A stretch of DNA of 34,254 nt, from IMG/VR virus record IMGVR_UViG_3300020470_000095, positions 1 to 34,254 of that record; one strand, written 5' to 3'. The DNA is from a virus. Below are positions 1 through 34,254 of the stretch, one piece after another. The notes beneath the pieces were generated by a model. The model did no database searches, had not been told where the DNA came from, and worked only from the letters and a program-made list of their open reading frames with translations. Numbering within the stretch: position 1 is the stretch's first letter; each line of letters opens with the position of its first letter. The position numbers were made by a program, and so were the translations under genes.

Positions 1-2156
1 TCAGTTACAGTTGTGTTTGTTGTATCTATAGTTGTAGTAGTTCCGTTAACATCTAAGTTACCTGTAACTGTTAAGTTACTACCTATAGTTACATTGTCTG
101 GTAAGCCTATTGTTACTGTTCCAGCATTTTCTAATACTGTTACTTCATTAGCTGTTCCTGCAAATGTTAAAGTACCACCTAAATCAATATCACTAGTATT
201 AGGTGTGCTTTCACTATCAGACACTACTATTTTGCTATTTGCTAACTTAGCATTAGCTATTGACCCAGCTAACTGAGTATTTGTAATTGTTCCTGATAAA
301 GATGAAGTTGGATAGTTAGTAGCATCTGTTAAATCAAAAGCTGGTGTTGCATCTGTGTCTCCTAGATTTAAAGTTACCCCACCTACAACTATGCTTGAGT
401 TTGTTAGTTTTGCATTTGCTATAGAACCAGCAAGCATATCATTGTCTACTGCTCCAGCAGCAATTGTTGCTACACCTGTATCTGCAATTGTTATATCTCC
501 AGATACAACATTGTCAATCCAAACTGAGTTATCATTATCATAAAAAAGTAAAGCCCCATCAGCAGGGGAAGTTATGTTTGTATCGTTTAATTCAGCTAAA
601 GTATCTTCAGTAGCTATTTGTGCATCAACATAAGTTTTGATTGCTTTTGCAGAAGCTAATGTATCATCACTGCCACTAACAGAAGATATATCAGTATCTA
701 ATACACCAGATTTAAAATCTGCTACATCAATGTTAGATATACTGTTACCAGTTCCCTCAACATCAAATGTTTTATTTGTTAGTGTCATAGTGTCAGAAGC
801 AACATTCGCTGTTTCTGTATCTACATAAGCTTTTACTGACTGTTGTGTAGGAAGATGAGTATCACTATTAGAAGACATATCATCTTCATCTTTAGTTGCT
901 ACTGTAAAATTAAATCTATCATTTGTGTCATCGTATTCTACATTTATAAATGACTCTGTACCACCAGTAACCATTCCACCGACTTTATCGGTAAATGCTT
1001 CTGTTATTTCAGATAAGTCAACAGTAAGAGTTAGTTCGTTTGAATTATCTACATAACTGATATCTATTCCAGAAGTAGTAGCGTCAACTAGTAACGCAGC
1101 TACTTGATCATCTATTCTTTCATTTAAGTCAGCAGTGACTTCAGATAAGTCAGTAGTGAAAGTAAGTGTTCCAGAGCTTTCTGATATATCAACTCCAGCA
1201 CCTCCAGTGAAAGTGACTGTACCTCCGAGTGAGACATCAGTCGTGCTAGAACCATCAGAAACAGTAATAGAACTATTGGTAAGAGAAGCATTGCCAATAT
1301 TGCTAATGGTGTTCGCACTACCACTAATTGTTTTATTAGTAATCGTATCGGTTGAAGTTTGTGTAAGAATTTCATCATAAGATTGATTCTCTCCTAACAC
1401 CCATCTGTTAGCTGATACATCATAAAAAAGTCTTGCATCGTCAGTATCAGAAGTGTCTACAATTATTCCAGCGTCTACTTCTGAATTACCGGTATTTAAT
1501 TTTACAAAAGCATCATCAATAACAACTATTGTGCTTTGTGTATTTAATATTTCTGTCTGTACGTCTAAATTACCAGTAACAGTTAGGTTTGTAAATGTTG
1601 GTGATATTGTGCTTGTCCAAGCACTTCCATTACCAACGATAATATGATTTGCTGTAGGCGTAAGACCTGCAATAGTATCTAAGTCTGAGTCGTGTGCTTG
1701 AACATCAGATCCTATTGCAAGTCCTAAACTTGTTCTTAAGGTGCTTCCACTTTCAGTTACAAAATTACTTCCATCACCTATAATTACTTTTCCATCAGTT
1801 GGAGTTAATCCAGCAACATCAGTAAGTTGTTGGTCGTAAGCTTGTACGTGAGTTCCTATTGTTAAACCAAGAGAAGCTCTTGCAGTTGCTCCTGATTCAG
1901 TAACCCAAGTAGTTCCATCAGAAACAATAAACTTGCTATCTTCGTGACTAAGTGCAGCGATTGCTGCTAAGTCTGCATCATATGCTTGTATATCAGAACC
2001 AATAGATACACCTAAAGCTGTTCTTGCTGCTGATGCAGTAACAGCACCAGTACCACCTTTATTAACAGGTACAAATTCACCATTAAGATATTCGGAAAAA
2101 CTGGTTATTACACCGTTTCCATCTTTTATCGCTCTTAAAGGTGTCTTAGCTGTCAT
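1..2156 (-). CDS. Tail fibre, C-terminus outside the window (partial)
   Basis: Starts at the ATG 2156, sharing one base with the upstream stop, and stays open to the left edge, at least 718 codons. After a leader of about 40 residues (MTAKTPLRAIKDGNGVITSF) come three fibre repeats of about 48 residues, each with a pattern like LG(L/V)xIGxDVQAYDxxLxxIA, about residues 40-180. Then come beta-rich blocks such as VTGNLDVQTEILNTQSTIVV, TSTDTITNKTISGSANTISN, and TNKTFDVEGTGNSISNIDVA, which I recognise from marine phage fibres. The left-edge residues again read NLTVTGNLDVNGTT, so the repeat continues outside. Receptor-binding tip is missing here. Confidence 0.85.
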   Translation of the reverse strand, partial: MTAKTPLRAIKDGNGVITSFSEYLNGEFVPVNKGGTGAVTASAARTALGVSIGSDIQAYDADLAAIAALSHEDSKFIVSDGTTWVTESGATARASLGLTIGTHVQAYDQQLTDVAGLTPTDGKVIIGDGSNFVTESGSTLRTSLGLAIGSDVQAHDSDLDTIAGLTPTANHIIVGNGSAWTSTISPTFTNLTVTGNLDVQTEILNTQSTIVVIDDAFVKLNTGNSEVDAGIIVDTSDTDDARLFYDVSANRWVLGENQSYDEILTQTSTDTITNKTISGSANTISNIGNASLTNSSITVSDGSSTTDVSLGGTVTFTGGAGVDISESSGTLTFTTDLSEVTADLNERIDDQVAALLVDATTSGIDISYVDNSNELTLTVDLSEITEAFTDKVGGMVTGGTESFINVEYDDTNDRFNFTVATKDEDDMSSNSDTHLPTQQSVKAYVDTETANVASDTMTLTNKTFDVEGTGNSISNIDVADFKSGVLDTDISSVSGSDDTLASAKAIKTYVDAQIATEDTLAELNDTNITSPADGALLFYDNDNSVWIDNVVSGDITIADTGVATIAAGAVDNDMLAGSIANAKLTNSSIVVGGVTLNLGDTDATPAFDLTDATNYPTSSLSGTITNTQLAGSIANAKLANSKIVVSDSESTPNTSDIDLGGTLTFAGTANEVTVLENAGTVTIGLPDNVTIGSNLTVTGNLDVNGTTTTIDTTNTTVT

Positions 2157-3277
2157 TACTCCGTCATATCTATTTCTATATTACTTACAGTTCCATTCTC
2201 ATCTGTTACAGGAAGAAGTAAGCAAGTGCCATCACTTTTTGCCTGCATAGTGAGATTTTGTGTAGTACCGCTTTCATCTTGAACACGAACAACTCTGGTG
2301 CTGGCACCAAATGTTTCACCACCAATAGTTGTGTTTATAAAATGATTATACAACCTAGCCCCTGTTGATACACCGTTTTCATCAGTAACTGGAACTTTTC
2401 CACTGTGAGAAAGATTTTCAGATATATTAGCTTGTAAATCAACTGTTTTATTACTTGGGTCTGTAGTAACAGTTATTCTATTTCTACCAGATCCACCATC
2501 TAAAGTTATAGTATCAGTAGCTGATGTAGCAGTAACTGCTGTTTGATTAGGTGCTGTAATGTTTGTTACAGCATTCTGATTAGCTTCACCTGCAGTTGAA
2601 GATGATATTGTTATTTGATCATTAGTAGGAGAGGTTGCTAATGTTACACCACTACCAGCTACAAAAGTCAAGGTATCGCCATCTGTATCAGCTACTACTT
2701 GAGCACCAGAGGCAGAACCTCCAGAAGCAGTAACAGCAAAGTTCTTAAATGCGTTAGCTGCTGCTCCAGTGTTAGCTATTGTAATTGTTTTTGAAGAAGA
2801 GTCTGTTGTTATTTGTATTCCAGAACCTTCTGCAAAAGTAACTTGTTGAGAAGTACTAGTAGCACTAACAGTATTTTGACCACTTACTGCAAAGCTACCT
2901 ACTGCAAATTGTGTATAATCAACTGTTTGCCAATATAAATTACCATTGCCATCAGTAGATAATACCTGACCAGAACTACCAGTGCTTTTACCAGAACCTA
3001 AAGACATTTTTGCAGTCAATAAGTTAAGGACACCATTGTGGTCTAATTCAACGTGTGCAGTGTTTACAGTACCAAAAAATAAAGAATCGTTTGTATTTTG
3101 TGTACCAATAGCAAGATTACCATCAGAAATTATTGTCTTACCGTCAAGATATAATATATCGTTAGACGACTCTATCTTAGTTGTGTAATCAGAAAGCTGA
3201 TAACCTTGAAAAGAATGATCAAAGTTAGCACTAGTTGCTATCTGTGCACTATCATTTACTTGGTTAGTTTGTGGCAT
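2156..3277 (-). CDS. Tail fibre / tip protein
   Basis: 373 aa, TAATG overlap on both sides. It is rich in Ser, Thr, Gly, Ala and Asn, with almost no Cys and beta-repeat patterns: YLDGKTIISDGNLAIGTQNT, VLSTDGNGNLYW, and several GSG-x-T strands (FAEGSGIQITTDSS, FVAGSGVTLATSPT). These are typical of virion stem proteins forming triple beta-helices. The C-terminal half carries two VTDENG motifs (PVTDENGVSTGARLYNHF and a second near the end). No chaperone domain or enzyme motif. Likely a side fibre or collar. Confidence 0.65.
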   Translation of the reverse strand: MPQTNQVNDSAQIATSANFDHSFQGYQLSDYTTKIESSNDILYLDGKTIISDGNLAIGTQNTNDSLFFGTVNTAHVELDHNGVLNLLTAKMSLGSGKSTGSSGQVLSTDGNGNLYWQTVDYTQFAVGSFAVSGQNTVSATSTSQQVTFAEGSGIQITTDSSSKTITIANTGAAANAFKNFAVTASGGSASGAQVVADTDGDTLTFVAGSGVTLATSPTNDQITISSSTAGEANQNAVTNITAPNQTAVTATSATDTITLDGGSGRNRITVTTDPSNKTVDLQANISENLSHSGKVPVTDENGVSTGARLYNHFINTTIGGETFGASTRVVRVQDESGTTQNLTMQAKSDGTCLLLPVTDENGTVSNIEIDMTE

Positions 3278-3537
3278 TAGTTACTCACTTTGTTAAAGTT
3301 GTAATTGCCTCCCAATTCTTCAAATAATTTTCTTAAACGCAACAATTCTTTTTGTGCGCTTTTAAGGTTATACTCCCACTCAAGATAATTTGGATCTTCT
3401 TCCATAGGTTCTTGTATGGTGTAACCGTATATGTCAGTTTCAAGATCTTGCATCATTTGATACAACAAACTAAGCTTTGCTTCTTTCGTTAATATCATAA
3501 ACTCAAATTCTTGAGATTTTGGTTCTTCTTCAGACAT
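3277..3537 (-). CDS. 86-aa helical protein, possible fibre assembly factor
   Basis: ATG directly follows the S74 fibre stop, with GGAGGG inside that gene. It is acidic and helical: AKLSLLYQMMQDLETDIYGY, then YLEWEYNLKSAQKELLRLRK, suggesting a short coiled coil. It lies between two fibre genes, shares one base with the next ATG, and may chaperone fibre folding or link fibres. No family recognised; assignment is by position. Confidence 0.6.
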   Translation of the reverse strand: MSEEEPKSQEFEFMILTKEAKLSLLYQMMQDLETDIYGYTIQEPMEEDPNYLEWEYNLKSAQKELLRLRKLFEELGGNYNFNKVSN

Positions 3538-5064
3538 TTATCCCTCCAATGCTTCTATTCTAGCAGTCAAGTCCGAAACTTGAGTGCTTAATTCTTGTAC
3601 TGCTTTTACTAATGGACCTATTAAATTATTTATGTAAAGATGTGGGTGTCTATTTTCATCAGGCATATATGCTTCACATTCTTCTAATGTTGCGTGTAAG
3701 TAGTTTTCTCTTTCGTCATCACTGTTTAATCTATTTGGATATGAAGAACAGCACTCGTCTTCACAGCTACTAACTTCACTTGTTTCACAAACAACTATAT
3801 GCGAACACTTTTGGTCAAATTCATAGCTTTCACTGTAATCGTCAACAAGTCTGTAATTCAAATTATTTGCAGTCAAATAATCTTGTAAATCTTCAGCTAT
3901 AAAACCTGTATATTTTTTAGTTCCATACTCTTCTGTGTTTATCATTGTAAAATCTTTTACTTCTAAGTCATTTATAAAATCAAGACCTAAAGCAGTATCA
4001 ACAATATTTTCTTTTATATTTCTTGACGAGGAGTTTATGTTCGGACCATAAAAAGTTCCATAAAATGATTGAGAATAAATATTAGAAAATCTATTAGAAG
4101 TAGAAACACCTATTTTAGGACTACTACCACTAGGATTTCCTGTACTTATATAACCTGAAGTGCTTCTATTTAATCTTATTTCAGAACCACCAATAGTAGT
4201 AAAACCTCCTGCAAACTTAGCTGTTGAATCTGCTGTGGTAAGACTTAAAGAACCACTTAAACCATTTATTGAAGTGCTACTTGAAGAGTGAGAGTGGTTT
4301 GACCTAGCTACAGTAGAAGCATCTCCTAAATTCCCACCTGAACCTGCAAAACTTACGTGAGTTCCGTGACTGGAAGCAGCAAAACCTGTATGGTCACTAT
4401 CTGGATGGTCATTTCCAGAAGGTAAATTATGCCAACCAAATGTACCAGAACTATTTTTACCAATATATTGACTATTACCACCTGTAGCAGTACCTACTTG
4501 AATACCACTTCCATCTAAATGTAAATAAGTATTATCGCTTTCAGTATGGAAAACATTATTTACACCATTTGAATAATATAATTTTGTTCTGTTTATTTGT
4601 GAATCATCTACATACCAACCCGGCTGACCATATGCCGCAAAAAGAAACAAAGAAGGACTATTTGCACTAGCAGTAGCATCTTGGTCAAAAATCAATACCC
4701 TTTTTGAGTTTACCCACAAATCATCGTTATATTCGCTTAATTTTGCACTACCAATATCTAAAGTAGTAAAACCTGTAGATGGATTTTGAGAAGCAGCACC
4801 ACCTATTCTTATATCAACTTTATTAAAGAAAGCATCACCATTAGAATCTATTTTAAAACCTGCTTCAGAACCAGATGTATTACTATAGTTAGTAGATTTA
4901 ATATGGTCGGATGCAAGACTTATACCACCAACAGTTCCTGATTGTGCAGTTACAACACCATCTTTAGTTACAGAAAAAACAGGTGTGTAACTAAGATTAT
5001 CGAAATCTGTAGTGCCACTTGCACCAAAATAAAAATTACCATCGCTATCTATATGTATTGCCAT
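3538..5064 (-). CDS. Tail fibre with C-terminal S74 chaperone
   Basis: 508 aa. N-terminal blocks (FKIDSNGDAFFNKVDIRIGG) repeat those ending the hub. The middle is Gly/Ser/Thr-rich fibre with a His/Asp patch, DHPDSDHTGFAASSHGTHVS. From about 350 it is a peptidase S74 intramolecular chaperone: SSRNIKENIVDTALGLDFIN with the Ser and Lys of the self-cleavage dyad, YTGFIAEDLQDYL, and a coiled-coil end LVKAVQELSTQVSDLTARIE. S74 domains trimerise the fibre then cut themselves off. Between the two S74 halves lies an unusual acidic insert with six Cys (CSHIVVCETSEVSSCEDECC and a later EEC). It binds receptor at the tail tip. Confidence 0.85.
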   Translation of the reverse strand: MAIHIDSDGNFYFGASGTTDFDNLSYTPVFSVTKDGVVTAQSGTVGGISLASDHIKSTNYSNTSGSEAGFKIDSNGDAFFNKVDIRIGGAASQNPSTGFTTLDIGSAKLSEYNDDLWVNSKRVLIFDQDATASANSPSLFLFAAYGQPGWYVDDSQINRTKLYYSNGVNNVFHTESDNTYLHLDGSGIQVGTATGGNSQYIGKNSSGTFGWHNLPSGNDHPDSDHTGFAASSHGTHVSFAGSGGNLGDASTVARSNHSHSSSSTSINGLSGSLSLTTADSTAKFAGGFTTIGGSEIRLNRSTSGYISTGNPSGSSPKIGVSTSNRFSNIYSQSFYGTFYGPNINSSSRNIKENIVDTALGLDFINDLEVKDFTMINTEEYGTKKYTGFIAEDLQDYLTANNLNYRLVDDYSESYEFDQKCSHIVVCETSEVSSCEDECCSSYPNRLNSDDERENYLHATLEECEAYMPDENRHPHLYINNLIGPLVKAVQELSTQVSDLTARIEALEG

Positions 5065-5067
5065 AAT

Positions 5068-7713
5068 TTATCCTATATGTAAAGATCCCCCAGTTACACT
5101 TAAAGAACTAACTGTTAAGTTACCGGCAACAGCATCTCCACTAGCAGATACTCTAAAAGGTGCGGAGGAATAACTTGAGGCACCTAACCACATATCTCCA
5201 TCACTATCTACGTGAAAGCTACTAGAGTCGCTACCACCAATGTCTATTGTACCACCAGACAGGTTTCCTCCAAACGTACCACTAGCACCTGTTATGCTAC
5301 CAGTAAACGTACCACTAGCACCTGTGATGTCTCCTCTAAAGTTACCATTGTTAAATTCAGCATCACCATTAGACTTAATTCTAAATCCAGCTGACCCACT
5401 GTTAAAATTATTAGATTTAATTACAGCCTCTGTTCCTGAATCAGTAACCAAAGTAAAAGTTTTACCAGATATAGAACCAGAAGTTAGTTTGTTAACATTT
5501 GCATTTGCTATTTCAGCATCTGTAATCTGTGCTGTACCAATATGCGCAGTAGTAATAACTCCTGTGCCAATGTGTGAAGAAGCTATTAAAGGATTTGCTC
5601 CACCACTGTTGAATACATCTGAAGGCTCTGATTCTCTACCAGAAATATTTACTGCTGATATTCTGTAATAAATTGTATCGCTAGAAGTTGCGTTTAAAGC
5701 ATCTATGTTTATTGTGCCAACAACAGGAATGTTTAAATCTATATTGCCATTGCTAGCAGGCAACATACCTAAATAATAAGTATCCCTATCTGAATCGCTT
5801 ACTTTTTTATTAGTACTGTCATAAGATAAATTAAATGTTGCTTTAGAACCATATACATTAAGATGTGATAAATCTCTATCTAATGTAAAGTTAATAGGAC
5901 TATTTATAACATTTCCATCATTGTCTTTTACTTGAGCAAGTTTATGAACTATTTGAGCTCTTAGTAATCCATTAGCTAAACTACCGAATGTATTTTCTGG
6001 TTTAGCAGGTTTGTTAGGAGCAATGCTTGATCTAGGTATTTGTATAGCTGCAACTTGTACAACATCAGAACTATGATTTTTTAAATCAAAAGCAAATAGC
6101 CTTACTGTATAAGTAAATCCTACATTTAAGTTTTCTATGACATATCTAGATTGTTCAAAATCTACAGAAGCAGACTGATAATCTGATGAATCTAAAGCTA
6201 CGTCATTACTATCTAAAATACTATTACCATCTCTGTCGGAAACCATTCGCCATTGTATTAAGAAATGACTTCCGTCAAGTATGGTTGTACCATTTTTGTT
6301 TTGTGGTTTTGTCCAGTCTAGTTTTATAAATCCTTTTACAGCACCTGCACCATCTCTATATGTACCTACAGAATGATCAAATCCAACTGCACCATTAGAA
6401 GGTTTAGTTGGTTGATCAGGTATTGTAAATTCATCAGTAGTTCCTTGATTTATTACAGCAGCTGCAGTTGAAAAATCTGTACCAAGAGTTTGACCTACAT
6501 CACCTATTTCTAAAGATATATCACCTTGTTCAAACTCTACATAATCAGTTAAATCAATAATATTTCCTGTAGAGCTATTTCTATAATAAACACCCATACC
6601 TTCTTGTACTGGGTATGACATACCTATAACTCTAATTTTTTCTGGGTTTAATGTTTGACCTTGATAAACTACTTGATGAATATCTCTACTTTCAGCACTA
6701 GCTTTACTAGCAGTGTCTTCAAAACCTACTTCAGGATCGTATATAAATATTTTATCTCCCACCTTAAATGATCCTGATATATCATAACCCTCTAAAGATA
6801 CTGCTACTGTTTTTTTTAGTCTGTTGTATTCACTCAAAGCTAAGTTTGCTCTAGCTTGCATATTTGAACTTGTAGCACTTGAATCTTTTACTACTTGTAT
6901 TCTTTTTAAATTTTGATTAAATAAATCTTTATACTCATTGACAGAAACGCTAGCATCAGCCATAGAGACTTCTTTAGTTTCTCCAGTAGGAACAAGTTCT
7001 ATTTTTGTTACATACTCTTCTGCATTAAATCCAGTACTAATACTTGCAGGTATAAAACCTTCTATATTAGGATCTTCACCTTGACCTTCACGAATGATAA
7101 TAGCTGTAGGGTCAGTATCGTGTCCGGAAAATATATCTGCTGGTCTTCCTGCATATAAGTATCCTTCGTTATCTACATAAAATTCACATTCAAAATGCTC
7201 ACAAACAAATTTTACAGCTTTATAAACTGATTCTAAATAATGATCACCTGTATATGTTGTTGTGCCTGTTGTAGGATTTATAATACTTCCTGTTTTACTT
7301 CTTACAGCTTGTTGTGCTGCAGTATCACCAGTTCTAAGTAATCCATAAGGTGTACTCGTAGTCCTATCTAATACATCACTTAATGAATCATTTGTATAAC
7401 TTCTTACAGCTCCACTAGATGAAGTTTCTGCTACCACTAATCCTCTAGAGTCAGAATCACCAAGATACACCATAGTTCCTTTTCCGCTTACGGCAAAAGA
7501 ATCTAAATCGTATTCTAAGTTTTGTACTACACCTACATAACGAGCTTCTTTAATCATATCTTGATTTGATATAGTATTTTCATCTACTCTAGTGGTATGT
7601 ATGAGTATTTGACCCCAAGGATCAATAGAGTTAATTATTGAGTTAGGAGTTGTTTCTGCAGATAGTTGCACCGAAAAAGTTCCCGATGCCATAACCTTTT
7701 CTTGTATGCTCAC
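5068..7713 (-). CDS. Tail hub / tail-associated protein with FN3 domains
   Basis: 881 aa, GTG start overlapping the Dit stop (GTGA), with GAGG upstream. Residues 1-400 are the hub-like part: QNLEYDLDSFAVSGKGTMVY, then a phage-tail baseplate core with SVYKAVKFVCEHFECEFYVD and FKVGDKIFIYDPEVGF. Residues about 440-560 and 580-700 look like fibronectin III folds (GFIKLDWTKPQNKN, NVGFTYTVRLFAFD). The stretch IANANVNKLTSGSISG and the repeated SNGDAEFNNGNFRG-type blocks end the protein as a fibre-like stem. It likely forms the trimeric tail tip. A related block starts the following fibre gene. Confidence 0.75.
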   Translation of the reverse strand: MSIQEKVMASGTFSVQLSAETTPNSIINSIDPWGQILIHTTRVDENTISNQDMIKEARYVGVVQNLEYDLDSFAVSGKGTMVYLGDSDSRGLVVAETSSSGAVRSYTNDSLSDVLDRTTSTPYGLLRTGDTAAQQAVRSKTGSIINPTTGTTTYTGDHYLESVYKAVKFVCEHFECEFYVDNEGYLYAGRPADIFSGHDTDPTAIIIREGQGEDPNIEGFIPASISTGFNAEEYVTKIELVPTGETKEVSMADASVSVNEYKDLFNQNLKRIQVVKDSSATSSNMQARANLALSEYNRLKKTVAVSLEGYDISGSFKVGDKIFIYDPEVGFEDTASKASAESRDIHQVVYQGQTLNPEKIRVIGMSYPVQEGMGVYYRNSSTGNIIDLTDYVEFEQGDISLEIGDVGQTLGTDFSTAAAVINQGTTDEFTIPDQPTKPSNGAVGFDHSVGTYRDGAGAVKGFIKLDWTKPQNKNGTTILDGSHFLIQWRMVSDRDGNSILDSNDVALDSSDYQSASVDFEQSRYVIENLNVGFTYTVRLFAFDLKNHSSDVVQVAAIQIPRSSIAPNKPAKPENTFGSLANGLLRAQIVHKLAQVKDNDGNVINSPINFTLDRDLSHLNVYGSKATFNLSYDSTNKKVSDSDRDTYYLGMLPASNGNIDLNIPVVGTINIDALNATSSDTIYYRISAVNISGRESEPSDVFNSGGANPLIASSHIGTGVITTAHIGTAQITDAEIANANVNKLTSGSISGKTFTLVTDSGTEAVIKSNNFNSGSAGFRIKSNGDAEFNNGNFRGDITGASGTFTGSITGASGTFGGNLSGGTIDIGGSDSSSFHVDSDGDMWLGASSYSSAPFRVSASGDAVAGNLTVSSLSVTGGSLHIG

Positions 7714-8960
7714 GACTTAACAATCCTCACCGTTTCAAATATAGAATCTAAATATTGGTCTCTTACATTGTCTGCTGTATTTGCACCAGAGGCAGAACCA
7801 ACTACTGCTCCAATAAATCCTTTTACTGCTGTTGTGCCAGAAACAGAAATACCTAAATTAGTTGTATCTGCTGTATAAGTTGTAGGACTTCCAATCATAT
7901 ATTTATTACCTTCGTTATTTGCAGAACTAGCAACAACATATCCCGTAGCATTTGTTCCTGCTAATGCACTTACAGATTTTACATTTAACTGTTGTGTTTG
8001 CCATTGTGAAGCAACAAACTCAATGTTCCTTGAACCTCTTTTTAGAGTTATGTCAAAAACTAATCTACCATCTCTTGTAGTAGCGTTATAGTGCGTTGTA
8101 AGCCTTATAGTTGCGATTTGTGGCTCGTTTTTAAGTATTTGGATAGATTGCCAGCTTTGCCATTCTGTTTCATTTGAAGTAGCAGATATAGCCCAAGTTT
8201 GTGCAGAAGCATAGTCATCTAAATCAGGGTCGTAAATATAAGTAGTAAATCTACATTGAGAAGTATTGTCACCAAGAACAACTAGTTTCATCATTCCATT
8301 TTGTATTACAGCATCTGTAGGTTTATTGTCAGAATTTCTACCAGCTCTAAGTCTTAATGTATCGTGATAATCTTTTATCTTTATTTCTACTGCACCTTCA
8401 TAATAATTTTCAGGCTCACAATTCCAAGTAGCATTAGTAGCTCTTAAGTTTCCACCAGTTTTTATATAAACATTTTGATTTTGATAATGTTCTCTTAAAG
8501 TATTAGTAAGAGTTCCAGTATGGTAATAATTATAAGCTTGTCTTGGAGGAGCGTGCATTTGCATTGTAGTGCTTGTTATAGAATGATTATTTTCTATTAA
8601 AGCACCTGAAAAATGACTTTCCATATTTACTTCACCCGGAACACCTAACCAAATTAAATCTAAACTGTAACTTACACCAGCTAGTGTGTATCTAGAAATA
8701 TCTACAGAAGCACCTTTTAGTTTGCAGTATCCTTTTAATGTAACATCTCCTGTATAGGTAAGAGGCACGGGGATATCAAGTTTAGACATTGCTATTAACT
8801 CATCTCTGTAATATTTTGCTTCTTCTATTGTTGCAACAGCTAAAATTCCTGACAACGACACAGCTGTGTTTACATCTCCTTCACCTCCAGAAAAATTTAT
8901 ATTATTAGGAGATAAAAAAGTAAGTCTGCCTATTGTTAATTGATGATCGTTAATTGCCAT
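7710..8960 (-). CDS. Distal tail (Dit-like) protein
   Basis: 416 aa with GAGGTG upstream of the ATG. Begins MAINDHQLTIGRLTFLSPNN, then a beta-rich body with VPLTYTGDVTLKGYCKLKGA and AIRL-like strands, resembling siphovirus distal tail / ORF46-type proteins that form the ring below the tube. The gene order tape measure - distal tail - hub is the usual one. The middle (SQCRFTTYIYDPDLDDYASA, QTWAISATSNETEWQSWQS) may be a carbohydrate-binding insert, as found in long Dit proteins. The stop overlaps the next start as GTGA. Confidence 0.65.
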   Translation of the reverse strand: MAINDHQLTIGRLTFLSPNNINFSGGEGDVNTAVSLSGILAVATIEEAKYYRDELIAMSKLDIPVPLTYTGDVTLKGYCKLKGASVDISRYTLAGVSYSLDLIWLGVPGEVNMESHFSGALIENNHSITSTTMQMHAPPRQAYNYYHTGTLTNTLREHYQNQNVYIKTGGNLRATNATWNCEPENYYEGAVEIKIKDYHDTLRLRAGRNSDNKPTDAVIQNGMMKLVVLGDNTSQCRFTTYIYDPDLDDYASAQTWAISATSNETEWQSWQSIQILKNEPQIATIRLTTHYNATTRDGRLVFDITLKRGSRNIEFVASQWQTQQLNVKSVSALAGTNATGYVVASSANNEGNKYMIGSPTTYTADTTNLGISVSGTTAVKGFIGAVVGSASGANTADNVRDQYLDSIFETVRIVKS

Positions 8961-9060
8961 AATTTCTACACCTCATACATATATTGTAATTTATTTTAAA
9001 AAAATATTGTCCACATTCTACACAAGGCTCTAAATCTTTTCCTGACTTATTATCAATCAT
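8950..9060 (-). CDS. 36-aa zinc-knuckle microprotein
   Basis: Starts MIDNKSGKDLEPCVECGQYF and ends MRCRNYGN: a C13-x2-C16-x11-C28-x2-C31 arrangement, a complete Cys4 zinc site in 36 residues. Its ATG shares one base with the tape-measure stop (TAATG), with AAGG just upstream, and its end overlaps the distal tail gene's start by eleven bases. The fit on both sides and the Cys spacing support a real gene. It is too short for routine gene callers. No role is known; it could be a regulator or tail-tip assembly factor. Confidence 0.7.
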   Translation of the reverse strand: MIDNKSGKDLEPCVECGQYFFKINYNICMRCRNYGN

Positions 9061-12000
9061 TACCTTAGTGTAATCGAACTACTGTTCCCTTCCTTCTCTA
9101 AATTAACTAGAGCTTTTCTTATTTCAACAGCTGCTTTTCTAGCAGACATTCTATCTGCAGGTATTCCAGTAACATTAACATTTAAATTATTTACCATTAT
9201 TCCACCACTAGCACCACCTATTCCTGTAGGTGTTACTCTTACTCCACTAGGACTAGGTGAAATTATTTCTGGACCAAACTCTCCTACTAAAGCTCTTTTA
9301 CCTACTGATAAAAAACCACCTGTATGTAAAACTTTATCTAAGAAATCTTTATTATCTTCTATATTAGGAGGATTTACAACAAAATCATCTACACCTAAAT
9401 CTGGAAATGGAAGAGGTGATATGCCAGCTTTAGCATAAATATTATTTATTCTTTTTTCTATTGATTCTATTTGTGCGTGAGCTTCAGATACATCAAAGTT
9501 CATTCCTAAATTATTAGCTATTTCGCCTACTTCAAAAAGTTTTGTTGTAGTTGAATCTAATTGTGTAACTAATTGATCAGACATAGTTGTAGCAGTATTA
9601 ATTAAATTATTAATTTCACTTTCAGGCATTCCAACAGCTTGAGCAATAGCTCTAAATTGCTCTTCACCTTCTGGACCAAGATTTATTAACTCTTGTGCTA
9701 AATCTATTAAACTTAATTTTGATAAGTATTGATCAAATTGAGCATCTGCTATTCCCCTTTGAGCTTTAGCTTCAGCTTCAGTTTGACCAGCAATCTTTTC
9801 TTTTAAATCATCAATTTCTTCTTGTAAATCTACTATTACTTGAGATTCTTCTTTAACACTTTCTTTTAAAAGATCAAACAAGTCTTGTTGCTGTTCTATC
9901 TGTATCTCTAATTTATCATTTTCTAATTTAAGCATCCTTTTGAAGTTTTCTTCATCTTCAAAACCTTCTATGCCTTCAGTGCTTCCTTGTAGCTCTGCAA
10001 GTCTTTCTCTAGCTGCTTGAACTTCATCGGCAGTTGCAACACCTCTTTTTTCAGCTTGCTCTAAGAAATCTAATTCTCTTCTAGCGTCTTTTATTGCAAG
10101 TCTTTCAGAAGCAGTACCTGTTCTATTTTCTGCATTTTTTAATTTTAATAATCTTAATTCTTGATTAATTAGGTCTAATCTTTCGTGACCTGTTACAACG
10201 CCTACATCTCCAAATTTCTTTACAGCGTCAGACATCCTGTCATTTAAATCTTCTAAATCTTTATTTAAATCTATTGTTGTTTGTAATTCATCTTGATAAT
10301 TTTTTTGAGCATCAGCTACTGCATTAGTTGCGTCTGCTTGGCTTCTTAATTGTTTTGTAAAATTAATAAATGTTTTAAATGCATCTTTTGCTGTATTTTT
10401 AAACTCTTGAAATCTTTTTTTAGAATCACCACTATTTAATAAATCATTTACTTCTTTGTTATATTGATCTATTGCATCTAATATTATTTGTTTCTCTTCT
10501 TCTAACCCAGCTACAAAAGATCTTCTTTCTGCATTTAAAAAACCTCCATATGGATTAGGAGTTGGTCTAGAACCCGGAGGAGCCATAGGGTCTGTAGGTG
10601 TTGTTTTAGGACCAAAGTTTTTTCTTATTAAATTAGGATCTATAACAATAGGTGGTGGTGCAAACTCTCCAAAAAAATCAAAGTCGCTAGCTGCTTGAAT
10701 TGAATCATCCATTGCCTTTATAACAGCCGCCTCTAAAGTTGGTTGCTCGTCCTCTACAGCTAGAGCCATACCTTTAACTGCGTCAATACCTAATTGTGGA
10801 ATAGGACCTTGAGTAGGAGGAGATGAATAATGAAATGCTATTTCTAATCCTTCTATAGCTTCTCCTAAAGCGTTTACTAAAGCTTCTTTTATTGTTGCTG
10901 CACCATCTGTAATACCATTAGATATACTGCTAGTCATATCAGAACCAACTCCGTAGAGTCTGTCTCTCAATTCACCACCACTAAGTTCTAACTCATCAGG
11001 TATCTCCATTAATCCTTGAATGAAAGCTTCTCTAGTTGTAGCTAAGTTTGCTTCAGCTCTTGTTGCTAGTTCAGGGTCAGCTAAAAATTGAGCAGCTGTT
11101 TCTAAAGCGGCAGGACCTTGTTCAGCTAAACTAGCAGCTAAAGCAATAAACCCTTGATCTGCTAAAGCTTGTATAGTTTCAAAAAATGTAGAACTTACAG
11201 CAGCTTGATCTTCTAGGTTTCTTACAGCTTCAGTTGCAGACAGTCCTATTTGTTCAGGAACTTTTTGAAACATATTAATAACACCTTCTGCAGATTTTTT
11301 AGCAATCTTCATAGTGTTGATATAAGCAGTATCCGATTCACTTAATGCTGTCATAATTTTTTGTGCGTTATCTGATTCTTGTTCTGCAAAAGCATCTTTT
11401 TCTGCTTGAAGTGCAGCCCTTACCGTTGCAGAGTGCTCCATATTTTTAATTTCTTCCATAGTCATTTCGCCTCTAGCAACTGCATTTAGGGCTTCTTCTC
11501 TACCAAGATTTCTTTCATTAATAATTTTTTTAGCTATTGCATCATCAGTCATTCCTATAAGAGTATTTTCTTCATCGTAAAGTTTTACTTTTTCAACCAT
11601 TGCTGCTGCAGAATCTATATCAGCCTGTTCTGCTGCTTCTTTAATTTGAAGTGCAGCTTCTTCAGTCATAGCTATGTCTTCTAGACCAAGACCTATTACT
11701 TCTTGTCTTTCTAAAGCTCTTATTTCCAAAGCTGCTCTTGCTTCAAGACCAGTATTTATATCTTCAAGAGCATCCATTTGGAACTGATATGCATCTGTTC
11801 CTTCTTGTAAACCTAGAATATTCAACAACTCTTCATTGCTTACACCCTTAATATCTCTTAAATCACCAGTTACTACTTCATTTACATAATTTTGAAACTC
11901 TGAAGCAGCTATAACTGGATCAACACCATTTAACAAAACATCTCTAACGAATTGTTCTGCAGACATTCTGAAACCTTGAGGAAGTAAATCAGCATTGTCA

Positions 12001-13835
12001 CCAAAGACTTCTTGTACTAATCTATTGAAACCACCATCGCCTGCTTTAGCTTTTTCTATTTGACCTTGAAATATTTCTTCTATGTTGTTTGCTAAATTAG
12101 TTTTGTCTAATTCTAATCCTGCTATTCCTTCAAAAAGAGTTATGTAATTTTTTAATTCACTTTCTGTTGGAGCGCTTTTTCCTGCTGTTACAAATACATC
12201 AGCTATTGCTTCTGCGTTAGTCATAATGCTTCCATCTTCAAGCCTAAATAACTCAAATGGTATTGACGTTGCTTCTTCAAATTCTTCTTTTCTAATTCTT
12301 ATAGCATCTGTTACAAAATCCATAGCTTTTAAAGGTCCAGTTCCAAAGTCCGAAGAATCTCCTAATAAACTAGCTAAAGATAAAGTATCTTTATTTCTAT
12401 TTACATCTCTTATTAAGCTACCAATTCGTTGAAAAGCTAATGCTGTAGCTGCTATTCCTGCCACAAATAATCCAATAGCTAAAGCTCCCGATTGTGATAC
12501 AGCTTGAATTGTAGCCATAACTCCAGCAAACAATGTTCCACTTTTAGCAGCATTTAGTAATACTTTTGTCAATATTTTGACACCAACCATAGCTGAAGCA
12601 ATAAAGAACATAAATCTACCCATACCCATAGCTTTTTCTGGATCTAATGCATTTACCATAGATTGAACTGAAAATATTATTTGTCTTAATGTAGGTAAAA
12701 ATCTTTCACCAAGCTCCATAGAAAATTCTTTATATTGATTTTTAAGTAACTGAAGCTGTTGAGCCGTAGTATTGAATTTTTTAGCTGCTTCTATTTCTAA
12801 AGCTATATTTGCTTCGTATGCATTTCTAGCTGTCATTAATGTATCTATTAACAATCCTCTAGCTTCAGCAAGACCTCCAATAGCTAACTGAGTTCTTCTC
12901 TGTGATAAGTTTAATTTTTGTAGAACATTCTGAACATTTTGTACTACATCTTCAGCATCTCCTAATCCTTCAATAAATCTTACAACAGTCATAGCTGCAT
13001 CTTCACCGAAAGACCTACTAAACTCTGTCACTGTCATTCCAGATATTTCAGCAAACAGTTGTAACTGTTCACCACCAGATTGAATAGCTCTTTGAATTTC
13101 TTGGAACACACGAGATACAGCAGTACCACCAGCTTGTGATGGAACACCAATAGCTTGAAGTGCGGTAGCAAATGCTAAAGCGTCTTGTGTAGATGCGCCT
13201 GTTTGTTCTGCAGCAGTTGCAATACGTAAAACTGTTGTTATGATTTCATCTTCAGTCGCAGCAAAGTTGTTACCTAAATCTACTAAAGAAGAAGCTGTTC
13301 TTTCAAAAAAGTCATCTAATTGTGCTTCAGGTATATTAGCAATAGCTCCTAACCTAGCTAATGCTAATGCAGCGTTTTCTGTACTTAATACAGTTGCTAC
13401 AGATAGTTTTGTAACAGTTTCAATAAATGTAATTAAGTTTCCAGCTTTAATACCTAACTGACCACCAAGTTCACCAACTCTTGCTAACTCTGTTGCAGCA
13501 ACAGGAAGTGTTGTGGCTAATATTCTAACTTCTGTTTCTAATTTCTTTATAGTTTCAGCGTCTGCGTCTACAGTTTTCTTGATACCAGCAAATGCGTCTT
13601 CAAATGCAATAAGGCTTCTTATACCACCAACTGTAGCTAAAGCTACACCAGCAAAAGATGCAGCAGCTGTAGCCAATGCTGTATTAGCAACCATAGAAAT
13701 ACCTTGAGTTGCTTTTTGTAACTGTGCATTCTGTTTATTAACATCTTGTAAGAATGCATCATTATCGACCATCTGCATTGACACACCAAGTGTCAATAAC
13801 ATTTCTGGTGATAACGTTGATGAGGCTTTAGCCAT
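9060..13835 (-). CDS. Tail tape measure protein
   Basis: 1591 aa, the longest gene. Residues 60-420 match the TP901-type tape measure core: FEDAFAGIKKTVDADAET, TTLPVAATELARVGELGGQL, and the run FVSQ-like ALQAIGVPSQAGGTAVSRVF. Residues 402-470 are hydrophobic (FMFFIASAMVGVKILTKVLL, then ALAIGLFVAGIAATALAF), the usual membrane segment. Two long coiled coils lie at about 1112-1207 and 1302-1367. The C-terminus KRALVGEFGPEIISPSPSGV is typical. It sets tail length (about 1.5 angstrom per residue in the family would suggest a tail near 240 nm) and helps DNA ejection. Starts eight bases inside the chaperone frame and ends sharing one base with a zinc microgene. Confidence 0.95.
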   Translation of the reverse strand: MAKASSTLSPEMLLTLGVSMQMVDNDAFLQDVNKQNAQLQKATQGISMVANTALATAAASFAGVALATVGGIRSLIAFEDAFAGIKKTVDADAETIKKLETEVRILATTLPVAATELARVGELGGQLGIKAGNLITFIETVTKLSVATVLSTENAALALARLGAIANIPEAQLDDFFERTASSLVDLGNNFAATEDEIITTVLRIATAAEQTGASTQDALAFATALQAIGVPSQAGGTAVSRVFQEIQRAIQSGGEQLQLFAEISGMTVTEFSRSFGEDAAMTVVRFIEGLGDAEDVVQNVQNVLQKLNLSQRRTQLAIGGLAEARGLLIDTLMTARNAYEANIALEIEAAKKFNTTAQQLQLLKNQYKEFSMELGERFLPTLRQIIFSVQSMVNALDPEKAMGMGRFMFFIASAMVGVKILTKVLLNAAKSGTLFAGVMATIQAVSQSGALAIGLFVAGIAATALAFQRIGSLIRDVNRNKDTLSLASLLGDSSDFGTGPLKAMDFVTDAIRIRKEEFEEATSIPFELFRLEDGSIMTNAEAIADVFVTAGKSAPTESELKNYITLFEGIAGLELDKTNLANNIEEIFQGQIEKAKAGDGGFNRLVQEVFGDNADLLPQGFRMSAEQFVRDVLLNGVDPVIAASEFQNYVNEVVTGDLRDIKGVSNEELLNILGLQEGTDAYQFQMDALEDINTGLEARAALEIRALERQEVIGLGLEDIAMTEEAALQIKEAAEQADIDSAAAMVEKVKLYDEENTLIGMTDDAIAKKIINERNLGREEALNAVARGEMTMEEIKNMEHSATVRAALQAEKDAFAEQESDNAQKIMTALSESDTAYINTMKIAKKSAEGVINMFQKVPEQIGLSATEAVRNLEDQAAVSSTFFETIQALADQGFIALAASLAEQGPAALETAAQFLADPELATRAEANLATTREAFIQGLMEIPDELELSGGELRDRLYGVGSDMTSSISNGITDGAATIKEALVNALGEAIEGLEIAFHYSSPPTQGPIPQLGIDAVKGMALAVEDEQPTLEAAVIKAMDDSIQAASDFDFFGEFAPPPIVIDPNLIRKNFGPKTTPTDPMAPPGSRPTPNPYGGFLNAERRSFVAGLEEEKQIILDAIDQYNKEVNDLLNSGDSKKRFQEFKNTAKDAFKTFINFTKQLRSQADATNAVADAQKNYQDELQTTIDLNKDLEDLNDRMSDAVKKFGDVGVVTGHERLDLINQELRLLKLKNAENRTGTASERLAIKDARRELDFLEQAEKRGVATADEVQAARERLAELQGSTEGIEGFEDEENFKRMLKLENDKLEIQIEQQQDLFDLLKESVKEESQVIVDLQEEIDDLKEKIAGQTEAEAKAQRGIADAQFDQYLSKLSLIDLAQELINLGPEGEEQFRAIAQAVGMPESEINNLINTATTMSDQLVTQLDSTTTKLFEVGEIANNLGMNFDVSEAHAQIESIEKRINNIYAKAGISPLPFPDLGVDDFVVNPPNIEDNKDFLDKVLHTGGFLSVGKRALVGEFGPEIISPSPSGVRVTPTGIGGASGGIMVNNLNVNVTGIPADRMSARKAAVEIRKALVNLEKEGNSSSITLR

Positions 13836-14127
13836 TATGTGTCTCTTCCATAAACTGTTCTATACTTATTTGTTTTCTTCTCATACCATCACGACCTCTA
13901 GCTTTATCTAGTTGTCGTTTATAGTATCTTCTATCTTGCTCTTCAGGATCTGTAATATAATCTTCACCTTCTTGAGCTGCACGATACATTGGTAAGTAAA
14001 AACTAGACTTATCAAAAGGTAAATTAGAAAGTAGTCTAATAAACTTTCTGTAGCCTACTTGAAGTGGCTGATGTATTTGATAATGTCGATGAAAATCTGC
14101 CTCTATTGCACCCCAACGTTCAACCAT
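13828..14127 (-). CDS. Tail assembly chaperone T segment (frameshift product)
   Basis: 99-codon frame, the second chaperone: ERWGAIEADFHRHYQIHQPL, FIRLLSNLPFDKSSF, then a basic end RRYYKRQLDKARGRDGMRRK. It lacks a ribosome site at its ATG (14127), but it is exactly the -1 frame of the upstream gene, open from the slippery site. I therefore read it as the C-terminal part of a G-T fusion, joined through seven linker residues (INFTPIE) after Lys120. The basic, conserved WGAIEADF start is typical of T domains. It ends eight bases inside the tape-measure gene. Confidence 0.88.
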   Translation of the reverse strand: MVERWGAIEADFHRHYQIHQPLQVGYRKFIRLLSNLPFDKSSFYLPMYRAAQEGEDYITDPEEQDRRYYKRQLDKARGRDGMRRKQISIEQFMEETHNG

Positions 14128-14154
14128 TTCGATTGGGGTGAAATTTATTTTGGG
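14109..14154 (-). promoter_or_regulatory. Programmed -1 frameshift signal
   Basis: In frame: C CCA AAA (CCCAAAA, 14154-14148), followed by a 7-base spacer and a hairpin with an 8-bp stem CACCCCAA / TTGGGGTG (14140-14133 and 14116-14109). After a bulged T there are two more CG pairs. The zero frame stops at TAA right after the heptamer; the -1 frame continues into the 99-codon frame without a stop. Every part of a standard frameshift signal is present. Confidence 0.88.
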
Positions 14155-14507
14155 GCTTCTTCGTCATCTCCTATTTCAGCAGTTTCATCAACCGCTTCTA
14201 CATTTGCAGCTATACCGTATTCTTTTAGTAAATAATTTAGCAAAGCTTGTAACTGCTCCCAAGATGCTCCATTTTCTAACATCTCATCTAAATTATCTTT
14301 ACCTACAATAGTAGCTAACCAATCTGGAATTTGAGCTGCGGACAGTTGACCAGTGTCATCCATAAACCTCAACTGAGACAATACTACCTTTGCAGGTAGC
14401 TCAGGTGGGAACTCATAATTCTTACCCGCTATTTTGACTTCGATAGATTTGTTGTCAGACTCTTCTACCGCAGCGTCAAAATCCATAAATCTTGCCTTGT
14501 CACTCAT
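14145..14507 (-). CDS. Tail assembly chaperone G
   Basis: 120 aa, GGAG upstream. Acidic and mostly helical: KIAGKNYEFPPELPAKVVLS, then LSQLRFMDDTGQLSAAQIPD and a C-terminal acidic end IGDDEEAPK. It matches the first of the two siphovirus tail chaperones, which bind the tape measure and bring in tube subunits. Its last codons, GCC CCA AAA TAA, contain an in-frame slippery heptamer that fuses it to the next frame in a minor product of about 226 aa. The tube-gene-before and tape-measure-after context fixes the identity. Confidence 0.88.
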   Translation of the reverse strand: MSDKARFMDFDAAVEESDNKSIEVKIAGKNYEFPPELPAKVVLSQLRFMDDTGQLSAAQIPDWLATIVGKDNLDEMLENGASWEQLQALLNYLLKEYGIAANVEAVDETAEIGDDEEAPK

Positions 14508-14530
14508 ACTTCTTCTTCTCCTATCTAATA

Positions 14531-15226
14531 TTATGGGTTACTTGAACCACCTGCACCGGCAGCGTTAGTATTATCAACGATGTCGAACAGGAAGTGATAA
14601 CCATTGCTATCTGAACCAACGTTAAGTGTTGAGTCAGGTACTAATATCTTGAACTCTGTTGCTAAAACAACTTTTTGTGGGGCTTTAGCGTGTTGCATAG
14701 AGAAAGAACCAACGCTTACTGCGCGAGGGATTCTAACGTGTCTTGTTGCAACTCCGTTTGTGCCTTTTGGACCATCAGCAACTAATAACAAGGCATACTC
14801 ATTAAAAGAAGATGATGTTGGAGGCACTAGTGTATTATATCCACTAGCACTTGTTCCAGCAGCACCATTTGCACCACTACCGATTTTATCGGCAGAAGAT
14901 GATCCACCACCAAGAGCTATGATTAACTTTGTGTGTGAAGCTTGTGAAAGTTCACCTGTTAATCTAACTTCTTGAGCAGTTTTGATTGTTTTAATAGGAT
15001 CAACTTCTTCAGCCACCATAATGTCTTCAAAAGTTTTATCCATTTCAAGAGTCCAACCATCCTCAGAGTAACCTACTTCGTCCCAAGCAACAGTCATTGC
15101 TGTTGGGGAATCAAAGGCTCCGGAATCATTTCCCGGAAATACTAATGAGTCAGTTGTTCTGTCCTTAATATAAAGGACACCAGTACCTATCAATACCTCA
15201 GATATTGAACCATTTGTAGCTGGCAT
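14531..15226 (-). CDS. Major tail protein (tail tube)
   Basis: 231 aa; AGGAGAG precedes the ATG. Begins MPATNGSISEVLIGTGVLYI, with TAMTVAWDEVGYSEDGWTLE and a repeating VDPIKTIKTAQEVRLTGELS, which are typical of siphovirus tube subunits that stack as hexamers. The middle is Gly/Ser/Ala-rich (GGGSSSADKIGSGANGAAG). It lies directly before the paired chaperone genes and the tape measure gene, the conserved order. No Ig-like extra domain is seen. A palindromic promoter region precedes it. Confidence 0.85.
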   Translation of the reverse strand: MPATNGSISEVLIGTGVLYIKDRTTDSLVFPGNDSGAFDSPTAMTVAWDEVGYSEDGWTLEMDKTFEDIMVAEEVDPIKTIKTAQEVRLTGELSQASHTKLIIALGGGSSSADKIGSGANGAAGTSASGYNTLVPPTSSSFNEYALLLVADGPKGTNGVATRHVRIPRAVSVGSFSMQHAKAPQKVVLATEFKILVPDSTLNVGSDSNGYHFLFDIVDNTNAAGAGGSSNP

Positions 15227-15240
15227 TATACTCTCCTACT

Positions 15241-15286
15241 AATATACTTATACTTCAATTGTCGCGACAATTGACTTACGTCAATT
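15241..15286 (-). promoter_or_regulatory. Candidate tail-tube promoter with overlapping dyads
   Basis: Minus strand: TTGTCG (15270-15265), 18 bases, TATATT (15246-15241), then AGGAGAG and the tail-tube ATG. The -35 box lies inside a perfect 18-bp palindrome CAATTGTCGCGACAATTG (15256-15273), which overlaps a second inverted repeat, AATTGAC/GTCAATT with a 4-base loop (15269-15286). Reads as an operator or as two alternative hairpins controlling the highly expressed tail-tube gene. Confidence 0.45.
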
Positions 15287-15288
15287 AC

Positions 15289-15588
15289 CTATTCCTCTTC
15301 TGAATACCATTCTTCAGAGGAGTCTTCTTCCACGACTTCGTTGTCCTCAACCTTGTCGGTAAGATCAACGCGCTCAATTACTTGGTTAGTAATGATTGAC
15401 TCATCTTCAGCAATGAAGACTTGTCCTTGCATATTGTCGCTCATTGGCTTCATATGCTTGCTCATATCTTTCCAAGTACTCTCTGAGACTTCTACCCAAG
15501 AATTCTTTGTAAAAAGAGTTTCATTACCATTAATTTCCCACCACACTTGTGTGAAAGGCATTAATGGATTAACTTGTACTTTTTTCAT
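15289..15588 (-). CDS. 99-aa protein with acidic tail
   Basis: Overlaps the terminator gene by ATGA. Residues 1-60 look folded with many aromatic residues (LMPFTQVWWEINGNETLF, WVEVSESTWKDMSKHMKP); residues 70-99 are almost all acidic (DNEVVEEDSSEEWYSEEE). I recognise no family. Its place before the tail tube gene and its acidic tail suggest a tail-assembly helper, but this is only context. The gap after it holds the dyad and promoter described separately. Confidence 0.6.
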   Translation of the reverse strand: MKKVQVNPLMPFTQVWWEINGNETLFTKNSWVEVSESTWKDMSKHMKPMSDNMQGQVFIAEDESIITNQVIERVDLTDKVEDNEVVEEDSSEEWYSEEE

Positions 15589-16055
15589 TCGTCATACCTA
15601 TATGTCATTCCTACAGTTATAGTATACAACCCCAACCCTGTTTCTGTTTCCTCTATTCGAGAAATTCCATCATAGATTTCAAACCCATAAATTAAGGCTT
15701 TTGATCCATCTGACAAGGTTATAGGGTCGTTTGATTCATTAAAAGCTGCTTCTTGAACAGCTGCAGCTAGTGAATATGCACCTGCATAATCAGCTTGTGC
15801 TGTTGTTCCAGACTCTCCCCATCTACCTGCATAACAGCTAACTGGGAATATAGCTTCTTCAATCAAAACTTCACTTCGAGGAAATACTGGAGTGCCTCCA
15901 GCTCTGAAATAAGTAAGAAAAGGTAACTGTGCATTTCTAGGTAATCTAGTTGCTATTCTTGTAGAAACTAAAGATGTTATTGGTGTTCTATTTAAACACC
16001 AAGCTCTGAATACTACTTCTGCATCAGGAGCTGATTTTTGTCTGTTACTTACCAT
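15585..16055 (-). CDS. Tail terminator / tail completion protein
   Basis: 156 aa. The pattern APDAEVVFRAWCLNRTPITS, ATRLPRNAQLPFLTYFRAGG, IFPVSCYAGRWGE, YAGAYSLAAAVQEAAF and a final VGMTYRYDE fits the tail-terminator family (DUF3168 / gpU-like), where an allowance of small chain values ends in a beta-strand. These cap the tail tube and join it to the head. Placement directly before the tail tube region fits. The start ATG lies three bases after the previous stop; the ribosome site is weak (AAAGA). It overlaps the next gene by ATGA. Confidence 0.7.
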   Translation of the reverse strand: MVSNRQKSAPDAEVVFRAWCLNRTPITSLVSTRIATRLPRNAQLPFLTYFRAGGTPVFPRSEVLIEEAIFPVSCYAGRWGESGTTAQADYAGAYSLAAAVQEAAFNESNDPITLSDGSKALIYGFEIYDGISRIEETETGLGLYTITVGMTYRYDE

Positions 16056-16058
16056 TTA

Positions 16059-19000
16059 CTATCTTTCTTCAAATCTTATTATATACCCTTTAGTTGATAG
16101 ATTAGGTCCTAATCCATCGTCATTAATAGCGTAAACACCTGCTCTTTCAGTTGTAACTCTTTTTACTGTTTCACCTTCTTCTTTATTAAACATAGCTCTA
16201 GCCATAATTGCATTAGTTATCATATTTTGAGCTTCTGTTTTACCTGCATTTGCAACTCCTGACATAAATTCTTGACTATATCTAACTATTCCATCTCCTG
16301 CACCTTGTTGAGTTTCAAATATATTTCTTCTACCAGAAGTACTACTATATTTAAATATTTCTCTTGTTCTGCCAGCACCACTAGGATGACCAAATTCTAC
16401 TCTAGGAGAAGATTTTACTTGACCTTTTCTTCCAACACTTTGATATAAGTAAATAGCTCTTGTAGGCATTTCTGGATCTCTAAATGCCAATGTGATATTA
16501 TTACCGCTTCTTTCAACTTTTGGTTTTACTTTTTTGAATGTTGCACCCGGTGCACCAGTAGGACTTGTTCTTTTTAAATTCATTTCATAATTAAATATTC
16601 CTAATTTATCAGCTTGATCTCTAGATTTAGTTCCTTTCTTAAAAGTAAAAACTACTTCAGTTAAGCTTTTTGATGGTGTATTTACTAATGTTGTCATTGG
16701 ATTAGTTAATCCTGCTCCTGAGTAGTTGTAAGCCAAATAAGATTGAGCTGTTGTCGGCATATTACGAGTAATTATTGCTGCTTGTTCAGACCCACCTAAT
16801 CCTTTAAAATGTGATGCTGTTAAAAATCTATTTTCACTTCCTTTAACTCCACCCATTCCACCGTGAAGTAATTTAGGACCAGCGTATCCTTCAATTCCTT
16901 CAGAAGTTGCTTTTAGAACTGCTCTTCGTTCAGCTAGTAAATAATTGCTTGTTCCTATATTTCTTGCGTTTGTTCCCGGACCTACGCCCATACCTCCAAG
17001 TTTTTCAGTTCTTCTGTTTATTCTTCCTTGAATAGAGTTTCTTCTTCTTCTTAATATTGTTCTATCTTCTTTAGCTACTTTTATTGATTTCCTAATTGCT
17101 TTAATTTCATCAACAAAATCAGCTGCACTTCCTGTACCCATTTGGCTTATGTCTCTTCTGGTTTTTCCTGCATACATTGTTGTAGCGCCTTCATAAGATA
17201 TTGAACCACCACTTTTCTTTACTCCTGTTACAAAGTAATCACCTGCGTTTTTAGATATAAGAGCACCATCTGTAGTTTTAAGGAAATCATCATAAGATTT
17301 TTTACCTTCAATTTTTCTGATTTCAGCTAAAAACTTTTCACCTGTGTATACATTTACAGCTTCTAATTGTGCTAAATATTCTGTTCTTGTAGTTCCTAAT
17401 GTTTTTAATTCCATAAGTCTTTTCTCGCCTGTAGTAATAATGCTATCAAGCCTGACAATTTCTTGTTTTACATTATTTAACTCTGCTTCGAGAATAGGAA
17501 GTTTAAATCGACCTGTAGTAGGATCGTAAGCAACGTGTCTTCTTTCATAAACTGGTCTTTCATAACTAACTGTTTTCTTTTTTCTCTTACCTTTAACTTT
17601 TCTTTGATAAGTAACTGTTTTTGTTCCTGTTTGAACTTTCCTTTTACCACTCATCTTTCCAAACTTAATATTTAAATCGTCAGCAATTGCACCCATAATT
17701 TTTGTTTGCTCACCTTCCAATATTTTTGCATATTGTGGATTTTTACGTAGTTCATTGACATAATGCTTACCAGCAGTTCTTCTTCTTTCTTCTGCTGAAG
17801 ATATTTGAACTTTACCTTTTCTAGCACCAACAGAAGCAGCAGCTGTTGGGTTTACAACTTCTATTCCAAATATTTTTACAAATTTATCAAAATCTACAAC
17901 TTCTAGTTCTACTTTACCTTTTCTTTTTATAACTTTTACAGCACCTTCTTTTTGTGCATAAGCAATAGTTTGATTTGCATTCATTCGTACAGTTTTGCCA
18001 CCTACTTGAACTTCAAAAGCAACTGTGCTTGATTTTCTAAGATCTACTGCACCAACAGTCATATTATATTTTTTATTAATTACAGCAGTAGGAGGCATAA
18101 GTATATCGTCTTTATACCTATTACCACCAGCAGTATATTTTCTAGCCTTACCTCTACCTTTTGCTTTTAGTGTTTGAACAGGAGCGTAAATAGGAACCAT
18201 ACCTTCAAAACCAGTTAAAGCACCTGCACTAACTTCTGTAACTTCACCTTTTTTATATTTTTTTGTTTTATCGTCATATACTGATTTTCTAACTTTAGCT
18301 TTTCTTTCACCTTGCAATATCAACATAGTTTGTTTAGCGCCTTCTTCTATTGCATCTAAATCTAAACCACCTTTCATCCATTCTGGAACTTCTTTACCTG
18401 TTGCACCAAAGTAATTAAACACAAAGTCATCAACTTCTGCACCTTGAACATTTTGCCAGTTTGGATTTGATTGATATGGATTTTTACCACCTTTGTAATT
18501 TAAATGTTCTTCACTACGTTTTTTAGCTTTTCCACGTTTTGTTTTCTTTTCAAATTGTTTTTGCCAAACTTCTCCATCTTTAGTCAACCACATATAACGT
18601 AGAGCATCTGCTCTTTCACTAGAAACAACTTTTACAAGATTTGCCATATTGTTTTTATCTATTTTTTTACCTGCTGCTTTTGCTTTCTTTCTACCTTCTT
18701 CGTCTAAATAAAATTTAGCTAAACCTTTTACACCTATCTTTGCGTATCTACTAGCAAACTGTAAAGATCTTTCGGCAAAATAAGAAGGAGGTAAAGGTTT
18801 TGGTTTTTTTGGATTTTTAGGATTGAACATTAAACCTCCGAAGTTTGCAATCATTGCATAAGGAGCTTTGTCTGCAGTTGTAGAAGTAGCAGTTGCTCCA
18901 CCAATTCTTATTTCCCAAAGTGCAGCAGTGTAAGCATCTGGTTTATAAACAGGGTCCATCAACCAAACAGATTCAGCTAAGTTGTTTGCGTGATAATTTA

Positions 19001-19598
19001 CTCTTCTTCCACCCGGTCTTTTTTCTGAAAACTTAGTTCTAGGTATTGTCACTTGAAGACCCATAGCTACAATTCCTTGAAGCATATCTCCAAACTGTTT
19101 TAAGTTTCCAGCACCTGTCATAGCTTTATAAAATTTAGCTGTAGTCTTTGGACCGTTTCTTTTAAACATTGCAGATGTAACTTTGTGTAGTCCTTTTTGT
19201 GCAAGTGGCTGTATATAACGGCTTCCTATATAACGACCAGCAATATTGTCAGGAAGAATAGAACGTATCATTGCGTTAGATGCTTGACCAACAACTCTAC
19301 CACCAATAGACCTTGGTATTCTTCGTGCAATAGCAGCTGGTCCTGACCTAATAGCTAGAAGGTTTCTAAAGCTTTTAAGACCACCAGCTAAAGAGTTAGA
19401 AAGTGGATTTATAATAGCTTTAGTACTAGGTAATGTTGCAGCTACATCTCTAAACCTACTTAATACACTGTAACCAACACTTGATAATCTGTTAACCGCC
19501 TTACCACCGGGTTTGCCTTTTTTACTTTTAAATGGCTCGCCTTTGTGTTTAGCGTTTTGAACGCCTGCATCTCTAGGTCTGCCTGATCCCGTAACCAT
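16059..19598 (-). CDS. Giant basic protein with HK97-gp10-like segment
   Basis: 1179 aa, highly Lys/Arg-rich. By position it replaces the roughly 120-aa HK97 gp10-like tail-completion protein, between closure and tail terminator. Residues about 195-300 resemble that family: LAESVWLMDPVYKP, LWEIRIGGATATS, the signature ADKAPYAMIANFGG, and PPSYFAERSLQFASRYAKI. The other ~1050 residues match nothing I know. They include a basic N-terminal region with Arg/Gly helices (1-190), Lys-rich stretches such as KKTKRGKAKKRS, a coiled-coil segment near 700-790 (EAELNNVKQEIVRLDSIITT), and a Gly/Ser-rich C-terminal region ending YAINDDGLGPNLSTKGYIIR. It could be a neck protein, an ejected DNA-binding protein, or carry an enzyme. 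Start is the ATG six bases after the closure stop, with a weak AGAGAG. Confidence 0.7.
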   Translation of the reverse strand: MVTGSGRPRDAGVQNAKHKGEPFKSKKGKPGGKAVNRLSSVGYSVLSRFRDVAATLPSTKAIINPLSNSLAGGLKSFRNLLAIRSGPAAIARRIPRSIGGRVVGQASNAMIRSILPDNIAGRYIGSRYIQPLAQKGLHKVTSAMFKRNGPKTTAKFYKAMTGAGNLKQFGDMLQGIVAMGLQVTIPRTKFSEKRPGGRRVNYHANNLAESVWLMDPVYKPDAYTAALWEIRIGGATATSTTADKAPYAMIANFGGLMFNPKNPKKPKPLPPSYFAERSLQFASRYAKIGVKGLAKFYLDEEGRKKAKAAGKKIDKNNMANLVKVVSSERADALRYMWLTKDGEVWQKQFEKKTKRGKAKKRSEEHLNYKGGKNPYQSNPNWQNVQGAEVDDFVFNYFGATGKEVPEWMKGGLDLDAIEEGAKQTMLILQGERKAKVRKSVYDDKTKKYKKGEVTEVSAGALTGFEGMVPIYAPVQTLKAKGRGKARKYTAGGNRYKDDILMPPTAVINKKYNMTVGAVDLRKSSTVAFEVQVGGKTVRMNANQTIAYAQKEGAVKVIKRKGKVELEVVDFDKFVKIFGIEVVNPTAAASVGARKGKVQISSAEERRRTAGKHYVNELRKNPQYAKILEGEQTKIMGAIADDLNIKFGKMSGKRKVQTGTKTVTYQRKVKGKRKKKTVSYERPVYERRHVAYDPTTGRFKLPILEAELNNVKQEIVRLDSIITTGEKRLMELKTLGTTRTEYLAQLEAVNVYTGEKFLAEIRKIEGKKSYDDFLKTTDGALISKNAGDYFVTGVKKSGGSISYEGATTMYAGKTRRDISQMGTGSAADFVDEIKAIRKSIKVAKEDRTILRRRRNSIQGRINRRTEKLGGMGVGPGTNARNIGTSNYLLAERRAVLKATSEGIEGYAGPKLLHGGMGGVKGSENRFLTASHFKGLGGSEQAAIITRNMPTTAQSYLAYNYSGAGLTNPMTTLVNTPSKSLTEVVFTFKKGTKSRDQADKLGIFNYEMNLKRTSPTGAPGATFKKVKPKVERSGNNITLAFRDPEMPTRAIYLYQSVGRKGQVKSSPRVEFGHPSGAGRTREIFKYSSTSGRRNIFETQQGAGDGIVRYSQEFMSGVANAGKTEAQNMITNAIMARAMFNKEEGETVKRVTTERAGVYAINDDGLGPNLSTKGYIIRFEER

Positions 19599-19604
19599 TA
19601 GTTA

Positions 19605-19940
19605 CTACTCTCTATATAAACAAGATGCTACTGTATAACAGTCTTCTCCCTTTGCATCCCTTTGTGCTGTAATGCCAGTAATTTCGTAATACTTAGTTCC
19701 GTCTTTGATTCTATCGTTTGCTTTTATAGTTACTTGGTCATCAAAGTAAATAGTAATACCTTCAATAATTGTATTTCGTCCATCTCTATCTTCAACGCTT
19801 CCATTTTTAATTAATCTACAATTTGCGTTTGTATATAGAGTTGACCAAGTGTTTGATGGATTACCTCTATCGTCAACTCCAGAAGTTGTTATTCTTTCTA
19901 CGTTTACTTGATCTATTAATAAGTTTGTGTTGAGAGCCAT
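19605..19940 (-). CDS. Head closure / head-tail joining protein
   Basis: 111 aa. The pattern DQVNVERITTSGVDDRGNPS, TLYTNANCRLIKNG, VTIKANDRIKDGTKYYEITG and a C-terminal AQRDAKGEDCYTVASCLYRE matches short beta-barrel head-closure proteins of the SPP1 gp16 / HK97 gp7-like type, which plug the connector and bind the tail. Length is typical (100-120 aa). It follows the accessory island and lies six bases before the giant gp10-like gene, matching normal order adaptor-closure-gp10-terminator once the island is removed. Confidence 0.75.
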   Translation of the reverse strand: MALNTNLLIDQVNVERITTSGVDDRGNPSNTWSTLYTNANCRLIKNGSVEDRDGRNTIIEGITIYFDDQVTIKANDRIKDGTKYYEITGITAQRDAKGEDCYTVASCLYRE

Positions 19941-19946
19941 ATATTA

Positions 19947-19952
19947 ATCATA
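19947..19952 (-). promoter_or_regulatory. Candidate -10 box before closure gene
   Basis: TATGAT on the minus strand, six bases before the ATG at 19940, the same spacing as the HNH gene. The nearest Shine-Dalgarno-like AGAGGT is 19 bases away, too far to serve. Weak evidence on its own; notable as a repeat of the same layout. Confidence 0.3.
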
Positions 19953-19970
19953 CAATATGACCTCTGTTGA

Positions 19971-20303
19971 TTAGAAGAAATCGTCTACGAAGATAGGTCC
20001 ATATTCACCATAAGACACTGAATATATACTATGACCAAAAAAATCTAACGCCATTTGCCAAGCTTGATCGTCTTTTGTCATACCAGTATCATATTCATCT
20101 TCCCAATCAATACTTTTATCATCTATATATTCGTTATATAAATTGTTGACAATTATACCTTGTGAATAAGCAACACACTCACCTAAATTAGGAACTGATG
20201 CTACCCCTAGTATTGCATTGTCGTGTCCTTCAAGCATTTCTGCTTCAGGATTAGCATCCTGTATATATCTAATTACTTCCTGTATCTTCTGTTCCTGATT
20301 CAT
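19971..20303 (-). CDS. 110-aa acidic phage protein of unknown function
   Basis: ATG preceded by AAGGA eight bases upstream; it overlaps the HNH gene by 35 bases. It is strongly acidic, with patches AEMLEGHDNAILGVASVPNL, IDDKSIDWEDEYDTG and a C-terminal SVSYGEYGPIFVDDFF. I recall similar small proteins in phages and bacteria with a closing GxYGPxFV pattern, but without an assigned role. The acidic profile would also fit a DNA mimic. No signal peptide or membrane span. Confidence 0.6.
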   Translation of the reverse strand: MNQEQKIQEVIRYIQDANPEAEMLEGHDNAILGVASVPNLGECVAYSQGIIVNNLYNEYIDDKSIDWEDEYDTGMTKDDQAWQMALDFFGHSIYSVSYGEYGPIFVDDFF

Positions 20304-20574
20304 TCCACTTTCCTTTTAAATACGCTGTAAGCAACATTCTAAGTTCATACTTACTGCCCTGATACTGTCTACCATCATAAATATCGTGATGATACATACA
20401 GAGAACTGCAACATTTTCTGGATCATATTTTCTTTTTTCATTACCACCCATTCCTTTGCCGTGTATGTGAGCTAACTGTAATTGAGATGTCTTAGTGCAT
20501 CCAGCCCATTCACATTGATTATTAGCTCTCATAAATGCCATAAGCCTAAGCTTCGTCATTCGTTCATCTGCCAT
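20269..20574 (-). CDS. HNH endonuclease
   Basis: 101 aa from the ATG at 20574; the longer in-frame ATG at 20631 would run through the terminator. The fold signature is NNQCEWAGC, then QLAHIHGKGMGG, YDPENVAVLCMYHHDIYDG: paired zinc Cys (QCEWAGC), the first catalytic His in AHIHG, the Asn in PEN, and the final His pair. HNH enzymes cut DNA with one metal ion. In many phages an HNH protein sits beside terminase and aids packaging, or is a mobile homing nuclease. Here it sits in the connector module with its own terminator and promoter, more like a mobile insertion (inference). Its end overlaps the next gene by 35 bases. Confidence 0.85.
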   Translation of the reverse strand: MADERMTKLRLMAFMRANNQCEWAGCTKTSQLQLAHIHGKGMGGNEKRKYDPENVAVLCMYHHDIYDGRQYQGSKYELRMLLTAYLKGKWNESGTEDTGSN

Positions 20575-20580
20575 AAATAG

Positions 20581-20586
20581 ATTATA
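20581..20586 (-). promoter_or_regulatory. Candidate -10 box, leaderless HNH transcript
   Basis: TATAAT on the minus strand, six bases (CTATTT) before the HNH ATG at 20574, just after the terminator. A start at the usual distance would put +1 on the A of the ATG. There is no Shine-Dalgarno. The terminator immediately upstream makes a promoter here functionally necessary, which strengthens the call. Confidence 0.55.
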
Positions 20587-20596
20587 GTGGAAAATA

Positions 20597-20624
20597 CAAA
20601 AAGCTGGGTTTTTACACCCAGCTT
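20597..20624 (-). terminator. Intrinsic terminator
   Basis: Minus strand: AAGCTGGGT, loop GTAAAA, ACCCAGCTT, then TTTG and further T-rich sequence. A perfect 9-bp stem, a 6-base loop and a U-run make this the best terminator in the window. It lies between the zinc-finger gene and the HNH gene, so it ends the upstream transcript and leaves the HNH gene needing its own promoter. Confidence 0.75.
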
Positions 20625-20696
20625 CTCGCAATCAATTAAGGAGGCTACTTATGTTCTGTGAAAGTAATGGTTAATTACTTAAGATCATTTATAACC
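20600..20696 (-). ncRNA. Candidate ~100-nt small RNA with anti-Shine-Dalgarno motif
   Basis: The interval between the candidate promoter and the intrinsic terminator contains no minus-strand gene. The predicted RNA would include half of a dyad (GTAAT(T)GGTTA / TAACCATTAC, 20702-20692 and 20673-20664), a single-stranded CCTCCTTA (20644-20637), and a terminal GC-rich hairpin. CCTCCTTA is complementary to the AGGAG(G) ribosome sites that precede most genes here. The opposite strand reads as AAGGAGG plus a 7-codon ORF (ATG at 20651), an alternative explanation. Inference from signals only. Confidence 0.35.
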
Positions 20697-20702
20697 AATT
20701 AC

Positions 20703-20732
20703 ATTATACACAGAAACGTTAATTTATTACAA
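20703..20732 (-). promoter_or_regulatory. Candidate promoter for a small RNA
   Basis: Minus strand: TTGTAA (20732-20727), an 18-base spacer, then TATAAT (20708-20703). It starts at the end of the zinc-finger gene and would begin a transcript near 20696, with no gene before the terminator at 20601-20624. Confidence 0.4.
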
Positions 20733-21368
20733 CTCTTTTTGACGGTTTGCTTTTCGATGACACAGCATACAAATTGATTCTCTTTTGTTTCTGTCTTTTT
20801 TTGATTTAGCATATTTATCTAATGGTTTTTCTTTTGTACAAACTAAACATACTTTACTATTTTCATCAGACTTTATAGTTTCTTTATATTGTTTAGTAGC
20901 TTCTCTAAGACCAACTAAACATTCTTTACAATACTGAGTGTATCCACTTTTATACTTTTGAGATCTTTCAAATTCACTTACGTCTTTTTCTTCTTGACAC
21001 TCTAAACATTTTTTCCAAGTAGGATTCCAAGATAGCTTTTCTGCTTTAGCCTTTGCTTCTTCTACTCTTTCAACAAGTTCAGGCATTTCTTTCATCCAAG
21101 CCTTAAACCTCTCATAACCTATTGGAAGTTCTTCATATGTTTTTGTTGTTGTTAAAGAACCTTTTCCTTCTGCAATTCTAGTTAAAACAATTTCAGCTAT
21201 TTCAGAATTGTAAGCTGACCTAGGTGCAACACCTGCTTGTTCTCTTAATTGTCTAACTCTTTCATCAGACACTCCCCATTCTTTAGCCCATAAAGATAGC
21301 TTTTTATGTGGTTCAGATAAAAATAAATCCCTAGCTTCTTCTACTGTTGGTGCTATTCTATTTGGCAT
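20727..21368 (-). CDS. HTH plus double zinc-finger DNA-binding protein
   Basis: 213 aa, strong GAGGAGGAA before the ATG. Residues 20-50 form a helix-turn-helix (LSLWAKEWGVSDERVRQLRE), and residues 70-110 a second helical segment resembling terminase-small or transposase-type DNA-binding helices (TTTKTYEELPIGYERFKAWM). Two Cys4 modules follow: KKCLECQEEKDVSEF...YCKEC (about 118-147) and KVCLVCTKEKPLDKY...ICMLC (about 172-203). Such paired modules occur in phage nucleases related to endonuclease VII and HNH, but no catalytic His is evident. A DNA- or RNA-binding regulator or a nuclease partner is plausible. It is inserted in the connector module, next to the HNH gene. Confidence 0.65.
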   Translation of the reverse strand: MPNRIAPTVEEARDLFLSEPHKKLSLWAKEWGVSDERVRQLREQAGVAPRSAYNSEIAEIVLTRIAEGKGSLTTTKTYEELPIGYERFKAWMKEMPELVERVEEAKAKAEKLSWNPTWKKCLECQEEKDVSEFERSQKYKSGYTQYCKECLVGLREATKQYKETIKSDENSKVCLVCTKEKPLDKYAKSKKDRNKRESICMLCHRKANRQKEL

Positions 21369-21386
21369 TATTCCTCCTCAGTATTA

Positions 21387-22037
21387 TTACTCGAAAAATA
21401 TTCTTTTAAAAGGCATCAATGTTGTTACGTCAAATGCAGACAAAGCAGGTCCTAAAGATGTTCCCATAGGTTCTCCATAACTCAAACTTAAGTCTCCTAC
21501 TGATTCACTTTGTACTGAATAAAAATTGCCATCATTGTTTGTAGTATCAGATTTATGTGAAGTTATTTCTGATTTAGGTTGTAAAGAAGAAAGTTGCAAA
21601 GTGCTGTTTACTAATCTTGCTACTGCTCTTGCAGAAGTAAATCTTATTGTCTCTGGTATAGTTTGATATCCAGCTGCATAAGTAACTACAATGTTTTGCA
21701 TTCTAGCATCAGACCATCTTGATTTTCCTGTTTTAACTAAAAAGCCTTCTTCTAAATAAGCTACATAATCTTTATCATTTCCTGATGTTAAAGCAATATC
21801 ATCTTCAGTTACAGATGTAATTGAAACAACAGGAACTACTTTTAAAAATAAATGAGTTCTTTCTTTACCATCAAATTTTTCTACTATAGATGAATCGTAT
21901 TCAGGATTGTAACCTAAAAATCTTGATATAGCTGAATCTACATAAGGTATAAATACATTAGTTATATCAGCTTCTAAATTTGATGAATAGTCAATTTGAA
22001 TCATTGACTCAACATCAGATACTGTGCAAAGAGCCAT
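21387..22037 (-). CDS. Head-tail connector / adaptor protein (gp6-like)
   Basis: 216 aa, GGAG upstream of ATG. The pattern MALCTVSDVESMIQIDYSSN, IPYVDSAISRFLGYN, EKFDGKERTHLFLKVVPVVS, and ITSVTEDD...LTSGNDKDYVAYLEEGFLV, then VVTYAAGYQTIPETIRFTSA, is typical of HK97 gp6 / SPP1 gp15 adaptors, which form a ring below the portal. The C-terminal third (Ser/Thr/Asp-rich, SYGEPMGTSLGPALS) is less conserved. The position, after the capsid gene and before closure and tail genes, fits. The next expected connector gene is displaced by an accessory island of about 1.4 kb. Confidence 0.82.
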   Translation of the reverse strand: MALCTVSDVESMIQIDYSSNLEADITNVFIPYVDSAISRFLGYNPEYDSSIVEKFDGKERTHLFLKVVPVVSITSVTEDDIALTSGNDKDYVAYLEEGFLVKTGKSRWSDARMQNIVVTYAAGYQTIPETIRFTSARAVARLVNSTLQLSSLQPKSEITSHKSDTTNNDGNFYSVQSESVGDLSLSYGEPMGTSLGPALSAFDVTTLMPFKRIFFE

Positions 22038-22046
22038 TAGGACTCC

Positions 22047-22301
22047 TTACTTATCTTCGGTATCTTTTGGCTTTACAGCTTTATTTTCTACTTCTTTTTT
22101 GGGAGCAGCTTTAGGTTTAGGTTCTGATTTTTTAGCAGGAGCTTTCTTTCCCCAACCTTGCTCTTTGAGCCATTCGGTTGGATACTCGTGTCCAGCTTTG
22201 GCAATTAAGTCTGCTTGACTATTAGGCAAGTCTGCAGATACGCCTTCCCAGATTTTACCATCAGGGAGCTTCCAAATATTTTTTTCTGGTATTGTGTACA
22301 T
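22047..22301 (-). CDS. 84-aa head/neck small protein with basic tail
   Basis: Residues 1-50 look folded (IWKLPDGKIWEGVSADLPNS, then HEYPTEWLKEQGWG); residues 51-84 are Lys/Pro/Ala-rich (KKAPAKKSEPKPKAAPKKEV), a disordered basic tail that could bind DNA or the acidic capsid interior. It begins four bases after the previous stop. The ribosome site is poor: GAGG is about 12 bases away, and a TAGAAT lies six bases before the ATG. Small proteins between capsid and adaptor genes include decoration and head-completion proteins; I cannot assign one. Confidence 0.6.
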   Translation of the reverse strand: MYTIPEKNIWKLPDGKIWEGVSADLPNSQADLIAKAGHEYPTEWLKEQGWGKKAPAKKSEPKPKAAPKKEVENKAVKPKDTEDK

Positions 22302-22305
22302 AAAT

Positions 22306-22479
22306 CTATTCTACCTCAGAATCCCTTTTCTCATCCTTTTCTTCTTTAGAAACTTTAGTTTTTTTAGGTTCTTTTATAATAAAATTTTTTAATATTTCTT
22401 CAGATCGTTTAAAACTTTCTGCATCTCTAACTTTAAGTCCAAACATTTCTAATTGATTCTTTATGTTTTGATTGTTCAT
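22306..22479 (-). CDS. 57-aa Lys/Glu-rich small protein
   Basis: ATG at 22479 with AGGAG seven bases upstream, directly after the capsid hairpin. The peptide starts MNNQNIKNQLEMFGLKVRDA and ends in a charged, probably disordered tail KEEKDEKRDSEVE. The segment around residues 5-35 looks helical (NQLEMFGLKVRDAESFKRSE). Its stop is four bases before the next gene's ATG. Genes in this place often encode small head or neck accessory proteins, but I recognise no family. Confidence 0.65.
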   Translation of the reverse strand: MNNQNIKNQLEMFGLKVRDAESFKRSEEILKNFIIKEPKKTKVSKEEKDEKRDSEVE

Positions 22480-22493
22480 ATTTCTCCTCTTGC

Positions 22494-22523
22494 TTAAAGG
22501 GCGAATATAAATCCGCCCTTTAA
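22494..22523 (-). terminator. Perfect stem-loop after the capsid gene
   Basis: A 10-bp perfect inverted repeat, TTAAAGGGCG and CGCCCTTTAA, around a 10-base AT-rich loop lies in the 52-base gap between the capsid gene and the next gene. It is not followed by a U-run, so it is more likely a partial terminator or an mRNA-stabilising or processing stem than a full intrinsic terminator. Confidence 0.5.
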
Positions 22524-22531
22524 AACAATAA

Positions 22532-23776
22532 TTACATCTGTGTTATTTTACAGAATGCAGTTGGTTTATAAATTGCAAAACCTAATCTCATTGTCAATCT
22601 AATTGCCAATTGATTTTTTGCAAAAAAGTCACTATGGCTGTCGGAAACAGCAAGGTCTACGCCTTCTCTCATAATAACTTGTGCAGCGTCTCCGCCACCA
22701 AATTTACCAACTAACATTGTTCCAGCATTAACAACTGTTGATGGAACTACTTTTAAACCCCAAATTCTTGGAGCAACATCAGCACCGAATCCACCAGCAA
22801 CCACAAATAATGGGTTTTTGGCAGCAGCACCAGATGTTGTAGTAGCTACATCTGTTACGCCAGTAACAATTTGATACCAGTCTTCAGGATGCATAATTAC
22901 AGCGTCTGCTTCAACAAATGCATCTTTTCTGATTTCTGTTATTGCTTGATAAATTTGTCCGAGTCTACCTAATTCTCCGGAGTATGAACCAAATTGAAAG
23001 GAGTTAACTCCTGATTTGTTTAATACACCAGTTAAATTAGGAGCACTTCCGTCACCGTCCATAAGCTGATTGTCTAGTCTCAATTTCATCATTGTTGATA
23101 GTCTTGAGTTGACATATCCTTGAATTCCAGCAACGTCAGCGAGTAACTCATCTGTTACAGGTAAGAAAGTAGCAATCTTTCTGATTGATTCTGTTCTCTC
23201 TGTAAATGCAAGTGCGGATTCGTTAGCTGAGCTAATGTCTCCAGATTCTGCAATTTCACCTGCATTGTTTGTGAAAGTTGTCTCTTCAAGATACACATAT
23301 GCATTTTGAGTTGTGTTGATTTGATCAAACAATCCAATAACGCTATCTGGATCTCTCAACGCGGTCTCCAATATTCCCGGAGCTCTTAAGCTCTCAGGTG
23401 GATAACCAGTTGTGTTTAAGGTTGTTTTAAATTCTGCGTGTGAATCTACACCTTTAACACCTTTTTCTGTATATGCTTTATAAGCATCAGAATTTGCAAA
23501 TTGTTCCCCAATAGATTGAGGTCCTTTTTGCTCAGGCATTGGATTAGGTATAGTGTTAACAGGCTCATTTTCAACCTCTAAAGCTTTCTCGTTTTTCACT
23601 CTAGCTTCTTCGAGTTTGAGATCATCGACTTGCTCTGCTAAAAGAGTATTTGCTTTTGCAATATTTTCTTTTTGGTCAGCAGTATATTTGCCGTTTTCGT
23701 CTGCACCTTCGAATATAGCTTTAAGATCTTCACGAGTTTTAACGATATCTTGTTTAAGTTCGTCTACTTTACTCAC
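22532..23776 (-). CDS. Major capsid protein, HK97 fold
   Basis: 414 aa, GTG start with AGGAGA upstream. Residues 1-70 are a charged coiled coil (VDELKQDIVKTREDLKAIFE) typical of the delta domain removed by the prohead protease. The body matches the HK97 capsid family: RAPGILETALRDPDSVIGLF, IRKIATFLPVTDELLADVAG, RLDNQLMDGDGSAPNLTGVL, ADAVIMHPEDWYQIV, IWGLKVVPSTVVNAGTMLVG and the terminal AIRLTMRLGFAIYKPTAFCK. It forms the icosahedral shell. A perfect hairpin just after the stop may set its message level. Confidence 0.95.
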   Translation of the reverse strand: MSKVDELKQDIVKTREDLKAIFEGADENGKYTADQKENIAKANTLLAEQVDDLKLEEARVKNEKALEVENEPVNTIPNPMPEQKGPQSIGEQFANSDAYKAYTEKGVKGVDSHAEFKTTLNTTGYPPESLRAPGILETALRDPDSVIGLFDQINTTQNAYVYLEETTFTNNAGEIAESGDISSANESALAFTERTESIRKIATFLPVTDELLADVAGIQGYVNSRLSTMMKLRLDNQLMDGDGSAPNLTGVLNKSGVNSFQFGSYSGELGRLGQIYQAITEIRKDAFVEADAVIMHPEDWYQIVTGVTDVATTTSGAAAKNPLFVVAGGFGADVAPRIWGLKVVPSTVVNAGTMLVGKFGGGDAAQVIMREGVDLAVSDSHSDFFAKNQLAIRLTMRLGFAIYKPTAFCKITQM

Positions 23777-23801
23777 TATTATCTCCTATGATAACTATTA
23801 C

Positions 23802-25004
23802 TTATACTTCTATGTCTACAGTCTCGGCTATAAGCCTTTGACCTTCGACCCATTCTGCGTCAAATTCTTCGTCAGCTAATTCGCTGTTATCCTCTGATTC
23901 TTCGGATGCTTCGGAAACAGGAGTTCCTTCAGCTTCTTCTTCCTCAGAACTGTTTTCGTCTTGAATTTCTTCTTCGACTTCAACATCGATGGCTTCGTCA
24001 ACTACACCGTTATTCTCATCGACTTCACCTTCGTCAGTTGGTTGCTCGTCTACTTCTGACTCTGAAACTTCTTCATCACCGAACTCATCGACAAATGAAT
24101 CTAATTCAGCCCAAGCATCGCTGAGATCGTCCTGAACTGTGCGAAGTGCTTCAGTAGCTTTTGCGCCTAATTTTCTACCGTCTTTTTCACGGAGGGACGA
24201 AATTGCTTTCGCCCTTGTTATAAGGTTCTCTAATGCAGCAAGCACATCTTTGACCTCTTCTGAAAAAGTCCTATTGACTTCTTCTGAAACTTTTAGATTT
24301 TTTTCTTCTTCTTCAGCAGTTTCTTCAGCAATTTCTTCTGCTTCAGCATCCTCTTCTGGAGCTTCTTCTTCAGAAACTTCTTCAAACTCAGTATCAATTT
24401 CATCAACAGTTTCTTCTTCTGCTGGAGCTTCTTCAACCTCTTCTTCTTCATTAGGATCTGGTTGGTTCATACTCTCTGTAGTCATAACAGCTTTTGCATC
24501 TGTTAACTCTTCTAATAAATCAGTATTAGATTTAATAGCCATTGTGTATGTTTCTTGATTAGCTCCGACAAGAACTGGTGATACTTCGTAAACTGTTAAA
24601 CCTTTTAGATATCTAACATCTTGTTCTTCTTCACCATCTTTCTTTAACTTGCCGTACTCTGAGTCATCAACTTTAAAACCAAAAGACCATTGTTGTAAAT
24701 CGCCCATTGCTTTTACTAAGTTGTAAGCTTCTTTTCCAGATTCTGTATCCATAAAGAATTGTCCTTTGAATGTCGCTTTATCATCATCTTGAGTAATCTG
24801 TCCTTTGCCTATTGGCATATCCCATTTATGAGCCCATACCATAGGAACATCACCTGATTTAAAACCTGATTTAATTGAACCTGCTTTGACTATGTCGCCA
24901 TCTGAATCTATTTTATCGAATATCGAAAAGACGGCAGCGACTTCGCCTTTTTCGTCATTCTTTATCTCCAAGTCGATTGACTTGATATCAAAATTATCTG
25001 ACAC
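23802..25004 (-). CDS. HK97-family prohead protease with acidic extension
   Basis: 400 aa, GTG start after AGGAG. Residues 1-160 are an S78/U35-type prohead protease: FSIFDKIDSDGDIV, the catalytic His59 in WAHKWDMPIG, catalytic Ser107 in LQQWSFGF, and VYEVSPVLVGAN with Glu140. It cleaves the capsid delta domain and scaffold during maturation. Residues 175-400 are extremely acidic and low-complexity (Glu, Asp, Ala, Ser), interrupted by a basic helix FSEEVKDVLAALENLITRAK (about 250-300). No separate scaffold gene is present, so this tail may be the scaffold, as in phages where protease and scaffold are fused. It sits directly before the major capsid gene. Confidence 0.88.
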   Translation of the reverse strand: MSDNFDIKSIDLEIKNDEKGEVAAVFSIFDKIDSDGDIVKAGSIKSGFKSGDVPMVWAHKWDMPIGKGQITQDDDKATFKGQFFMDTESGKEAYNLVKAMGDLQQWSFGFKVDDSEYGKLKKDGEEEQDVRYLKGLTVYEVSPVLVGANQETYTMAIKSNTDLLEELTDAKAVMTTESMNQPDPNEEEEVEEAPAEEETVDEIDTEFEEVSEEEAPEEDAEAEEIAEETAEEEEKNLKVSEEVNRTFSEEVKDVLAALENLITRAKAISSLREKDGRKLGAKATEALRTVQDDLSDAWAELDSFVDEFGDEEVSESEVDEQPTDEGEVDENNGVVDEAIDVEVEEEIQDENSSEEEEAEGTPVSEASEESEDNSELADEEFDAEWVEGQRLIAETVDIEV

Positions 25005-25088
25005 TTAAACTCCTAAATATATAAAATTGCCAATTTCATATTAATTCTATCAGTAGACCTTAATTCTTAACGACTACTTTTACTAGAT

Positions 25089-27749
25089 TTATTTAGTGAT
25101 GTCAGATATGATTCTTAGACTAGAAATAGGCATTGTGACTCTTCTATCTGTTCTCTTATGTGAGCCATCTTCCATTATTGCCCAGACCTGCATAGTAGCT
25201 TCTTTATCCTGACTATTTACAGATACAACAACACCGTGAACTACTGATGGTGGTTGTGGACTTTTATCTATACTCCAAGATACAGATTGACCTGTTCTAA
25301 CAGATTCTGCTTTCTTACCTCTTTTTTTTGCTGGATGTCCTGCTGGTAAAAGATCGGTGTCATAAGGTGTTCTTTTAAATCTACCAGTTCTTAATGCTCT
25401 CAAAAACCCGTTAACTCTGGCTAACGCCCACTGGTCAGCAGACCTAACGTTACCTCTAACTGAACCCGGATTTGTTCTGTAAGCTCCAACACCTCTATTA
25501 AATACTTTAGCTAAAGTTCCTGTTGTTGTTCTAAACTTAGGATTACCTGCGTTATGCTTAGTTACTTTATCTGCTAAAATTTTTCTAATTCTTGCAGATA
25601 CGGCTTTCATCGCCATTTCATCAGCTAGGTCAGCAGCTTTCTTTCTACGTTCTCTAACAAGTTTTTTTCTTTCAGAAATAATTTCTTTCATTTTTGATTC
25701 GCCTATATTGAGAACACCACCCCATTTGATAGCAGCTATAACACCATTTAATCTTTTATCGTTTTGATGTCTACCCATATAACGTTCTCTTCTTCTTACC
25801 CAGTTAAGAACAGATTCACTTCTATCACCTGATTGATATGCAGTCCATCTTCTAAAAGCATCATTGCCTGTAAATGAAGTTGGAGGGTTGCCGCCATTGC
25901 CAGCCATTCTCCAGATCTCTCCCCAGTTCTCTTTTAAGTCTTTTGCATAAGCATAAGGAAATTGTTTATATTTTGAATTTGTAATTCTAACAGCTTGATT
26001 CATACCCGGACTTGGAAAGTTAGTGTCATCTTTTGCTTTTTCTTCTGGACTATGCAAATCGTCACCTCTCTCGTACATTGCTTCTGCCTCTTCTAAGCTT
26101 ACCTTAAGTTCCTCAACCATTTTGTCTATATAAGATTTTTTTGTATTTTCATAAGAGTCGTGAGAAGCACAAGGCATATAATAAGTCATACCTTCTATTT
26201 CGTGTTCGTGAGAACCTTCACAGCCTATTTGCTTTGCTCTTTCTTCTGCAGCCTCTCTACTAACAAACATATCCATACCTCTTGTAGGTCTTGTTCTTAT
26301 TGTTTGCCTAGTGGACTCTGGAGCTCCATCACCTGTGTCCATAACATCTTTAGTTTCTACATCTTCTTCTAAACCAAATGTTTGATCAATTCTTGCAGGA
26401 GGTATCTCTAAAGGATCATCTTCCCCAACAGGTACACTTGGGTCTTCTGCATCTTCTTGAGCAGGTTTACCAGTTGCTTCAACTTGTTGCATATTAAGTG
26501 GTCTTAAATAAACATTGTGAGAATCATCAGCAGCTAAGCCAACTGCATTTCTAGCTTCACCTATTGTTGCCCAACCACCTGAAACAGCAGTGTTCATTCT
26601 TTTATAAAGTTCATCTTGATCTTGTGATAATGCTCTTACATCTTCTACTTGATATTTACAATATACATTGTCATTGTCATCAAACTCTGGCAATAATTGA
26701 TATGTAAGTTCTTCTGCAACTGTTCTCCATAAAGGAACAAGTTTTTGTTCTGTAAAATATTCTCTTAGTTCTCTTGTATTATTATAAGTTGCTGAATTTA
26801 AACCAGCTCCTAATCCTGCAAGAACAGCAGGTACACCCATAACAGCTGCAACTCTTTCTTCAGGCAATCTTCTAAGTTCAATTAAGTTCATATCTGCAGG
26901 GCTAAAAGAAACTACATCAATATTCATAGCTCCAGTAAGAACCATTGGCATACCTCTATTAGCACCACCAAATTTAGATTTATACATCTCTGAAATAGCT
27001 TCTGCTTCTTCTCTAGTTGGACCACCCATAGCATCTGATGAAGGAGAAAGTATAACTCCCGGTATTGCCATATTGTGTAATAAAGCAGTAGCATATTGAC
27101 CTGCTGCTTCGTCTCCAAGTATTTCTCTAAGAACAGTTTTTATAGGTGCATATCCTTTTCTATGATCGTTAGGGTCTATACCTGTTCTAATGTGAATTAC
27201 ATCTTTAGTTGGTAAATCAACTGTGTCTGTAGTTGGTGTGTATTCGTAATGAGTAATCAATCTTTCTGTATTGCCTTTTGGATTTACAAAAGCAGGCATA
27301 AGAGGAACTAGTTGTACAACTTGTCCTTTTTTATTTCTGTTTTTATAAAGATAAGCATCTCCTTCTACGCTAATAGCAGACACTAAGTAATGTGAAAGTA
27401 TTGCACCAGACATAAAAGGATTAGGTCTTTTAAATAATTTTGAAACAGGATGTTTAGCAAGAACTATATCTTGACCAACTTCATCTTCCTTCATAACATT
27501 TAATTTTGGTTCAGCAAAAGCTGTAGCCAAAACAGAAAGACAAGCGGCAACTGCGGAGTTACCAGAACCATTGCCAATGTCTTCTAATTTATCAGAAGGA
27601 AAGTATCCTGATTGTGTATTGTATCCATATACAGATCTATCTAGCGCTGACGCTAGTGATTGATTATAATTTAATCTTTTTAATTCTTCTCTCCCAGAAG
27701 GAGTGAAACGTTTCGTAAATCTTTGAAACGCGTTTAACTCTTCAGCCAT
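25089..27749 (-). CDS. Portal protein with long C-terminal extension
   Basis: 886 aa; AGGAGATAA precedes the ATG. Residues 1 to about 430 are an HK97-type portal: GNGSGNSAVAACLSVLATAF near the start, RPNPFMSGA, EGDAYLYKNR, the stretch ending VIHIRTG, and MGVPAVLAGLG. The portal dodecamer is the DNA channel. HK97-type portals are usually 380-480 aa, so the second half is extra. It holds a segment GCEGSHEHEIEGMTYYMPC (about 507-525), a domain FPYAYAKDLKENWGEIWRMAG followed by Trp/Arg-rich helices (about 605-715), a segment GVGAYRTNPGSVRG...QWALARVN (about 743-806), and a small beta domain (about 819-884) resembling the hypervirulence-associated TUDOR-like family. I recall these modules in other phage proteins, not usually on a portal. 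Whether the extension is cleaved off is unknown. Confidence 0.88.
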   Translation of the reverse strand: MAEELNAFQRFTKRFTPSGREELKRLNYNQSLASALDRSVYGYNTQSGYFPSDKLEDIGNGSGNSAVAACLSVLATAFAEPKLNVMKEDEVGQDIVLAKHPVSKLFKRPNPFMSGAILSHYLVSAISVEGDAYLYKNRNKKGQVVQLVPLMPAFVNPKGNTERLITHYEYTPTTDTVDLPTKDVIHIRTGIDPNDHRKGYAPIKTVLREILGDEAAGQYATALLHNMAIPGVILSPSSDAMGGPTREEAEAISEMYKSKFGGANRGMPMVLTGAMNIDVVSFSPADMNLIELRRLPEERVAAVMGVPAVLAGLGAGLNSATYNNTRELREYFTEQKLVPLWRTVAEELTYQLLPEFDDNDNVYCKYQVEDVRALSQDQDELYKRMNTAVSGGWATIGEARNAVGLAADDSHNVYLRPLNMQQVEATGKPAQEDAEDPSVPVGEDDPLEIPPARIDQTFGLEEDVETKDVMDTGDGAPESTRQTIRTRPTRGMDMFVSREAAEERAKQIGCEGSHEHEIEGMTYYMPCASHDSYENTKKSYIDKMVEELKVSLEEAEAMYERGDDLHSPEEKAKDDTNFPSPGMNQAVRITNSKYKQFPYAYAKDLKENWGEIWRMAGNGGNPPTSFTGNDAFRRWTAYQSGDRSESVLNWVRRRERYMGRHQNDKRLNGVIAAIKWGGVLNIGESKMKEIISERKKLVRERRKKAADLADEMAMKAVSARIRKILADKVTKHNAGNPKFRTTTGTLAKVFNRGVGAYRTNPGSVRGNVRSADQWALARVNGFLRALRTGRFKRTPYDTDLLPAGHPAKKRGKKAESVRTGQSVSWSIDKSPQPPSVVHGVVVSVNSQDKEATMQVWAIMEDGSHKRTDRRVTMPISSLRIISDITK

Positions 27750-27761
27750 TTATCTCCTAAA

Positions 27762-28991
27762 CTAATAAGCATTCCATTGCCTACGCTCATTCAAGTTCAG
27801 GACACCGTATCCAAGCGCATCAACCATATCATCGTGTGCTCCAACAGGAAAAGTAAATAACTCTCTTTCCATATCATCGAGCCAAGGAGCGTCACCCTTA
27901 AAATAGACATCTCCAGACTCCATTCTAGCACTAAGTGTCAATGCTCGCGCAACTTTATCCTTATCAGGTTTAACTTCTTTAACACGCATTCCTTGACGTT
28001 TTGCCATTTGTATTAAAGAAAGTTGAAAACCTTGACGTTCCATAGTCACCCATCCTGCTTGATGTTTATCGATCATTCTTTTTATCGCACTTAAAATATC
28101 TGGTCCTTCAAACCTTTGTCTTAAACAATCAAGGACAATCATTTTATTATCCTTTGTTAAAGCAACAGCAATGATAGCAGTATAATCAGCATCTTCTTCC
28201 ATTGACGTTGCAATATCTGTAGCTAAAAATATAGTACAATCTTTTTTAAAATACGTTTCACTATCTAAAACAAAATCTCCATTATCATCATAATTCCAAT
28301 ATTTCATCCACTCAGGTTTAATCATACCTTGACCAGCTTCAACAAACTCTGCCATATACTCTTGAGCAAAAACAATAGAACCAACTTCTGTTTTAGCTTG
28401 GTCTACTTCATCAGGATCAATTCTTGGATTATCATAAGTTGAAAATCTAAATCTTTCCCAGTTAGGTGCTTCTCCTGCTGTTTCCCATAAATTATAAAAC
28501 CAGTTATTCATACCCATAGGTGTGCTAATAAATAAAGCAGAACCTTTTCTTTCAGTAAGAGTAGGACGTAATACTTCTTGCCAAACATCAGGTTTAACAA
28601 ATGCAGCTTCATCCATAACAATAAAATCTAAACCTTCACCTCTAAGCCTTTGTGGATTGTCAGCTGACCTAACAGCTATTTGACCACCATTTGCTAATGT
28701 AAATTCCATATTAACAATAGATATAGTAGGTTCTATTTCTTTAGGAAAAGATTGAGTAGTAGCAGCTATATCTCTCCATCCAACTCTAGCTATAGCAAAT
28801 GTAGGTGCTACCCACCAAGCACGACCACCTCGGAGTGCCACTTCCATACACATTTGTACACCAAGTCGTGTTTTACCAAATCGTCTACCAGCACAAAGTA
28901 TTTTCCAACGAGCATCGGAATCAAATACTTGTTGTTGTGCTTTATGTAAAGGAGGCAGTTTAGGAACGTATAGTTGAGATTCAATTACCAT
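27762..28991 (-). CDS. terL: Terminase large subunit
   Basis: 409 aa from the ATG at 28991, which has AAGGGA seven bases upstream; in-frame ATGs at 29015 and 29066 lack ribosome sites. N-terminal ATPase: Walker A CAGRRFGKTRLG (about residues 33-44, Lys40) and Walker B LDFIVMDEAAF (about 123-133) with the catalytic Glu, then a coupling motif SALFISTPMG. C-terminal RNase H-like nuclease: FLATDIATSMEEDADYTAII supplies the first acidic cluster and GAHDDMVDALGYG the last. The enzyme cuts concatemers and pumps DNA into the prohead through the portal, whose gene starts 12 bases downstream. Length and motifs are normal. Very confident. Confidence 0.96.
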   Translation of the reverse strand: MVIESQLYVPKLPPLHKAQQQVFDSDARWKILCAGRRFGKTRLGVQMCMEVALRGGRAWWVAPTFAIARVGWRDIAATTQSFPKEIEPTISIVNMEFTLANGGQIAVRSADNPQRLRGEGLDFIVMDEAAFVKPDVWQEVLRPTLTERKGSALFISTPMGMNNWFYNLWETAGEAPNWERFRFSTYDNPRIDPDEVDQAKTEVGSIVFAQEYMAEFVEAGQGMIKPEWMKYWNYDDNGDFVLDSETYFKKDCTIFLATDIATSMEEDADYTAIIAVALTKDNKMIVLDCLRQRFEGPDILSAIKRMIDKHQAGWVTMERQGFQLSLIQMAKRQGMRVKEVKPDKDKVARALTLSARMESGDVYFKGDAPWLDDMERELFTFPVGAHDDMVDALGYGVLNLNERRQWNAY

Positions 28992-29172
28992 ATGGCTATC
29001 CCTTGGGACAGCCATTGATGGGAGGAAGTCGGAGTGGAAGACCGACAAATATATACTACCATACAAGACCTTTTCTTAGTTACTGTTTTTATTATAATAC
29101 TCTCCTCTCATCTTATCTTATCTCTTCTTCTCTCCTCTCCTCTAGATGCGTTTATAACGCGTTAGTAACGCG
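28992..29172 (-). promoter_or_regulatory. Non-coding terL leader: purine tract, -10-like box, hairpins
   Basis: This stretch between the FmdB-like gene and my terL start contains, in minus-strand order, a purine-rich tract (29143-29100, uninterrupted purines over 29143-29121), then TATAAT at 29096-29091, which could start a transcript near 29084. A short GTCGG/CCGAC hairpin (29028-29046) follows, then the hairpin over the terL ribosome site. No -35 box is evident. It could be a promoter leader, a packaging site, or both. The open frame through part of it (to 29066) has no good start. Confidence 0.45.
28994..29013 (-). promoter_or_regulatory. Hairpin sequestering the terL Shine-Dalgarno
   Basis: Minus-strand RNA folds GGCTGTCC / GGATAGCC around the loop CAAG, with one G-U pair that exists only in this strand's RNA (the other strand has an A-C mismatch). 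The AAGGGA ribosome site lies in the loop and 3' arm, and the ATG at 28991 follows the stem almost directly. This would hold back large-terminase translation until opened (inference). Confidence 0.45.
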
Positions 29173-29176
29173 TTAC
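29155..29176. repeat. Tandem perfect palindromes TAACGCGTTA, 11-bp period
   Basis: Two copies of the 10-bp perfect palindrome TAACGCGTTA at 29155-29164 and 29166-29175 (extended to GTAACGCGTTAC), spaced 11 bp, about one helical turn. A degenerate third copy (TGCGTT core) follows in phase at about 29144-29153. They overlap the end of the FmdB-like gene and precede the terL leader. Looks like an operator or iteron-type binding site; no protein is assigned. Confidence 0.6.
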
Positions 29177-29418
29177 CATTTATATTTTATTTTCTTAGCT
29201 TCGTTATATTGTTTAAAAGATTTTTCACTAAGATCACTAGGGTCTCCATTCCAATCTACATCTACAGTAGTCTCAAACATAACATTTTTGGAAATTTGTC
29301 TTTGTGTATCACTATCACAACGTATACACGTAATGACAGGATCTTCTGTTATTTTGTGAGTAACCTCGAACATTTGTTCGCATACTTTACTAAGGCATTT
29401 ATATTCGTATCTAGGCAT
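29173..29418 (-). CDS. FmdB-type zinc-ribbon protein
   Basis: 81 aa from the ATG at 29418 (MPRYEYKCLSKVCEQMFEV). An upstream in-frame ATG at 29490 would add 24 residues that read as another gene's shadow. The start MPRYEYKC, the four Cys (KCLSKVC and TCIRC) and the phrase FEVTHKITEDPVITC are the signature of the FmdB putative regulatory / zinc-ribbon family, usually about 60-110 aa. The C-terminal half is FETTVDVDWNGDPSDLSEKS then a Lys-rich end. Such proteins are small nucleic-acid-binding or regulatory candidates; the phage role is unknown. The stop codon lies inside tandem TAACGCGTTA palindromes. Confidence 0.75.
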   Translation of the reverse strand: MPRYEYKCLSKVCEQMFEVTHKITEDPVITCIRCDSDTQRQISKNVMFETTVDVDWNGDPSDLSEKSFKQYNEAKKIKYKW

Positions 29419-29551
29419 CTTGATCTTCGCATAATGTGTACAAGTAATCAAAATATTGATTTCTTGTTTCTTTAGGTGTCCACATAACAATCATTGCAGC
29501 GGCATATTCTAATATTTTTTTTATTTTTTTATCGGCAGCTTTCTCCGGCAA
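29411..29551 (-). CDS. 46-aa TTG-start microprotein
   Basis: A TTG at 29551 is preceded five bases upstream by a strong AAGGAGGAG, which decides the start. The peptide begins MPEKAADKKIKKILEYAAAM and ends YLYTLCEDQDA; it is probably a short helical protein. It overlaps the end of the zinc-ribbon gene by 23 bases and its TAG overlaps the ATG of the FmdB-like gene by eight bases. This overlap at both ends plus the strong ribosome site support a real gene. I recognise no family. Confidence 0.6.
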   Translation of the reverse strand: MPEKAADKKIKKILEYAAAMIVMWTPKETRNQYFDYLYTLCEDQDA

Positions 29552-29669
29552 TTTCTCCTCCTTCACAACAGGCTATTGCTTTTTGTTTATAAACAATGCA
29601 ATCTTTATTATAACAGTATAACCCAGCGTGGATTTCTATTAATAGAATTTGACAGACAGGGCAGTTCAC
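29529..29669 (-). CDS. 46-aa zinc-ribbon-like protein
   Basis: I place the start at the GTG at 29669, which overlaps the upstream TGA as GTGA; the longer in-frame ATG at 29717 would overlap the membrane-protein gene by 52 bases. The peptide reads MNCPVCQILLIEIHAGLYCY then NKDC, followed by a Lys/Glu-rich tail with CC and a final SCR. CPVC and YCYNKDC form a plausible zinc site of the C-x2-C / C-x4-C type, as in short zinc ribbons. No own Shine-Dalgarno is seen, consistent with coupling. Partner and function unknown. Confidence 0.6.
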   Translation of the reverse strand: MNCPVCQILLIEIHAGLYCYNKDCIVYKQKAIACCEGGEIAGESCR

Positions 29670-29857
29670 ATTACAGATTGCACTAAAACTACTAGTGCTG
29701 AAACTGCAACTACCCAACCACTTAGTTCGGCTCTTGAAATCTTTGTGTTAGTTTTTTCGTGTAAATCATCTATGCGTTCATTAATTTTATCTTGACCTTC
29801 AAGAATCATTACTAACATTTCTTTTTGTGTAAATCCGTTTGTTTTATGATCGCTCAT
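29666..29857 (-). CDS. Small coiled-coil, single-span membrane protein
   Basis: 63 aa. Residues 1-42 are charged and helical (EMLVMILEGQDKINERIDDL, then HEKTNTKISRAEL), and residues 46-62 are one hydrophobic span, SGWVVAVSALVVLVQSVM. This layout matches small phage hemolysin XhlA-like or holin-accessory proteins: cytoplasmic coiled coil plus C-terminal membrane anchor. It overlaps the holin-like gene by ATGA and the following zinc-ribbon gene by GTGA, so the three are probably translated as a coupled set. Function in lysis control is inferred from context. Confidence 0.6.
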   Translation of the reverse strand: MSDHKTNGFTQKEMLVMILEGQDKINERIDDLHEKTNTKISRAELSGWVVAVSALVVLVQSVM

Positions 29858-30102
29858 TTTTTCCCCGTAAAAGCTTCGTTTATTTCTTCTAGTGTTAGTT
29901 TGCCGTCATCCAAGAAACCTCTAGCTAATCCTTCAGTTACCTTGGCGACACCCAAAGCACCGGCTAGAAGCACAGAGCTTAGGGTGTCAATACCGATTAT
30001 GCTACCCGCTCCAATAATTGCTAAACCATTAGCAACAAATACTGCAATCATTCTTGCAAATATCATTCTTATTTTCTCAGTGGTAGTTAAACCGTTAGGC
30101 AT
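29854..30102 (-). CDS. Holin-like membrane protein with EF-hand-like tail
   Basis: 82 aa. The middle is hydrophobic (about residues 12-55, two possible spans, GLAIIGAGSIIGIDTLSSVL and a Gly/Ala-rich segment). The tail is acidic, FLDDGKLTLEEINEAF, resembling a single EF-hand loop. Small holin-like proteins with a DDGKLT-EEIN tail occur in other phages (remembered, not searched). GGAGG lies about ten bases upstream of the ATG. The stop overlaps the next start (ATGA), indicating coupled translation. Holins perforate the inner membrane at lysis; no endolysin is visible nearby, so the lysis role is inference from size, topology and grouping. Confidence 0.6.
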   Translation of the reverse strand: MPNGLTTTEKIRMIFARMIAVFVANGLAIIGAGSIIGIDTLSSVLLAGALGVAKVTEGLARGFLDDGKLTLEEINEAFTGKK

Positions 30103-30105
30103 TAT

Positions 30106-30144
30106 TTAGTTACCTCCGCAACAACCGTTTCCACAGCAGTCCAT
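30106..30144 (-). CDS. 12-aa Cys/Gly micro-ORF
   Basis: Reads MDCCGNGCCGGN then TAA. It fills the gap between two genes with almost no slack: its ATG begins one base after the upstream stop (30146) and its TAA ends three bases before the next ATG (30102). The peptide is two CCG(N)G units, four Cys in twelve residues, which suggests metal or thiol chemistry if made. Its own Shine-Dalgarno is weak (GAGA), so it would depend on coupling; the next gene's GGAGG lies inside it. The alternative is a chance reading of a ribosome-site spacer. Confidence 0.45.
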   Translation of the reverse strand: MDCCGNGCCGGN

Positions 30145-30145
30145 A

Positions 30146-30502
30146 TTAGTCTCTCAATCTGATAGTCAATAACCAAATTACTGTAGATATGACTATCGCT
30201 ATACCTACAATATCTTGTGCTGTTCCGGTTAGTGTAAACCAAGCTATAAAGAAACCAAGTAGAGTAAATATCTGAGCTATAGATTCTTTTACTGCATCGA
30301 TCAACCATTTACCGAAAACTTTTAATAAGCTTGGAATTGATTTTACGAACTTAATTAATTTTCTCCAAGACCACTTGAAAGAAACAACTATACCTTTGTA
30401 AGTTTTTTTCAAACTAAACCATAAGCCTTTTATTGAATTAAGGACTATATAGTAAGGTAGTCCGATTAAATCATTCAAACCATTTATAATTTTTTTAATC
30501 AC
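30146..30502 (-). CDS. Small basic membrane protein, holin candidate
   Basis: 118 aa, GTG start with AGGAG seven bases upstream; start and upstream stop share one base (TAGTG). The N-terminal two thirds are amphipathic and strongly basic with many Lys and Trp (for example LIKFVKSIPSLLKVFGKWL). The C-terminal third has two hydrophobic spans, roughly residues 77-93 and 97-114, ending in RLRD. A small two-span membrane protein next to two other small membrane proteins suggests a lysis cassette (holin or antiholin), but I recognise no named holin family. It is immediately followed, one base after its stop, by a 12-codon Cys-rich ORF. Confidence 0.6.
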   Translation of the reverse strand: MIKKIINGLNDLIGLPYYIVLNSIKGLWFSLKKTYKGIVVSFKWSWRKLIKFVKSIPSLLKVFGKWLIDAVKESIAQIFTLLGFFIAWFTLTGTAQDIVGIAIVISTVIWLLTIRLRD

Positions 30503-33432
30503 TAAAATCTCCTAGTAAGTAGAGAACCAGTTTGAGCTATAACTTGAGAGACTATGATAACCGGGACCACAACCTCCTGAGCTTTCTCTTTCTGGTCATT
30601 AGTCATATCATACCCTATGTTGCTAATTGATATTTCTGAAAAGTCTACATCAGTTAAAGAACCTACAGGATTTTCTAAGAAAGCTTCTACTTGTACCTCA
30701 GTAACAACGTCAGCTAGTGTATAATTTTCAACATCAGCATTTTCTATAGCTCTTTCTACATATTCTTCAACAGCTTCAGCTACAACTTCTTCTTTAGCTG
30801 CTACCTCTGCAATAATCTCAACATCTTCTGCTGCAGTTTCTTCTTCAAACCCTAGTAACTCTCCAACTGCTTCTTTTTCTTCTTCGTCTAATTCAGCAAC
30901 AGTTTCTACTTTGGTAACTTCTTGAACAACTGCTTTAACAACAGCTTTGGTTTGCACATCAGCAGTAGCTAGGTTTTGAACATCAGCAGTAGCAACTTGC
31001 TCTACAACTTCTACAAGTTCTTCAGTTTCTAATTCAGCAACAACTTCTGCTACAGCTTCTTCAACAGCCTCAACATACTCTTCGACTTCTTCTTCAGATA
31101 AAGTCTCTAGCTCTTCTTCCTCAATAATTTCAACATCATTTTCTTCAAAGACTTCAGTAAGTTCTTCTACCTCAATAACTTCGGTAATAGCTTCTTCGAC
31201 TTCTTCAACAAGAACTTCTATTTCTTCGTCTGTGAGTTGTACCTCTTCAGTTCCCTCTTCACTATCAAATGGGTTGGTCTCAGTTTGTTCAGGTTTATCT
31301 GGGATAGTCGTTGTAGTAGTCGTTGTAGTCGTGGTCGTAGTTGTCGTAGTAGTAGTAGTGACAACAACAATTTCTTTAATTTCAAACGTTTCTTCTTCAA
31401 CTTCAAACTCCGTAAAATCTACAGTTTCTTGTATTTCTATAATAGCATCTACTAATACTTTTATATCAACTGGAGGTTCTCCTTCGTTGAGATCATCATC
31501 ATCTGTGCCAAGGTCTATAACAATACTGTTTTTGATTTCCTCTTCAATACGCTTCTGTTCAGCTTCGTACTCTGCCTGCTCACGAGCAGCTCTCTCAGCA
31601 TCGGTTTCTTCATATCCTGTTTCCGCGAAGTTCTTAGCTATTTCATCAGCTATACGCTGTTGTTCTGCCTCGTACTCGGCTTGTTCTCTGGCTGACCTTT
31701 CAGCGTCTGTTTCAGAGTATCCTGTTTCGGCAAAGTTCTTGTCTTTCTCAGCTTGTATCCTAGCTTGTTCTTCTTCATACTCCCTTTGCTCTCTAGCAGA
31801 TCGTTCAGCATCAGTTTCAGAATACCCAGTTTCATTAAGGTTTTTATCTCTTTGACGCTGTAGTTCCTCTTGACGCTCTCGTTCCCTACGCTCTGCTTCT
31901 TCACGCTCTTTACGCTTTCTCTCTTCTTCAGCAGCAGCATCAGCATCGTCTTGAGCTTTTTGATCAAATACTGTTAGTGTCGGTTCAGTACTATAGCCAC
32001 TATTAACACTGTTAGTAGTAGAAATGGCTCTAAGGCTAAAAGTATATTCTCCATTAGGGATAGCATTATAAGGAATAGTGTACTCTGTTTCTGTAATGTT
32101 ATCGACCTTAGTTTCATTTTCAGCACTTGTTCTATAGTAAAGCTCATAGTGGTCAACAGTTGCATTTCCTGTGTTAGGAGCATCCCAATCTACTTTTACA
32201 CCTACATTGTATTCCTGACTTACTGCTGGATTCATTGGAGGTCCTAAAGTATAAACAATTGTGGTAGTAGGAGTAGTGCTAACTATAGTAGTTGTTATTG
32301 AACCGTTTTGTGGTCCGTGACACCAACTATCATTTTGAGTACAAGCATAAATCAAAAATTCGTAAGTATCTTCTAGTACACCTGTCCAAGTGTAATTAGT
32401 AGCGTCTGCACTTATTCCTGTTACATAAGTAAATTCTGTATCATCACTATCTTTGTATGCTAACTTATAACTTGTCTGTGTTGCCCAACCTGTATTAGGT
32501 TGTGTCCAATAAAATATAACTCCTTGATATTGATTATCTTGATTTGCAGTAAGAGTTGATACACCACTAGCTACATCAGGTATTGTATAAGTAACTACAT
32601 CTGTCCAACTAGAGTATAAAGAGTTTGTGTCATCATCTGACCTAACTTTAAAATAAAGAGTATCTCCAACTTCTAAATCTGTAAATGTAGAAAGTAAGTA
32701 TTGCTTACTAAATGTATAAGCCGTATCTCCACTATTTGTTGTAGTTGCAACAGCAAAGTTTGTAGTTTGAAAGTTATCATCACTAAAAGCTACTGCATAT
32801 CTTTCTGGTGTATTTGTATAACCTGTTGGTGCTGTCCAAGTAACTCCTACTGCACCACTGTGCAAATTCTGTGTAGTATCTAAACCTGTAGGAGGACCTA
32901 TACCTGCTGTAAGTCCATCATCATATTTCCAATATACTGTATCTATACCAGACCAATCAGATACGGTAACAATAAAAGTAGTAAAGTATTTGTCTGAAAT
33001 AGTTCTAACTATATCTTCGTAAGTAGAATTGTTTTGAGCATTATAACTAACTGTTTCGCTAGTGTCATCTGAATAGTTATATTGAATAGTGTAAGCGTTA
33101 TTGACTCCTGCCATTCTAAAACCAAGCTCTGTTATATTGTGGTCAGAATGAGGCAAGGTGAATGTATAAGAAGTTGCCTGAGCACCACCTGAGTAATTAT
33201 CTTTTAAACTTAAGAAATATTGTCCACCTACACCACAACAGTTTTGATCATTTCTTATTGCAATAGTTCCTGTATTGGTTGGTATGCCTAAATCTGTTAC
33301 TTGTGCACCACCATTACCGTCAAATGTTTCTGTTTCCGTTACTTCTACAGCTAAAGCAGATTGAATTGGAAATGGATAAACCAATAGACCTACAACAATA
33401 AGGCGTAATAAAGTATTTAATTTGTTAAGCAA
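30502..33432 (-). CDS. Large exported fibronectin-III / coiled-coil / poly-Thr protein
   Basis: 976 aa, TTG start with GGAG five bases upstream. Residues 1-28 form a Sec-type signal peptide (basic start, LIVVGLLVYPFPIQ core, ALA cleavage site, no lipobox). Next is a beta-rich domain of about 150 residues, then three fibronectin type III-like domains (about 178-285, 286-385, 398-493). An Arg/Glu-rich coiled coil (495-530) follows, then three 35-residue repeats (531-635), an 18-threonine linker (692-709), and a Glu/Val/Ala-rich acidic region. The C-terminus is VVVPVIIVSQVIAQ followed by LLTRRF, possibly a membrane anchor. An exported protein between the terminase subunits is not a normal virion part. 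I infer a host-surface or envelope protein made during infection, perhaps for adhesion, superinfection exclusion or lysis. Poly-Thr linkers recall secreted proteins of Acidimicrobiia. Function unknown. Confidence 0.75.
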   Translation of the reverse strand: MLNKLNTLLRLIVVGLLVYPFPIQSALAVEVTETETFDGNGGAQVTDLGIPTNTGTIAIRNDQNCCGVGGQYFLSLKDNYSGGAQATSYTFTLPHSDHNITELGFRMAGVNNAYTIQYNYSDDTSETVSYNAQNNSTYEDIVRTISDKYFTTFIVTVSDWSGIDTVYWKYDDGLTAGIGPPTGLDTTQNLHSGAVGVTWTAPTGYTNTPERYAVAFSDDNFQTTNFAVATTTNSGDTAYTFSKQYLLSTFTDLEVGDTLYFKVRSDDDTNSLYSSWTDVVTYTIPDVASGVSTLTANQDNQYQGVIFYWTQPNTGWATQTSYKLAYKDSDDTEFTYVTGISADATNYTWTGVLEDTYEFLIYACTQNDSWCHGPQNGSITTTIVSTTPTTTIVYTLGPPMNPAVSQEYNVGVKVDWDAPNTGNATVDHYELYYRTSAENETKVDNITETEYTIPYNAIPNGEYTFSLRAISTTNSVNSGYSTEPTLTVFDQKAQDDADAAAEEERKRKEREEAERRERERQEELQRQRDKNLNETGYSETDAERSAREQREYEEEQARIQAEKDKNFAETGYSETDAERSAREQAEYEAEQQRIADEIAKNFAETGYEETDAERAAREQAEYEAEQKRIEEEIKNSIVIDLGTDDDDLNEGEPPVDIKVLVDAIIEIQETVDFTEFEVEEETFEIKEIVVVTTTTTTTTTTTTTTTTTTIPDKPEQTETNPFDSEEGTEEVQLTDEEIEVLVEEVEEAITEVIEVEELTEVFEENDVEIIEEEELETLSEEEVEEYVEAVEEAVAEVVAELETEELVEVVEQVATADVQNLATADVQTKAVVKAVVQEVTKVETVAELDEEEKEAVGELLGFEEETAAEDVEIIAEVAAKEEVVAEAVEEYVERAIENADVENYTLADVVTEVQVEAFLENPVGSLTDVDFSEISISNIGYDMTNDQKEKAQEVVVPVIIVSQVIAQTGSLLTRRF
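31306..31359 (-). repeat. 18-codon threonine tract
   Basis: Eighteen consecutive Thr codons, nine ACT, five ACG, three ACA and one ACC. The mix of all four synonyms argues that the amino-acid run is selected and is not a simple triplet-slippage product. It links the repeat stalk to the acidic region and is a plausible O-glycosylation or flexible wall-spanning linker (inference). Confidence 0.85.
31528..31842 (-). repeat. Three tandem 105-bp coding repeats
   Basis: Three exactly 105-bp units (31738-31842, 31633-31737, 31528-31632) each encode a 35-residue block beginning N(F/L)(A/N)ETGY(S/E)ETDAER and continuing as a charged helix rich in Glu, Arg and Gln. The protein copies are nearly identical while many third codon positions differ, so the sequence is kept at the protein level. 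Expected to form an extended helical stalk. Confidence 0.85.
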
Positions 33433-33434
33433 TT

Positions 33435-33457
33435 GTGCTCCGCTTTCTAGCGAGCAC
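33435..33457 (-). promoter_or_regulatory. Hairpin covering the RBS of the 976-aa gene
   Basis: On the minus strand the arms GTGCTC-GCT and AGC-(G)-GAGCAC pair around a 4-base AGAA loop, with one bulged G. The 3' arm contains the GGAG that is the only Shine-Dalgarno for the TTG start at 33432, and the upstream gene's TAG stop sits in the 5' arm and loop. A ribosome finishing the nuclease gene would open the stem, so translation of the big secreted protein looks coupled to the nuclease. Structure seen by eye; function inferred. Confidence 0.5.
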
Positions 33458-33800
33458 CTCCGTGGTATTCTTTAACCAAACCCGCATTTAACATCATTTT
33501 GTTAACTGATTGTTTGCGGTCTCCCTTAACGACATAGAGTTCTCCCAAAACTCTTCCAAACTTGCCTGTACCGTGAGATACGATGATAAACTCATCATTT
33601 TCTTCCACTAGCTGTTTTAACCAATTTTTGGCAATAATGCCTTTTTCCTTTTCGGCTTTATCTCTAGTTCGAGTTTCTGGTGCGTTTATACCAACAAATC
33701 TAACTCTTTTGAATGTGTGTGTATGAAATCCAAGATCGATCATACCATCGACAGTATCCCCATCAATGACTCGTGTGATTTTTATATTGTACTCGTACAC
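33447..33800 (-). CDS. Staphylococcal-nuclease-like (thermonuclease family) protein
   Basis: 117 aa, GTG start. The fold signature is clear: VIDGDTVDG (residues 11-19), RVRFVGINAPET (32-43), GKFGRVLGELY (79-89) and NKMMLNAGLVKEYHGG near the C-terminus. By alignment to the family, D15, R34, E42 and R83 match the calcium-binding and catalytic residues; the second metal Asp is Asn39, as in many GINAPE-type members. These enzymes hydrolyse DNA and RNA phosphodiester bonds. No signal peptide is visible, so it probably acts inside the infected cell, for example on host nucleic acid, or inside particles. No Shine-Dalgarno precedes the GTG, but a TATAAT lies seven bases upstream (33808-33813), suggesting a leaderless transcript. 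The stop codon lies within a hairpin that covers the next gene's ribosome site. Confidence 0.85.
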   Translation of the reverse strand: MYEYNIKITRVIDGDTVDGMIDLGFHTHTFKRVRFVGINAPETRTRDKAEKEKGIIAKNWLKQLVEENDEFIIVSHGTGKFGRVLGELYVVKGDRKQSVNKMMLNAGLVKEYHGGAR

Positions 33801-33807
33801 AAGACTA

Positions 33808-33813
33808 ATTATA
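33808..33813 (-). promoter_or_regulatory. Candidate -10 box of a leaderless promoter (nuclease gene)
   Basis: TATAAT on the minus strand lies exactly seven bases before the GTG start codon at 33800, which would put the transcription start at or within one base of the start codon. There is no Shine-Dalgarno sequence between them and no convincing -35 box. Leaderless transcripts with a TAnnnT -10 box are common in Actinobacteria. In AT-rich DNA a TATAAT can occur by chance, so this is moderate evidence. Confidence 0.4.
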
Positions 33814-33830
33814 TACCATTAGGTATGTTC

Positions 33831-34241
33831 TTAACCGTCTGCGTACTTTATTTCAAACTCAATTGGCTTACCGTCTTCTCCTGATACTTCAAGAGCTGAT
33901 CTTCTTCCCCATTTCTTAGGAAAGCTTCTTTCTAAGAACCAACCTGATGCTTGCCAATTACCATTATCCGCTGCACGTCTAATATTTCTAATATGTGCAC
34001 CTTCGGACTCGGCACGTGCTTTTTTTACTGCCTGTAATAATTGTAAAAATAATTTATCTTCTTCATCTACAACTTCATCATCTGATTGGTCTAGCTCATT
34101 TGCTTTCTTCATCCACTTATAGAATGTGGACTCAGAGATTCCCGCCATTATCGCTGCATCCTCCTGATAATATCCCAACTTCAACCAATTAGCAATACTA
34201 TCTATAAGAGCAGAATCAAGTAATAACTTCCTACCTGCCAT
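33831..34241 (-). CDS. Terminase small subunit (TerS-like)
   Basis: 136 aa. Small terminase subunits bind the packaging site on concatemeric DNA and hand it to the large subunit. The N-terminal half holds a helix-turn-helix: YQEDAAIMAGISESTFYKWM at about residues 25-44, followed by a helical stretch rich in Lys and Glu. The C-terminal half has the sequence WQASGWFLERSFPKKWGRR, a pattern I recognise from HTH-type phage terminase small subunits. The ATG at 34241 is preceded by GGAG nine bases upstream, right at the window edge, which supports this start. It is the first structural-module gene here and is followed after about 30 bases by the nuclease gene. The large subunit is not adjacent: about 4.8 kb of accessory genes separate the two, which is unusual. 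Family call is strong from motif and context; the DNA site it binds is unknown. Confidence 0.82.
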   Translation of the reverse strand: MAGRKLLLDSALIDSIANWLKLGYYQEDAAIMAGISESTFYKWMKKANELDQSDDEVVDEEDKLFLQLLQAVKKARAESEGAHIRNIRRAADNGNWQASGWFLERSFPKKWGRRSALEVSGEDGKPIEFEIKYADG

Positions 34242-34254
34242 TATGTATATCTCC

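Follow-up and report, generated by a model that had tools for sequence, protein, structure and literature searches.

What kind of protein is a chain of 1179 aa encoded between the head-closure and tail-terminator genes of a phage, in the slot that belongs to gp10 in HK97? The gene is a single ORF in the window, as we call the whole 34,254-nucleotide stretch analysed here, an IMG/VR virus contig from an uncultured phage. For the upstream neighbour, Hc1, the match to Pfam Phage_HCP (E 0.0015) falls under the cut-off, and the downstream terminator is followed by the major tail protein (MTP) and a 1591-aa tape measure. The preliminary description had placed the gene in the HK97 gp10 slot, and the neighbours uphold this: in all size classes of relatives it is flanked by Hc1 and the tail terminator and precedes the MTP, the terminator call itself being weak by Pfam. 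The protein has a net charge of +104, in line with the earlier remark that its extra mass is very basic, and contains no Cys; almost all other virion proteins of the window are neutral or acidic. Compared with L001, its closest relative (92% identical), dN/dS of the ORF is 0.27 overall, 0.17 in the core, 0.15 at the C-terminus and 0.46 in the middle, where constraint is relaxed. Since purifying selection thus acts along the full length, translation of the entire ORF is supported. The regions of the protein and its two neighbours are given in the table.

Table. Regions of the 1179-aa protein and its flanking genes, in window coordinates.
Feature	Residues	Position	Strand	Basis
Hc1 head closure, upstream neighbour		19605-19940	minus	PHROG 501 head closure/adaptor, E 3.7e-07
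Whole gene, putative overgrown tail-completion-like protein, class A	1-1179	16059..19598	minus	ORF; purifying selection vs L001; slot conserved in many contigs
Basic N-terminal extension	1-109	19272..19598	minus	alignment A12
gp10/tail-completion-like core	110-300	18699..19271	minus	homology to compact 324-352 aa slot proteins; low-confidence predicted helix-sheet-helix
'P...L..S' loop	185-210	18969..19046	minus	alignment and coordinates; motif counterpart of 80alpha gp51 TGN55L
PYAMIANFGG loop	246-255	18834..18863	minus	Y247 matches Y78 of 80alpha gp51 by motif
Class-A-specific extension, moderate conservation	301-580	17859..18698	minus	alignment A3
Small predicted beta-beta-alpha-beta-beta-alpha unit	528-577	17868..18017	minus	AlphaFold2 pLDDT about 55-84
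Fast-evolving middle of extension	581-960	16719..17858	minus	8-25% identity to more distant class A members; dN/dS 0.46
Predicted long helix, probably coiled coil	699-733	17400..17504	minus	pLDDT 83-88 over most
Predicted long helix, probably coiled coil	825-869	16992..17126	minus	pLDDT 81-88 over most
Conserved class-A C-terminal region, ends in RFE	961-1179	16062..16718	minus	alignment A3; dN/dS 0.15
Probable tail terminator, downstream neighbour		15585-16055	minus	Pfam PF11367 gp17-like, weak, E 0.02; syntenic family A1 conserved

Related loci were collected from viral contigs by a capsid search and then by terminator, tail-protein and Hc1 searches, and the sizes of their slot proteins were read from the contigs, excluding ORFs truncated at contig edges. 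The homologues fall into five size classes within one uncultured phage group: compact (324-352 aa), D (608-683 aa), A (1047-1238 aa, including the window), B (1108-1317 aa) and C (1670-1791 aa). Each class is monophyletic with support of 96-100 in a midpoint-rooted tree of concatenated Hc1, terminator and MTP sequences (78 distinct sets), which branches as compact versus ((B,C),(A,D)) with support of 85-100. The window protein is hence not the oddity of a single phage; the entire clade carries an enlarged slot protein, in graded sizes. Between the window and L004, identity amounts to 63% for Hc1, 72% for the terminator and 95% for the MTP, and to about 25% for the 1179-aa protein. In tblastn searches of 50,697 phage genomes no size class found a match, and neither did the MTP and terminator of the window; Pfam, PHROG, NCBIfam and PDB sequence-family searches with the window protein and the size classes gave no acceptable match either, which bears out the initial impression that no known family has such a layout. 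As a separate observation, one class D slot gene (L149:4575-6616) is split into ORFs of 331 and 315 aa, with the core-bearing part apart from the rest, through a frameshift or an assembly error.

The connection to gp10 runs through the small members of this series and through an outgroup. Four related contigs (L021-L024) carry slot proteins of 187 aa in phages whose MCP and TerL are about 48% and 44% identical to those of the window. HK97 gp10 itself reads APVRTGKL ... FYWRFVELGT ... AHPFVRPA, and the compact class bears the corresponding signature AP-x-x-[S/T]G-x-L-x-x-S-I. When the 3,207 ORFs of the loci were searched with [AT]P-x(1,2)-[STR]G-x-[LM]-x-x-[NSG]-[IV], only compact-class slot proteins and the four 187-aa outgroup proteins matched; the window reads IPR...NNLAESV at this site, with a short insert between, and departs from the exact pattern. 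An ordered pattern of three motifs was dropped as too rigid, missing both references and window. Both of the 187-aa proteins that were compared with PF04883, HK97-gp10_like, exceed its Pfam cut-off (27.6 and 28.5 vs 21.4 bits), and two of the 187-aa proteins rank first with an HMM built from gp10 references. At the same cut-off PF04883 matches neither the window protein nor any size class, and because the window protein fails this model we do not file it as a member. Weak matches of the reference HMM in class A, B and C proteins were discarded as noise, being off-register with the core. The proposed profile check of the cores against gp10 references likewise came out not significant, in a test so insensitive that the outgroup gp10 itself reached only E 0.025.

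Among the enlarged proteins, homology can be followed from class to class. The compact class matches class A by BLAST (E 2.7e-08, with L027) and by hhalign (3.1e-11); further hhalign links connect class D with the compact class (7e-11) and with classes A (9e-09), B (4e-09) and C (1e-06), and classes B and C match each other with E 1e-36. What is shared is an N-terminal core of about 300 aa, common to all five classes, whereas outside the core sequence and hhalign comparisons detected no homology between classes. The outgroup thus has a true gp10 in the slot and the compact class a form with the gp10 signature, to which the giants are homologous; this chain underlies the tail-completion assignment. 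We consider it very probable that the core of the 1179-aa protein is of the tail-completion kind (HK97 gp10, lambda gpZ, SPP1 gp16.1; Ne1); for the window protein this is the most likely assignment, and synteny, the homology chain and the motif are what it rests on. Published members measure 56-231 aa (PMC4362835) or 112-255 aa (PMC11099176). The resulting range of 56-255 aa is not a strict criterion; the window protein lies outside it, in a group that spans 324-1791 aa.

Across the classes the core runs in the same order, from a conserved Arg/Gly-rich stretch through a helix ending in AP, L-x-x-S, beta strands, an aromatic YGG loop and P-x-F-F to a further helix. In the window protein, residues 110-300 are laid out as helix, AP, L-x-x-S, beta, aromatic YGG loop, PP-x-F and helix, with APYAMIANFGG at residues 245-255 and PPSYFAERSLQ at 270-280. 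That a gp10-like segment is embedded in a larger protein, as the preliminary description had it, is thus retained; its span of residues 195-300 is not, as the core begins near residue 110, after the conserved Arg/Gly-rich N-terminal region. This Arg/Gly-rich segment (approximately residues 78-122) is conserved in classes A, D and compact, and R78, R93, G100, G104 and R122 are invariant in 36/36 rows of alignment A12. Single-sequence AlphaFold2 was useless (pLDDT 36) and a model from 36 rows was poor (mean pLDDT 47.7), yet the predicted element order of the core, at a pLDDT of about 45-68, agrees with the tail-completion fold of two long helices and a small beta-sheet. In BFVD, the viral structure matched best is annotated 'Putative tail component' (201 aa; prob 1.00, E 0.0019; the matched query region is not displayed). 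A match to a solved structure was not obtained: for the 36-row model the PDB list gave no fold match, 80alpha gp51 included, and consisted mostly of coiled coils and chance matches with E above 0.6.

The neck of 80alpha shows where such a core may lie. There, gp51 is a monomer in the neck channel, its residues Y78, F81, N55 and R87 touch the DNA end, which Y78 caps, and its two terminal helices form a bundle with the tape measure (PMC11661146). N55 lies within TGNL and R87 within EFGTR. By motif, the AP/TG loop is the insert site in classes B, C and D, with inserts of about 60-620 aa; in class A, as seen in the window, the AP loop is short and the added length is a long C-terminal extension. 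Because N55 and R87 contact the DNA end in 80alpha, the insert site and the YGG loop would adjoin the expected DNA contacts. In the alignment of classes A, D and compact, the column of Y247 holds Tyr or Trp in 36/36 proteins; the position that corresponds by motif in B and C is mostly Asp. If the 80alpha layout, known from one structure, applies here, the C-terminal extension of class A would exit on the side of the tape measure.

Furthermore, slot protein and tape measure carry opposite charges, +104 and -101 in the window, and across the loci almost every slot protein is basic and almost every tape measure acidic. Averaged by class, slot protein and tape measure lengths (in aa) are 334/1246, 639/1422, 1140/1505, 1252/2369 and 1706/2372; the two lengths correlate across classes (Spearman 0.80 overall) but inconsistently within them, leaving at best five phylogenetically linked points. 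Tape measure ORFs reach 2914 aa in classes B and C and measure 1191-1593 aa in the others. We favour a luminal role in view of the channel position and of the opposite charges of extension (basic) and tape measure (acidic). We envisage that the core would sit in the neck channel, between the packaged DNA end and the top of the tape measure, as 80alpha gp51 does, and that the large basic extension, about 880 residues, would lie in the tail lumen alongside the acidic tape measure. The extension might retain both DNA and tape measure until a channel into the cell opens, and the slot protein would then leave with both at infection. Slot, homology chain, signature of the compact forms, size series and charge contrast are observed here; channel location, luminal extension, holding role and ejection we infer; an enlarged tail-completion protein with this entire mechanism has, in our view, about an even chance of being correct. 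More tentative is the idea that the tail-completion protein has turned into a second basic, 'tape-like' protein of the lumen, paired with the acidic tape measure and growing with it across lineages, a single chain then serving as plug, DNA clamp and ejected protein. For T5, the proposed tail-completion protein has been assigned to the tail tip rather than the neck (PMC11784142), which calls for caution, as a neck location is then not universal.

An alternative, which we regard as rather unlikely, is that the core is anchored at the neck while the extension forms an external appendage, a whisker or collar fibre touching the host surface. The slot protein does evolve far faster than its neighbours (about 25% identity vs 63-95% for flanking neck and tail genes), long helices are predicted, and the class-specific extensions lack detectable homology to each other, all as might be expected of an appendage. 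However, the luminal tape measure is also fast, with 43-46% identity to distant class A members and a dN/dS of 0.30 that is similar to the 0.27 of the slot protein. Moreover, Pfam, PHROG and NCBIfam searches gave no fibre or adhesin family, the protein is strongly basic whereas the tail proteins of this phage are acidic, and the 80alpha tail-completion protein is internal and monomeric (PMC11661146).

Less probable still is an ejected cargo, in which the core would serve as a packaging adaptor for an extension that acts in the host, by binding or condensing incoming DNA or by countering defence. The very basic composition without cysteine, the rapid class-specific change of the extension and the inferred position beside the first DNA to leave would suit such a cargo, but neither an enzyme nor a counter-defence family was found in Pfam, PHROGs or NCBIfam, and the class A extension has no conserved catalytic-looking residues. 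The hidden enzyme once suggested for this protein was rejected as unsupported by the family searches, in any class, and by the alignment of class A. That an unrelated structural protein displaced gp10 from the slot, its resemblance being confined to short motifs, is quite improbable, for although the window core has no HMM or profile-profile support, the specificity of the motif, the syntenic true gp10 of the outgroup, the homology chain and the best viral fold match speak against it. A repeatedly enlarged tail-completion protein thus remains our best reading.

Several other features of these loci deserve mention. A heptamer CCCAAAA lies on the minus strand (window 14127-14160) just before the stop of a 120-aa ORF (14145-14507), where a -1 shift would enter a 99-aa ORF (13828-14127), as in the lambda gpG/gpGT tail chaperones. 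The portal protein (25089-27749, 886 aa) is extended at length on its C-terminal side, where it matches DUF3721 and, weakly, DUF5824; pieces of it also match an extended protease gene in some relatives. Between adaptor and Hc1 the window has three extra genes (19971-21368), for a 213-aa protein with CxxC pairs, an HNH-like protein of 120 aa and an acidic one of 110 aa, which are present, partly present or absent in relatives. Directly upstream of Hc1, L019 carries a 392-aa ORF (9494-10672) and most class D loci (among L118-L159) one of 389-394 aa. Finally, a very acidic 976-aa protein (30502-33432, net -146) contains a poly-Thr run and stretches resembling fibronectin, and is a possible surface or fibre protein.

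Tail-completion proteins are nearly universal among long-tailed phages that have this type of neck, and their place and action have been disputed, between the neck interior (80alpha), the tail tip (T5) and DNA routing (SPP1). In SPP1, gp16.1 helps terminator loading and directs the DNA into the cell (PMC11099176). The related phages studied here provide a natural size series, from about 190 to about 1790 aa and with inserts at the presumed DNA-contacting loop, in which function can be approached part by part; the series also shows that very large additions to the neck protein are tolerated or exploited. Several-fold growth of a normally small protein that plugs the head-tail junction and keeps hold of the DNA end is also a new way to probe its poorly understood role in DNA injection. 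Altogether, the enlargement of this widespread neck protein is real and unusual, and the giant form, which would work as a tail-completion protein does, is most likely derived from one.

With HK97 gp10, SPP1 gp16.1 and lambda gpZ, the group shares the place of the gene after head closure and before the tail terminator, a core predicted at low confidence as helix-beta-helix and, in the compact class, the order of motifs from AP-x-x-TG-x-L to aromatic-YGG/E-x-G-T; it differs in the added N-terminal region and in an AP/TG-loop insert or long C-terminal extensions. The 187-aa gp10 of L021-L024 comes after the head-tail adaptor in this same module, but is unexpanded and has no separate Hc1 family match beside it. 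80alpha gp51 (PDB 9mu2 chain P), a tail-completion protein whose position in the neck has been solved, resembles the group in that, by motif, the residues with which it contacts the DNA end fall into the same two loops. It is, in contrast, a monomer of 115 aa whose tape measure is described as predominantly positive, whereas the window group combines a basic slot protein with an acidic tape measure.
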